This document shows, one piece after another, positions 1-49,254 of a stretch of 49,254 nt of DNA. Location of the stretch: contig NZ_NCJT01000013.1 in assembly GCF_002282565.1 (NCBI RefSeq), positions 1 through 49,254 of the forward strand, read 5' to 3'. The stretch comes from Hyphomonas sp. 34-62-18. GTDB lineage: Bacteria > Pseudomonadota > Alphaproteobacteria > Caulobacterales > Hyphomonadaceae. Positions within the stretch are counted from its first letter, which is position 1. Every line of letters begins with the position of its first letter. The translations under genes were made by a program, and so were the position numbers. Below the pieces are notes generated by a model. It saw only the letters and a list, made by a program, of their open reading frames with translations, had not been told where the DNA came from and made no database searches.

Positions 1-190
1 GATGTCGTCACGCGGTAATCCCACAGTAGCTCGCTGGCTAATGCGCGGGCGCCGTTCGAGATGCCGTGAGCACGGCAAGGGCGATTTCAAACACTGAAGC
101 AGAAATGCCCGGCTCGAGCCATGCACCAGAGGGGAAGTGCGTGGCCCGGCCGGGCTGTCTGCTTGTTCAGGGGAGAGGCAAGCGGGAGTG

Positions 191-1546
191 TTAGTCCTCG
201 CCACCGATCAGGTGCAGACGTGTCTGGCGGCCATCCAGATAGGTGACTTTCTCGCCATCGAAGAACGCGTCTTCTTCCGTGGAGAAGCGGACTTCCTGGC
301 CGCCCCATTCCGGGACTGCCTTAGTGGCGTTGAGTTCGATGGACCAGCCTGTGTTCGGACGGACGAGGTATTCACCTTTGTCGGATGGGCCTTGATTGTC
401 CCAGAAGCCGATGGAAGACCCTGCGCCATGGCCATGATAGCCCAGCGGGTGGCTGTAGATGCTTGGCTTGAGCCCTGCGTCCACGGACTTTTTCAGCGCA
501 CGTGCCAGGATTTCATTGCCGGAGACGCCAGCCTCGAAAGAGGAGGTGAGCGCATCCTGCACCATATTGGCGTCGCGCAGACCGGCTTTCAGGCCTTCGG
601 GCGGGTCAGTTTCGTCATCTTTGAGCACATAGGCCAGATGCTGCGTATCCGTGTTCAGGCCCAGATAAACGATGCCGAAGTCAATCCAGAGCATATCGCC
701 CTTTTCGATGACGGTATCGCCTGACAGGGGGCCCTCAACGCCTTCCCGGAAAATGTTCACCGACGTATGGAACCAGTTGACCAGGCCGAGATCCAAGGTT
801 TTCTGGCGCGTCCACCACACAACATCGTCCGTGGTCGTTTCACCCGGCGTGATGACCTTGCTGGAGAAGGCTTCGCCGATGATGCTGTGGGCGACGCGAA
901 CGATGTTGCCGTATTCTTCCATTTCAGCGGGGATGCGGGTCTCCAGCCAACCGATAGCCAAGTCATGACCTGACACGATCCGCTCCTGGTATTCCGGCGC
1001 CAGGGCTGCGTAGAGTTCGGTATACTGACTGCTGGTCAGGCCGTCGGCAAAGGCGGAGATGGAATCCACATTGACGGCGATCTTTTGCGGGTCACGTTCG
1101 GCCACGATTTCGGCAAAGCGCTGCCATTGATCGTCACCATCCTCGGGCACCCAGGCCGACTTGAAGAAATCGCCCAGATCGTAACGGCTTACCGTGATCC
1201 GCTCCACAGGCTCGCCATTTCCGGGATCGTGGAACACGAGGATCGTGCGGCGGCGCGCGCGCAGGCTCGTGGCGTTCAGCATCGTGGCGACCACCGGATC
1301 TTCCATGTATTCGCGGGCAACCATGACCCACATATCGATGCCCTTCTCCCGCATCAGGGACGGCACGACTGTCTCAAGGCGCTCGCCAAGCCAGGCGTCA
1401 TGGACGGCTGCACGGTCGCGCAAGGACAGGATTTCTGGAGTCGCCGGCGAGAGATCAGCCTCGCCCTGATCGGGTTCATAGGCAAATGCCGGAGTGCCGG
1501 CCATCAGCGCCAGACTAGCGAGGCTATACATCAGTTTACGTATCAT
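191..1546 (-). CDS. Secreted M24-family metallopeptidase (Xaa-Pro aminopeptidase type)
   Basis: Predicted dinuclear-metal peptidase of the creatinase/aminopeptidase P fold, which typically removes N-terminal residues preceding proline. The first ~22 residues form a Sec signal peptide ending in AFA-Y, so it should act in the periplasm. The metal ligands of the M24 fold are recognisable in order: Asp in WIDFGIVYLG, Asp in NTDTQH, His in HPLGYHGHG, Glu in SIELN and Glu in VRFSTEEDAFF. At 451 residues it carries an N-terminal creatinase-like domain plus the C-terminal pita-bread domain. It is the last gene of a leftward operon and starts 13 bases after the stop of a second M24 gene. The exact substrate is unknown; a role in proline-containing peptide use is inferred from family and neighbours. 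Confidence 0.85.
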   Translation of the reverse strand: MIRKLMYSLASLALMAGTPAFAYEPDQGEADLSPATPEILSLRDRAAVHDAWLGERLETVVPSLMREKGIDMWVMVAREYMEDPVVATMLNATSLRARRRTILVFHDPGNGEPVERITVSRYDLGDFFKSAWVPEDGDDQWQRFAEIVAERDPQKIAVNVDSISAFADGLTSSQYTELYAALAPEYQERIVSGHDLAIGWLETRIPAEMEEYGNIVRVAHSIIGEAFSSKVITPGETTTDDVVWWTRQKTLDLGLVNWFHTSVNIFREGVEGPLSGDTVIEKGDMLWIDFGIVYLGLNTDTQHLAYVLKDDETDPPEGLKAGLRDANMVQDALTSSFEAGVSGNEILARALKKSVDAGLKPSIYSHPLGYHGHGAGSSIGFWDNQGPSDKGEYLVRPNTGWSIELNATKAVPEWGGQEVRFSTEEDAFFDGEKVTYLDGRQTRLHLIGGED

Positions 1547-1559
1547 GGGGGATCACTGC

Positions 1560-2813
1560 CTAGTTACCAAAGGGTGCATCGAGAGAGTTTGGTGGCTGGG
1601 TGAAGTATTTCGGTCCCAGCCCGGTCATGTAAAAACAATCCTCGATGCGGACGCCAAACGCACCGGGAATGTAAAGGCCCGGCTCATTTGAGAAGCACAT
1701 CCCCGGCTGCAGCGGGGTTTTTTCGCCGTGCACGAGGTTCACCGGTTCGTGAATGTCGAGGCCAATGCCATGGCCTGTGCGGTGGGGCAGGCCGGGCGTG
1801 GCATAGCCGGGGCCATATCCCATGCTCTCGTAAAGCGCGCGCACCGCATCATCCACCTTGCCGGCCTCAGTGCCCAGTTGGGCCGCCATCATTGCCGTTT
1901 CCATGCCCTGGCGCACCTGGCGGAATACGTCGCGCTGGCGCTTGTCAGGTTCACCGAAAACCAGTGTGCGGGAAATGTCGGCGTAATAGCCATCCACCCG
2001 GCAACCGCAGTCCATCAGGATGACGGATCCCTCGCGGATTTTCTCCGGGTATTTGGACCCATGGGGCAGGGCGCTGCCCTCATTGATCTGTACACCGCCC
2101 GAGGGATTTGCGCCGCCAAAGCCGGCAATGGCCGCGCTCATCAGTGCAAACACATCCTTGCCTTCCATTCCGGCCTCGAATTTTCCGGCCATACTGCGAT
2201 AGGCAGCATCCACAATGTCGGCAGCCTCCTGCATCAGGGCGAGTTCGGGCGCGGTCTTGATCATGCGGCAAGCCGTGATGACGGGCTCGGCAGACACAAG
2301 GTCGACAGATGGAAGCACCTTCCGCAATCCGTCCACCGCGAAGAACCGGACGGTATCTTCAATGGCAATCGCGCGGTCTCCGGGCTTCTGCTCGCTGATC
2401 CAGTCAGCGACAAGCTGGTGCGGATTCTGGTGTTCATTCCAGATGCGTACCTCACCGGGGACGGAGAGCATTTCCCGGATCGATGGCTCTTCAAACTCCG
2501 GCGTTACGACGCAGATGTCGCCTTCGGCCGGCAGGAGCGCTGCTGTCAGCCGCTCGCTGCGCCACCAGTTGATGCCGGTGAAGTAAAAGAGGGAAGCGCC
2601 CGCCTCGACAATGGCAGCGGCGATGCCGTTCTGGCGCATGAGCGCCTGCAACCGCGCAAGCCTCTGCTGGCGTTCCGCCGGAGTTATCGGCTTGGCGCGC
2701 CGGATGCGGTCTGCCAGTGGGGCGCCCTTAGCAGATACGGAACCGGAAAACAGTGTCCCGGCCGCCGCAGTGGCGCTGGCGGTGAGAAATGCGCGGCGGT
2801 TGAGGTGTGTCAT
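1560..2813 (-). CDS. Tat-exported M24-family metallopeptidase (Xaa-Pro peptidase)
   Basis: Second M24 peptidase of the operon. The N-terminus has a twin-arginine type signal (NRRAFLTASA, then a hydrophobic stretch and an SVSA-K cleavage site), so the enzyme is probably folded, perhaps metal-loaded, before export. Metal ligands seen in order are the Asp pair in LMDCGCRVDGYYADISRT, His in HRTGHGIGLDIHE, Glu in SNEPGLY and Glu in GVRIEDCF. This matches canonical Xaa-Pro dipeptidase/aminopeptidase proteins more closely than its neighbour at 191-1546. Its ATG overlaps the stop of the upstream M20 gene by four bases (ATGA), so the two are translationally coupled. Substrate specificity cannot be read from the sequence. 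Confidence 0.87.
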   Translation of the reverse strand: MTHLNRRAFLTASATAAAGTLFSGSVSAKGAPLADRIRRAKPITPAERQQRLARLQALMRQNGIAAAIVEAGASLFYFTGINWWRSERLTAALLPAEGDICVVTPEFEEPSIREMLSVPGEVRIWNEHQNPHQLVADWISEQKPGDRAIAIEDTVRFFAVDGLRKVLPSVDLVSAEPVITACRMIKTAPELALMQEAADIVDAAYRSMAGKFEAGMEGKDVFALMSAAIAGFGGANPSGGVQINEGSALPHGSKYPEKIREGSVILMDCGCRVDGYYADISRTLVFGEPDKRQRDVFRQVRQGMETAMMAAQLGTEAGKVDDAVRALYESMGYGPGYATPGLPHRTGHGIGLDIHEPVNLVHGEKTPLQPGMCFSNEPGLYIPGAFGVRIEDCFYMTGLGPKYFTQPPNSLDAPFGN

Positions 2814-4237
2814 TTCATGTCTCCGCCTGCCAAATCTTTCAGAAGCACATCCCAGTATACAAGCTGGTCATCATAGCTTTTCAGCGGCACCCGCTCGTCA
2901 ATGCCGTGGGCGCGGAAATCATCCGGGCGCACCAGCGTCAGGGCGCCCGCGCCATAGGTCGGTATGCCGGCGGAGCGATATTCGCGCCCTTCGGTTCCAC
3001 CCGACGACATGGACGGCTTGAGCGGGGCCCCTGGATGAATGGCGTGGAGCGCATTCAGGAGCGACGCAAACAGGGGCTCATTGATGGGAGAGACGGGGCT
3101 TTCTAGGGGCGACCCTTGTAGCTCAATCTGGATGTCCGGATTGTTGATCGCATTCGCCAGGGTTTGCTGGACCGACGCGACAGATGTGCCGGGAAGGATG
3201 CGGCAGTTGACGGTAAGCTGAGCGCTCTGAGGCAGGGCGTTCTCTGCGGTACCGGCGGACATCATGGTGGGCGCGCAGGTGGTATAGAGGAAATGTGTCT
3301 CTACGGAAGAAGCCAGAACCGTGTCGCGGGCGGCTTTGTCATCCGGAGATTCCAGCAGCGTATTGATCGCCGCGGCAAACTCGCCGCCTTCGCTGGCAGC
3401 CAGATCGGTGGCCATCTGACGGGAGATTTCGTTAAAGCCGACCGGGAAACGCAGCGCCCGGATCGCCTGGATGGCGTCGGCAATATCAAACAAGGCGTTA
3501 TCTGGTCTGGGGGACGCGCTGTGGCCGCCGCGATTGGTGGCGGTTATGTGGAACGTAGCGAAGGTTTTCTCGGCCGACTGGATGGAATAGCTCGGATTGC
3601 CGCCGGCCGGGTCCACCGAACCAACGCCTGCATCGGCATTGAGCGCATATTCTGCGCCCTTTACCCAGGGATGAGCGGTCAGCATGCGGGTGGACTTCAT
3701 GCCGGTTTCCTCGTCGCCGGAAAAGGCGATGATCAGGTCCCGGTCAGGCTCGAAACCTTGTTCTTTGAGACGGATGAACGTGCTGGTGAGGAGGGCGACG
3801 CCCGCCTTGTTGTCTACTGAGCCGCGGGCATAGAGGTAGCCATCCTTCTCAACCGGGACGAAGGGATCTGTTTGCCAGCCGCTGGTCGCGTCAACGACAT
3901 CCATGTGCGCGATGAGTGCAATGGGCTTTTTCTGACTGCCCGCCTTGCCCGGATAGCGCACCACGATACCGGCTACCGTTTCGCCGTCGATCTCAATCGT
4001 AGGGATGTCGATATCGCTATCGTCGAACCCGGCAGCTTTGAACTTGGCGGCGAGCAAGTTCGCCATCGATTCAGTTTGCTCGAAACCCTTCACCGTCCGG
4101 ATGCGGAGAATTTCTTCCAGAGTGTTCCTCGCAAATTCAACGTCTGCGGTCCCAGGGGCGCTTACAGACTCCGGGAAGGCGGGAAACTGAAGGGCGGTGG
4201 CCGCCAGAAGCGCGGCGATGGCAATACGTGTCTTCAT
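2810..4237 (-). CDS. Secreted M20-family metallopeptidase
   Basis: Zinc peptidase of the M20/M28 carboxypeptidase-ArgE group, which cleaves dipeptides or acylated amino acids. A Sec signal peptide covers about the first 22-27 residues. Expected metal and catalytic residues are visible in order: His in LIAHMDVVDA, bridging Asp in GSVDNKAG, the Glu pair in SGDEETG, Asp in NADAGV and a late His in RAHGIDERVP. The C-terminal GGTEGR segment corresponds to the usual GGTDAR motif with Asp changed to Glu. The 475-residue length is normal. An AAGGA ribosome-binding site lies 11 bases before the ATG. It sits between a secreted esterase and two M24 peptidases, suggesting stepwise breakdown of peptides in the periplasm. 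Confidence 0.86.
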   Translation of the reverse strand: MKTRIAIAALLAATALQFPAFPESVSAPGTADVEFARNTLEEILRIRTVKGFEQTESMANLLAAKFKAAGFDDSDIDIPTIEIDGETVAGIVVRYPGKAGSQKKPIALIAHMDVVDATSGWQTDPFVPVEKDGYLYARGSVDNKAGVALLTSTFIRLKEQGFEPDRDLIIAFSGDEETGMKSTRMLTAHPWVKGAEYALNADAGVGSVDPAGGNPSYSIQSAEKTFATFHITATNRGGHSASPRPDNALFDIADAIQAIRALRFPVGFNEISRQMATDLAASEGGEFAAAINTLLESPDDKAARDTVLASSVETHFLYTTCAPTMMSAGTAENALPQSAQLTVNCRILPGTSVASVQQTLANAINNPDIQIELQGSPLESPVSPINEPLFASLLNALHAIHPGAPLKPSMSSGGTEGREYRSAGIPTYGAGALTLVRPDDFRAHGIDERVPLKSYDDQLVYWDVLLKDLAGGDMK

Positions 4238-4315
4238 TTTGTGGAGTATCCTTTGGCCGCATCAAGACGGGAAGTCTCCCAGACCGCCCTGCGATCCGGG
4301 AGATAGCTGCCGCTA

Positions 4316-6040
4316 TCAGTAGCGCCAGCTCGTCAGGTCAGCGCCTTCGGGCGCTGTCTTTTCGATCCGCTCAAGGATTTTCGGCACATACATCCAGTTG
4401 TAATGCAGGCGCGTGTAAGCGTTCGGCAGATCAGGATTTCCGTTCCAGCAATGCTCGTCCCGGTCGCCATACGTGACTTCGCCCATATAGGGAGGATCGG
4501 TCTTGTTGAGGAAATCCTCAGTCAAGTAGACAGCGTTGTTCAGGTAAAAATTGTCCATGTCGCCGGTGTAGAGATGGATCTTGCCCTGAAGTTTCGGGCC
4601 GATTTCCTTCCAGTCACGCTCCATGATGTAGCGGAGGTCATAATTCTCGCGCCAGTAGGCAGCGACTTCCTTGTCGATTTCGCCTGTTTCCTTATCCCAG
4701 ATGCGCTTGGGATAGCCATCCGGACCGTTGGGCGAATAGACCGCCTCCCAGATATCCCATTGCTGGCCTGAGCGGCTCTTGTCGCCGAGAACCAGTTCCC
4801 AACGGTTCTCCATTTCGACGGTATACGGAACATGTCCGAGATAGTTGCGCTTGCCGGGCTTGGCCACTTTGGTGAAGGGGCCTTTGTAATAATACGCGTT
4901 TTCTTCCTCATAGATGTTCGTTGTCATCATCTGGCGGAAATCGATGGGATCGGGGCACGCGGCAAAGGCGCCGTTGAATTCGTCAGGATATTTCACCTGC
5001 ACGGCCAAGGCGATCCAGCCGCCGGTGGAGCCGCCGTAAACGAAGCGCGACCAGCCTTCACCAAGGCCGCGGAACTGCTCTTCCAGGGCCGGAATGAACT
5101 CATAGGTGATGGCATCGCCATAGGGGCCGAGGTTTTCCGAGTTCACCGCATAGCTGTCATCATAATAGGGGTTGGAGTGGTCGATCTCGACGATGAGCAT
5201 CCGGGGGAAGTCCTCTGACGTCCACTTTTTGTAGAAGTCATAGGCTTCCTGCTGCTCAATGCGGTTGTAGCAAGGCTCATCGAAGCGTTCGCTGTAAACA
5301 CATTCCAGATCCGGGTCTGGCGGGGTGGTGCGGAAGCCGCCGAAGTCTGCGGGGAAGTGGCCATGGAAAATCGCCAGCGGATATTTCGCATCCGGGTTCT
5401 CGTCAAAGCCTTGAGGGACGAGCACATGGCCGCGCAGATAAACATCGGTGCCCCAGAATTCTGACAGCTTTTCGCTGCGAATCTTGAAGTGGCGGATGTA
5501 TTTTGTGTCTTCGGGCTCTTCGATTTCCGGCAGAACCGAATCAAGCGTGACATCAATCACGGCCTTGCCCGCCGGATCAAAGGACACTTTCTTGGGTGCA
5601 CTGATCACATTGCCAGGCTCCAGACGCCAGTTCTGGCCTGCGCCGCGCGCCGCCGGCAGTTTGACGGTTTTGCCATTCGACAGGTTGAACGTGTCGTATT
5701 TGTGCAGGACGGCCTGGACGTAATAGTCGCCCGCCGGAAGCTCGCTCATGTCCTTCGCCGGGAAACCGAGCGTGCCTGTGCTGATTTCGACGCTGGAGCC
5801 GGGCGCCATGCCGTCGACATTGACCCCGAAGATCTGAGGGGCGTCATAGGATTGCTTCACCTGGAAGCGAGGCTCTGTCGCGCCGTCCGGTGTGATGATC
5901 AGGATAACCCGGCCATCATGGGCGTCTTTGACCGCGTCTGCCGACAGGCCGATCTTGAACGAATCGGCGTGAGCGGTTCCGCAGAGCGCGCCAAGCAGGG
6001 CGGCCATGCTTGAGGCCGCTGTAAGTGTTTTCCTAATCAC
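4316..6040 (-). CDS. Secreted alpha/beta-hydrolase-fold esterase/peptidase-like protein
   Basis: Large secreted hydrolase of 574 residues. The nucleophile elbow YGGSTGGW (Gly-x-Ser-x-Gly) places the catalytic Ser mid-protein, and the late DEHCWNGNP segment may supply the His. I chose a GTG start at 6040 because it gives a clean signal peptide (VIRKTLTAASSMAALLGA, cleavage near AHA-D) and has AGGAG ten bases upstream; the frame stays open to 6163 but that extension is charged and unlike a signal. The N-terminal part resembles a beta-rich domain before the hydrolase domain. It is the first gene of the leftward operon and is divergent from the TonB receptor. True substrate unknown; an esterase of the putative esterase (PF00756-like) group is my best guess. 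Confidence 0.72.
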   Translation of the reverse strand: MIRKTLTAASSMAALLGALCGTAHADSFKIGLSADAVKDAHDGRVILIITPDGATEPRFQVKQSYDAPQIFGVNVDGMAPGSSVEISTGTLGFPAKDMSELPAGDYYVQAVLHKYDTFNLSNGKTVKLPAARGAGQNWRLEPGNVISAPKKVSFDPAGKAVIDVTLDSVLPEIEEPEDTKYIRHFKIRSEKLSEFWGTDVYLRGHVLVPQGFDENPDAKYPLAIFHGHFPADFGGFRTTPPDPDLECVYSERFDEPCYNRIEQQEAYDFYKKWTSEDFPRMLIVEIDHSNPYYDDSYAVNSENLGPYGDAITYEFIPALEEQFRGLGEGWSRFVYGGSTGGWIALAVQVKYPDEFNGAFAACPDPIDFRQMMTTNIYEEENAYYYKGPFTKVAKPGKRNYLGHVPYTVEMENRWELVLGDKSRSGQQWDIWEAVYSPNGPDGYPKRIWDKETGEIDKEVAAYWRENYDLRYIMERDWKEIGPKLQGKIHLYTGDMDNFYLNNAVYLTEDFLNKTDPPYMGEVTYGDRDEHCWNGNPDLPNAYTRLHYNWMYVPKILERIEKTAPEGADLTSWRY

Positions 6041-6398
6041 GATTGGTCTTCTCCTGATCCCGAATTGGATTGTGCGGGGGCAGATGAACACGCCCTCACC
6101 CCGGCTGCCATGTACAAAGGCCGACCGGTTGTCTGTCAATCGAAAAGTACGCATTTCGACCAAAGTTCAAAGAAGATGACGCAACGGAATGCGTTAGAAC
6201 GATCGTGCTTACAAAATTCCGGATGCGCATAAAAAGTGCGCAATCGGGCAATAGTTGCGATGAAATAAGGCTTTCACGCTATTTGTAATGCGGATCCTAT
6301 TGACTTGTTGCGCAACGGTGATGAGTAAACCCCAGCACTAATGTGTGCGTTTAACGAACAATGTTCGATAATTTCACAGGGAAAGCTTCGGGGGTATC
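6041..6398. promoter_or_regulatory. Divergent promoter region between esterase operon and TonB receptor
   Basis: 358 bases without a convincing gene. It must hold promoters for both the leftward hydrolase operon and the rightward receptor. Visible elements are three copies of TGCGCA at 6224-6229, 6237-6242 and 6309-6314, the last inside a perfect 10-base palindrome GTTGCGCAAC at 6307-6316, and a separate palindrome at 6355-6367. A TTGACT at 6300-6305 could be a -35 box for the receptor, but no good -10 follows at the right distance. Functional assignment is inference. Confidence 0.5.
6355..6367. promoter_or_regulatory. Perfect 13-base palindrome, candidate operator
   Basis: CGAACA-A-TGTTCG is a perfect inverted repeat whose right edge is 31 bases before the receptor ATG, a position suited to repression of the receptor gene. 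The IclR-family regulator encoded after the receptor is the obvious candidate to bind it. It is not an alphaproteobacterial SOS box, because the GAAC halves are inverted and only 3 bases apart. Confidence 0.4.
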
Positions 6399-9300
6399 AT
6401 GCCGAAAACAAATATGGACGGAACACTTCAGCGGAAGTCGCGCTTTGCGCGCGGCATCATGCTGGGTGCTGCAATCGCGCCGCTCACAGCCATGCTGGGG
6501 ACTGTCTCGCTGACGGCCCATGCCCAGGAAGACGTGGAGCGGATCAGCGCTGAAACAGAGGTTGAGGAAAGCAAAATCGAGCAGACCATCGTTGTCACGG
6601 GCTCGCGCATTTCCAACGCCAACCTGATCTCCCCCAGCCCGGTGACGACCATCGGCGCTGACCAGATCCAGGCGCGCGGAACGGTTCGCGTTGAGGACAT
6701 GCTGAACACGCTTCCGCAAGTCTCCCCCTCTGAAGGCTCTGGACGCGCCAACGAAGCAGCCGGGACGGCCAACGTCGACCTGCGCGGCCTCGGCGCCGAG
6801 CGGACGCTGGTACTGGTCGACGGCCGGCGTATGCCCTACGGCTCGCCCGTTTCTGCTCCGGCAGACCTTAACCAGATCCCCTCGATGCTGGTCGAACGCG
6901 TGGAAGTCCTCACCGGCGGCGCTTCGGCAGTCTATGGCGCAGACGCTGTTGCCGGCGTCGTCAACTTCATCATGAAGGACGACTTTGAAGGCATCATGGT
7001 CGACGCACAGGTCGGCGCCTTCCAGACGGCCAATGAAAGCTCAACACTTGAGCGCACACTGAGGAACTTCAACCAGCCCGTTCCTGGTTCGACCATGGAC
7101 GGCGAGTCAGTCGACATCAACGTCGTGTTCGGTCTGAACGATGACGGTGGCCGCGGCAACATCACCGGCTACTTCAACTGGAAGAAACAGAATGAAGTGC
7201 TGCAGGGCGAGCGCATCAGCAGCGCTTGTGCCCTCGGTTTCACCGGCGGCGCATTCACCTGCAGCGGTTCGGGCACCACATTCCCCGGCCAGTTCACCAG
7301 CCTGGGGCAGGGCGCTTCGCCATTCGCCTTCACGCTGGACGATAATGGCGGCATCCGCGACTACAACCCTGCCACCGACACGTATAACTTCGGCCCGGTC
7401 AACCACTTCATCCGCCCGAGCGAGCGTTATTCTTTCGGCGCCATGGGGCATATGGACCTCAACGAAAAGGTCGAACTCTACGGCACGATGGCATTCATGC
7501 GGGACACGACGACCGCGCAGATCGCGCCGTCGGGCAACTTCCTGCAGACCAACACCATCAACTGCGACAACCCGTTCCTCTCGCCTGAGCAGGTTCAGGT
7601 CATCTGTCTCAACAATGGCGTTGATCCGGCTGCGGTGGATCTGGCTGATCGCAATGCAACCCTGTTCATCGGCCGCCGCAACGTTGAGGGTGGCGGACGT
7701 CAGAACACGACCGAGCACACGTCTTTCCGTGTCGTAGGTGGTTTCCGCGGGGATCTCGATGATGCGTGGTCGTACGATGTATACGCGCAGTATTCGGAAG
7801 TGACCTATGCCGACTCGGCTGCCAACTTCTTCAACCTGGACAAGCTCGCAAACGCTCTGGAAGTGCGCGCAGATCCGGTAAGCGGCGCGCCGGTTTGCCA
7901 ATCCGTTCTGGATGGCTCTGATCCGCTCTGTGTGCCCTACAACATCTTCGAACTCGGCGGTGTGACACAAGGGGCGCTTGATTACATCCAGAGCCCTGGC
8001 TTCCGCGAAGGTAAAGTGACGCAGGAAATGTTCAGCGCGGTCACAACCGGCGATCTGACAAAGTACGGCATCGTCAGCCCTCTGGCTGAAACCGGCCTCC
8101 AGGCTGTGTTTGGTGCGGAATATCGCGAAGAGTATCTCTCGCAGAAGAACGACGCACTGACGCGCGAAGGCAAACTGGGCACTGCACGTCCGGATGTCGA
8201 AGGCGGCATCGCAGTGTACGAATTCTTCACCGAGATGCAGCTTCCGCTGGTGGAAGATCGTCCGGGTATCGAAGAACTCGCCATCAATGGCGCCTATCGC
8301 TACTCTGACTACTATGAGACCACGGGAACCCAGAGCACCTACGCTCTTGGCCTGACCTATGCTCCGGTTGAGGACTATCGTTTCCGCCTCCAGTATCAGC
8401 GCGCGACCCGTTCGCCGAACCCGATTGAGCTTTATTCGCCGCAATCGCCGTTCGAATTCACGCTGCCGACCAATGCAAACGGTCTTTACGATCCTTGCGC
8501 AGGCCCGAACCCGGCGAGAACTTTGGAAGAATGTGCCCGCACCGGCGTGACGGCTGCTCAATACGGCACCATTGCGGACAACCCGGCCGGTCAGTTCACG
8601 AACATCAGCGGCGGCAACCCGCTTCTCGATGTCGAAAGCTCCGATACCTTCACCGTCGGTTTCGTTGCAACGCCGAGCTTCCTTCCTGGCCTGAACCTGT
8701 CTGTCGACTACTTCAACATCAAGGTTGAAGACTTCATCGGCAGCGTTCCGGAGCAGCAGTCGCTCAACCAGTGCCTCAGCACCGGTGACGCGTTCTTCTG
8801 TGGTCTGATCAACCGCGGCGCAAATGGCACCCTTTGGGCCGGAGACGATGCCTTTGTCGTCGCCACCAAGCTCAACACGGGTTCTTTGGAAACATCCGGT
8901 GTCGACGTGGCCGCAAGCTACAACTTCGAAATCGGAAGCTACGGCACGCTGCGGGTGGACTACCTGTCGACGTTCCTCGAGAGCCTCGACAAGGAGCCGC
9001 TGCCAGGCCTCAGCATCATCGAATGTGCCGGTTACTTCGCCTCCACGAACAGCTCGTGCGGCGTGTCGAAACCGAAATACCGTCACAATATCCCCGTTAC
9101 CTGGCTCACGCCGTGGGGTGATCTGACGGCGCGCGCGACCTGGCGCCACATTGGTTCTGTGGACCTCGTCGGCTCGACCACCAGCAACGTCAACACGGTG
9201 CTCGATTCCCGCGATTACTTCGATGTGTCGCTGAAAACGACCCTTCGTGAGGGTGTGGGTGTCCGTCTTGGAGTGAACAACGTGTTCGACAAGAACCCGC

Positions 9301-9416
9301 CGGTTTCGACCAATGTCGGCTCTGCCGGTGGCTCTTTCGGCAACGGCAACACTTTCCCGCAGGTGTATGACGCGCTCGGCCGGTATATCTTCGCCGGTGT
9401 GACGCTCACCTTCTGA
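6399..9416 (+). CDS. TonB-dependent outer-membrane receptor
   Basis: 1005-residue outer-membrane transporter driven by TonB. It has a signal peptide after a basic N-terminal stretch (cleavage near AHA-Q), a TonB-box-like IVVTGSRI segment at about residue 67, then a plug domain (VRVEDMLNTLPQ, the DLRGLG and TLVLVDGRRMP motifs, GGASAVYGADAVAGVVNFI) and a long C-terminal barrel ending in VTLTF with the expected terminal Phe. It belongs to the large receptors common in Caulobacterales and Sphingomonadales. A G-rich Shine-Dalgarno (GGGGG) precedes the ATG; an in-frame ATG at 6414 is an alternative. Being divergent from secreted peptidases and an esterase suggests uptake of peptides or a related compound; the ligand is unknown. 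A strong terminator follows. Confidence 0.95.
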   Translation: MPKTNMDGTLQRKSRFARGIMLGAAIAPLTAMLGTVSLTAHAQEDVERISAETEVEESKIEQTIVVTGSRISNANLISPSPVTTIGADQIQARGTVRVEDMLNTLPQVSPSEGSGRANEAAGTANVDLRGLGAERTLVLVDGRRMPYGSPVSAPADLNQIPSMLVERVEVLTGGASAVYGADAVAGVVNFIMKDDFEGIMVDAQVGAFQTANESSTLERTLRNFNQPVPGSTMDGESVDINVVFGLNDDGGRGNITGYFNWKKQNEVLQGERISSACALGFTGGAFTCSGSGTTFPGQFTSLGQGASPFAFTLDDNGGIRDYNPATDTYNFGPVNHFIRPSERYSFGAMGHMDLNEKVELYGTMAFMRDTTTAQIAPSGNFLQTNTINCDNPFLSPEQVQVICLNNGVDPAAVDLADRNATLFIGRRNVEGGGRQNTTEHTSFRVVGGFRGDLDDAWSYDVYAQYSEVTYADSAANFFNLDKLANALEVRADPVSGAPVCQSVLDGSDPLCVPYNIFELGGVTQGALDYIQSPGFREGKVTQEMFSAVTTGDLTKYGIVSPLAETGLQAVFGAEYREEYLSQKNDALTREGKLGTARPDVEGGIAVYEFFTEMQLPLVEDRPGIEELAINGAYRYSDYYETTGTQSTYALGLTYAPVEDYRFRLQYQRATRSPNPIELYSPQSPFEFTLPTNANGLYDPCAGPNPARTLEECARTGVTAAQYGTIADNPAGQFTNISGGNPLLDVESSDTFTVGFVATPSFLPGLNLSVDYFNIKVEDFIGSVPEQQSLNQCLSTGDAFFCGLINRGANGTLWAGDDAFVVATKLNTGSLETSGVDVAASYNFEIGSYGTLRVDYLSTFLESLDKEPLPGLSIIECAGYFASTNSSCGVSKPKYRHNIPVTWLTPWGDLTARATWRHIGSVDLVGSTTSNVNTVLDSRDYFDVSLKTTLREGVGVRLGVNNVFDKNPPVSTNVGSAGGSFGNGNTFPQVYDALGRYIFAGVTLTF

Positions 9417-9443
9417 TGGAAGTGATCTGAGATGATTACCTGG

Positions 9444-9481
9444 ACCAGGGAGCGCCACCCGGCGCTCCCTGGTTTATCTTT
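9444..9481 (+). terminator. Rho-independent terminator of the TonB receptor
   Basis: A 13-base-pair perfect stem (arms 9444-9456 and 9461-9473, loop ACCC) is followed by a T-rich run (TTATCTTTG). It lies 28 bases after the receptor stop, so the following regulator is probably transcribed from its own promoter. Confidence 0.9.
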
Positions 9482-9569
9482 GTAGGGAGTGAACCTCCGG
9501 AGGCGGGCAAGCCGGATGGATGTTCAAATTCCTGCATGTTGGCATGTTAATTGCGCCATTACGGTGTGT

Positions 9570-9583
9570 TTCCGCTTGCGGAA
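9570..9583. promoter_or_regulatory. Inverted repeat upstream of the IclR-family regulator
   Basis: TTCCGC-TT-GCGGAA is a perfect inverted repeat between the receptor terminator and the regulator start. It could be an autoregulatory site. It does not share an obvious core with the palindrome at 6355-6367, so binding of both by the same regulator is uncertain. Confidence 0.3.
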
Positions 9584-9699
9584 CAGCTTCGGTGCACTAC
9601 CATTTAAGAAAGAAAACTGCAGAAATTTGCATGAATTGCCTGAGTGAACGGCAGAGCGCAAAATTTCTGTCAGATCAGGGACAGCAGGAAACTCCAGAA

Positions 9700-10545
9700 A
9701 TGCCTTCAGACATCAACAGCGATGAAGACGACAAAATCGGCCTTGAGGCGCTTGAAGAGTCCGACAGCGACAGCGAGAGTGATCGCGACTACGTTGCGAC
9801 GCTGGCGCGGGGCCTGGATGTGATCTGCTCCTTCACGCGGTACACTCCCAGAATGTCACTCAGTGAAGTTGCAAAAGCGACCGGCATGACACGGGCGTCT
9901 GCCCGCCGCATTCTTCTGACACTTGTGAAGGAAGGTTACGCGGAAAAGAATGACCGGGTCTTTTCGCTGCGCCCCAAGGTTCTTCAGCTTGGCTATTCTG
10001 CGCTCGCATCGGTTGGCATCCTGGATGTCGTTCAGCCGATCATGAATGAGTTGACCCAGTCGACGCAGGAATCAATCTTCGCGGCGGTACTGACCGGCGA
10101 TGATGTCACCTATCTTGCACGGTCGACACCGGACCGGGTGATGTCGGTCAGCTATAATGTCGGGAACCGTTTGCCGGCCTATGCAGTGTCCACTGGGCGA
10201 GTGCTGCTTGCCTATGAGTCCGATGAGGCATTGGAGCAGTACCTGTCGCGGGTTGAGCTCAAACAGCATCGTCCGAATACGGTTTCTTCCCGGATGAAGC
10301 TTCGGGAAATCATTCTGGAAACGCGCCAATTGGGCTATTCCCTTGTGGATGAGGAACTTGAGGTGGGCGTCAGATCCCTGTCGGTGCCCATTCGCGACAT
10401 CAATAACCGGGTGATCGCTGCGCTCAACGCCTGCTGCCCATCGGTTCGCTTCAGCGTTGAAGAGATGCGCAGCCAGTTGGTGCCCAAGCTGATGGATGCT
10501 GCGCTGCGTATCAACCGGTCCTTCGTTACCCGTTCGTCCAACTGA
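9700..10545 (+). CDS. IclR-family transcriptional regulator (PcaR/PobR-like)
   Basis: DNA-binding regulator with an N-terminal winged helix (MSLSEVAKATGMTRASARR recognition region) and a C-terminal IclR effector domain (residues ~95-275). The lead-in DRDYVATLARGLDVI is typical of the PcaR/PcaU/PobR branch that senses aromatic acids, but the ligand here is unknown. I chose ATG 9700, preceded by AGGA at 9686-9689; the frame is open back to 9520 (TTG- or ATG-type starts), adding about 60 low-complexity residues. Residues just after the chosen start are strongly acidic and serine-rich (SDINSDEDD, then EESDSDSESD), an unusual tail for this family. Its location suggests control of the receptor and hydrolase genes. 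Confidence 0.85.
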   Translation: MPSDINSDEDDKIGLEALEESDSDSESDRDYVATLARGLDVICSFTRYTPRMSLSEVAKATGMTRASARRILLTLVKEGYAEKNDRVFSLRPKVLQLGYSALASVGILDVVQPIMNELTQSTQESIFAAVLTGDDVTYLARSTPDRVMSVSYNVGNRLPAYAVSTGRVLLAYESDEALEQYLSRVELKQHRPNTVSSRMKLREIILETRQLGYSLVDEELEVGVRSLSVPIRDINNRVIAALNACCPSVRFSVEEMRSQLVPKLMDAALRINRSFVTRSSN

Positions 10546-10602
10546 GCGGAGTGACCAGCCGGGTCGCGGACTGCAACGCTGATCAATGCATCCGCCTGGT
10601 GG

Positions 10603-11241
10603 TCAGGATTTGATCTCTATGAGGACTTCGTTCCGTCTCAGGAAGGTTGGAGTCCAGGGCGGATTGTAGCGGGCGTAGATTGGTTCACCGACAATCTGGT
10701 AGCCTTCCTGCGCCAGGAAATCTGAGAGCTCTTTCGCCTTGGTTTCGAATTTTTTCTCATTCGAGCCGCCGGAAAAGCGGATGGCGGCCATGCGGCGCGC
10801 GGGCATCTGACTGATCTGCACGCGCGCATCGTTTGGCCGGGGCAGTGTCTCCATGCTCCAGTCTGCCGGCATCACGAAGGCGACGCGCCAGGTTTGACCA
10901 TCGGACCGGGCTTGCGTGACCGGCGCCGTCATCGCGATCTTCTGCGAGCGCGTTTGGATCACCGGCGCTGTCATTTCTATGTTGGCGCCGGAGGGCCCAT
11001 CAGGCCGTGTATTGTCGCCGAAAATGAAATTCGCCAGAGGCCGGAAGCCGCGATTGCCGGCTTCCACCATATCTCCGTCAACTTCCACCTCGGCCACGAT
11101 CATGGGGGCATAGTCCCGGATCTCGATTGACCCGGCGGACCAAATCACAGTGTGGGGCGGCTCTTCGGCGGCATGCGCTTTCGGCATCACACTCCCTCCG
11201 ATGATCAGAAAAGCCACTATCAGGCCGCGTATCCATACCAT
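10603..11241 (-). CDS. SOUL-family heme-binding protein
   Basis: Member of the SOUL/HBP family that binds heme or tetrapyrroles. Family hallmarks are visible: IEIRDYAPMIVAEV near the N-terminus, the FIFGDNT segment, the paired MTAPV motifs (IEMTAPVIQ and IAMTAPVTQ), the FVMPADWS segment, and a C-terminal ARYNPPWTPTFLRRNE. The start at 11241 has a strong GGAAGG ribosome-binding site and yields a signal peptide (VWIRGLIVAFLIIGG, cleavage near AHA-A), so the mature protein is periplasmic or lipid-associated. It is convergent with the regulator on its left and follows a flavoprotein gene by 80 bases. Its physiological role in bacteria is not known to me. Confidence 0.92.
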   Translation of the reverse strand: MVWIRGLIVAFLIIGGSVMPKAHAAEEPPHTVIWSAGSIEIRDYAPMIVAEVEVDGDMVEAGNRGFRPLANFIFGDNTRPDGPSGANIEMTAPVIQTRSQKIAMTAPVTQARSDGQTWRVAFVMPADWSMETLPRPNDARVQISQMPARRMAAIRFSGGSNEKKFETKAKELSDFLAQEGYQIVGEPIYARYNPPWTPTFLRRNEVLIEIKS

Positions 11242-11321
11242 ACTCAATTCCTTCCTCTCGTGCTTTACGTGAAAGTCCGGGGTATGGATCGCGGCGCTGT
11301 ACATGGGTGGCGCAGCCGGAA

Positions 11322-12305
11322 TTAATTGGTTGAAGCTCTATTCAAAACGGCTTCCGCTGCCGCCCAGCCACTTTCGTATGCGCCTTCAACGCCGCCGCCT
11401 GTGCATCCGTCTCCAGCGACAATGACACGTCCATCGGCAGACATCAGCACAGGAGCGCCAGCCGCTTTCAGGGCGGTTGCGTACCGCCATCTGTGGGCGG
11501 CGCAATGGACGACATCGGCTTTGCCCGCCTTCAATGTTTCAAGGGCCGCTGGAAGCGCCCGATCGATAATCGTAGCCTGCGTTTCTTCGAGCGCTGCAAT
11601 GCTGAACTCATCCGTACAGTGCACGACCCAGCGCTCGATATCCTGATCCGGGGCACGGCCGGGTTTGGCTGACTCCTGGACCATCTGTTTGATGTCCGGA
11701 TGCGGCGCGGCCACAAGGCCGGCGGGCCCATGGGACGCGCGCCTTACAGAAATCATGAGAACCCAGCTCGGCACAAAGACTACGCTTTCGAGGGCAGCCT
11801 TCAAAGAGGAGAAGTTCGCCGTGATCTGGGCAGCCTGGGGGGCGGGGGCCGTGACGACGACATGGGAATAGCCGGCCGTGTCTGGTGGTGCGCTACCCTC
11901 CAGCAGAAGCTTTTCGCCATCATCGAGGATACGGGAGATCGTAGCTTCCGTATGAAGCCTCAATGGCCGGCTTTCCGGCTTGAGGAAGGCGTTCATGCCG
12001 GGCAGGCCAACGAATTGGAGTGCAGATTGCGTGGCGCCGAGACTCGCATCGCTCCAGAATGCCAGAGAGCCTGCGACGAGTTTCTCAGCGGCAAATGCCG
12101 CGAACCGGTCCGAAGCGGCGCTGAAGAAGGGCGCGCCATGATCGAAATTGCCGAATTCAGTGCGCCGGGTGGCGAGGCGGCCGCCGATCCCGCGGCTTTT
12201 CTCGAAGATCTCTACTTCCAGCCCAGCGTCATGCAGCCTGCGGGCGCAGGTGATGCCTGCCATTCCGGCTCCGATGACGGCGATTTTCTTCTGTGTGCTT
12301 GTCAT
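11322..12305 (-). CDS. Renalase-like FAD/NAD(P)-dependent oxidoreductase
   Basis: Flavoprotein with an N-terminal Rossmann dinucleotide-binding motif (VIGAGMAGITCARRL, then an FEK acidic strand end and SRGIGGRLATRR) and a late FAD-contacting segment (VIVAGDGCTGGGVEGAYESG). This is the arrangement of renalase-like amine oxidases (COG3380 type). Renalases oxidise aberrant dihydro isomers of NAD(P)H; whether this protein does so is inference. ATG at 12305 is taken as start, with a TTG three codons upstream at 12314 as an alternative. It is divergent from the catalase-like peroxidase, so both may belong to an oxidative-stress context. Confidence 0.82.
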   Translation of the reverse strand: MTSTQKKIAVIGAGMAGITCARRLHDAGLEVEIFEKSRGIGGRLATRRTEFGNFDHGAPFFSAASDRFAAFAAEKLVAGSLAFWSDASLGATQSALQFVGLPGMNAFLKPESRPLRLHTEATISRILDDGEKLLLEGSAPPDTAGYSHVVVTAPAPQAAQITANFSSLKAALESVVFVPSWVLMISVRRASHGPAGLVAAPHPDIKQMVQESAKPGRAPDQDIERWVVHCTDEFSIAALEETQATIIDRALPAALETLKAGKADVVHCAAHRWRYATALKAAGAPVLMSADGRVIVAGDGCTGGGVEGAYESGWAAAEAVLNRASTN

Positions 12306-12516
12306 TCCCGCCAACTAGGGTGGCAGATACGAAAGGCCAGAAATTGGCGCAGCATCGGCCCGGCGAGCGAAATGAAACTTTCGATCATCGCTTTGTGATT
12401 TCCGTCCCGCGCCGCTTTTCTCTAACTGGCGGTTCTCCGCGGGGGACAGACTTCGCCATCAGGATGGCGCCCTGGCAGAATTGCGGCAGGAAGTATCGGA
12501 AAAGGCCACCCACAGC

Positions 12517-13566
12517 ATGACTCAATTGTTTCGGGATCTGTTCGGTAGACTGACAAGAGGCCCCTTGAAGGGCTTGGTCATCATCGGCGCCTGTATTGGC
12601 GCTATGGGCGCGGTTTATGCGGCGGCGGCTGGACAGTTCAGTTCTACCTTGAGCGCTCAGAAGATTGTCGACCGGCAAGAAGGGGAAGACCCATTCACCG
12701 GATTCCGGCGGGCGCATGCGAAAGGGATCTGTGTTGCGGGCGTCTTCAAATCCAACGGACAGCTCGCCGCGTTTTCGCAAGCGAGCATTTTCGAAAAAGC
12801 TGAAACAGAATTTGTCGGCCGGTTTTCAATCGGTGGCCGCAATCCTACTGCGCCTGATCTGGCTGCCGGTGTAAGAAGCCTCGCGCTCGACTTCAGGATG
12901 GATAATGGCGAGCGGTGGCGCACGGCAATGAATATCAACCCTGTCCTGGCAGTCCGAGATCCGGCGAGCTTCTATGAACAACTCGCGGCCACTGCGCCCG
13001 ACCCTGAAACCGGAAAGCCATCGCCGGATCGGATTGAAGCGTTTTTTGCGGACCATCCTGAAAGCGCGGATTTCAGGGAGTGGCAAAGCCGCTTCACGCC
13101 GTCGTCAAGCTTTGCCACCGAAACCTATCACAGCGTCAATGCCTTCCTCCTGAAGGGGGAAGCCGGGCGGGAAACGGGCGTGCGTTGGTCGCTGGTTCCC
13201 GTTGCTCCGATAGCGGAGGCTACCCTGGAAGGCCAAGATGCTCTGCAGAAAGAGTTGTTTGAGCGACTGGATGAGGGGCCGGTTCAGTTCCGGTTTCTGT
13301 TCCATGTTGCAGAGGCCGAAGACGATCTGAACGATCCCTCCCAGGCTTGGCCAACAGAAAGGCAACAGATTGAGGCAGGCATAGTTGAAATCGTTTCGGC
13401 GGAGCCCCAGGCGCAGGGCGCCTGCAACGGCATCAACTTTGATCCGCTCATCCTGCCCGCCGGTATCGAACCCACGGCGGACCCCATTCTGCACGCGCGT
13501 TCTTCCGCCTACGCTGTCTCATTGCGCCGCCGCGCGTTGGAAACCCTCCTGGAGCAGACGAAATGA
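12517..13566 (+). CDS. Catalase-family heme peroxidase (SrpA type)
   Basis: Membrane-anchored small catalase-related peroxidase of 349 residues. A single hydrophobic segment near the N-terminus (LVIIGACIGAMGAVYAAAA) anchors or exports it. The distal His is in FRRAHAKGIC, the conserved Asn lies in MNINPVLAVRDP, and the proximal heme-ligand Tyr is in ARSSAYAVSLRRR. The protein is shorter than true catalases, as is normal for this group, which reduces peroxides rather than disproportionating hydrogen peroxide. I use ATG 12517; an in-frame TTG at 12481 would add 12 residues. The stop overlaps the ATG of a cytochrome b561 by four bases, a common pairing that supplies electrons from the quinone pool. 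Confidence 0.9.
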   Translation: MTQLFRDLFGRLTRGPLKGLVIIGACIGAMGAVYAAAAGQFSSTLSAQKIVDRQEGEDPFTGFRRAHAKGICVAGVFKSNGQLAAFSQASIFEKAETEFVGRFSIGGRNPTAPDLAAGVRSLALDFRMDNGERWRTAMNINPVLAVRDPASFYEQLAATAPDPETGKPSPDRIEAFFADHPESADFREWQSRFTPSSSFATETYHSVNAFLLKGEAGRETGVRWSLVPVAPIAEATLEGQDALQKELFERLDEGPVQFRFLFHVAEAEDDLNDPSQAWPTERQQIEAGIVEIVSAEPQAQGACNGINFDPLILPAGIEPTADPILHARSSAYAVSLRRRALETLLEQTK

Positions 13567-14084
13567 CACCTGTCCGGCTTCCGCTCAGTATGCGCCTGAT
13601 ACATTGGACAACAGCCGCGCTGGTTCTCTCGCTCATCGGTCTTGGTCTGGCCATGACAGACAGTCTGGCGAACTGGCGGATTGCGGGCATTCAGCTGCAC
13701 AAGCTGGCTGGGCTCTGCGTTCTTGTGCTCACAGTCGTCCGGCTCAGCCTGCGGGCGCGTGAGCCTCTGCCCGAACTGCCTGCGCATGTCAGCCGGTTGC
13801 AACAGCGTGTTGCCGGTCTGGTGCAGGTGATGATTTATCTGCTTCTCGTGGCAATCCCCCTGTCAGGCTGGGCAATGCAGGGGGCAGCCGGAAATCCTGT
13901 AAAAGTGTTCGGTGCTTTGACCTTGCCGCAAATCGCACCTGAGAGCCTGGTGCTTTACGGAGCCTTGCGCGAGGCACACGGGTTTTTCGCCATATCGCTC
14001 CTGCTGCTGATCATGTTGCATATCGCTGGAGCGCTATACCATGGACTGGTTCTGCGTGACGGTGTGCTTCGGCGGATGCTCTAA
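13563..14084 (+). CDS. Cytochrome b561
   Basis: Four-helix diheme membrane cytochrome of 173 residues. Candidate axial His residues are H14 (RLIHW), H46 (LHKLAG), H139 (REAHG), H153 (MLHIAG) and H160. Four hydrophobic helices alternate with short loops, as expected. Its start overlaps the preceding peroxidase stop (ATGA), so the pair is translationally coupled; the likely job is passing quinol-derived electrons to that peroxidase. It ends six bases before the convergent BLUF gene. Confidence 0.9.
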   Translation: MTPVRLPLSMRLIHWTTAALVLSLIGLGLAMTDSLANWRIAGIQLHKLAGLCVLVLTVVRLSLRAREPLPELPAHVSRLQQRVAGLVQVMIYLLLVAIPLSGWAMQGAAGNPVKVFGALTLPQIAPESLVLYGALREAHGFFAISLLLLIMLHIAGALYHGLVLRDGVLRRML

Positions 14085-14090
14085 CGGCGC

Positions 14091-14519
14091 CTAGTCCCGG
14101 TTTGCCATGACAGCGCCGGTTGCAATCAGATCAGACAACAAAGCCAGTGTTGCCTTGCCCGGACTGTTGAAGGGATCGAGCTCGGCGCGGCGGAAATATT
14201 TGAGGAGCAGTCCCGGATTGAGTTTGTTGATGTGAACCTGCGCCATGGTCCAGTTGCCAAACTGGCGCTCGGAGATTTCCTCATAGACCAGCAGGCGGAC
14301 CTGCTGGTGGCGCGGATCCCGGACAATCGCATTGAAGAGCTCACAGACTTCATCCCGGCCGCCTTCAATAACCTGCACGAAGAGATTGTCGGACGCGCAG
14401 AGCAGACCGGTGATGCCGAGGGCCGGGTTATTCTTTCGGGACTGCTCAAGAATATTGTCGAGCAATGGCTTGCTGAGCTGGTCAACGGGACGGCTGGCGT
14501 AAAGGCAACGGACGAGCAT
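14091..14519 (-). CDS. BLUF-domain blue-light sensor protein
   Basis: Short flavin-based light sensor consisting essentially of one BLUF domain with a C-terminal extension. All key residues are present: Tyr7 (VRCLYAS), Asn31 in the NN of SRKNNPALGITGLL, Gln49 in LFVQVIEG, and Trp90 and Met92 in FGNWTMA, matching AppA Tyr21, Asn45, Gln63, Trp104 and Met106. No output domain is fused, so it should act through a partner. It starts eight bases after the stop of GTP cyclohydrolase I on the same strand, implying co-transcription. The two may be functionally linked, but that is inference. Confidence 0.93.
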   Translation of the reverse strand: MLVRCLYASRPVDQLSKPLLDNILEQSRKNNPALGITGLLCASDNLFVQVIEGGRDEVCELFNAIVRDPRHQQVRLLVYEEISERQFGNWTMAQVHINKLNPGLLLKYFRRAELDPFNSPGKATLALLSDLIATGAVMANRD

Positions 14520-14527
14520 GGCAGCAA

Positions 14528-15241
14528 TTACCTGTTGGTGTTCAGAAGGGCGAGGAATTCGCGGCGCAGGTTGGGATCTTTCAGGAAGGAACCCCTCATG
14601 ACACTGTTGACCATCTTGGTCTGATCATCCTTCACGCCGCGCCAGTGCATGCAGAAATGGTCTGCCTCCATGACGACAGCGAGGCCATCGGGCCGCACCT
14701 TGTTCATCAGAAGGTCTGCCAGTTGCGTGATCGCCTCTTCCTGGATTTGCGGGCGGGACATGACCCAGTCAGCGAGGCGGGAATATTTCGATAGACCAAT
14801 CAGATTGGAGTGCTCGTTCGGCATGATGCCGATCCAGAGCCGTCCCATGATCGGGCAGAAATGGTGGCTGCAGGCACTGCGCACCGTGACCGGGCCAACG
14901 ATCATCAATTCATTCAGAGAGGACGCGTTGGGAAATTCTGTGACCGGAGGCGCCTCGGAATATCGCCCGCTGAATACCTCGGTAAGGTACATTTTAGCGA
15001 CCCTGCGGGCTGTGTCGGCCGTGTTGTGGTCACTCTCGACATCGATCACGAGGCTTTCCAGAACGTTTTTGAACTTGCCCTCGACCTCGGCCAGCAGCTC
15101 ATCCATCTCGCCTGGCTGGAGAAAGGCGGAGATGTTGTCGTTGGCGTGAAACCGTTTCCGGGCCTGCTGGATACGGGCACGGATGCGGGAAGAGACAGGC
15201 TCGTCTTTGGTCTTTCCCGGAACCTTCGCAGTGTCGTCCAT
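14528..15241 (-). CDS. folE: GTP cyclohydrolase I
   Basis: Converts GTP to 7,8-dihydroneopterin triphosphate, the entry step to folate and other pterins, in the cytosol. Zinc ligands are Cys124 and His127 (ACSHHFCP) and Cys197 (HFCMHWRGV). The usual Glu of the CEHH motif is Ser here. The 237-residue length is normal with a longer charged N-terminal tail. The segments LIGLSKYSRL and SVMRGSF are typical. The downstream neighbour is a BLUF photoreceptor eight bases away. The 289 bases upstream (15242-15530) contain no gene I can support and probably hold the promoter. Confidence 0.94.
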   Translation of the reverse strand: MDDTAKVPGKTKDEPVSSRIRARIQQARKRFHANDNISAFLQPGEMDELLAEVEGKFKNVLESLVIDVESDHNTADTARRVAKMYLTEVFSGRYSEAPPVTEFPNASSLNELMIVGPVTVRSACSHHFCPIMGRLWIGIMPNEHSNLIGLSKYSRLADWVMSRPQIQEEAITQLADLLMNKVRPDGLAVVMEADHFCMHWRGVKDDQTKMVNSVMRGSFLKDPNLRREFLALLNTNR

Positions 15242-15530
15242 TATGCGTCTCTGAACTTGGATGGCAGGAGTTGGAAGGGGGCCATTCCGGGTTGCTTTTC
15301 AACCCATCTGGACTGCTGGCGCTTCGCAAATCTATCGAATTTTCTGAGCGTAACCATTCACCCGGTTCCAATCCCTGTCCAGTGGGTAGACGCTCAACAT
15401 AGTTCCCTGCAGCAGAAGTCCACCCTGAAGGCGGAAGAAACAAGGGGGAACTGGCCCGGCAGGTTTGTGTCTACAGGTCTGGCAGCCGATATGGAGGTGA
15501 TGTTCTGCGGGATCTACCAAGGCGCGGACA

Positions 15531-16034
15531 TCAGTACCGGTTCTTCATGGACAGAATCGAAGTCACTTGCCGGGCATCCTCAGCAGATATTGAGAAGCCA
15601 TCAATCAGACTTTCGAGAAAGTCCGCTTCCGCCTGTACCAAGGCGCCATCAGACAGGCACAGGTCCAGGCAATGCGCGAAGACCGGCAGGTGCATATCCT
15701 TGGGGAGCGTCCGGCAGGCTTCTCCCAGCCAGTCGGGCCGGTCATTTCGCCGTTTGACGACAAGCTGGTTGAGGGCAGCAAGTTCATTGGCATCCATGTT
15801 TTTCAGGATGCGGGATCTGTGGGAGAGCGATTTGAGTTCCTCGGCCTCCTGTTCGACCACCCGGCCGTCCGCCAGCGCCGCTGACAGGACTAGGCAGAGA
15901 TAGGCTTCGGGGATGGACCAGTCTGTCTGCCCTGCCGGGAATTCGGCGATCAGATCTTTCAGGCTGAACGCTGGCTTTTTTTCCACTGTAATCGGAGCAA
16001 ACAGAGCGCCGGCCATTTCTACATTTTCGTCCAT
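15531..16034 (-). CDS. TerB-like (tellurite-resistance fold) protein
   Basis: All-helical cytosolic protein of 167 residues with the TerB pattern: two helical halves each carrying an acidic loop (SAALADGRVVEQEAEEL and CLSDGALVQAEADFLE). I choose ATG 16034, which has AGG eight bases upstream; ATG 16049 is an alternative adding five residues. TerB-fold proteins bind divalent metal and act in stress or membrane-linked complexes, but their function is often unknown. It follows the membrane coiled-coil gene closely on the same strand and is probably the last gene of a three-gene operon starting at 18719. Confidence 0.75.
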   Translation of the reverse strand: MDENVEMAGALFAPITVEKKPAFSLKDLIAEFPAGQTDWSIPEAYLCLVLSAALADGRVVEQEAEELKSLSHRSRILKNMDANELAALNQLVVKRRNDRPDWLGEACRTLPKDMHLPVFAHCLDLCLSDGALVQAEADFLESLIDGFSISAEDARQVTSILSMKNRY

Positions 16035-16062
16035 TTCTGTACCTGTCATGGTTTGATGCGGA

Positions 16063-16629
16063 TCAATCGGGGCGGATGGGCGTGGGCGGTGGTGGCCATG
16101 CCTCAATATCCGCCTTGATTTGCTTCAGCTTGGCCAGCCGCCCTTCCAGCGCGGTGACGGTGGGGTCAAGCCATTCTACGGCCGGCGGAAGCTCTTTCAT
16201 GCGGCCGGGAATATTCTGGCGGCTCGGCTGAGCGAGTAGCGTCGCAATGTCCGCTTCGACCTGAGCGGCTTGCTGCTGAAGCGCAACAATGCTCTGGAAG
16301 CCTCCAAACGAATTGATCTGCTCCCGGAGTGTCGTGATCGTTGCGGACTGATCTGCCAGCTGCTGATCCTTCTCTGCGATACGCTTGGTCAGCGCCGATA
16401 CTTCGGCTTGAGCTGTTTGAATGGCTTGTGACGCATTTTGCTGCATCAGGAAAAATCCTGCGCCACCGGCAAATATCACACCTGCCAGAAAGACCAGCGC
16501 GATCTGAAGCCGCGCCCGGCCAGCTCTGGCCTGTGAGGCCTGATCGGAAAGCGCCTGCATCTCCTCGCGTGTGGGCACGGTTTCAAAGACTATTTCGCCC
16601 TTGTTGTCGGATACCATTGGCGGCTGCAT
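16063..16629 (-). CDS. Single-pass membrane protein with periplasmic coiled coil
   Basis: Unrecognised family, 188 residues. A charged cytosolic N-terminus of about 40 residues is followed by one membrane helix (IALVFLAGVIFAGGAGFFL) and then a long heptad-rich helix (QAEVSALTKRIAEKDQQLAD and onward) with few prolines until a proline-rich tail (WPPPPTPIRPD). ATG 16629 has AGGAG ten bases upstream. It lies between a TPR lipoprotein and a TerB-like gene, with short gaps of 59 and 13-28 bases, so the three likely form an envelope-associated unit. No function can be assigned. Confidence 0.7.
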   Translation of the reverse strand: MQPPMVSDNKGEIVFETVPTREEMQALSDQASQARAGRARLQIALVFLAGVIFAGGAGFFLMQQNASQAIQTAQAEVSALTKRIAEKDQQLADQSATITTLREQINSFGGFQSIVALQQQAAQVEADIATLLAQPSRQNIPGRMKELPPAVEWLDPTVTALEGRLAKLKQIKADIEAWPPPPTPIRPD

Positions 16630-16688
16630 GGTTTATGGCTCCTCGTGTGATGTGATGCGGACGATGCGGATAGCTGTTTGGGCATTCT

Positions 16689-18719
16689 TCAATGGGGCGT
16701 GCATTTGAGAACTCCATAATGCCCGAAGAATGCTTCGAGTTGGTGCCATGTGACGGAGTCAGGCGCGATCACGGTGTCTCTGCGGCAGCGGGCCGCGACG
16801 AGGCGCCCTTGTTCAAGCGCAGTCTTCAGAACAACGTCTTTACCAAGATCATCAAAGCGTACGGTTTCATTGTCGCCTGCAGTTTCCAGTCCAGCCCGGA
16901 AGGCATCATCTGCAAGGTTCAGCAGGCTCCGCCACATATCCTGAGAGGCTGCATTGTAGGGGGAAACTTCAGTGAGTTGCGCCTGCTTCAGGAAGAACAT
17001 GCCGCGCAGAAGATGCCGCTCCGCCGTTCCATTTGACGGGCAGCGTTGCAGGCTGGTGCCATTGCGGACACTCTTCCCGCCTTGCTCGATATGCAGCAGG
17101 CAGTCCTGGCGGACGTATTTCCGGGAGAAACTGTCAAGTTGGGCTGCCTCGTCTGCCGCCGCCAGGGCTCGGGCCAACCACCCAGTCTGACGCAAAGTGG
17201 TCTCAGAGATGCTTATCATGTAACGCGCTTCAGCTTTCTTCGGTCCGGTCAACTGGGGCGCAGATGTGGAAAGGTCTTTCAGCGCGCCTTTGTGATCTGT
17301 GAGCAGGAAGCGGAGGCGTCCTCTCTGATAAAGCAGTCCTGGGTCTGATGAATTGGAGATGCTGCTGGATTGCAGCGTCTGAAGCGCTTCTTCTTTCCGG
17401 CCTGACGCTTCAAGAAGCCCGGCAAAGGCTAGGGCACTGTCCAGCCTGCCAGAAGAGGCAAAGTCTGCCTGATAGGTGGTGATTGCCTTTTCAGTTTGAT
17501 CAGCCGCGAGATAAGCATCCGCCAGCGCCATGACATGATCGTGACTGGGCGAGAGTTTGCTCGCTTCTTCAAGCGCGCGGACAGCGCGGGCGATGAGTGT
17601 TTCTGCGCGGACACTATCGGTTTTCCGGAGCATGGCCGCCAGCTTGAGATAGGTTGAGCCCAGTTGAGCCAGGTCTTCGGCTTTGGCGTCCGCCGGTACA
17701 TTGACGGAAAATGCGCCGGCCGCTTCCAGAAATGCCGTAGCCGAGTCCAGATGTGCCATAGCCTGGGCAGGCTCGAGATCGGCCAGATGGATCAGCATGC
17801 GCGCTGCGCCTCGGTTGGCGTCCAGAGCGAGTTGCTCAGACGACAATGCCTCCTGATAAAAGGCGAGGGCCGCAGCCGCCAGAGCCGCCGTTTCTTTTGC
17901 TGAAGCCGATGACGGGGCCTTGTCCACTGCTTGGGCAAGCTGGTCGGCTCTGTGCAGCGCGAAGTTTGCCAGCTTACGGGAGGCTGCCTCGGCAAGATCC
18001 GGGCAGAACTTGACCACGCTGCGGAAGTCCTCAAGGGCGCCCGCCTCAAACCCTGTTCCGCGTTCCGCATTGATGCTGGCCCGCGTGTCGAGCGCGGCGC
18101 AGGCGGTCGCCTTGAAGCTTCCCTCCATTTGTGCCGCGAGCTGCGTCAGATTTTCTGTGGCAAGCCGCTTTCCGGCCATATCCAGACAGAGAGAAGGCGC
18201 GGCGCAGGTTTCAGCGTCGCCGCCAAGCTCAGCGATTCCCTGAAGTGCCTGCGCGGTTTCAAGCGCCCGGCGCAACCTGTAGAGCGATGGCCCTTGCATC
18301 GCCTGCTGGTTCAAGCCCGACGTCAGCTGGGTATCGTCCTGATGGAGCAGGGAGCGCTCCGCCATGCGAAACGCTTGAACGTGGCAGGACAGGGCGCTCT
18401 CGCAGGCCTCGCTTGTGGATCCCTGCACGGCGAGCAGATTGAACGCGGCTGATGCGTTGAAGTAAGCGGCGCTCCGCTCTATGCCGCTTCGCCTCGGGTC
18501 TGCGGCGGCCTGCGAAGACATGCAGGTGAGCGCCATCTGCTCGGCAAGCGGCTTGCTGGGCGCAACGTCCTGACGGAAGCAGTCCTGCAATGCTTTCCAG
18601 GGTGTCATCTGTGCCGGAACCGCCGCGCCCGGCGTGGCGCATGCTGTGAGTGCAAGACCCACCAGGCACAGCAGAATTGCGCGCGGGTTTTTGATTTTCC
18701 GGAGCTGTGCCAGCGTCAT
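16689..18719 (-). CDS. TPR-repeat lipoprotein of unknown function
   Basis: 676-residue predicted lipoprotein. The lipobox LTAC places the lipidated Cys at residue 27. The rest is alpha-helical and Ala/Leu-rich, with tetratricopeptide-like repeats most evident from about residue 330 to 560 (for example the AIQTYQ-like, LQTLQSSS and LLYQRGRLRFLL helices). Such proteins scaffold envelope complexes. ATG 18719 has GGGGA eight bases upstream. It begins a leftward set with the coiled-coil membrane protein and the TerB-like protein. I cannot name it further. Confidence 0.75.
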   Translation of the reverse strand: MTLAQLRKIKNPRAILLCLVGLALTACATPGAAVPAQMTPWKALQDCFRQDVAPSKPLAEQMALTCMSSQAAADPRRSGIERSAAYFNASAAFNLLAVQGSTSEACESALSCHVQAFRMAERSLLHQDDTQLTSGLNQQAMQGPSLYRLRRALETAQALQGIAELGGDAETCAAPSLCLDMAGKRLATENLTQLAAQMEGSFKATACAALDTRASINAERGTGFEAGALEDFRSVVKFCPDLAEAASRKLANFALHRADQLAQAVDKAPSSASAKETAALAAAALAFYQEALSSEQLALDANRGAARMLIHLADLEPAQAMAHLDSATAFLEAAGAFSVNVPADAKAEDLAQLGSTYLKLAAMLRKTDSVRAETLIARAVRALEEASKLSPSHDHVMALADAYLAADQTEKAITTYQADFASSGRLDSALAFAGLLEASGRKEEALQTLQSSSISNSSDPGLLYQRGRLRFLLTDHKGALKDLSTSAPQLTGPKKAEARYMISISETTLRQTGWLARALAAADEAAQLDSFSRKYVRQDCLLHIEQGGKSVRNGTSLQRCPSNGTAERHLLRGMFFLKQAQLTEVSPYNAASQDMWRSLLNLADDAFRAGLETAGDNETVRFDDLGKDVVLKTALEQGRLVAARCRRDTVIAPDSVTWHQLEAFFGHYGVLKCTPH

Positions 18720-18824
18720 GTCAGGTCCCCACCCTTTCTCATTCCTGCATTCAGACCCTGAATTTGACCGGACTGTGTTCCCATCCGTAGAGCTACGTAG
18801 ACGGATGAAAACTCAGTGCCAGGT

Positions 18825-19664
18825 CTAGTGGGACAGGAAGACGGGGATGGTGGACTGCGACACCAGAAAGCTCGTCGTCCCGCCGATGACCCTCTGCATG
18901 AGCTTGGAATGCCGGTATCCACCCATGATCAGCATGTCGGCTCCAAATCCTGCCGCCAGTTCAAGCAAACGGTCTCCCACGGTCTGTCCGAGTCCGTCAG
19001 CATTCTGGATGCTGACCTTGAGATTCTGGCGTGCAAGATGGGCCGCGATATCCCGGCCCGGCGCAGCGCCATGGCCCTGTGGCGAGACGGTTGCATCAAC
19101 TGTTGCAATGCAGACTTCTGATCCGGGGCCTAGAACTCGCAGAGCATCATGCACAGCTCTTGAGGCTTCGCGGCTGGCATCCCAAGCGAGAAGGGCCCGT
19201 TTCCCAACGGTGGCCGGCCGCCAGCTTTCTGGCAGCACGAGTACCGGACTTGAAGCGCCAAACAGCGCGCCTTCAATAAGTTCGCCATGCTTGAGCCGAT
19301 CTGGATGTTTGGGCGCGCGGGCAATCAGAAGGTCCGAATATCTGGCGAGGACGGATGCAGCATCTGCAACTGCGCCCCCAAAGGCGCGCATCTCCCGTAT
19401 TTCGACGCTGCTCGCCTTGCTGTTTATGTAATCCCTTGCGGATTTGAGAAATGAAGCGTTGTGTTCTTCGGTTGCTTCCACCGCAGCCCGGTACCCTTCC
19501 GCGGTGGCATAGAAGCCATCGGTGAACTGGAGATCAGGCTGAACGCCGATCAGGCAACAGCTGAGATGTGCTTGCCATGTTTCGGCGAGGGCCCATGCCT
19601 GCTCAACCAGACTAAAATCAGTTTCGGCCGATGTGATGGCGAGCGAGATATCGCGAATGCTCAT
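18825..19664 (-). CDS. Tandem-domain universal stress protein
   Basis: UspA-superfamily protein of 279 residues with two alpha/beta Usp domains, residues ~1-140 and ~150-279. The C-terminal domain keeps the ATP-binding pattern G-2x-G-9x-G-S/T as MGGYRHSKLMQRVIGGTT; the N-terminal domain is degenerate. Start ATG 19664 has a strong GGGAGG site. These proteins bind nucleotides and respond to starvation, low oxygen or membrane stress. The neighbour to the right is a host-attachment-family gene. A search of the upstream 131 bases by eye for an FNR box (TTGAT-N4-ATCAA) found none. Confidence 0.9.
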   Translation of the reverse strand: MSIRDISLAITSAETDFSLVEQAWALAETWQAHLSCCLIGVQPDLQFTDGFYATAEGYRAAVEATEEHNASFLKSARDYINSKASSVEIREMRAFGGAVADAASVLARYSDLLIARAPKHPDRLKHGELIEGALFGASSPVLVLPESWRPATVGKRALLAWDASREASRAVHDALRVLGPGSEVCIATVDATVSPQGHGAAPGRDIAAHLARQNLKVSIQNADGLGQTVGDRLLELAAGFGADMLIMGGYRHSKLMQRVIGGTTSFLVSQSTIPVFLSH

Positions 19665-19795
19665 GGCTTTAGTTCCTCCCTATTTTTAAATTAGAAGAAA
19701 CTAAAAAGCCGGTTTATCCGGAAAACTACATAGGCGCGCCCGCCGGCAGCGGCGCGGTCATTTGGATTGCCTTTATTGGTCTGTGTTGCGACATT

Positions 19796-20233
19796 TTACG
19801 CGTCGTCCACGATCCGGGAGATTTCTGACACGGGGCGATGAACAAAATCGCCTGTGACGGACCCCAGCATTCTCTCCATGGTTTCACGGGACAAACGTTG
19901 CCGCATCAGTCCCATACTCCGGGGATCGGCAATCAGGACAAACCTGTTGCCGGGCGCCGCCTGTGACCAGGCATCAATCTTGTCTGCAAGGCTTGTGATA
20001 AAGCGGGTTTCTGCCAGATCATGCGGGTCGGTCTGGCCCACGGCAGACCGCTGGCCATCGGGCGAAGGATATCTTCCCGGGCGATCAGCGCCCTGTTCCC
20101 GGGCCGGGGGATTATCGAACGCGGCATTGTCGGCCACGCGGAGGTCCAGAATATCTGTGTCCCCCCGGTTCTCGTAGGCAACATAGCGCCCGCCATCACA
20201 CACGTAGACCCGGTTTCCTGTCCTCAGCTTCAT
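19796..20233 (-). CDS. Host-attachment-family protein (baeRF-like domain)
   Basis: 145-residue protein of the family annotated as required for attachment to host cells, first noted in Agrobacterium. The N-terminal KLRTGNRVYVCDGGRYVAYE strand-turn-strand and the later RFVLIADPRSMGLMRQRL segment are characteristic and resemble the release-factor eRF1 domain 2 superfamily. I choose ATG 20233, with GGGG seven bases upstream; ATGs at 20239 and 20269 are alternatives. The name does not prove an attachment role, since homologues occur in many non-host-associated Alphaproteobacteria. Confidence 0.75.
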   Translation of the reverse strand: MKLRTGNRVYVCDGGRYVAYENRGDTDILDLRVADNAAFDNPPAREQGADRPGRYPSPDGQRSAVGQTDPHDLAETRFITSLADKIDAWSQAAPGNRFVLIADPRSMGLMRQRLSRETMERMLGSVTGDFVHRPVSEISRIVDDA

Positions 20234-20400
20234 GGTCATGCCCCAGAAACAAATATGCTTATATCGCACGGCACATAAACCGCACGAGTTGCGTTCGCAC
20301 GAAACTGGGCACCTTTTTGTCCCTATGCCTACTAATAGACGATACCATGAAACCAGGTTTTGAGTCAGCTCACATTTCTTGAAACGGTGTCTTGACCGGA

Positions 20401-23400
20401 TCAGTGGAAATCCCGGCTGCGCGGGATGACGCGAACATCGCGGGGATGGCCGCCGGAAGTCCGTTTGGGAGGACCTTTGCGTTCCGCGACAGGGCGAGCG
20501 ACCTCATCCGGTCGGGCAAGCACACCCTTCAGGGGATCCCGCAGGGTATCCTCCGACAAGAGATTCAGCTCCCCCGTGCAGTCAATAAGCTGCTCGGCCA
20601 CAATATGCGTGACCCCATCAGCTTTCTGGACCCGGCCTTTCACATGAATGATCCGTGAGCGCATGACCACCGCGCGGAACCTTTCCATCACGCGGGGCCA
20701 GACAACCAGATTGGCAATTCCTGTTTCATCCTCCAGCGTCACGAAAACGACGCCGCTGGCCGTGCCTGGCCGCTGGCGCACCAGCACAATTCCAGATGTC
20801 TCCACACGCCGCCCACTTGGGCAGGAAGTTGCCGCCTGTGTGCTCAGGATGCCCCGGCGCTCATGCAGGGCGCGCAGGAAATGCATCGGATGATTTTTCA
20901 GCGAAAGCCGGGTCGTCTGGTAATCCTGTATGACATGCTCTGAGGGCGGAATCTGGGGAAGCGCCACGTCAGCGTCGGCGCCCTGATCGGCGAGACGCGC
21001 GGCGGTGAAAAGCGGCAGGGCGTGCTGTGAGGCCTCGCCCCGGACTTTCCACAATGCCTCCCGTCGGGAAAGCCCCATGGAACCAAAAGCATCCGCTGCG
21101 GCCAGCCGCTCGGCAACCGATCTTGGCAGGCGCCCGCGCCGCATGAGCGCCTCGGGCGTTTCGTAGCCTGCCCCCCGGTGCGCCATGAGACGCTCCATGT
21201 CAGCCTGGCTCAGCCCATCCACCTGGCGGAAACCCAGGCGCACGGCAAAACGGTCTTCCTCGCCGTCGGCAGGTTCCAGCGTGTTGTCCCAGTCAGAGTA
21301 ATTGACATCAACAGGGCGTACGTCCACCCCATGCTCCTGAGCGTCCCGGACGATCTGGGCGGGCGCATAGAAGCCCATCGGCTGGCTGTTGAGCAGCGCG
21401 GCGCAAAAGACATCCGGATGGTGGCATTTCAGCCAGGAAGACACATAGACAAGCAGGGCAAAGGAGGCCGCATGGCTCTCCGGAAAGCCATATTCCCCAA
21501 AGCCCTTGATCTGTTCGAAACAGGACTGCGCGAAAACAGGATCATACCCTCTCTCAATAAGTTTGGAGACCAGCTTCTCCTCATACTGATGTATGGTTCC
21601 AACATTGCGGAAGGTTGCCATGGCCCGGCGCAGACCGTTGGCCTCATCCGGCGTGAACTTGGCCGCATCAATGGCAATCTGCATCGCCTGTTCCTGGAAA
21701 AGGGGGACGCCCAATGTGCGGCTGAGGATCGCCTCCAGCTCATCTGCCGGCCCCTTGTCCGGCGCGGGGCTCGGATAGGTGACGGTTTCAACCCCCTTCC
21801 TGCGGCGCAGATAGGGGTGAACCATGTTGCCCTGAATTGGTCCCGGCCGCACGATGGCAACCTCAATCACCAGATCATAATATTTACGCGGCTGCAGCCT
21901 TGGCAGCATCGCCATCTGGGCCCGGCTTTCCACCTGGAACACCCCGATACTGTCACCCTTGCAGAGCATGTCATAGGTCGCCTTGTCATCTTGCTCGATG
22001 CTGGCGAGGGTGTGGGAGATGCCTTTGTGCGTCTCCAGAAGATCAAATGCCTTTCGGATGCAGGTCAGCATACCGAGGGCGAGCACATCCACTTTCATGA
22101 TGCCGAGGGCGTCGATATCGTCCTTGTCCCATTCGATGAATGTCCGGTCCTTCATCGCGGCATTACCGATCGGGACGGTTTCGATCAGGGGCCCCCGTGT
22201 CAGCACAAACCCGCCAACATGCTGGGAGAGGTGCCGTGGGAACCCCAGAAGCTGGCGCGCCAGCTGCACGGCGCGCCGGATCAGGGGATTGCCCGGATCA
22301 AGCCCGGCTTCCGTGATGCGTTTGTCAGGCAGCGTGTCGCTCCAACTGCCCCAGATGCCATTTGCAAGGGCCGAGGATATATCGTCACTCAGCCCAAGTG
22401 CCTTGCAGACCTCCCGGATGGCGGATCGGGAGCGATAGGAAATCACGGTGGCGGTCAACGCCGCGCGATGACGTCCATACCGCTTGTAGACATACTGAAT
22501 AACCTCTTCTCTGCGCTCATGCTCGAAGTCTACATCAATATCCGGCGGCTCCTTTCTTTCAGGGGAGAGAAAGCGTTCGAAAAGCAGCTTGGTCATTGTC
22601 GGATCAACACTGGTGATCCCGAGGCAGAAACAGACCGCCGAATTGGCCGCTGAGCCGCGCCCCTGACAGAGGATCTTCTGCTCGCGCGCCCAATGGACAA
22701 TGTCATTCACTGTGAGGAAGTAAGGCGCGTAGGAAAGCTGGGCGATGGTCTTCAGTTCACTGCGTATCTGGTCTGCCACCTTGCCGGGAATGCCGTCAGG
22801 ATAGCGCATCCGGGCGCCTTCCCAGGCAAGGCGCTCGAGATGTTCCTGCGGCGTAGAGCCGGGCGGAACAGGCTCATCAGGATACTCATAGGAAAGCTCG
22901 TCCAGGCTGAACCGGCAGCGCTCCATGACTGCCACGGACTGCGCAACGGCATGCTCAAAGCCCTTGAACAGGCGCAGCATTTCCGCGCCATCTTTCAAAT
23001 GACGCTCCCCATTCGCAGCGAGCAGAAAACCGGCAGTCTCCACAGTGCATTGCTCGCGAATGCAGGTCAGCACATCCTGCAGGGGCCGGCGCTCGGGCAC
23101 ATGATAGAGCACGTCATTTGTGGCGATCATCGGCGCGCCGGTGAGGCTTGCGATTTCATCCAGGCGTGAGAGGCGCTCATGATTGCGGCCGGCATAGGCA
23201 TAGCGTGCTGCGAGATATGTTCGGCCCGCAGCACTTTCTGAAACGGTTTTCAGTATAGAGATAAAATCATCAGTGAGAACATCCGGCGGCAGGACAATCA
23301 GGATCATGCCATCGCTGGCCTTCAGGATATCCGAGACCGTGATGTGGCAGTCCCCCTTGGGCGCGCGCATCTTGCCTTCCGACAGCAGGCGTGAAAGCTG

Positions 23401-23661
23401 GCCATAAGCTTTCCGGTCCATCGGGTAGGCTATGATTTCAGGGCCATCCTGGGGCACAAGGCGCGCGCCCACCACCAGCCTGAGGCCAAACTCCCTGGCA
23501 GCCACATGCGCACGCACAACGCCTGCCAGCGTATTCCTGTCAGCGATGCCGATTGCGGCAAGGCCAAGTTCCGCTGCGCGCGCGACCAGTTCACGACCGT
23601 GGCTGGCACCACGCAGAAAGGAGAAATTTGTCGTGACGGCCAGTTCGGCATATCCGGTCAT
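20401..23661 (-). CDS. dnaE2: Error-prone DNA polymerase DnaE2
   Basis: Alpha-subunit-type C-family polymerase used for SOS mutagenesis with ImuA and ImuB. The N-terminal PHP domain starts AELAVTTNFSFLRGASHG. The catalytic palm contains CQGRGSAANSAVC and the acid triad region PPDIDVDFEHERREEV. Helix-hairpin-helix and OB-fold segments follow (GIVLVRQRPGTASGVVFVTL). At ~1086 residues it is full length. The start at 23661 overlaps the imuB stop as ATGA; a GTG 24 bases upstream is unlikely. As last gene of the cassette it is probably induced by DNA damage through the LexA box at 25899-25913. Confidence 0.96.
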   Translation of the reverse strand: MTGYAELAVTTNFSFLRGASHGRELVARAAELGLAAIGIADRNTLAGVVRAHVAAREFGLRLVVGARLVPQDGPEIIAYPMDRKAYGQLSRLLSEGKMRAPKGDCHITVSDILKASDGMILIVLPPDVLTDDFISILKTVSESAAGRTYLAARYAYAGRNHERLSRLDEIASLTGAPMIATNDVLYHVPERRPLQDVLTCIREQCTVETAGFLLAANGERHLKDGAEMLRLFKGFEHAVAQSVAVMERCRFSLDELSYEYPDEPVPPGSTPQEHLERLAWEGARMRYPDGIPGKVADQIRSELKTIAQLSYAPYFLTVNDIVHWAREQKILCQGRGSAANSAVCFCLGITSVDPTMTKLLFERFLSPERKEPPDIDVDFEHERREEVIQYVYKRYGRHRAALTATVISYRSRSAIREVCKALGLSDDISSALANGIWGSWSDTLPDKRITEAGLDPGNPLIRRAVQLARQLLGFPRHLSQHVGGFVLTRGPLIETVPIGNAAMKDRTFIEWDKDDIDALGIMKVDVLALGMLTCIRKAFDLLETHKGISHTLASIEQDDKATYDMLCKGDSIGVFQVESRAQMAMLPRLQPRKYYDLVIEVAIVRPGPIQGNMVHPYLRRRKGVETVTYPSPAPDKGPADELEAILSRTLGVPLFQEQAMQIAIDAAKFTPDEANGLRRAMATFRNVGTIHQYEEKLVSKLIERGYDPVFAQSCFEQIKGFGEYGFPESHAASFALLVYVSSWLKCHHPDVFCAALLNSQPMGFYAPAQIVRDAQEHGVDVRPVDVNYSDWDNTLEPADGEEDRFAVRLGFRQVDGLSQADMERLMAHRGAGYETPEALMRRGRLPRSVAERLAAADAFGSMGLSRREALWKVRGEASQHALPLFTAARLADQGADADVALPQIPPSEHVIQDYQTTRLSLKNHPMHFLRALHERRGILSTQAATSCPSGRRVETSGIVLVRQRPGTASGVVFVTLEDETGIANLVVWPRVMERFRAVVMRSRIIHVKGRVQKADGVTHIVAEQLIDCTGELNLLSEDTLRDPLKGVLARPDEVARPVAERKGPPKRTSGGHPRDVRVIPRSRDFH

Positions 23662-25262
23662 GCGAATAGTCCCTGAACGAACCATTCGGGTGTTTGCCCG
23701 CGTCCATCCCCATAAAGCCCATCCCGGTAAACCCAGTACCGGCGGCCCTCTTCATCCTCCACGCGGTAATAATCCCGCGTTCGGGGCAGGGACGCTTTGT
23801 CGCCAGCCTGCGAGGGCAGATAGGTCCACCATTCCGGCGAGATACGTTCGGGGCCGTCAGCGCGCACAACCCGGCGGACTTTTCTCCGCCAGACGAAGCG
23901 AAGGGGCGGCCCGTCAGGCACTTCGGCAATCACATCGACGCGTTCTGGCCGTTCAAACAGGCGCGCCGGGCGCAGGCCGGGCAGATTTCCGGGCGGTAGG
24001 GCGCCGTCCATTTCCTGCCCCCCGAAAGGCACCGTCTTTTCCGCTACCTGAACAGGGTGCCGTGCTTGGGGCAGTGTGATCGTTACGGCGCCTTCGCCAA
24101 GGCGGGCATTGATCCGGTCAGCGAGGGCCGCGAGCGCCTCCTCATCCGGGTCGTTTCCAGAGAGATCACCCGAAAGGGGCCGGCTGCCCGCCGCCATTGT
24201 GCCGGTCCGGAAGGCTTCGAGCAGCAGAAGGTCGATGCCAAATCCAGGATCAATCCCGCTCGTCTTCTCGCCGAAAAGCCGCATGATGTGTTCAGGGGCG
24301 CGCGCGGGGCGGGCTGAATTGACACGTATTGCGCTTACTTCGCCGTCTGACCGGAAGGCCTGAAACAGGAAGCTCTGCGCGCCAAGGCCGTCAGCCGACA
24401 AGTCTCTGCAGAGCGTTTCAATCAGCTTTTCCAAGCCTGCACTTATTCCGGCAGTATCGGTGAGGGGTTCAGGACAGGAAATCCTGGCAGAATGATCCGG
24501 TGGCTGACGAAAAGGTGCAAAAGGCTCTGATCGCAAGCCAAGCGCCTGATCCAGGCGGAGGGTAACCGCGTCTGCTGCCTGGCGAGAATTGAAACGGCGG
24601 GTCAGTGCCTTGCGGTCTATGTCATAGAGCTGGCCAATGCGCGTCAGGCCGAACCGGCGCAGCAGGGTTTCTGCTGCTGTGGAAATACGCAGGGCGCTGG
24701 CGGGGAGTGTGGCAAGGCCGGCACGCTCTGCGCCGCTGGAAAGGAGGGCAGGGCGGCCTTCTTCCGCAGCGGCGCGCGCCATGGCCCAGGCGGCACCGAC
24801 GGTTCCGGCGATACCGATCCGGTGGCCATATCCTGCCCGCGCGAGCCGGGCAGAAAGTTCGCCTGCCATTCTTTCCTCGCCTCCGAACAGATGATCGCAG
24901 CCGGTGATTTCGAGGAGCAGCCCGTCATCCCCATCAATGGCGACCAGCGGGGAGAAACGCACCATCCAGGCCGCCAGCGCGCCGAGCGCCTTTCTGTCGC
25001 TTTCCCGGTCAATTTCTTCAGAGGCAATATCCGGCAGCGTGGCGCGCGCATCTGTGAAGCGGAGGCCCGGATGCACTCCGGCGGCGAGGGCTGCCTTATT
25101 GGCGGCGGCCACAACAAGTCCGTGAGGGGATTTTTCATGCAGGATGAAGGGCCGCAGCCTAGCTGGCTTTCCGGTTTGTGTAGCCGGAAGGGTAAGGCGC
25201 CTGGCGCGGCGCAGACGGTCCAGCGGCCATTCCGGAAACCATATCGAGAGATAGCGTCTCAT
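23658..25262 (-). CDS. imuB: ImuB, Y-family polymerase-like mutasome protein
   Basis: Catalytically inactive Y-family relative that bridges DnaE2 to the beta clamp in the alphaproteobacterial/mycobacterial mutasome. The N-terminus MRRYLSIWFPEWPLDRL is typical. The palm keeps GLLLEITGCDHLFGGEE but not the polymerase acidic pair pattern. The C-terminus (WRRKVRRVVRADGPERISPEWW and TRDYYRVEDEEGRRYWVYRDG, read as two separate segments) is the ImuB-C region. I use ATG 25262, giving 534 residues and a 104-base overlap with imuA; upstream in-frame codons up to 25364 are probably not translated. Its stop overlaps dnaE2. Confidence 0.93.
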   Translation of the reverse strand: MRRYLSIWFPEWPLDRLRRARRLTLPATQTGKPARLRPFILHEKSPHGLVVAAANKAALAAGVHPGLRFTDARATLPDIASEEIDRESDRKALGALAAWMVRFSPLVAIDGDDGLLLEITGCDHLFGGEERMAGELSARLARAGYGHRIGIAGTVGAAWAMARAAAEEGRPALLSSGAERAGLATLPASALRISTAAETLLRRFGLTRIGQLYDIDRKALTRRFNSRQAADAVTLRLDQALGLRSEPFAPFRQPPDHSARISCPEPLTDTAGISAGLEKLIETLCRDLSADGLGAQSFLFQAFRSDGEVSAIRVNSARPARAPEHIMRLFGEKTSGIDPGFGIDLLLLEAFRTGTMAAGSRPLSGDLSGNDPDEEALAALADRINARLGEGAVTITLPQARHPVQVAEKTVPFGGQEMDGALPPGNLPGLRPARLFERPERVDVIAEVPDGPPLRFVWRRKVRRVVRADGPERISPEWWTYLPSQAGDKASLPRTRDYYRVEDEEGRRYWVYRDGLYGDGRGQTPEWFVQGLFA

Positions 25263-25896
25263 CGTTCCATTCCAGATCAAAGGCTTGCCCGACAAGCGTT
25301 GGGGCGGGCCGGCAGCGTTCGAGATGGGCGCGCCAGCGGGCATGTCCCGGCGCGCGAGGATCATAGCGGTTGGGCGAAGAAGGCTGAGGGCTGATACGCC
25401 AGCGGGTGAGGGCGGCTGTCGCCCCTTCGCAGGTGTGAGGCAGAAGTAGCGTCACCGGTACGCCATGACGCTCTGACGCTAGGGTGAGGCGCCGGGTGGC
25501 GGTGAAGTCAGCCGCGTCCACTTCCGCGATCACATGGCTCACGGCGCCGGATACGACAGCCTCTTCCACAGCCCAGAGTGCATCGCCCGCATGCCGGGTC
25601 ACGAGACCCAGCCGCCGGGCCTGCCCACCGGTTGCCTCACGCAGAGCCGCTTCAGGAAGGCGCCCCATATCCCGCGCGGTGCTGGCCTGGGTGACCCATA
25701 GCAGGATGCTCCTGCGGGAGGGGCGCGGCGCCGTTGCCAGCAGAAAGCCGGTTATAGCGGCGCGGTCCCCATAGCCTGTCTCGGCGATTTCGTGCAGCCC
25801 GTGCCTGCCCAGCCCATAGGGAAACGCCGCCTCCCGCGGGGGCGGAGCAGTCAACGGGCCAACCAGGCCTTTGGATATGAGCGTGGCAAGATCCAT
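25159..25896 (-). CDS. imuA: ImuA, RecA-like mutasome protein
   Basis: 245-residue RecA/SulA-like component of the SOS mutasome, first gene of imuA-imuB-dnaE2. It shows the LGRHGLHEIAETGYGDRAAITGFLLA region typical of ImuA (read as LGRHGLHEI then the GDRAAITGF part), and ILLWVTQAS and VIAEVDAADF core strands. A canonical Walker A is not obvious, as is usual in this family. The ATG at 25896 lies only two bases from a perfect LexA box, leaving no room for a Shine-Dalgarno outside the box, so the mRNA may be leaderless or nearly so. Confidence 0.9.
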   Translation of the reverse strand: MDLATLISKGLVGPLTAPPPREAAFPYGLGRHGLHEIAETGYGDRAAITGFLLATAPRPSRRSILLWVTQASTARDMGRLPEAALREATGGQARRLGLVTRHAGDALWAVEEAVVSGAVSHVIAEVDAADFTATRRLTLASERHGVPVTLLLPHTCEGATAALTRWRISPQPSSPNRYDPRAPGHARWRAHLERCRPAPTLVGQAFDLEWNDETLSLDMVSGMAAGPSAPRQAPYPSGYTNRKAS

Positions 25897-25898
25897 AT

Positions 25899-25913
25899 GT
25901 TCTTATTTTGTTC
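25899..25913 (-). promoter_or_regulatory. LexA (SOS) box of the imuA-imuB-dnaE2 operon
   Basis: Read on the minus strand it is GAAC-AAAATAA-GAAC, a perfect match to the alphaproteobacterial direct-repeat LexA site GAAC-N7-GAAC. It is two bases upstream of the imuA start codon, so bound LexA would block initiation directly. Confidence 0.9.
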
Positions 25914-26009
25914 TTTTGGGTCTGAGTCAATATCCTGACCCTCGAAAAGCAGGTGGAGGCGCCTGAACAATGGCTATGGCGCGCCCACCTCCTCAGCCCA
26001 AACGGGGGA

Positions 26010-27030
26010 TCAGGCCCGGCCCAGAAAATCCCGGATCAAAGTGGCCGCACGTGCAGACGCGGAGCCGGACCCGGCATTGATGGCGGCGGCAAAGCCTGCC
26101 GTCTGCCGGGGTGCAAACTTTGGATGGTCTGCTTTTGCTGAACTGATCAGGAGCAGTGCTTCCTCTGCAGAACCGGCAACCTCGCCAAAGGCCCAGTGCC
26201 GATAGAAGGGGCTGTCCCGCCAGTTGGCATCATGTGCATTCAGGAACACGCAGGGTTTCGGCGTTTGCAGGAACTCGTAGACCTGGCTGCTCACATCCCC
26301 CACATAAATGTCAGCTGTGCGGGTGTAGTCCATATTGATGGAATGAATGCTGCCACCATCAAATCTGAGATTTGGTGCCTGAGCCGACGTGGAAAGCTGA
26401 TCGAACAACCGCCTGCCTTTGCCGCGCAGCCTCAGATGAGGGGCGATGATGAAATTGAAGTCCGGCATCTTTGCAAATGCTTCGACCAAAGACGGTCCAA
26501 ACCTCAGCCAGGAACTGAGGCCAGCATCAAAATGCGGATTGTAGAGCACAACCGGCCGGTCATTGTCGAAGAAGCGCGGCGGGGCCGGTGGCAACACGTC
26601 AAACTTGCAGTAGCCGATGACATGGCAGGTTTCTGCGGTCGCGAGGCCATAGTTCAGGAAGGCATCATAGTCTTTCTGACCAGCGACAAAAACCAGATCA
26701 AAGAGCCGTATACGGTCTTCATATCCCTTTTCCCGGTCGCCGGCGCCGTGAAGAATATGGATCAACTTTGGGCAGCGCTGGCCAAGAATCTTCTTCAAGG
26801 CGGTTGAAGTGCGCTCCGGCGTGAGAATGGCGAGGCAAAAGCTCTGGCGCATGTGCCGTAATCAGCTGCTCGTGCCAATCTGTCGGTACAAGGATGTCTG
26901 TGTGAATACCCCCACGGGCCAGCTCTCTGGCGGGCCCCAGAACATGCAGCAGTTGGTGTGCCTCTCCAATTGCCAGCACAAGCACGCGAGGCGGCGTGGC
27001 AGATTTTCCGGGAGAAGCGGGTGCGTGCAT
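26010..27030 (-). pseudogene. Frameshifted CDP-glycerol glycerophosphotransferase-like gene
   Basis: The N-terminal part (from ATG 27030, VLVLAIGEAHQLLHVLGPA, a GT-B type Rossmann start) and the C-terminal part (LAILTPERTSTALKKILG, LIHILHGAGDRE, VVLYNPHFDAGL, DIYVGDVSSQVYEFL, then a late DRE/NAHD region) lie in different frames. They join smoothly if one base is removed from the AAAA tract at 26837-26840, giving HAPEL-CLAILTPERT. Together they would make ~339 residues resembling glycerophosphotransferases that move phosphoglycerol units from CDP-glycerol. The gene is five bases after a nucleotidyltransferase gene, so it is probably part of the head-group operon. Either a recent inactivating indel or a sequence error explains the break; the C-terminal half alone (ATG 26852) would lack the first domain. 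Confidence 0.75.
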
Positions 27031-27035
27031 GCGCG

Positions 27036-27755
27036 CTAGAAGCCGTTTTTCTGGAGGCCCTCGAAATCCGAAACCGTGTCGACCTCAGCCCAGCGATGCC
27101 CTTTGATCAGAACCGTTTCTACACAGTCTTCCGTGTTGGCAATGGCATTGATCGCTTTCAGGAACCAGGCCTGAACGCCGTCCTGGGTGCGCATCATCTG
27201 TTCCAGCTTGCTGCGGAAAATCTCCGGCCCCTGTCCCATGAAGCGCAGAATGCCAATGGACTCGGCATCTGTTTCGCTGGCGGAAAGCGTCTTGCCGATA
27301 GCCCTCAGGGTTGATCCGGAGAGAGTGACTTTCATATCGTCCAGATCGTAGGCGGGTTTCTGGTCGATCGTCACGGTGATCGGGGCAGGCGGCGCGGCTA
27401 TGACCTTTTGTATGAGATCCAGCGCAAACAGCGTGTCCCCATTGATCAGGAGAAAATCATCATCCATCCGCTCCCGGACCATCCAGCAGCTGGCAAGGTT
27501 ATCTGCCACCTGGAAAAAAGGATTGAAAAACGGGATGGCTTTCAACGGGCCCGACCGGCGGGCCAGTTCGGCCTCCACGAGGTTGGGGAGAAAGCCTGTC
27601 ACCACCGTCACATCGCGGATGCCGGCGGCCTCAAGCGTGTCCAGCTGATACCCCAGAAGCGTGGTGCCCTGAACGGGCAACAGGCATTTCGGGCGGGACT
27701 CGGTGAGCGGCAGAAGGCGCGAGCCGCGTCCGGCGCTCAGGAGAATAGCTTTCAT
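27036..27755 (-). CDS. Nucleotidyltransferase, LicC/cytidylyltransferase-like
   Basis: Cytosolic NTP transferase of 239 residues with the pyrophosphorylase signature (SAGRGSRLLPLTESRPKCLL, residues 7-26), DNLASCW and LLINGDTLF, resembling phosphocholine/phospho-alcohol cytidylyltransferases. It would activate a phosphorylated head group as CDP- (or other NDP-) derivative. Caulobacter uses a phosphoglycerate cytidylyltransferase (CpgD) for ceramide diphosphoglycerate; from memory this gene and the one at 30120-30917 are both candidates for that role, and I cannot choose. Start ATG 27755 overlaps the preceding HAD gene stop by four bases, and the frameshifted glycerophosphotransferase-like gene follows. 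Confidence 0.8.
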   Translation of the reverse strand: MKAILLSAGRGSRLLPLTESRPKCLLPVQGTTLLGYQLDTLEAAGIRDVTVVTGFLPNLVEAELARRSGPLKAIPFFNPFFQVADNLASCWMVRERMDDDFLLINGDTLFALDLIQKVIAAPPAPITVTIDQKPAYDLDDMKVTLSGSTLRAIGKTLSASETDAESIGILRFMGQGPEIFRSKLEQMMRTQDGVQAWFLKAINAIANTEDCVETVLIKGHRWAEVDTVSDFEGLQKNGF

Positions 27756-28441
27756 TTGGAAGCGCTCACTTTCTCGGAAAGGAAGCCGATGTCCGGCAGG
27801 TTCAGATCGGCGATGGTAAGGTTCAGTCTTTGCGCCGCCTTCCGCAATCCGGAGGATGGGTTCACCGCAACGCCGAGGTCGGAATTGAGAAGCATATCAA
27901 GATCAGAGACGTGATCGCTGTAAGCAAAGGTGGCGCGCTCAATTCCGTGCGCCTCAATGCGTCGCAGTTTTTCTGCGCCATAGCAATTTGCGCCTGCAAG
28001 CCTGGGGGCAGGCACATCACTTTGCGCTGACCAGTCCAGCCGCGTTGCGATCACTTCATGAAATCCAAGGGCGCGTGCCAATTCATCCGCAACAAGATCA
28101 ACCGACGCCGTCGCGATAATCAGCCGGTGCCCCTTCGCGGCGTGCCAGCGAATTGCCTCGACCGCGCCGGGGCGCAGCCCGGATCTCACTTCCCGCTCAA
28201 TGAATGCTGCTGCCGCCGTTTCAAGTTCGGCTTTGGAAAGGTGGGCGAGCGATCGCAGGCTGACCACTTTCACCGAGTCCCGGCTGGCGAGGCCCAGCTT
28301 GTATCCTGCCCCCTGCACAAGAATGCGGGCGAGGTGCAGCAGGAAGGCCGGCCGTTTCCGGTTCACGAAGATCAGGAAGCGGGTCCAGGTCGGCGCCCGG
28401 GTAATCGTTTTATCAAGGTCGAAGATGGCAATTGCGGTCAT
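27752..28441 (-). CDS. HAD-IB family phosphatase
   Basis: Haloacid-dehalogenase phosphatase of 229 residues related to phosphoserine phosphatase and PgpC. The catalytic DxDxT is D8-L-D10-K-T12 (FDLDKTIT), motif II is in LIIATASVD, the Lys in GAEKLRRI, and the acid motif in YSDHVSDLDML. ATG 28441 is preceded by GGAGGG and lies five bases after the CDP-alcohol phosphatidyltransferase stop. PgpC-type enzymes remove the terminal phosphate from phosphatidylglycerophosphate after a CDP-alcohol transferase has acted, and the gene order here fits an equivalent step for another lipid; that is inference. Confidence 0.85.
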   Translation of the reverse strand: MTAIAIFDLDKTITRAPTWTRFLIFVNRKRPAFLLHLARILVQGAGYKLGLASRDSVKVVSLRSLAHLSKAELETAAAAFIEREVRSGLRPGAVEAIRWHAAKGHRLIIATASVDLVADELARALGFHEVIATRLDWSAQSDVPAPRLAGANCYGAEKLRRIEAHGIERATFAYSDHVSDLDMLLNSDLGVAVNPSSGLRKAAQRLNLTIADLNLPDIGFLSEKVSASK

Positions 28442-28446
28442 GGGGA

Positions 28447-29583
28447 TCAGCCCTCCAACCACGAAACGGGGCGCGATTTCCCTGCCATCGCCTGCACCAG
28501 CCTTCCGCCATGGAAGATCAGGCAGATGAGCGTCCATGCGGCGACCGCCACAAAACCCCAGCCTGGCTGGCCGACTAGCACCGCCCCCATGAAGATCAGC
28601 ATATTGGGGTTCCTGCGCGCAGTGATTTCCCGCATGAAGCTGTCGATGGGCTGCCAGACATGGATGTGGAACCCGAAGCGCCGGATGAACTCGCCTTCTT
28701 CCAGCCGGTTCAGCACATAGCCGGCAAGGATCATCGCCAGCGACCCGGCGAGCAAGGTTTGCGAGGGACCATCATCCGCGCCCTGCAGGCCAACAAACAT
28801 GGCCCAATACCAGAAGGGCGGATGGATCAGGTCGATCCCGTGATCGTAGATGTTGCCCCAGTTTGAATAGGTCATCGTGGTGCGCGCGAGTTTGCCATCC
28901 ACCGTGTCCAGGAACGTCATGACCCAGGCCGCCGCAAGCCCGGCAACCCACGCCCCGTTCCAGAACAGCCAGAACGCGATGACGACGAATGCGAGGCTCG
29001 CTGTCGTGACGGTGTTGGGCGAAATGCGCAGAAAGGCACAGAGCCGGGTGATGTGAAATGCCGGGAAGGGCCATGCATATTTGGTCACAAGGTCTGTCAC
29101 GCCCTTGTAGGAGCCCTTGAACAATATGCGCTCAATGTCGATCGTCTTCTCGTCGCGCATCGACAGCGCGTAAGGCACTTCCCGTTTGCGCAGGCTCTTG
29201 TTGTAGGCGTCGGCAAAGTCATGCATGTCGCCGGGCGTCAGGCCCGCAGCCTTCAGTTCCTCGCGATTGACAGTCGGGCGATCAAACAAGGCCAGGAGCG
29301 TGCGCTCATCCGTCCCGGCGGGCAGATGAATGGCGACCAGCCGCTCGCCTTGTCCATTCGCCGCTGGCGTCAGCAGCGCGGAGCCGGGCTGGGCCAGCAG
29401 GTTACGCTGCAGAGAAGGGGACAACACCCATTCGAGACCAGCCAGCAGCCGTCCGTTCGTTTGATCCACATCAGCGGCCCCCGCCTTCATCCAGGCGCGG
29501 CGCTGCCACTCGTGAAGATCAAGCCCCCAGAGCTTTGAGGGCAATTCCCCTAGCAGGCGAACCGAGACGGCGTTTGGTGTCAT
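28447..29583 (-). CDS. CDP-alcohol phosphatidyltransferase with degenerate N-terminal domain
   Basis: Integral-membrane transferase of 378 residues. The full CDP-OH-P signature is present: D226-x2-D229-G230-x2-A-R234-x8-G243-x3-D247-x3-D251. Several hydrophobic helices follow residue ~190. The first ~150 residues (VRLLGELPSKLWGLDLHEWQ) look like a nucleotidyltransferase-type domain without its GxGxR active loop, as in inositol-phosphate cytidylyltransferase/transferase fusions, so it may be a dead domain. ATG 29583 chosen; the frame is open to 29700. The enzyme would displace CMP from a CDP-activated lipid or alcohol. It heads a leftward operon with a HAD phosphatase, nucleotidyltransferase and glycerophosphotransferase-like gene. 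Confidence 0.88.
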   Translation of the reverse strand: MTPNAVSVRLLGELPSKLWGLDLHEWQRRAWMKAGAADVDQTNGRLLAGLEWVLSPSLQRNLLAQPGSALLTPAANGQGERLVAIHLPAGTDERTLLALFDRPTVNREELKAAGLTPGDMHDFADAYNKSLRKREVPYALSMRDEKTIDIERILFKGSYKGVTDLVTKYAWPFPAFHITRLCAFLRISPNTVTTASLAFVVIAFWLFWNGAWVAGLAAAWVMTFLDTVDGKLARTTMTYSNWGNIYDHGIDLIHPPFWYWAMFVGLQGADDGPSQTLLAGSLAMILAGYVLNRLEEGEFIRRFGFHIHVWQPIDSFMREITARRNPNMLIFMGAVLVGQPGWGFVAVAAWTLICLIFHGGRLVQAMAGKSRPVSWLEG

Positions 29584-29656
29584 AAGGCGAATAACTCTAG
29601 AGTGTTCAGCGGAAAGTGGGCTCTTGGATGAGACCGGCAGAAGGAGAAAGAGCGTC

Positions 29657-30097
29657 ATGCATCGCAATGCAACCTTTGAAACATTTGGTGGCAGCCGCAC
29701 CCTGATCCGCGACTACGCTCATTGGAGTGTCCAGGTACGGCCCAAGCAGGTCACACTCGGCGCGCTCATAATTCTCTCGCACAGCGAAGCAACCGCGTTT
29801 TCCGCCCTGCCGGCCGAGGCATTTGCCGAACTCGCGACCGTTGTCAAAGACGCCGAAGCAGTTTGCGCCCAAACCTTTGCGAACGCGAAAATCAACTATC
29901 TCATGCTTATGATGGTGGATCCCCATGTCCATTTCCATGTTCTGCCGCGTTATGCCGCCCCGGTGATGTTTGAAGGAACCGCCTACACCGATCCGGGCTG
30001 GCCCGGACAGCCTGTCCTCACAGTGTCGGAGGGGCTGGCCGATCCTGGCGCCGTTGCCAATCGGCTGCGGGCAGTTTGGCCCAAATCCATCGCATGA
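29657..30097 (+). CDS. HIT-family nucleotide-binding protein
   Basis: Histidine-triad hydrolase/transferase of 146 residues with the triad HVHFHVLPRY and the upstream ALIILSHSEA strand and NYLMLMMVDPH. Such proteins hydrolyse nucleotidyl adducts or dinucleoside polyphosphates. ATG 29657 has AGGAG about 11 bases upstream; a TTG at 29624 is less likely. It is divergent from the CDP-alcohol phosphatidyltransferase and convergent with the nucleotidyltransferase on the right, from which it is 22 bases away. HIT proteins could clean up unused CDP-intermediates, but this is speculation. Confidence 0.88.
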   Translation: MHRNATFETFGGSRTLIRDYAHWSVQVRPKQVTLGALIILSHSEATAFSALPAEAFAELATVVKDAEAVCAQTFANAKINYLMLMMVDPHVHFHVLPRYAAPVMFEGTAYTDPGWPGQPVLTVSEGLADPGAVANRLRAVWPKSIA

Positions 30098-30119
30098 ATG
30101 TCAGTGGGCATGTGGGTCG

Positions 30120-30917
30120 TCAGCTTTGCGGTCTGCCAGCAATGATGCTCCGAACGAGCTCAAGATCCGCTTGAGAATCGACATCTATGGCCGCCTCCGC
30201 AAAGGGCATGACGACGACTCCCGCCCGCGCGCCCAGCCGTGCAGAGATCAGCTCGAAAGCCCGGTGAACATCTGGCCTGCCAATCAGCAGCCGCAGCGCG
30301 GTTACCAGGCCGAACCGCCAGGCAATCTTCCATGGCTGCTTCCGGTCCTGTTCCGCCTCTCTCCAGAACCGGATGATCCTCAGGGCTTCCGGAGAGTTGA
30401 CGAAAAACAGATTGCAGCCCGACATCGGAGACCCGCCGAACGGGATGTAGGTGCGCCTCGTTTCCGGATACTGCGCCTGGATCGTTTCCCTGGACGCCAG
30501 CCCTACGGTCAGATCGGCGCCGCCGCGGATTGCTTCCCCAACGAAGTGATCCACCATCTCCGCCGTCAGCAGCGCATGATCGCAGGTGGTGACCAGAAGC
30601 GGTAACTGCACGCCGCCTTCAATCGCGCCTAATAGGCTGGAGGCTGGGCCGCCAGAGACGGAAACAGCTGCTTTGGCGGCAATTCCGGCGCTGGCATTTT
30701 CGAGAATTTGTTGTTCAAGCCCCGATACGTAGGGGGCATCACGAAGGCGGCCACTGCCCGTCAGGGCGCGGAGCACTCTGGAAAGCATCGGTGCTCCACC
30801 GATCTCGATCAGTGCTTTGCTTGCAACGCCATGGGATGCGGCAAGCGCATCCCCGCTCGCGCGCGCGCCTGCCAGAACAAGCGCATTCACCGTGTCGCGC
30901 GCGGTGGTATGGCTCAA
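30120..30917 (-). CDS. MobA-like NTP transferase, candidate CDP-glycerate synthase
   Basis: Nucleotidyltransferase-fold protein of 265 residues with an altered loop (ALVLAGARASGDALAA, SKALIEIGGAPMLSRVLRAL) and acidic metal-site segment LLVTTCDHALL. Start is TTG 30917, overlapping the ceramide synthase stop by 4 bases (TTGA), or GTG 30890. Tight coupling to the ceramide synthase suggests it acts on a sphingolipid precursor. In Caulobacter a nucleotidyltransferase near the ceramide synthase gene (CpgD) makes CDP-glycerate; I regard this as a likely but unproven counterpart, the other candidate being 27036-27755. Confidence 0.72.
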   Translation of the reverse strand: MSHTTARDTVNALVLAGARASGDALAASHGVASKALIEIGGAPMLSRVLRALTGSGRLRDAPYVSGLEQQILENASAGIAAKAAVSVSGGPASSLLGAIEGGVQLPLLVTTCDHALLTAEMVDHFVGEAIRGGADLTVGLASRETIQAQYPETRRTYIPFGGSPMSGCNLFFVNSPEALRIIRFWREAEQDRKQPWKIAWRFGLVTALRLLIGRPDVHRAFELISARLGARAGVVVMPFAEAAIDVDSQADLELVRSIIAGRPQS

Positions 30918-32098
30918 AGGGGTTTTCCGTAGATGCGGTAGGTCTTGTATTTCGGCGCGTCGAACAGCGAAATGATGTTGATCAGATTACTGTTCGTTTC
31001 GAGGATCCACGAAGCTTCGATGTTGCGCACGCCCCTGGCATGCTGCGCCGCCAATGTCATGCTGCAGGTGGCGGCCATCGTCTGAACACCGCGGCGCGTC
31101 TTGTGGAATTTCCGCCGCATGCCGGCCAGAGGAATCCGCGCCGTGGTCGTGCCTGCAATCTTCAGCCGGTGCAGGAACTGAATCCAGCCGAAGGGCAAAA
31201 GGCGCCCGTTGAGGCCATCGGCCGCTTCAAAAATGTCCGGCAGAACCAGCGCGAAACAGGCAGGCTCGTCATCAATCAGCCCGATCCACAGATTGTCTGG
31301 TGTGATGAGCGGTTTCAGTTCCTTGGCCATATGCGTGATTTCGGCCTTGCCGAAAGGCACAAAACCCCAATTGCCGGACCAGGCATCATCAAAGATGTCG
31401 AGGATCTGGTTGATCTCGTTTTCATAATTGCGGCTGTCCAGATTGCGGATCTTCAACCGCGGGTCCCGCTCAAACCCTTCAATCAGCCTACGTGCAATTG
31501 GTGGAGGTTCAAACGTCTCGCCCATGCGGATCATGTAGGCAAACATGTCCATCGCCTTGGAATAGCCGATACGTTCCAGGGCAGGGGCGTAGTCAGGCCG
31601 TCCATGCAGCATCATCATGACGGGCGGCGTATCAAAGCCGTCAACCAGCAGGCCACATTCTTCGTTCACGGAAAAGTTGAACGGGCCTGCAATCCGCAGC
31701 ATGCCTTTCTGGCGTAGCCACGCCTCCGCCGCCTGCATGAGGGCAGCAACGGTCTCCTCATCTTCCTGAAGCGTGTCCAGAAAACCGAAATGCCCGGTCT
31801 GATCATTGTGCCGCGCCAGATGCGCAGGATTTACGAACACGGCAATCCTGCCAACAGGTTCGCCGCCGCGCCAGGCCAGCAGCAATTCATGCGGCATCTG
31901 GGCGAGCGCGGGGTTCTTGCGCGGATCAATCTGTGCGGCGCGTTCAAACCTGAGAGGCGCGCGCCAGGCGGGCAGGTTGCCATAGGCGCGGTAGGGCAGA
32001 TCAAGAAAAGCCTTGCGGTCTGCCGCAGTCGCCACCGGCCGGACAGTCACAGACTCGCCGGCCATCGGCAGGCTCTGGATCGGCGCATGGACGTTCAT
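30914..32098 (-). CDS. bcerS: GNAT-like bacterial ceramide synthase
   Basis: 394-residue protein resembling the YghO/GNAT-type acyltransferases. Key segments are PFNFSVNEECGLLVDGFDTPP, MMMLHGRPDY, LWIGLIDDEPACFALVLPD and the C-terminal ASWILETNSNLINIISLFD followed by YRIYGKPL, a known hallmark of this family. In Caulobacter this protein adds the N-acyl chain to 3-oxosphinganine to give 3-oxoceramide. The pathway core (Spt, ACP, CerR, acyl-ACP synthetase) is in the same region, which supports the assignment. Its ATG overlaps the DUF2141 gene stop by 4 bases and a nucleotidyltransferase follows with another overlap. No signal or membrane helix is evident. Confidence 0.85.
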   Translation of the reverse strand: MNVHAPIQSLPMAGESVTVRPVATAADRKAFLDLPYRAYGNLPAWRAPLRFERAAQIDPRKNPALAQMPHELLLAWRGGEPVGRIAVFVNPAHLARHNDQTGHFGFLDTLQEDEETVAALMQAAEAWLRQKGMLRIAGPFNFSVNEECGLLVDGFDTPPVMMMLHGRPDYAPALERIGYSKAMDMFAYMIRMGETFEPPPIARRLIEGFERDPRLKIRNLDSRNYENEINQILDIFDDAWSGNWGFVPFGKAEITHMAKELKPLITPDNLWIGLIDDEPACFALVLPDIFEAADGLNGRLLPFGWIQFLHRLKIAGTTTARIPLAGMRRKFHKTRRGVQTMAATCSMTLAAQHARGVRNIEASWILETNSNLINIISLFDAPKYKTYRIYGKPL

Positions 32099-32580
32099 TT
32101 GCGCAGCTCAAGCCGGATCGTCGTCATGTCTTCGCCGGCCTTGAACGCGGCTTCCTCGAACTTCGGCATGCGTAGTTTGAGCTTGCGATTGTTCGAGAGG
32201 GCAAACGGCTCTGCCGGCAGCATGTTCCACTGACGGTCGAGTTCCCGGTCTCCGTCCACGTCGTGATATGCGGCTACGGCGTAAGCGCCCGGGCCCGGCA
32301 AATCGAAACAGACCCTCTGCGTACCCCCTTCAGCAGGTACGCGTACCCGTTTAAGGCGAGAAGCCTTCTTCAGGAAGTCGCGTTCACTCGGGCTATAAAG
32401 CTCAACTGTCAGGATGCCCGTCGCAGTCGCGCCAGCAACCAGCACCTCTATCTGCGGCGACCTTTCACCACAAATCGCTCCAGCCTCGTCAGCACGAATA
32501 TTCAGGACATTGAGAGATTGGGCCGTTGCCGACTGGCAAAACATCGCCATCATCAGCATCAGAACCTTGCCAAGGTGCAT
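32095..32580 (-). CDS. Secreted DUF2141-domain protein
   Basis: 161-residue secreted beta-sandwich protein. Signal peptide MHLGKVLMLMMAMFCQSATA with cleavage after ATA. The family signature is visible as CFDLPGPGAYAVAAYHDVDGD (split as CFDLPGPGAYAVA and AYHDVDGDRELDRQWNM) and PAEPFALSNNRKLKL. Role unknown in the family. It is the first gene of the leftward ceramide-synthase operon and is divergent from the LptF-like permease across ~130 bases, so a periplasmic part in sphingolipid handling is possible. ATG 32580 is used instead of 32604 because it gives the cleaner signal peptide. Confidence 0.8.
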   Translation of the reverse strand: MHLGKVLMLMMAMFCQSATAQSLNVLNIRADEAGAICGERSPQIEVLVAGATATGILTVELYSPSERDFLKKASRLKRVRVPAEGGTQRVCFDLPGPGAYAVAAYHDVDGDRELDRQWNMLPAEPFALSNNRKLKLRMPKFEEAAFKAGEDMTTIRLELRK

Positions 32581-32710
32581 CAACACAGTCCTATTGTGAC
32601 ACATACGCTTCAGTTTGTTAGTAGCGCTAAGCCGGTGCAGGGATCAATGGACTGTCACACGGGATGCTATAACAATGTCAGTAGAATGCGGTCGGTCGAG
32701 GGAATGAGTA

Positions 32711-33889
32711 ATGATTGCCAGGCTTGATCGCTACCTGATCCGTAGCTTTCTTGGCATGTTTGCTGGCCTCACCGCGCTGGCGATGGCCCTTTTGCTGCTG
32801 GAAAGGCTGATCCGCATCACGGAGCTCGTTTCAGGCTCGGGAAACGCCCTGCTGTCCGGCTCTCTGCTCGTCGCGAACCTGATTCCACACTATCTGAATC
32901 TGGCTCTGCCCGGCGCCTTTCTGATCTCGATGATCCTGACGATAGACCGGCTCAGCCGCTCGGGCGAAATCGTCGCCCTCATGGCCGCCGGCGTCTCGCT
33001 TTACCGGATCGTCCGGCCCTTTCTGGCTGTTGCGATCGTTCTGGCGGCGGCATCGCTTTTGATTTCGGGCTTCCTCCAGCCGCTCTCCCGGTACTCTTAC
33101 CGCGAAATCGTCTATAACCTTCAGCATCAGTCCGTGCTGTCCGTTTTCCAGGAACAGAAGTTTGTCCAGTACAATGACCGGATCATCTGGACCGACAGCG
33201 TACAGCCTTCCAGCCGCCGCCTGGGGCAAACCTTTATTCTGGAAACCGAACCGGATGGAACGCGCACCCTGCTGACCGGCCGCACAGGTTTGCTGCAGGA
33301 GCCGCGCGCCGGAGAGTGGGAAATCATCCTTCAGGAGGGGACAGGCGCCTCCTATCGCGAAAGCGAACCGCTGGACGAGTATGATCAGATCGCATTCGGC
33401 GAACTGATCTGGCCCGTGATCCCGGATGCTGGCCAGTATCGCGAACGCGGCAATGATGAGCGCGAGCTGTTCCTCTCCGAGCTGCTCAGCTCGTCGTCTA
33501 CGGATGGTGAAAGCGGCGTTGCGCCAGCAGTCGCTGCTTCCGCTTTCCATGACCGCACCAGCCGCGCTGCCTTGCTGCTGGTGATGCCGCTCATCGCCGT
33601 CATCCTTGGCCTCAACCTTGGCCGGATCGCCCGGTCCAGCGGGGTGATCGTTGGCATCCTGATCCTTCTGGGCGTTCAGAAGGTTCTGGAGTTTACGCTG
33701 GTCCAGGCCAGCGGCGGCGTGATCCCGCCCTGGACAGGCTTCTGGCCCATTGTGGCGCTGGTTGCGGTCGCGGCGTTCGTGCTCTTCCAGCGGCTCTCGG
33801 AGGGCAGCCTTCTGACCAGCCGCCGTCAGATCGCCGCCTATAAGGGCACCGATTATGCCAGCGCGCTTGCCGGAAGGCAGGCGTCATGA
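32711..33889 (+). CDS. LptF/YjgP-like permease, sphingolipid-cluster paralog
   Basis: 392-residue inner-membrane permease of the LptF/LptG family. An N-terminal helical pair (YLIRSFLGMFAGLTALAMALLLL) is followed by DRLSRSGEIVALMAAGVSLYRI, a typical coupling-helix region, then a beta-rich periplasmic domain (~residues 140-290) and C-terminal helices. LptF and LptG with LptB2 extract lipopolysaccharide from the inner membrane. Here the gene is embedded in the sphingolipid locus and coupled to an LptG-like gene and a lipid kinase, so a dedicated lipid cargo is plausible. Start ATG 32711 follows GAGGG by 8 bases. Whether this is the only LptF of the genome cannot be seen here. Confidence 0.88.
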   Translation: MIARLDRYLIRSFLGMFAGLTALAMALLLLERLIRITELVSGSGNALLSGSLLVANLIPHYLNLALPGAFLISMILTIDRLSRSGEIVALMAAGVSLYRIVRPFLAVAIVLAAASLLISGFLQPLSRYSYREIVYNLQHQSVLSVFQEQKFVQYNDRIIWTDSVQPSSRRLGQTFILETEPDGTRTLLTGRTGLLQEPRAGEWEIILQEGTGASYRESEPLDEYDQIAFGELIWPVIPDAGQYRERGNDERELFLSELLSSSSTDGESGVAPAVAASAFHDRTSRAALLLVMPLIAVILGLNLGRIARSSGVIVGILILLGVQKVLEFTLVQASGGVIPPWTGFWPIVALVAVAAFVLFQRLSEGSLLTSRRQIAAYKGTDYASALAGRQAS

Positions 33890-34941
33890 CGGCACGCCTG
33901 ACCCGCTATCTGTCCCTGCTTTTTCTGCAGCGTCTGCTGGTGGTCACGCTTGCGCTGGTCGCGCTGCTGGGTGTCCTCGACGCGCTCAGTAATGCTGACA
34001 AACTTCCCTCCGGCGCCGGGTTTGAAGGCCAGATGCGGTATATGTGGCTGCGCCTGCCGGCTCTCTTCGACCGGATCGTGGTCTTTGCCTTCCTGCTCGC
34101 CGCGCTCCTCACCTATGCATCCCTGTTCAGGCGCAATGAACTGGTATCTATCTCTGCTTCCGGCATCTCCGTGTTCGGACAGATGAGAACACTGGCGCCT
34201 GTCGTCTTTGTGGCCGGTGTTGCCTCTGCGCTGGTGATTGATGCCGCCGGCCCTCCCGCCAGCCGGGCGCTGCAGGCCTGGCTCGGTCCCGATGCGCTGC
34301 AGGAAGATGTCCAGGCGCCTGAAAAACTCTGGCTTTCCGATGGGCGGCTGCTGATCGAACTCAGCAGCATGCAGAATGATGAGTTGACCGGCATCACGAT
34401 TTTCGAACGCAATGACGAGGGCGCCGTCGTTTCGGTCACCATGGCTGAAACAGCCCGCCCAGCGGAAGGCGGCTGGCAGTTGTCGAATACCATTCAGCGG
34501 CGGTTCGATGGGGAAGCGCCACGCGAGATGACCTTCTGGCCAAGTCCGCAGACCCCGGAAAGCCTGCAACTGTTGCTGGCGCCGCCGCGCGACCTTGCGG
34601 TTCAGCATCTATTGTCGCTGAGTGAGATGCGCGGCTCCGGCAGCCGCCCCTCCGGCGCCTATCTCCTGTGGGCGCTGAACCGGATATTGCTGCCGGTTAC
34701 CGTGATCGGCTTCCTTTTTCTCGCGATACCGATCATGCAGGTCTATGGCAGGCGCTCCAACGCCGATCTCGCCGTGGCCGCCGGTGTGGCCGCCGGATTC
34801 CTCTACATGGTGGTCGACGGTATCCTGAAAACGCTTGCGGAAAACGGCAGTCTCAACCCCGTATTCGCCGTTGCGTTTCCAATCCTCGCCCTCTTTGGCG
34901 TCAGCATGTGGCTGGCTCTGGACCGTGAGGTCAGAAAATGA
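33886..34941 (+). CDS. LptG/YjgQ-like permease, partner of upstream LptF-like gene
   Basis: 351-residue permease with the LptG pattern: N-terminal helices (LLFLQRLLVVTLALVALLG), RNELVSISASGISVFGQMRT, a periplasmic domain rich in beta strand, and three C-terminal helices (LLPVTVIGFLFLAIPIMQVYG first). It overlaps the LptF-like gene by 4 bases and its stop overlaps the start of the lipid kinase gene, so all are translationally coupled. LptF and LptG form a heterodimer; this pair probably does too, with an unidentified ATPase partner not present in the window. Confidence 0.88.
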   Translation: MTARLTRYLSLLFLQRLLVVTLALVALLGVLDALSNADKLPSGAGFEGQMRYMWLRLPALFDRIVVFAFLLAALLTYASLFRRNELVSISASGISVFGQMRTLAPVVFVAGVASALVIDAAGPPASRALQAWLGPDALQEDVQAPEKLWLSDGRLLIELSSMQNDELTGITIFERNDEGAVVSVTMAETARPAEGGWQLSNTIQRRFDGEAPREMTFWPSPQTPESLQLLLAPPRDLAVQHLLSLSEMRGSGSRPSGAYLLWALNRILLPVTVIGFLFLAIPIMQVYGRRSNADLAVAAGVAAGFLYMVVDGILKTLAENGSLNPVFAVAFPILALFGVSMWLALDREVRK

Positions 34942-35900
34942 GCCGCCGGATCGGCTTGATCGTCAATCCGCTTAGTCACACGGTCCGGCGCAAGGGCTCA
35001 ATCCTCGAGCAGGCAGCTGGGCGGATTGAGGATGCTTCGCTGGTCCGCATTGATGATTTCGCGCGCCTTCCGGGCCAACTCCGGGAACTCGCAGCAGAAG
35101 ACCCCGCTGCCCTCTTCATCGAAGGGGGAGATGGCACGCTTCAGGCCGTTCTTTCAGCCTGGCCTGGTTTCGCACAAGGTGGCGGCCCGCTGCCAGACAT
35201 TGCCGTTCTGCCGGGCGGCAGCACCAATCTTGCCTTCAAGGTTGCCGGCCTGAAACGCCGCAGCGCAGAAGACATTGCAACCTTCGTCCAGTCCTATCGC
35301 GCCGATGGCGTGACCGCCCGGACAAGCCTGCCCGCCCTCCGGATAGAAAGCGACAGCCTTCCGGCACCTTTGGCCGGCATGCTGCTGTCGACGGGGTCGC
35401 TCGCCCGCGTCATGGTCTATACTCAGAAACAGATACATGGCGATGGTCACAGAGGGTCGCTGGCCGTGGCAGAAGCGGCTGCCCGCTTTGTGCTCTCACC
35501 GCAAGCCTATCTCGATACGGATGGCGCGCCGCTGCTGCGGCCAGACGATTTCAAGGCGGAGAGCGCCGCATTCCGCCTGCAGGGCGCTCATGCGCTCAGC
35601 CTGATGACGACCTTGCCTTACCTCAGCCTCGGGCTGAAGCCCTTCTGGGGAGAGGCGAGCGGGCCGATCGCCGTCACTTATGCCCAGTGGCCCATATCAG
35701 GCTTCAGGGCTGCATTCCTGAAAATCCTAGCGAATGCCACCGGCCCGGAAATGACCCGCCACGGCCTCACAAGCTATCGGACGGGCACCCTTACGTTCAG
35801 CTGTTCCGGGCCAGTTGTGCTGGATGGGGAGGTGTTGCAAATCCCTGCAGATGCCCGCATCAGGGTCAGCTCAACCCGCCCCATCCGGTTCCTGCGATGA
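34938..35900 (+). CDS. cpgB: Diacylglycerol/ceramide kinase family protein (CpgB-like)
   Basis: 320-residue lipid kinase with the GGDGT nucleotide motif at residues 63-67 (ALFIEGGDGTLQ), the preceding LIVNPLSH and a C-terminal VLDGEVL, as in the DAGK/LcbK/YegS group. In Caulobacter the homologous ceramide kinase CpgB makes ceramide-1-phosphate for anionic sphingolipids. Location directly downstream of an LptFG-like pair and upstream of the Spt cluster supports a ceramide substrate, but the sequence alone does not separate ceramide, sphingoid and diacylglycerol kinases. Start and stop overlap both neighbours by four bases. Confidence 0.8.
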   Translation: MSRRIGLIVNPLSHTVRRKGSILEQAAGRIEDASLVRIDDFARLPGQLRELAAEDPAALFIEGGDGTLQAVLSAWPGFAQGGGPLPDIAVLPGGSTNLAFKVAGLKRRSAEDIATFVQSYRADGVTARTSLPALRIESDSLPAPLAGMLLSTGSLARVMVYTQKQIHGDGHRGSLAVAEAAARFVLSPQAYLDTDGAPLLRPDDFKAESAAFRLQGAHALSLMTTLPYLSLGLKPFWGEASGPIAVTYAQWPISGFRAAFLKILANATGPEMTRHGLTSYRTGTLTFSCSGPVVLDGEVLQIPADARIRVSSTRPIRFLR

Positions 35901-36826
35901 CCAAGTCTGAAGCCCATTTGCCAGCCTTGCGCGCGCTCATTCTCGACGATCAGGTAGATCTCGGGGAGGGGGCCCGTGAAGTTGCGACGGCCATATGCGA
36001 GCGCCACGCGGGCGCCGTTCGCGGACTTGTCTTCTACGGGTCGGCCATGCGCCAGGGCGAGGTGGCGGACAAGATGTATGATTTCTATGTCATCGTTGAT
36101 CAGTATAAATCAGTCTACGGATCAGGATTGAAACGCTTCGGATCATGGCTGCTGCCGCCCGGTGTCCATTACATGCAGATCACAGGCGCCAATGGAAAGC
36201 GCCTGCGGAGCAAATACTCCATCGTATCAGAAAAGGCGTTTCATCGCCGCGCGCGGGGCGGGGCGTTTGAAAGCATGCTCTGGGCACGTTTCGCGCAGCC
36301 CTCGGTCGTGCTGTCGGACGACGCCGATGTGCGCGCAGAATTGCTGGATACTCTGGCGCTCGCCTGCGCGCATTTTGCAGACGAGATCCGCCCCTTGCTG
36401 TCAGGGCCGGTCACGCCATCGTCGCCCTGGGTTCGGGGCTTGAGTGAAAGTTATCGCACAGAGCTGCGTCCCGAACGGCCCGATGCCCGCGCCGCCGAAA
36501 TCGTTGCGCGTTTCGAGCCGCGTTATCGCAGACTGTCCGAAATCCTGTTCGCTACAGAACTGGAAACGCCGCCGAAACCCGGCCGAGTGCGTGCGTTTCT
36601 GTGCCAGATGAAATGGATCCTGCGGCGCATTGTGGGAAAACCCATGGGCGCGCTGCGCGTCATGAAAGCGGCCGCCACATTCGATGCCGGCCTCGACTAT
36701 ATCCTGGAAAAAGTCGAAAGCCATTCCGGCGTGCGCCTTCAGGTCACGGACGAAGAACGCCGCCGTCCGCTGTTCCATGCGCCCTCGCTCGCCTGGCGGC
36801 TATACCGCGCAGGCGCTTTCCGGTGA
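35897..36826 (+). CDS. Tam41-like cytidylyltransferase, candidate CDP-ceramide synthase
   Basis: 309 residues from ATG 35897, overlapping the kinase stop. The N-terminal half shows Tam41/MMP37 features: YGSAMRQ (residues 47-53, the nucleotidyltransferase GS loop) and an acidic pair in MYDFYVIVDQ, then GVHYMQITGANGKRLRSKY, aligning with the GVYYNSL-DGRLIKY part of human TAMM41 as I recall it, and a following RFAQPSVVLSD block like its RLQKPVKIISV. Tam41 converts phosphatidate plus CTP to CDP-diacylglycerol. Because a lipid kinase immediately precedes it, the predicted reaction is ceramide-1-phosphate plus CTP to CDP-ceramide. That is inference; phosphatidate is the alternative substrate. Its gene is convergent with Spt. 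Confidence 0.68.
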   Translation: MTKSEAHLPALRALILDDQVDLGEGAREVATAICERHAGAVRGLVFYGSAMRQGEVADKMYDFYVIVDQYKSVYGSGLKRFGSWLLPPGVHYMQITGANGKRLRSKYSIVSEKAFHRRARGGAFESMLWARFAQPSVVLSDDADVRAELLDTLALACAHFADEIRPLLSGPVTPSSPWVRGLSESYRTELRPERPDARAAEIVARFEPRYRRLSEILFATELETPPKPGRVRAFLCQMKWILRRIVGKPMGALRVMKAAATFDAGLDYILEKVESHSGVRLQVTDEERRRPLFHAPSLAWRLYRAGAFR

Positions 36827-36842
36827 TCCGTGGGCCCGACTG

Positions 36843-37952
36843 TTAAGTCAGCTCACGGAAGGCAGAGATGATCGTGTTGATCTCGTCTTCAGAATGCGCT
36901 GCCGATACGCTGAGGCGAAGCAGGGACTTCGCATGCGGCGTTGCGGGCGGAACGGCAAGGTTCACATAAATCCCTGCTTCCAGCAGGCGGTTCCATTCCC
37001 TGACAGCGGTCAGTTCGTCCGGCCGGGGGATCGCGATGATCGGTCCCGGCGGAGAGGCGGGCGTGAACCCGGCGCCCGTCAGCCCGGCATGCAGCTGGTG
37101 TGCACGTTCCATCAGTTCACGGCTGAGGTCGGGGCCGTTCATCATCTCGCCCATTGCGGCGCGCGCGGCGGCGACATTCGAGGGCGAGCCCGACGCCGTA
37201 AAGAGGTAAGGCCGGCTTACCAGGCGCATCAGGTCGAGGCCCGGATGGCGCGAGACACAAAATCCGCCAATCGAGGCAAAGCTCTTGGAGAATGTGCCGG
37301 AGAGAAAGTCGATCTTGTCCAGCACGCCCAGCTCTTCGGCCAGTCCGCGCCCGCGGTCGCCATAGCAACCAACCGAGTGGGCTTCGTCCACATAAAGATA
37401 GGCGCCATGCTCATGTGCGACGGCAACGAACTCGTCGAGCGGCGCGACATCGCCCAGCATCGAGTAAAGCCCCTCAACCACAACGAGGCGGGCGCCTTCG
37501 TCGGGCAGGCGGGCAAGCCGTTTGGCAAGGTCCTCGGGGCTGTTATGCCGGAAACGGATCGTTTCCGCCTCGCTCAGCCGGCATCCATCATAGATGCAGG
37601 CATGGCTGTCGGCATCGATCAGCAGATGGTCACCGCGCCCGGCGAGCGTGCTGATGGCGGCGAGGTTGGCCTGATACCCAGTGGTGAAGACAACCGCTGA
37701 TTTTGCGCGGAAGAAGGTTTTCAGGTCTTCTTCAAGGTCGATGTGCTCCCGGAAGGTGCCATTGGCGAGGCGGCTGCCGGTTGTCGCAGTGCCTTGCCGC
37801 GCGATGGCATCGATGGCGGCAGATTTCACCGCTTCTGAAAATGTGAGCCCCAGATAGTTGTTTGTGCCGGCGAGGATGATTTCCCGTCCGTCCACCAGCG
37901 CGCGGGTGGGGGAAAGGATTTCGCTCGAAAATGTCGGCCTTCTTGAGGTCAC
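36843..37952 (-). CDS. spt: Serine palmitoyltransferase
   Basis: PLP enzyme of the alpha-oxoamine synthase family condensing serine with an acyl thioester to 3-oxosphinganine. PLP Lys223 (GTFSKSF), Asp189 and His192 (DEAHSVG), and His117 (DADSHACIYDG) are present, and SPT-like segments EILSPTRALVDG, LAGTNNYLGLTF and VVEGLYSMLGDVAPL match the Sphingomonas and Caulobacter enzymes rather than BioF. GTG start at 37952 shares one base with the ACP stop (TAGTG). The N-terminus is ~40 residues shorter than the Sphingomonas enzyme. An ATG at 37962 with AGGA ten bases upstream is in another frame and would join by a one-base indel at the AAAA tract 37928-37931. Confidence 0.9.
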   Translation of the reverse strand: MTSRRPTFSSEILSPTRALVDGREIILAGTNNYLGLTFSEAVKSAAIDAIARQGTATTGSRLANGTFREHIDLEEDLKTFFRAKSAVVFTTGYQANLAAISTLAGRGDHLLIDADSHACIYDGCRLSEAETIRFRHNSPEDLAKRLARLPDEGARLVVVEGLYSMLGDVAPLDEFVAVAHEHGAYLYVDEAHSVGCYGDRGRGLAEELGVLDKIDFLSGTFSKSFASIGGFCVSRHPGLDLMRLVSRPYLFTASGSPSNVAAARAAMGEMMNGPDLSRELMERAHQLHAGLTGAGFTPASPPGPIIAIPRPDELTAVREWNRLLEAGIYVNLAVPPATPHAKSLLRLSVSAAHSEDEINTIISAFRELT

Positions 37953-38209
37953 TATCGAACATTTGCGAGCTGTCCTATCTTTGAAACGAGGTCTTGAACG
38001 GTGTCGATATCGGAAGCTGCTTCGACCGGCAGAGATATATTGTAGAGGTCCTCAAGTTCCATCACGATATCGAAGATTTCGACGGAATCGATCTCGAGGT
38101 CGGCGCCGATGCGTGTCTCGGGGCGAATGGGGGCCTGGGTATGGCTGTGCGTGGAAAGCACTCTGGCAACGTCTTCAAAGATCGCCTTTTGATCAGTTCC
38201 TGAGGCCAT
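37952..38209 (-). CDS. acpR: Acyl carrier protein for sphingolipid synthesis
   Basis: Small acidic carrier protein of 85 residues. Phosphopantetheine attachment Ser is in the EIDSVEIFD motif (residue 42 from ATG 38209; GTG 38215 is an alternative start overlapping the reductase stop). It would carry the fatty acyl chain used by Spt. It is separate from the fatty-acid synthase ACP because it is encoded between the reductase and Spt genes, with only two bases or an overlap to the former. Caulobacter has an equivalent dedicated ACP. Confidence 0.9.
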   Translation of the reverse strand: MASGTDQKAIFEDVARVLSTHSHTQAPIRPETRIGADLEIDSVEIFDIVMELEDLYNISLPVEAASDIDTVQDLVSKIGQLANVR

Positions 38210-38211
38210 GT

Positions 38212-39168
38212 TCACGCTCGTCTCTTACCATACTCGTTCGTGTTCCTAGCAGACCGCTGAAAGGGGGCAATACACCGCTTCAGCGTCTCATCCAGCGGGA
38301 TGGCGTCCTGAATCTGAGTATCTGCGAGCCAGTCGCCGGAGAGAAGTTCCTTCACCTTGCCGCCAGAGAACACCTGCGGAGGTCCGTTTAGCTTCGCAGC
38401 AAGGTCCGCTGCGTGACCAGCCACTTTCATCAGTAAAGGGGGCATGACAATGCGGCGCACCGGACGCTGCAACACGCGCTCCGCGCTCTGGGCGACATCT
38501 TGCCAGCTGAGGTTGAGGTGCCCCGCGGGGGCAATTGAACGTACGCCGCTGGCAGGCGCCGCCGCATAGCCGAGCAGGCATCGGGACGCGTCCATCACAT
38601 CGATCATGGAAAAGCGGTAGTCCGCCGCCGCGCCGCCTGGGCTTGGCAGAATACCTCTCGCGAGGGCTGAAAACAGCGCCCGTGTCGCATCATCCTCCGG
38701 CCCCAGAACAGCGGGTGCCCGCACGATGGTCAGCGCCATCGATCCCGCATTGCGGATGGCCAGGTTTTCGCTGCTGGCCTTGGAGCTGGCATAGGCCGAA
38801 ACCTCCGGGCGCAGCGCTGTCAGCGATGATACATGCACAAAATGCGAGACGCCCGCCGCCTGCGCGCGGCTGACAAGGTCGCCCGTGCGCGCAGCATTGA
38901 TCTCGTGAAACGTGGCCGCGTCCTTCGCCTTGGTCGCGCCGGCCAGATGGATCACCACGCCGGCACCTCGAACAAGTGCGCAGAGCGCATCGTCTGAAGC
39001 GAGATCGCCTGAAATCCACTCCACGCCATCAAGGGATGGCAAGGTTCGTCCGGGTGCGGCCCTGGCGAGCGCGCGGACGGGCCAGCCACCTCGCGCAAGG
39101 TCTGCCACCAGTATCTTGCCGACAAAGCCGGTCGCGCCGGTCAGTGCGATGAGCGGCCGGTCCGTCAT
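38212..39168 (-). CDS. cerR: 3-oxoceramide/3-oxosphinganine reductase, NAD-epimerase fold
   Basis: 318-residue extended-SDR protein with glycine-rich GATGFVG (residues 11-17), catalytic Ser114/115 (VSSL), Tyr126 and Lys130 (SAYASSK). The Caulobacter homolog CerR, an NAD-dependent-epimerase-like protein next to the spt and acp genes, is needed to reduce the keto group of the ceramide backbone. The same order here (synthetase, reductase, ACP, Spt) supports the name. It follows the synthetase gene by 18 bases. Confidence 0.87.
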   Translation of the reverse strand: MTDRPLIALTGATGFVGKILVADLARGGWPVRALARAAPGRTLPSLDGVEWISGDLASDDALCALVRGAGVVIHLAGATKAKDAATFHEINAARTGDLVSRAQAAGVSHFVHVSSLTALRPEVSAYASSKASSENLAIRNAGSMALTIVRAPAVLGPEDDATRALFSALARGILPSPGGAAADYRFSMIDVMDASRCLLGYAAAPASGVRSIAPAGHLNLSWQDVAQSAERVLQRPVRRIVMPPLLMKVAGHAADLAAKLNGPPQVFSGGKVKELLSGDWLADTQIQDAIPLDETLKRCIAPFQRSARNTNEYGKRRA

Positions 39169-39186
39169 GGCGCCATCAGGGTTCTA

Positions 39187-40926
39187 TCAGGGTAAGGCAG
39201 CGGCCCGGCTGGAGGCCTCCGCCTTGTCCTGGTTGATTAGCCCGGACACATAGGCATTGCGCGAAGCCGTGCGGCTGAGCTTGCCCGAGCTCGTCACCGG
39301 AAGCGTCTTGATGCTGACGAGTTCAACGCTGACCGGAGCGCCGGCCACAGAGCGCGCTGCTGCGGCAATATCGCCCGTCAGCGTCTCGCGCACATCCGCT
39401 TCCTGAGACCGGCATTCAACCAGCAGGATGATCCGGGATGCGTCTGCCGTCTCGCGCAATTCAAACGCTGCCGAGCGTGCAACCAGCCGTCCACCGACCT
39501 TCTGTGCCACCCATTCAATGTCCTGCGGCCAGATATTGCGGCCATTGGACAGGATCATGTCCTTGGAGCGTCCGGTGACGACGATTTCGTCGTCCAGCCA
39601 ATAGCCCAGATCACCCGTGTCCAGCCAACCATCTTCATCCGTGAGCGGTTGAAGATCGCGGTCGACCCGGAAATAGCCAGCTGCCAGCGAGGCGCTGCGA
39701 ATGAGGATGCGGCCAACCTGCCGGAAGCCGAGCTCGTCTCCATCGCTGCCAACGATCTTGAGTTCCGTAGACGGAAGGGGGCGGCCGCAGCTGACGAAAG
39801 AACGTTCCGCGCCTTCACGCGTCAGGTCTGATGCGGGCACAGCGCGCCCGGAAGCCTGCATGCGAGTAACATCTACGCGGTCGGTGTTCAGCCCTGTGTC
39901 CAGCGGTGCAAAACTCACCGCCAGCGTGGATTCTGCGAGGCCATAGCTGGCCACGAAGGACGAGCGGCGAAAGCCTGCGCCTGCAAATGTCTCGCTGAAC
40001 TGGTCCAGCGCATCGGCACGCACCATGTCACCGCCAATGCCCGCCGCGCGCCAGCTCGAAAGGTCGAGCGCTTCGCCGCGATGGCGCCTCACGCACAGCT
40101 CATATCCAAAGCTCGGGCTGTAGGAGAGCGTCCCCTTGTTGGCGCTGATCAGCTTCAGCCATGTGCCCGGCCGGCGCGCAAAATCCGTCGGCGAGAGAAA
40201 ATCGATCGAAAGCTGGGAGTAGAGCGGCGCGATGAAGAAGCCCACCAGCCCCATGTCATGGTACAGCGGCAGCCAGGAAACAGCCCGGTCGCCCGTGCGC
40301 ACCTGCAGGCCTTCCTGAATGATCGCCCGGCAGTTTGCCGAGAGGCTTGCCTGAGTGGCGACGATCCCCTTGGGTTCGCTCGTGCTGCCCGAGGAAAACT
40401 GGATGTAAGACAATTCATCCGGGCCATGAGGGACAGGCTCAGCCGTCTCTGCCGGCAGATTGCCGCCGCCAAGATCAAACAGATCGATTTCCTGGCTGGC
40501 TGTGGCTGAGCTTAAAATCTCATGCAGGGCAGGGGGCGCAAACACCGCGGAGAGCCCCGCGCTGCGGACCATGTTGCTGACCTGCCATTCATAGGTCTGG
40601 CGTCCGCCAAAGGCGGCCGGCAGGCTCAGCGGGGCGGGGACCATGCCGGCATACTGGCATGCCATGAAGGTGATGACAAAATCAGGCGAGGTCTCGGCTA
40701 GCACGCCGATGCGTGCGCCCCTGGCAAACCGCGCCGTCATCCGGCCAGCCATCTCCAGCGCTTTTTCCCGCAGCTCACGATAGGAGAGGTTCCGGGTCAG
40801 CAGACCTTCGGAATTATAGAAGTTTACGCCACTTTGGCCGGTCGCTGCGTAGTCTAATGCGTCGCAAGTCGACCGAAAGGTGCCGAGACGCGCGGGAATC
40901 CCCGCCTCTGTCGCCGTTGGTTCCAA
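39187..40926 (-). CDS. Fatty acyl-AMP ligase/acyl-ACP synthetase for sphingolipids
   Basis: ANL-superfamily adenylating enzyme. ATP/AMP motif YIQFSSGSTSEPKG, SWLPLYHDMGLVG, GYGLAES-type FVASYGLAEST and DTGDLGYWLDDEIVVTGRSKD are those of fatty acyl-AMP ligases that load carrier proteins instead of CoA, and a late KTLPVTSSGKLSR supplies the catalytic Lys. It would charge the ACP encoded downstream. I take TTG 40926 with AGGGG nine bases upstream; another TTG at 40980 is possible. It heads the leftward set acps-cerR-acp-spt. Product names for this gene vary, so I give no symbol. Confidence 0.85.
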   Translation of the reverse strand: MEPTATEAGIPARLGTFRSTCDALDYAATGQSGVNFYNSEGLLTRNLSYRELREKALEMAGRMTARFARGARIGVLAETSPDFVITFMACQYAGMVPAPLSLPAAFGGRQTYEWQVSNMVRSAGLSAVFAPPALHEILSSATASQEIDLFDLGGGNLPAETAEPVPHGPDELSYIQFSSGSTSEPKGIVATQASLSANCRAIIQEGLQVRTGDRAVSWLPLYHDMGLVGFFIAPLYSQLSIDFLSPTDFARRPGTWLKLISANKGTLSYSPSFGYELCVRRHRGEALDLSSWRAAGIGGDMVRADALDQFSETFAGAGFRRSSFVASYGLAESTLAVSFAPLDTGLNTDRVDVTRMQASGRAVPASDLTREGAERSFVSCGRPLPSTELKIVGSDGDELGFRQVGRILIRSASLAAGYFRVDRDLQPLTDEDGWLDTGDLGYWLDDEIVVTGRSKDMILSNGRNIWPQDIEWVAQKVGGRLVARSAAFELRETADASRIILLVECRSQEADVRETLTGDIAAAARSVAGAPVSVELVSIKTLPVTSSGKLSRTASRNAYVSGLINQDKAEASSRAAALP

Positions 40927-41166
40927 GTTGAAAGACCCCTGACCGTCTACTTCGCGGACCGCCGTTCCCTGAACTGGCAACTGGCCGCCTGTATGAATTC
41001 ACGCGTCCGACATTTATCGTCAAGATCAGTAGGGGTCTTTTGTGGGAAACCTGCTGCTTCTTTTGTCAAACCTTACGACAGCCTGACGAAGACTTGTATT
41101 TGCACTCCGAAAACACGTAACTTCACACCACAAAGCGGAATCAACATCTTTACGCCTGCTGTAGCG

Positions 41167-42471
41167 TCAGGCAGCGCCCTGTTTCCGGAAAGCGGCGTAG
41201 AGCAGGGTGAGCATCAGCAGGGACGCCCCTGCCGTCGCCACAGCAGCGCCGAGGCTGCCATAGAGCAGCACCGCGCCCGCCAGCGCCCCGGCATAAACCA
41301 GAGACACCATGCCCCGCACCCAGAGCACCGTTCCCGGCCGGCCCAGCGCCACCATTGCCGGCTCAATGGCCACGCCGCTGAGATCAAACACCGCCGCCAC
41401 CGACAGGATCAGCAGCACCGGAAACACGAAAAGGTAATCCTCCCCGCCGATCAGCCGCAAAACGCTCTGCCCGGCAAGCACCACCACAACCAGCACCAGC
41501 GCCCCGGCCAGTGCGCCAATCAGGCAAGCCCGCAGGACGGTTTTGTTGATGGCGGCCCGGTCAACGACCGCGAGCTTTGCAAACTCCGGATAGATCGCGC
41601 GGGCCAGCGCTATCGTTGGCTTATTAAGCGCCCCGACCAGCTGCGTGGCAATCCGGAAGCCGCCTGCGGCCACCGCGTCCACCGCCCAACCTACAGCCAG
41701 CACCGGGAACTGCTTCCAGATCAGGTTCAGCGATGTGTTGAGGTTGGTTGTCCAGGCAAACACCCACAGCCCTTCATTCTCAGCGGTCACCCCGCGCACG
41801 CGAGCGCCTTCTACTGGCTCTTTGAATCGTTTCCGGATTTCCCGGATGCTCGCCCCCCACATGGCGACCGTCGTCACGAGTTCTGCGACCGCCCAGGCGG
41901 CCAGGTATCCGGCGATCGATGCCCCGCTTGCCCAGGCGACCAGCGCGCCCGCCATCCGCATTGCCGGCAACACTGTCTCTGCATAGGCCGCCACATCAAA
42001 CCGGTCGAACAGGCGCAGCACCCCGGTCGGCGCGCCGCGCACTCCGAACAGAAGCGACAGGCAGAATAGCGCTGCCAGGTCCTGCTCGGCCCGTGACCAG
42101 CCAAACTGCCCGCCGATCAGATACACGCCCGCAACAGAAAGTGCTGTGCCCGCAAGCGCCGCGCCGAGGTCCAGCAGCGTGGCAAACACGATGATCCGCC
42201 TGAGCTTTTCCGGCGCCGCATCTGCCTCATGCTGCGCGCCATAACGCACCACCGTCTGCCAGGATTGGAACTGCGCCAGATTGGTCACGGCCTGGCCGTA
42301 AGACAGGATCAGCGCGAACACGCCGAACTGCTCGGCGCCGAGGCTCCGCGCGGTGAGGGCCAGATAGAACAGGCTGAAAAAGCCACCGGCGCCCTTGCCA
42401 GCCAGCAGCCAGCCCGCATTCCGGAGCGCCCTTTTGATCGGTCCTTCAGACTTTGTTCCCGTGGCGGCCAC
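41167..42471 (-). CDS. Polysaccharide/lipid flippase-like membrane protein
   Basis: 434-residue integral-membrane protein with about twelve hydrophobic segments, in the MOP (Wzx/MATE-like oligosaccharide flippase) superfamily: N-terminal LLAGKGAGGFFSLFYLALTARSLG and later FALILSYGQAVTNLAQF. GTG 42471 has AAGGA six bases upstream; the longer frame to 42777 would run across the tRNA gene antisense, so it is rejected. It is 186 bases upstream of the acyl-ACP synthetase on the same strand, and its position beside the ceramide cluster may mean lipid-linked substrate transport, unproven. The region 40981-41166 between them holds no gene and probably the promoter of the spt operon. Confidence 0.75.
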   Translation of the reverse strand: MAATGTKSEGPIKRALRNAGWLLAGKGAGGFFSLFYLALTARSLGAEQFGVFALILSYGQAVTNLAQFQSWQTVVRYGAQHEADAAPEKLRRIIVFATLLDLGAALAGTALSVAGVYLIGGQFGWSRAEQDLAALFCLSLLFGVRGAPTGVLRLFDRFDVAAYAETVLPAMRMAGALVAWASGASIAGYLAAWAVAELVTTVAMWGASIREIRKRFKEPVEGARVRGVTAENEGLWVFAWTTNLNTSLNLIWKQFPVLAVGWAVDAVAAGGFRIATQLVGALNKPTIALARAIYPEFAKLAVVDRAAINKTVLRACLIGALAGALVLVVVVLAGQSVLRLIGGEDYLFVFPVLLILSVAAVFDLSGVAIEPAMVALGRPGTVLWVRGMVSLVYAGALAGAVLLYGSLGAAVATAGASLLMLTLLYAAFRKQGAA

Positions 42472-42647
42472 CCGAATTCCTTCTTTGCCAGACCGAGATC
42501 GTTTTATGCGCCAGAACGGATTTCGATAGCCATAGACGGAAAAAACCGGCTGCAACCGGAGTCTTCGGTTTTTTACCCTGTGAATCGATGGATTTGCCGG
42601 TTGACGAGACGGTATCCCACGGATAAATCCCCGCCTCTCTACCCCGT

Positions 42648-42732
42648 GCCCAGATGGCGGAATTGGTAGACGCACTGCTTTCAGGTAGCAGCGCTGCAAG
42701 GCGTGGAGGTTCGAGTCCTCTTCTGGGCACCA
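42648..42732 (+). tRNA. tRNA-Leu(CAG)
   Basis: 85-base class II tRNA with acceptor GCCCAGA/TCTGGGC, discriminator A, encoded CCA (42730-42732), D-arm, anticodon stem CTGCT/AGCAG with loop TTCAGGT (anticodon CAG), long variable arm and T-arm GGTTCGAGTCC. A tyrosine-recombinase gene starts 187 bases downstream, so its 3' end is the likely attachment site of the genomic island. Confidence 0.95.
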
Positions 42733-42810
42733 GGCACCTAATCGTGTGCATTTTTCGACATCCCCTGACGTCCACAAAATACATAAAAAACAAGATTCTA
42801 AGGCCGAACT

Positions 42811-42850
42811 CGGTCCGCGAGGGTCCGCTTAGATCCGCCTGCGTCCAGAC
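42811..42850 (+). repeat. Four tandem 10-base degenerate repeats before the integrase
   Basis: Consecutive decamers cGGTCCGCga, gGGTCCGCtt, aGATCCGCct and gCGTCCAGac share the core GGTCCGC with exact 10-base spacing, so successive cores fall on the same DNA face. Candidate integrase arm-type sites or an operator array. Confidence 0.6.
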
Positions 42851-42856
42851 ACGAGT

Positions 42857-42915
42857 ATGGTACGGCATCTGGTAACATGGTACGAGTAGGGCTCACCGAA
42901 GCCACTCTGTACCAT
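42857..42915. repeat. ATGGTAC heptamer repeats around the integrase start
   Basis: ATGGTAC occurs at 42857-42863 and 42877-42883, 20 bases apart, and the reverse complement GTACCAT at 42909-42915, just four bases before the integrase ATG. Likely binding sites for the integrase or an island regulator controlling it. Confidence 0.55.
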
Positions 42916-42918
42916 ACC

Positions 42919-44106
42919 ATGCCGCTCACAGACCTGAAAATTCGAAGCCTAAAGCCTGATGGAAAGCCTCGCCGCTATACCGATGGCGGCAACCTGTTCA
43001 TCGAGGTTCGCCCGAACGGTTCAAAGCTCTGGCGCTTTGCCTACAAGTTCGACGGCAAGCAAAAGCTGATGGCGCTCGGCACCTATCCGGAAATCTCTCT
43101 GGCGAGAGCACGGGAGAAGCGCGCTGAGGCGCGCGGCCTCCTGCTGGAGGGTATCGACCCGATGCAGCAGGCCAAAGTCGACAAGCTCGAGCGTCAGGCG
43201 CTTACCGAGCACACCTTTTCCGCCATCGCCGCAGAGCTCCTCGAAAAGAACCGGCGCGAGGGTCTCGCCGCCGCGACGCTCTCCAAGAAGACCTGGCTAG
43301 TCGGCATCGCCAATGCCGATCTTGGGGACCTACCAGTCACGCAGATCAAACCCACTCATGTTCTCGTCCCGCTCCGCAAGGTGGAGTCGGAAGGCAACTA
43401 TGAAACGGCCCGCCGACTGCGCGCCGTTGTCAGCCAGGTCTTCCGCTATGCCGTTGCGACTGACCGCGCCGAGCATGATCCAACGGCTGGCCTGCGCGGC
43501 GCGCTGATCGCGCCCAAGGTCACCCACAGGCCAGCTATTGTTGACCGGGAGAAGTTTGCTGGTCTCATCCGATCCATCTGGACCTATGACGGCGCAATCG
43601 AGACCAAGGCCGGGTTGCAGCTGATGGCGCTGCTTTATCCGAGGCCCGGCGAACTGCGCCTCTCCACATGGGGCGAATTTGATCTCAAGAAGCGCACATG
43701 GACGATTCCGGCGGCGCGCACCAAAATGCGCAGGGAGCACAAGAAACCGCTCTCTGGCGCCGCTGTAGACATCCTGACGCGCCTTCACGCCGTCACCGGA
43801 CGCGAGCCTTACGTGTTTGTCTCGCAGCTCTCGCGCGGCAAGCCGATCAGTGAAAACACGCTCAACGGATCCTTGCGCCGTCTTGGTTATGCCAAGGAAG
43901 AAATGACCTCCCATGGCTTTCGCGCGAGCGCCTCAAGCCTGCTCAACGAGAGCGGCAAATGGCACCCCGACGCCATCGAAGCCGAGCTTGCCCACATGGG
44001 CGCCGACCAGGTCCGCAAAGCCTACCACCGCGCCACCTACTGGGATCAGCGGACCGAGATGGCTGAGTGGTGGTCGGGGCAAGTTCTGGCATTTGTGAAT
44101 AGGTAA
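42919..44106 (+). CDS. P4-type tyrosine recombinase/integrase
   Basis: 395-residue integrase with an N-terminal DUF4102-like arm-binding domain (LKIRSLKPDGKPRRYTDGGN and LMALGTYPEISLARAR), SAM-like core-binding domain and a C-terminal catalytic domain: Arg242 (PRPGELR), His332-x-x-Arg335 (SHGFRASA), His359 (LAHM) and a Tyr near 369 (KAYHRATY). This family recombines at tRNA 3' ends. Start ATG 42919 is chosen because MPLTDLKIRS matches the family; GTG/ATG codons in frame exist from 42877. It is adjacent to and downstream of tRNA-Leu, as expected. The 248 bases after it (44107-44354) hold no supported gene. Confidence 0.93.
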   Translation: MPLTDLKIRSLKPDGKPRRYTDGGNLFIEVRPNGSKLWRFAYKFDGKQKLMALGTYPEISLARAREKRAEARGLLLEGIDPMQQAKVDKLERQALTEHTFSAIAAELLEKNRREGLAAATLSKKTWLVGIANADLGDLPVTQIKPTHVLVPLRKVESEGNYETARRLRAVVSQVFRYAVATDRAEHDPTAGLRGALIAPKVTHRPAIVDREKFAGLIRSIWTYDGAIETKAGLQLMALLYPRPGELRLSTWGEFDLKKRTWTIPAARTKMRREHKKPLSGAAVDILTRLHAVTGREPYVFVSQLSRGKPISENTLNGSLRRLGYAKEEMTSHGFRASASSLLNESGKWHPDAIEAELAHMGADQVRKAYHRATYWDQRTEMAEWWSGQVLAFVNR

Positions 44107-44354
44107 ACGCAGCTTAGTTCATGGGCCAAGAGCATATTCCGCCGCCAGAAAGCCGGGTGTGCGTTGGGTGCGATTGGCATTGTGGAAGGTGCATATTGGC
44201 TTCAAGCGCCATATATTTCGCCATGGCGCCGACGGCCAGGCGCGGCTACAAAAGTCAGACTCGTTAACCTCGTCCTGATGCTTCGCAGATATCACGCTAT
44301 GTAAACGAGAACTGTCACTCCGGGCGTAAAGCACGCGCGAGCACAGAGGGAAAG

Positions 44355-45350
44355 TTGGCAGCTATGACAACAGCTAGGCACATCATTGCCCTGCTAAAGA
44401 GCCACATCGCCGGCGATGACGATAGGTTTCTCGCCACCGCGATGCAGCTTGCCGCGCACGAGGCCCGGCAAGGGCATGGAAAAGTTGCGTCCGAGCTCCG
44501 CGATCTTATCGATGCCGCGAAGTCGAAAGATACTGCAATCGAGCGGAAGGTCGCGCCTGTTCCGATGGCGCAGCCGAAAGGCGAGCTCGCAGGTCTCTTG
44601 GCTGTTCGCTACCCTGATCTCCGACTGTCGGAAATGGTTCTTCCCGAGACAATTTCATCTCGTTTGCAGCGTGTGCTGCTTGAACAACGGCAGCAGGAAA
44701 ATCTTCGCTCGCACGGGCTGCGGCCGCGCCGAAAGCTTCTCCTGATCGGCCCTCCCGGCGCCGGTAAGACCATGACGGCCGCTTCTTTGGCGGGCGAGCT
44801 TCGACTGCCCTTGTTCACGGTCGTCCTCGACGGATTGATCACGAAATTCATGGGCGATACTGCTGGGAAGCTCCGACTTGTTTTCGATGCGATGAATGCA
44901 ACGCGCGGTGTTTATTTCTTTGACGAGTTTGATGCGATTGGCGCGAAGCGTGCGGAACGTAATGATGTGGGCGAGATTCGGCGGGTGCTGAATTCGTTTC
45001 TGCAATTTCTTGAGCAAGATGACAGTCAAGGACTGATTATCGCAGCGACCAATCATCCCGAGCTTCTCGATAAGGCGCTCTTCCGCCGTTTCGACGACGT
45101 GGTCGAGTATGCGTTGCCGGATGCAGATCTGGTTCAGCGAATACTAAAGGCGCGACTGATATCATTCGACACCAGAGGCCTTGCCTGGAGTGAAGCCGCT
45201 GAAGCGGCTGTAGGTCTGAGCCCAGCCGAGATTGTCCGTTCAGCTGAAAACGCAGCAAAGTCTGTTGTGCTGGCCGGAAGAAAGCGCGTTACGTTGACCG
45301 AATTGAAGGACGCGATTGTGGAGCGGCGGACAGCAACAATTTCAAGTTAA
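44355..45350 (+). CDS. ietA: AAA ATPase of an IetAS-type pair
   Basis: 331-residue ATPase with Walker A GPPGAGKT (132-139), Walker B VYFFDE (186-191), the Arg-finger-like KALFRRFDD, and pore-loop-like DGLITKFMGDT. N-terminal ~80 residues are helical and precede the AAA core. Paired with a subtilisin-like protease twelve bases downstream, it matches the IetA/IetS arrangement described as a plasmid-stability toxin-antitoxin system in Agrobacterium and later listed as an anti-phage defence system. TTG 44355, with GAGGG four bases upstream, or ATG 44364 are possible starts. Being behind an integrase supports mobile cargo. Confidence 0.83.
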   Translation: MAAMTTARHIIALLKSHIAGDDDRFLATAMQLAAHEARQGHGKVASELRDLIDAAKSKDTAIERKVAPVPMAQPKGELAGLLAVRYPDLRLSEMVLPETISSRLQRVLLEQRQQENLRSHGLRPRRKLLLIGPPGAGKTMTAASLAGELRLPLFTVVLDGLITKFMGDTAGKLRLVFDAMNATRGVYFFDEFDAIGAKRAERNDVGEIRRVLNSFLQFLEQDDSQGLIIAATNHPELLDKALFRRFDDVVEYALPDADLVQRILKARLISFDTRGLAWSEAAEAAVGLSPAEIVRSAENAAKSVVLAGRKRVTLTELKDAIVERRTATISS

Positions 45351-45362
45351 ACTGAGTCCGCC

Positions 45363-47840
45363 ATGAATGATTCGCCACGCAATCGACCGCATCTTTTTAT
45401 CGATGGTGGCGGTCAAACCGAACAATACCGACGGCCGAAACAAAAGATTGATGCTTCGCCGTTGCCTGTCCGAGATCGTGCGGCTCACGCGGACGCGCTC
45501 TCTGCGTCTATTGGTTTGGCGCTCGAGGCGGCTCGCGCCCAACTCGGAGCTCGGGCGACCGCGGTGGCGGAGGGCGTGCCGGGGTTCTATCTGCAAATAG
45601 AAATTCCAGCCGGAGAGAAGGCGGTAATCGATCAACTCGGGAACAGACAGAAGCAGATTGAGGTAGTAGCCGTTCGCGAGCCGACGGCTGAAAACCCCTC
45701 AGTGACCGCAACTGTTTTTGTACCGGCCACAGCCCAAACCTACTACGAGGAAAAGGTAGAAGCCTATCGGGCGGAGGACACTCGAAAGGGCCGTCCCAAG
45801 AACGAACCGATGATTGCGCGGATGGACTTTGTTCGGTTGGCGACAGCGCGATCGCTGTTCACTGACGATGACGCACTCTTTCCTGTTGGTGATGTCGCAG
45901 TGTGGTGGGAGATCTGGCTTAGAGACGGGCATAGGGATGTGTTCTCGAGAATGGCGGCGCGATTGAACCTCCAAGTCAAGGACCACGCGGTTCGATTTCC
46001 TGAGCGCGAGGTTGTCTTGGTTCTTGCAAGCACCGAATCCATCGACCGTCTGGTCGCTTACAGCGATGTAGTAGCAGAGCTGAGGCGAGCTAAAGACACG
46101 CCCGCCTTCTTCATGGGGCTGGCCGGCGGCGATCAGCATGAATGGAGCGATGAGGCCCTTGCTCGGTTGACGCCGCCTGCTGACGCGAATGTCGCGGTCT
46201 GCATTTTGGATAGCGGCGTCACGCAAACTCATCCTCTTCTATCGCCTGCCCTTGACGTTGCAGACCTCCACACGATTAATCCCGCCTGGGGAACGGCAGA
46301 CTCGGCAACGCAGTGGCGAGGCCACGGAACTGCCATGGCTGGCACCGCGCTTTATGGAGATTTGGTTCCGGTTCTAACCGGTGGCGCCGCCATCGTTCTG
46401 ACGCACCGGCTGGAAAGCGTCAAAATCCTGCCTCCGAATGGCGTGGCGAATAACGAGCCTGACCTCTATGGCGCAATCACTGCTGAAGCTATTGCGCGCG
46501 CTGAAATTCAGGCGCCGAACCGCAGACGGGCAATTGCGCTTGCGGTTACAAGCGAAAGCTCGATGAGCGGCAGGCCATCCTCTTGGTCATCTGCGATCGA
46601 TCAGCTTTGCTTCGATCCCGACAATCGTCGGCTGCTCATCGTTTCGGCGGGCAACATCCGTGTTGACTTAATGCCAGCCGATCATCTGGTTCGGAATGAC
46701 TTGGAGTCGGTCGAAGACCCTGCGCATGCCTGGAATGCCCTCACTGTCGGTGCCTTCACGGAGAAAGTTGATCTGATCGATCCGAGTTTGGCGGGATGGT
46801 CCGCGATTGCACCTGCAGGGGAGTTGTCGCCCCGCAGCCGAACGTCAGTGACGTGGGAGCGTCAATGGCCGGTCAAACCCGATGTGGTCATAGAGGGCGG
46901 GAACCTTGCATCAAACGGTGTGCTTCCAGGCGATCCCGTTGATGATCTGCAATTGCTGACGACGCACAATCGGCCGAACGATCGTGCCTTCAACACGATC
47001 GGGGATACCAGTGCGGCAACCGCTCTTGTAGCAAGGTTTGCCGGTGCGATCTTGGCGAACCGACCAAGGCTCTGGCCTGAAACCGTTCGCGGGCTGATCG
47101 TTCATTCTGCCGAATGGACTCCTGCGATGCGCGCTCACATTGATGCATGCAACGGCAGGAAAGGTCAGATCCACGCGCTTGTGCGACGTTACGGATACGG
47201 TGTACCCGACATTGATCGAGCGCTTTTGTCCGCTCAGAACGATCTGACTTTGATGGTGGAGGACGCTCTCACGCCATTCAACAAGGCGGGCAGCGCCGTG
47301 AAGACCCGAGACATGAAAGTGCATCAGCTGCCTTGGCCGAATGACGTGCTTGCCCAACTCGGCGACACCCACGTAGAGCTTCGCGTCACGCTGTCGTATT
47401 TTATCGAACCGAATCCGGGCGAGCGTGGCTGGACTCGACGCCACCGATACGCGTCGCATGGTCTTCGATTTGCTGTGAAAAAGGCCACTGAGTCGCTCGA
47501 TGAGTTTCGGGCTCGCGTCAACGATGCCGCGAGGGACGAGGAAGAGGGCGGGGCGGTGGGAGGCGGTGCCGGAGGTGACGAGTGGCTGCTAGGTCCGAAG
47601 CACCGCGATCAAGGTTCGCTTCACTCTGACTTCTGGTCTGGTACGGCGGCCGATCTTGCCCAGCGTGACGCGATCGGTGTCTTCCCAGTTGGCGGCTGGT
47701 GGAAGGAGAAGCCGTATTTGGATAAGTGGAACACTGAAGCTCGGTATTCGCTGATCGTATCGATAAAAGCTCCGGGCGTTGAAGTCGATATTTATACGCC
47801 AGTCGAAGCCAAGATCGCGATTGCAACCGAGATAGGATGA
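45363..47840 (+). CDS. ietS: Subtilisin-like serine protease of an IetAS-type pair
   Basis: 825-residue S8 protease with the catalytic triad Asp283 (ILDSGV), His321 (RGHGTAMAG) and Ser550 (GDTSAATALVARF), and oxyanion Asn431 (SAGN). The ~270-residue N-terminal region and the ~200-residue C-terminus have no family I can name; no signal peptide, so it is cytosolic. It follows the AAA ATPase at twelve bases, so the two are coupled. In the described system the protease is the toxic or effector partner and the ATPase restrains or activates it. Confidence 0.88.
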   Translation: MNDSPRNRPHLFIDGGGQTEQYRRPKQKIDASPLPVRDRAAHADALSASIGLALEAARAQLGARATAVAEGVPGFYLQIEIPAGEKAVIDQLGNRQKQIEVVAVREPTAENPSVTATVFVPATAQTYYEEKVEAYRAEDTRKGRPKNEPMIARMDFVRLATARSLFTDDDALFPVGDVAVWWEIWLRDGHRDVFSRMAARLNLQVKDHAVRFPEREVVLVLASTESIDRLVAYSDVVAELRRAKDTPAFFMGLAGGDQHEWSDEALARLTPPADANVAVCILDSGVTQTHPLLSPALDVADLHTINPAWGTADSATQWRGHGTAMAGTALYGDLVPVLTGGAAIVLTHRLESVKILPPNGVANNEPDLYGAITAEAIARAEIQAPNRRRAIALAVTSESSMSGRPSSWSSAIDQLCFDPDNRRLLIVSAGNIRVDLMPADHLVRNDLESVEDPAHAWNALTVGAFTEKVDLIDPSLAGWSAIAPAGELSPRSRTSVTWERQWPVKPDVVIEGGNLASNGVLPGDPVDDLQLLTTHNRPNDRAFNTIGDTSAATALVARFAGAILANRPRLWPETVRGLIVHSAEWTPAMRAHIDACNGRKGQIHALVRRYGYGVPDIDRALLSAQNDLTLMVEDALTPFNKAGSAVKTRDMKVHQLPWPNDVLAQLGDTHVELRVTLSYFIEPNPGERGWTRRHRYASHGLRFAVKKATESLDEFRARVNDAARDEEEGGAVGGGAGGDEWLLGPKHRDQGSLHSDFWSGTAADLAQRDAIGVFPVGGWWKEKPYLDKWNTEARYSLIVSIKAPGVEVDIYTPVEAKIAIATEIG

Positions 47841-47978
47841 TCGCCATAAAAAGCGCGCTCATATTGCTGGCAACGCATTCATAGTCGCCGAGGCGAAAGA
47901 AAAGGGGCATCGGCTCAGGCACCTTGGTTGGCCAGCTCGCCTCGACCCTTCTACGCTAGAATTTCAGCTGGCTTGACG

Positions 47979-48236
47979 TCAAGTCCGCTCCGCCTCAACC
48001 ACAACTCGCATGTACGCTTCAACCTCGCCCTCCACCCAAAGACTCCGCCTTCCCAGATGTACCGGCGAGGGAAAAGGACGGACCGGGTCCTTGATCAACT
48101 CGTAGAGCAGCGAGCGGCTGATGGTCAGACGGTCCAGCACATCGCGCAGGGAGAGGAAGCGCTGCGGCGTGTGCAAGATGGGGGCGGACGCTCCCGGGCG
48201 GTGGGGTGGCGTCGGCACGATGGTGGGCCTGGGCAT
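47979..48236 (-). CDS. AlpA-type helix-turn-helix regulator/excisionase
   Basis: 85-residue MerR/AlpA-like DNA-binding protein. The core FLSLRDVLDRLTISRSLLYELIKDP, then FPSPVHLGRRSLWVEGEVEAYM, is the typical AlpA winged helix (read as two parts). ATG 48236 has a perfect AAGGAG site 9 bases upstream. AlpA-family proteins act as excisionase-like regulators of tyrosine-recombinase islands. It is convergent with ietS and follows the CopG-like gene on the same strand. Confidence 0.88.
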   Translation of the reverse strand: MPRPTIVPTPPHRPGASAPILHTPQRFLSLRDVLDRLTISRSLLYELIKDPVRPFPSPVHLGRRSLWVEGEVEAYMRVVVEAERT

Positions 48237-48414
48237 CGCTAAGATCTCCTTACGCAAAACGCGGCCAGCCCGTTCGCCAGCCGTGCAACATGATCCCGCT
48301 TGATCCGTATCCTGCCTAGTTGGAATGGCGGCCAATCGCGGCATGGGTTCGCATGGGCTTGCAAGCGGGTGCAATCAGCGGTTTCCGAACCAGTAGCGAC
48401 CTTGAACAATCGGG

Positions 48415-48451
48415 ATTCCGAATTGGACGGCGGTCCATTCCGAATTGGACG
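48415..48451. repeat. Two 15-base direct repeats between the CopG-like and AlpA genes
   Basis: ATTCCGAATTGGACG occurs at 48415-48429 and 48437-48451, with a 22-base period. It lies downstream of the CopG-like gene and upstream of the AlpA-type gene, so it may be an operator for one of them or a nicking/replication site. Confidence 0.55.
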
Positions 48452-48468
48452 CAAGCCATGCCGGTCAC

Positions 48469-48882
48469 TTAATCTGGTTTCGCCCCTTCCCAGCGCAAGG
48501 ATTCGTGCGAGAGCGTCCGTCGCTTTTTCATCTTTGCTGCGACCTGGTCCATGAAGTGATTGAAGCGGCGGAATCCGAGCGCCGCCGCCGCACCCCGATG
48601 TGACTCTGGGATTGGGTCGGTTCTCGTCAGCCAGTAGTGCATGTAGTGCGACATGATTTCGATCGAGAGGTTGGCTTTCCACTCCAGCCGCCCCATCCGC
48701 GTCTCGAAATTGTCGAGCCGCTTCATGACGCGATCTTCAAGCGTGTAATCGCGCTCCTCGCTGAAGAAGTGGCGCAGGGCCGCCTCCAGGATGGCGGTCT
48801 TGGTGGTCTCCTGCTCATGCGCGACATCTTCGAGTATAGCGAGAAGCTGAGCGTCGAGGCGGAGATTAACGCGTGGTTTCAT
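48469..48882 (-). CDS. CopG/ribbon-helix-helix protein of conjugative-element type
   Basis: 137-residue protein. The N-terminal RVNLRLDAQLLAILEDVA and TTKTAILEAALRHFF form a ribbon-helix-helix. The middle DRVMKRLDNFETRMGRLEW and MSHYMHYWLTRTDPIPE match the CopG-like proteins placed between traG and trbB in Tn4371-like elements. ATG 48882 has AGGTG upstream; the longer frame to 49128 looks non-coding. No trb gene follows on its left, so it may be a remnant or an element of different layout. Confidence 0.72.
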   Translation of the reverse strand: MKPRVNLRLDAQLLAILEDVAHEQETTKTAILEAALRHFFSEERDYTLEDRVMKRLDNFETRMGRLEWKANLSIEIMSHYMHYWLTRTDPIPESHRGAAAALGFRRFNHFMDQVAAKMKKRRTLSHESLRWEGAKPD

Positions 48883-49239
48883 GGGCAAGCACCTGACCGA
48901 CAGTATGGGATCACAGACCATAATCGCCGATGCCAGAGCTGCGCGATAGTTGGATTGGCGGCATAGGGCGGCAACGTCCGGCAAAGCGGTACAAAAGTTG
49001 GGTTCCTGTGGTGTACGGATTTTCCAGCAATCACCGGTCTTCATGCCATCGGCGTGCACCACTACTGCGCACAAAAGGCGCCAAATTTCTGATGTGCAGA
49101 CAAGGCAGTGCGGGCACCGTGGTGCCACTGCTTTTATCTTGCCCTCCCGGGTTCACTGGTAACCGTCCGATGACTGCACATCGATTCCGGGTCGCAATAG
49201 TTCTCCATTTGGCCTTCCCTTCCTGGTGAGGAGCTGAAC
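48883..49239. other. Intergenic region with hairpin, no supported gene
   Basis: 357 bases between the CopG-like gene and a start near the right edge. Besides the hairpin at 49105-49140 and the ribosome-binding site of the edge gene, I see no gene or RNA. Open frames here (on both strands) lack family-like sequence. Confidence 0.5.
49105..49140 (+). terminator. Terminator-like hairpin at the right end
   Basis: GCAGT and ACTGC arms enclose, with a 3-base bulge, the inverted repeat GGCACC-GT-GGTGCC (hairpin 49105-49131), followed by a T-rich run TTTTATCTT. No plus-strand gene ends just before it, so it may be an attenuator or operator for the gene starting at 49240. Confidence 0.5.
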
Positions 49240-49254
49240 ATGGATTTGAAACGT
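49240..49254 (+). CDS. Start of a gene running off the right edge
   Basis: ATG 49240 with GAGGAG six bases upstream (gaggagctgaac) starts a frame MDLKR that leaves the window. Product unknown. It would be part of the island. Confidence 0.45.

Follow-up and report, generated by a model that had tools for sequence, protein, structure and literature searches.

A probable Tam41-like CpgC orthologue in a Hyphomonas sphingolipid gene cluster, a candidate CDP-ceramide synthase

The gene at 35897-36826 on the forward strand of a 49,254-nucleotide stretch of Hyphomonas sp. 34-62-18 DNA (the whole stretch analysed, hereafter the window) is, in our reading, a newly recognised orthologue of an already described gene, and it represents a sphingolipid-bound variant of the Tam41-type CDP-lipid synthases. 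The known gene is likely, judging from sequence and position, cpgC of Caulobacter (CCNA_01219 = CC_1161), and we lean towards the view that CpgC converts ceramide-1-phosphate and CTP to CDP-ceramide. Computational support comes from orthology, fold, conserved residues, gene context and co-occurrence with serine palmitoyltransferase (Spt). The scheme that we infer places CpgC as a peripheral membrane nucleotidyltransferase of Tam41 fold in the Caulobacter-type phosphosphingolipid pathway: the coupled kinase CpgB would make ceramide-1-phosphate, CpgC would bind the membrane and move CMP from its donor CTP to this acceptor, giving CDP-ceramide and pyrophosphate, and the next enzyme, presumably a CDP-alcohol phosphotransferase, would then put glycerate or phosphoglycerate on the activated ceramide to yield ceramide phosphoglycerate (CPG). 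Formation of a phosphodiester from ceramide-1-phosphate and an alcohol would not be expected without such activation.

An activated ceramide has been considered before. For CC_1161, Olea-Ozuna et al. (2024; PMC11324152) suggested that its product might be a ceramide activated with an NDP, and the idea put forward by an earlier sequence-only reading of this DNA is therefore independent but not the first. That reading had known of no description of a bacterial CDP-ceramide, which stands for the term itself, as neither a description nor an assay of CDP-ceramide was found in a literature search that reached few subscription papers, but not for the broader notion of an NDP-activated ceramide. The mechanism of CpgC is called unidentified in a 2025 paper (PMC12275187) and in a May 2026 preprint (PMC13228409).

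The window carries a near-complete gene cluster for ceramide-diphosphoglycerate (CPG2), and its closest named loci belong to Hyphomonas polymorpha, with proteins 90% identical, and to a Hyphomonas MAG, with 88%. Its features, with the evidence for each, are as follows.

27036-27755, minus strand: CpgD counterpart, CTP:phosphoglycerate cytidylyltransferase type (locus comparison, Pfam)
27752-28441, minus strand: HAD phosphatase between CpgA and CpgD (PF12710; ORF listed as 27752-28537, start at 28441 chosen by us)
28447-29700, minus strand: CpgA counterpart, CDP-alcohol phosphotransferase with DG-AR-G-D-D motif (PF01066)
29624-30097, plus strand: HIT-family protein; corresponds to the gene found at the CC_1157 position (Pfam scan, comparison)
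30120-30917, minus strand: MobA/CofC-like nucleotidyltransferase, CC_1153 counterpart (Pfam scan, comparison)
30914-32098, minus strand: bacterial ceramide synthase (bCerS) counterpart (Caulobacter comparison)
32095-32604, minus strand: DUF2141 protein (PF09912)
32711-33889, plus strand: LptF2-like permease (Pfam scan, locus comparison)
33886-34941, plus strand: LptG2-like permease (Pfam scan, locus comparison)
34938-35900, plus strand: CpgB orthologue, ceramide kinase type, likely (Pfam DAGK_cat, Caulobacter comparison)
35897-36826, plus strand: CpgC orthologue, putative Tam41-like nucleotidyltransferase (homology, fold model, profile)
36843-37952, minus strand: serine palmitoyltransferase Spt (NCBIfam NF047599 above cut-off)
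37952-38209, minus strand: acyl carrier protein between Spt and CerR (PF00550)
38212-39168, minus strand: CerR-like epimerase/reductase (Pfam scan, locus comparison)
39187-40980, minus strand: fatty acyl-AMP ligase (NCBIfam NF006624 above cut-off)
41167-42777, minus strand: flippase-like protein (PF01943; true start probably further in than in the listed ORF)

The candidate cpgC frame is open from an ATG start, encodes 309 amino acids and overlaps the kinase gene by 4 nt (ATGA). Its product contains the motifs YGSAMRQ (47-53), KMYDFYVIVD (59-68) and GVHYMQI...GKRLRSKY (89-107), which the sequence-only reading had picked out. In the Pfam scan the sole match of the candidate was RBD_SIN1, below its cut-off (E 0.054), and the NCBIfam scan of the same frame gave no model above cut-off. 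The upstream gene matched DAGK_cat (35 bits; cut-off 23.6), in agreement with its earlier description as a ceramide/diacylglycerol-type kinase, and by its position and 31% identity it is likely an orthologue of CpgB, the Caulobacter protein demonstrated to be a ceramide kinase (PMC10331486). The translational coupling of the two genes, also noted at the outset, recurs beyond this genome: a 4-nt overlap was found in 42 of the 69 loci holding both genes, a count biased towards overlap, since the CpgC start codon closest to the end of the kinase gene was used. In 69/72 loci the gene immediately before CpgC, on the same strand, encodes a CpgB-type kinase; the locus stretches of the other three (L127 and L128, from one genus, and L129) showed none, which counts against the proposed scheme. 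In L127 and L128, CpgC stands beside bCerS and Spt, and a ceramide kinase is not adjacent.

The Caulobacter cluster was located in genome G161 through published cpgD primers (PMC12275187). Four of the eight (EK1698, EK1701, EK1708 and EK1709) matched G161 exactly and the others (EK1699, EK1700, S355 and S356) had no exact match there; G161 is therefore a close relative of the published Caulobacter strain and not that strain. Its gene order equals the published order from CC_1168 to CC_1152, so far as the legend in PMC11324152 names the products, and the gene between its ceramide kinase and Spt is the counterpart of CC_1161 = CCNA_01219, i.e. CpgC. The candidate is homologous to this protein over most of its length (33% identity across an alignment of 271 residues; Z 52 relative to 60 shuffles), and its gene immediately follows that of the ceramide kinase within a cluster of CPG2 type. 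In Caulobacter, mutation of CC_1161 abolishes both CPG and CPG2 (PMC11324152), so that the gene is required in vivo for what follows the kinase reaction, and CPG2 helps Caulobacter to survive without LPS (PMC12275187).

CpgC genes were found in 51/200 genomes of the order and 34/289 genomes of the class (the window's genome counted), and in one genome outside the class, G930, where the gene lies beside a CpgB-like kinase. The 72 loci compared, one per genome, comprise all 51 CpgC-positive genomes of the order, 20 of 33 further CpgC-positive genomes of the class and G930, and some of these stretches end at contig ends. L001-L008 do not enter the 72-locus counts, since several of them duplicate contigs of the G genomes, and L009 (Ruminococcus), which the initial locus scan had returned apparently by chance, was excluded from all counts. 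Alignments were built from selections without near-duplicates (A1, 39 of 58 collected sequences; A2, 46 of 87; A3, 36 of 87). The 46-sequence alignment, which includes the window protein, has 15 invariant columns, among them Y47, G48, D62, P88, K106, W129, R131, Q134, E189, R191 and E193 (46/46 each); the Tyr two positions after D62 is present in 44/46, and S49 is replaced by Ala in 2/46. With this degree of invariance, the motifs of the candidate are not due to chance.

Structure prediction offers the clearest link to Tam41. For the window protein, the predicted structure (pLDDT 92, pTM 0.89) had Tam41 chains as its top five PDB matches (best E 9.2e-7, TM 0.51/0.57), followed by aminoglycoside nucleotidyltransferases from E 1.2e-4. 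The G161 CpgC model (pLDDT 94) had these five chains at the head of its list as well (best E 3.9e-7), again followed by aminoglycoside nucleotidyltransferases, from E 3.5e-5. Across the two models, the Tam41 alignments gave TM-scores of 0.43-0.57, rmsd values of 5.4-9.1 A and identities of 11-17%; the TM-scores and rmsd values, and the aminoglycoside enzymes next in rank, weigh against the link. The predicted fold of the candidate is Tam41-like, and the comparison with Tam41 structures that the sequence-only reading had suggested came out in its favour for both proteins.

The resemblance to Tam41 that the same reading had drawn from the letters fares less evenly: it holds by fold in both models, but the sequence link is weak, and the window protein had no match to PF09139 in Pfam at E 1. 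Tam41 was absent from the PDB matches when the sequence query was the window protein, homologue L095 or the 39-sequence profile. The 46-sequence CpgC profile placed Tam41 6ig2 first among PDB matches (E 0.0058). In place of the suggested profile-profile comparison, hhalign against fragments of one solved Tam41 sequence scored 30.8 against 13.9 +/- 2.5 (maximum 23.9) for 100 shuffles; its E was 9e-4, but it assigned a probability of just 22.6%. Among the homologues, L104 was the sole one seen above the PF09139 cut-off of 24 (28.8 bits) and L095 (= L112) fell just under it (23.1); matches to PF09139 numbered 2/46 in the second alignment and 0/39 in the first. L104 is the CpgC of L127, one of the loci without an adjacent ceramide kinase. 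In genome searches PF09139 matched only G382 (among 289 class genomes) and G930 (among 299 phylum genomes), both times a CpgC homologue, although the class search missed G381, which holds L104 and was in the set. The window's own genome gave no PF09139 match, nor did Ruminococcus and 299 genomes of its phylum, and no control genome matched either. Weak as it is, the sequence signal is concordant with the fold, and we place the window protein among the distant relatives of Tam41, outside the family as the Pfam cut-off delimits it.

Which lipid such an enzyme would activate is addressed by its genomic company. Within the order, an Spt match (E 1e-90 or better) occurred in 51/51 genomes with CpgC versus 15/149 without it (Fisher P 2e-34 for the 200 genomes, uncorrected for shared descent). 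A protein of PF01148, the CdsA family, was present in 30/30 CpgC genomes tested, which had been picked for spread; the candidate itself has no PF01148 match in the Pfam scan, and the match of its own genome lies on another contig. Taken together, the co-occurrence with Spt, the retention of CdsA and the adjacency and overlap with the kinase gene point to ceramide-1-phosphate as the substrate of CpgC. They also bear on the reading in which CpgC, as a bacterial Tam41, would use phosphatidate and so increase the CDP-diacylglycerol available to the sphingolipid branch. The fold would suit such an activity, and a Firmicutes Tam41 is reported to make CDP-diacylglycerol (Kimura 2022, cited in PMC11646218). 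However, a CdsA-family protein was already at hand in every CpgC genome tested, CpgC was confined to Spt-bearing genomes in the order and a ceramide kinase neighbours it at nearly all loci, and it is CPG that the CC_1161 mutant loses (PMC11324152). We consider this reading very improbable, and a Tam41 specific for phosphatidate was rejected as the main interpretation on account of the Spt co-occurrence and the CdsA-family proteins.

The remaining alternatives concern the chemistry. CpgC might activate ceramide-1-phosphate with ATP, GTP or UTP and so form another NDP-ceramide under the same pathway logic; the published proposal leaves the nucleotide open (PMC11324152), and the similarity of fold extends to aminoglycoside nucleotidyltransferases, for some of which there are structures containing ATP or an analogue. 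The best fold and sequence matches are nevertheless to Tam41, which uses CTP, and CpgD, an unrelated cytidylyltransferase of the pathway, is strict for CTP (PMC13228409), so that we regard a different nucleotide as unlikely. A CpgC that itself joins glycerate to ceramide-1-phosphate without free CDP-ceramide, or that uses a preformed donor in the manner of a nucleotidyltransferase, would account for the published schemes that draw ceramide-1-phosphate to CPG as a CpgC step of unidentified mechanism (PMC12275187, PMC13228409) and for the fact that no second enzyme is known. Direct transfer is described as energetically "not very favourable" (PMC11324152), however, and the known donor CDP-glycerate is dispensable, since a cpgD deletion retains CPG (PMC12275187); we give such transfer only a small chance. 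Least probable to us is that CpgC has no catalytic activity and serves the ceramide kinase as a lipid-binding partner, for which the single acidic residue at the DFY motif and the kinase adjacency could speak: the invariance of D62, K106, R131, Q134, E189, R191 and E193 is what an active site would show, and Tam41, which is active, is likewise reported to retain a single one of its fold's three acidic residues (PMC11646218). CTP-dependent formation of CDP-ceramide remains the reading that we favour.

The step after CDP-ceramide formation was traced through the distribution of neighbouring genes. A separate CpgA is absent from 35/72 loci. In three of these (L072 at 16202-18739, L076 and L078, from G153, G029 and G098), CpgA is fused to the flippase in one frame of 842-847 residues, an arrangement that might tie lipid flipping to the addition of the second phosphoglycerate. 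From the remaining 32 loci, 27 genomes were searched whole, as part of a set of 30 that also held G153, G161 and G930. With a single-sequence query, which recovered copies of 41-54% identity and may miss very divergent ones, 23 of the 27 had no CpgA match at E 0.001, one had a weak match (2.8e-4) and three had CpgA elsewhere. CpgA is also not needed for CPG in Caulobacter (PMC11324152), and its role as the obvious consumer of CDP-ceramide is unsupported on both counts, which weighs against the CDP-ceramide reading. Because many genomes gave no CpgA match, CpgB and CpgC seem to form a module independent of it, with which the Caulobacter genetics agrees. A second CDP-alcohol phosphotransferase beside CpgC does not serve as a general answer either, as it occurs in only 2/72 loci (L129 and L130); these CpgA-like proteins (207 and 219 bits) are candidates for the step after CpgC.

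Phosphatase genes show a complementary pattern across the 72 loci: a CC_1158-type metallophosphoesterase in 33, an HAD phosphatase in 21, both in none and neither in 18. That the two never occur together suggests that they stand in for each other, and the split largely follows lineages, which may reflect history rather than function. Phosphatidylglycerophosphate is converted to phosphatidylglycerol by dephosphorylation, and by analogy the pattern would fit a step of this kind. Further genes recur in these neighbourhoods: the DUF2141 (PF09912) gene is found in 32/72 sphingolipid loci, and a gene that we take to resemble fatty-acid/sterol hydroxylases, possibly a ceramide hydroxylase, in 17/72 (L051, L081, L082, L084, L129-L131, L133, L134, L136-L138, L140-L143 and L145).

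A broader proposal can be put forward, which we hold tentatively and with some doubt. Bacteria may make CDP-ceramide, with a Tam41-like synthase acting between a ceramide kinase and a CDP-alcohol phosphotransferase and followed by a phosphatase of HAD or metallo type; these enzymes would form a sphingolipid counterpart of the pathway by which mitochondria turn phosphatidate into phosphatidylglycerol, across Alphaproteobacteria and in at least one genome outside; where CpgA is missing, CDP-ceramide could be the branch point to headgroups other than diphosphoglycerate. Irrespective of this wider scheme, the evidence narrows down the step from ceramide-1-phosphate to CPG, in which an enzyme of Tam41 fold would carry out an activation of CTP type, offers D62, K106, R131 and R191 for mutation and supplies many homologues for expression. 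CDP-ceramide, if the assignment is true, would be an activated lipid that we did not find named in the literature searched.

Compared with known systems, the closest relative is the Caulobacter cluster as seen through G161, in which CpgC likewise lies between the ceramide kinase and Spt with flanking genes common to both, and its modelled protein shares its leading PDB chains with the window protein. The window differs in having LptF2-LptG2 ahead of the kinase, in grouping CpgA, the HAD phosphatase and CpgD together further off and in adding a DUF2141 gene, whereas LptC2 and a CC_1158-type metallophosphoesterase were not found within it. CdsA (PF01148) makes CDP-diacylglycerol, the glycerolipid analogue of the proposed CpgC product, and is an integral membrane family unrelated to CpgC (PMC7018664). 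Tam41/TAMM41, a CTP:phosphatidate cytidylyltransferase (PF09139; 6ig2, 6ig4, 7ecd), has the fold predicted for the CpgC models; its motifs YGS, DF, KY, RF..P and Y...R align with CpgC, which likewise has a single acidic residue, D62, at the putative active site. Tam41 has a membrane-binding C-terminal part; in CpgC, a conserved basic helix (230-261; net charge +8, positive in 46/46; hydrophobic moment 0.31, not exceptional) could bind membranes. Unlike Tam41, which is described as mainly eukaryotic (PMC11646218), CpgC is tied to a ceramide kinase and Spt, and setting Tam41 beside an alphaproteobacterial sphingolipid enzyme may bear on the origin of Tam41 itself.
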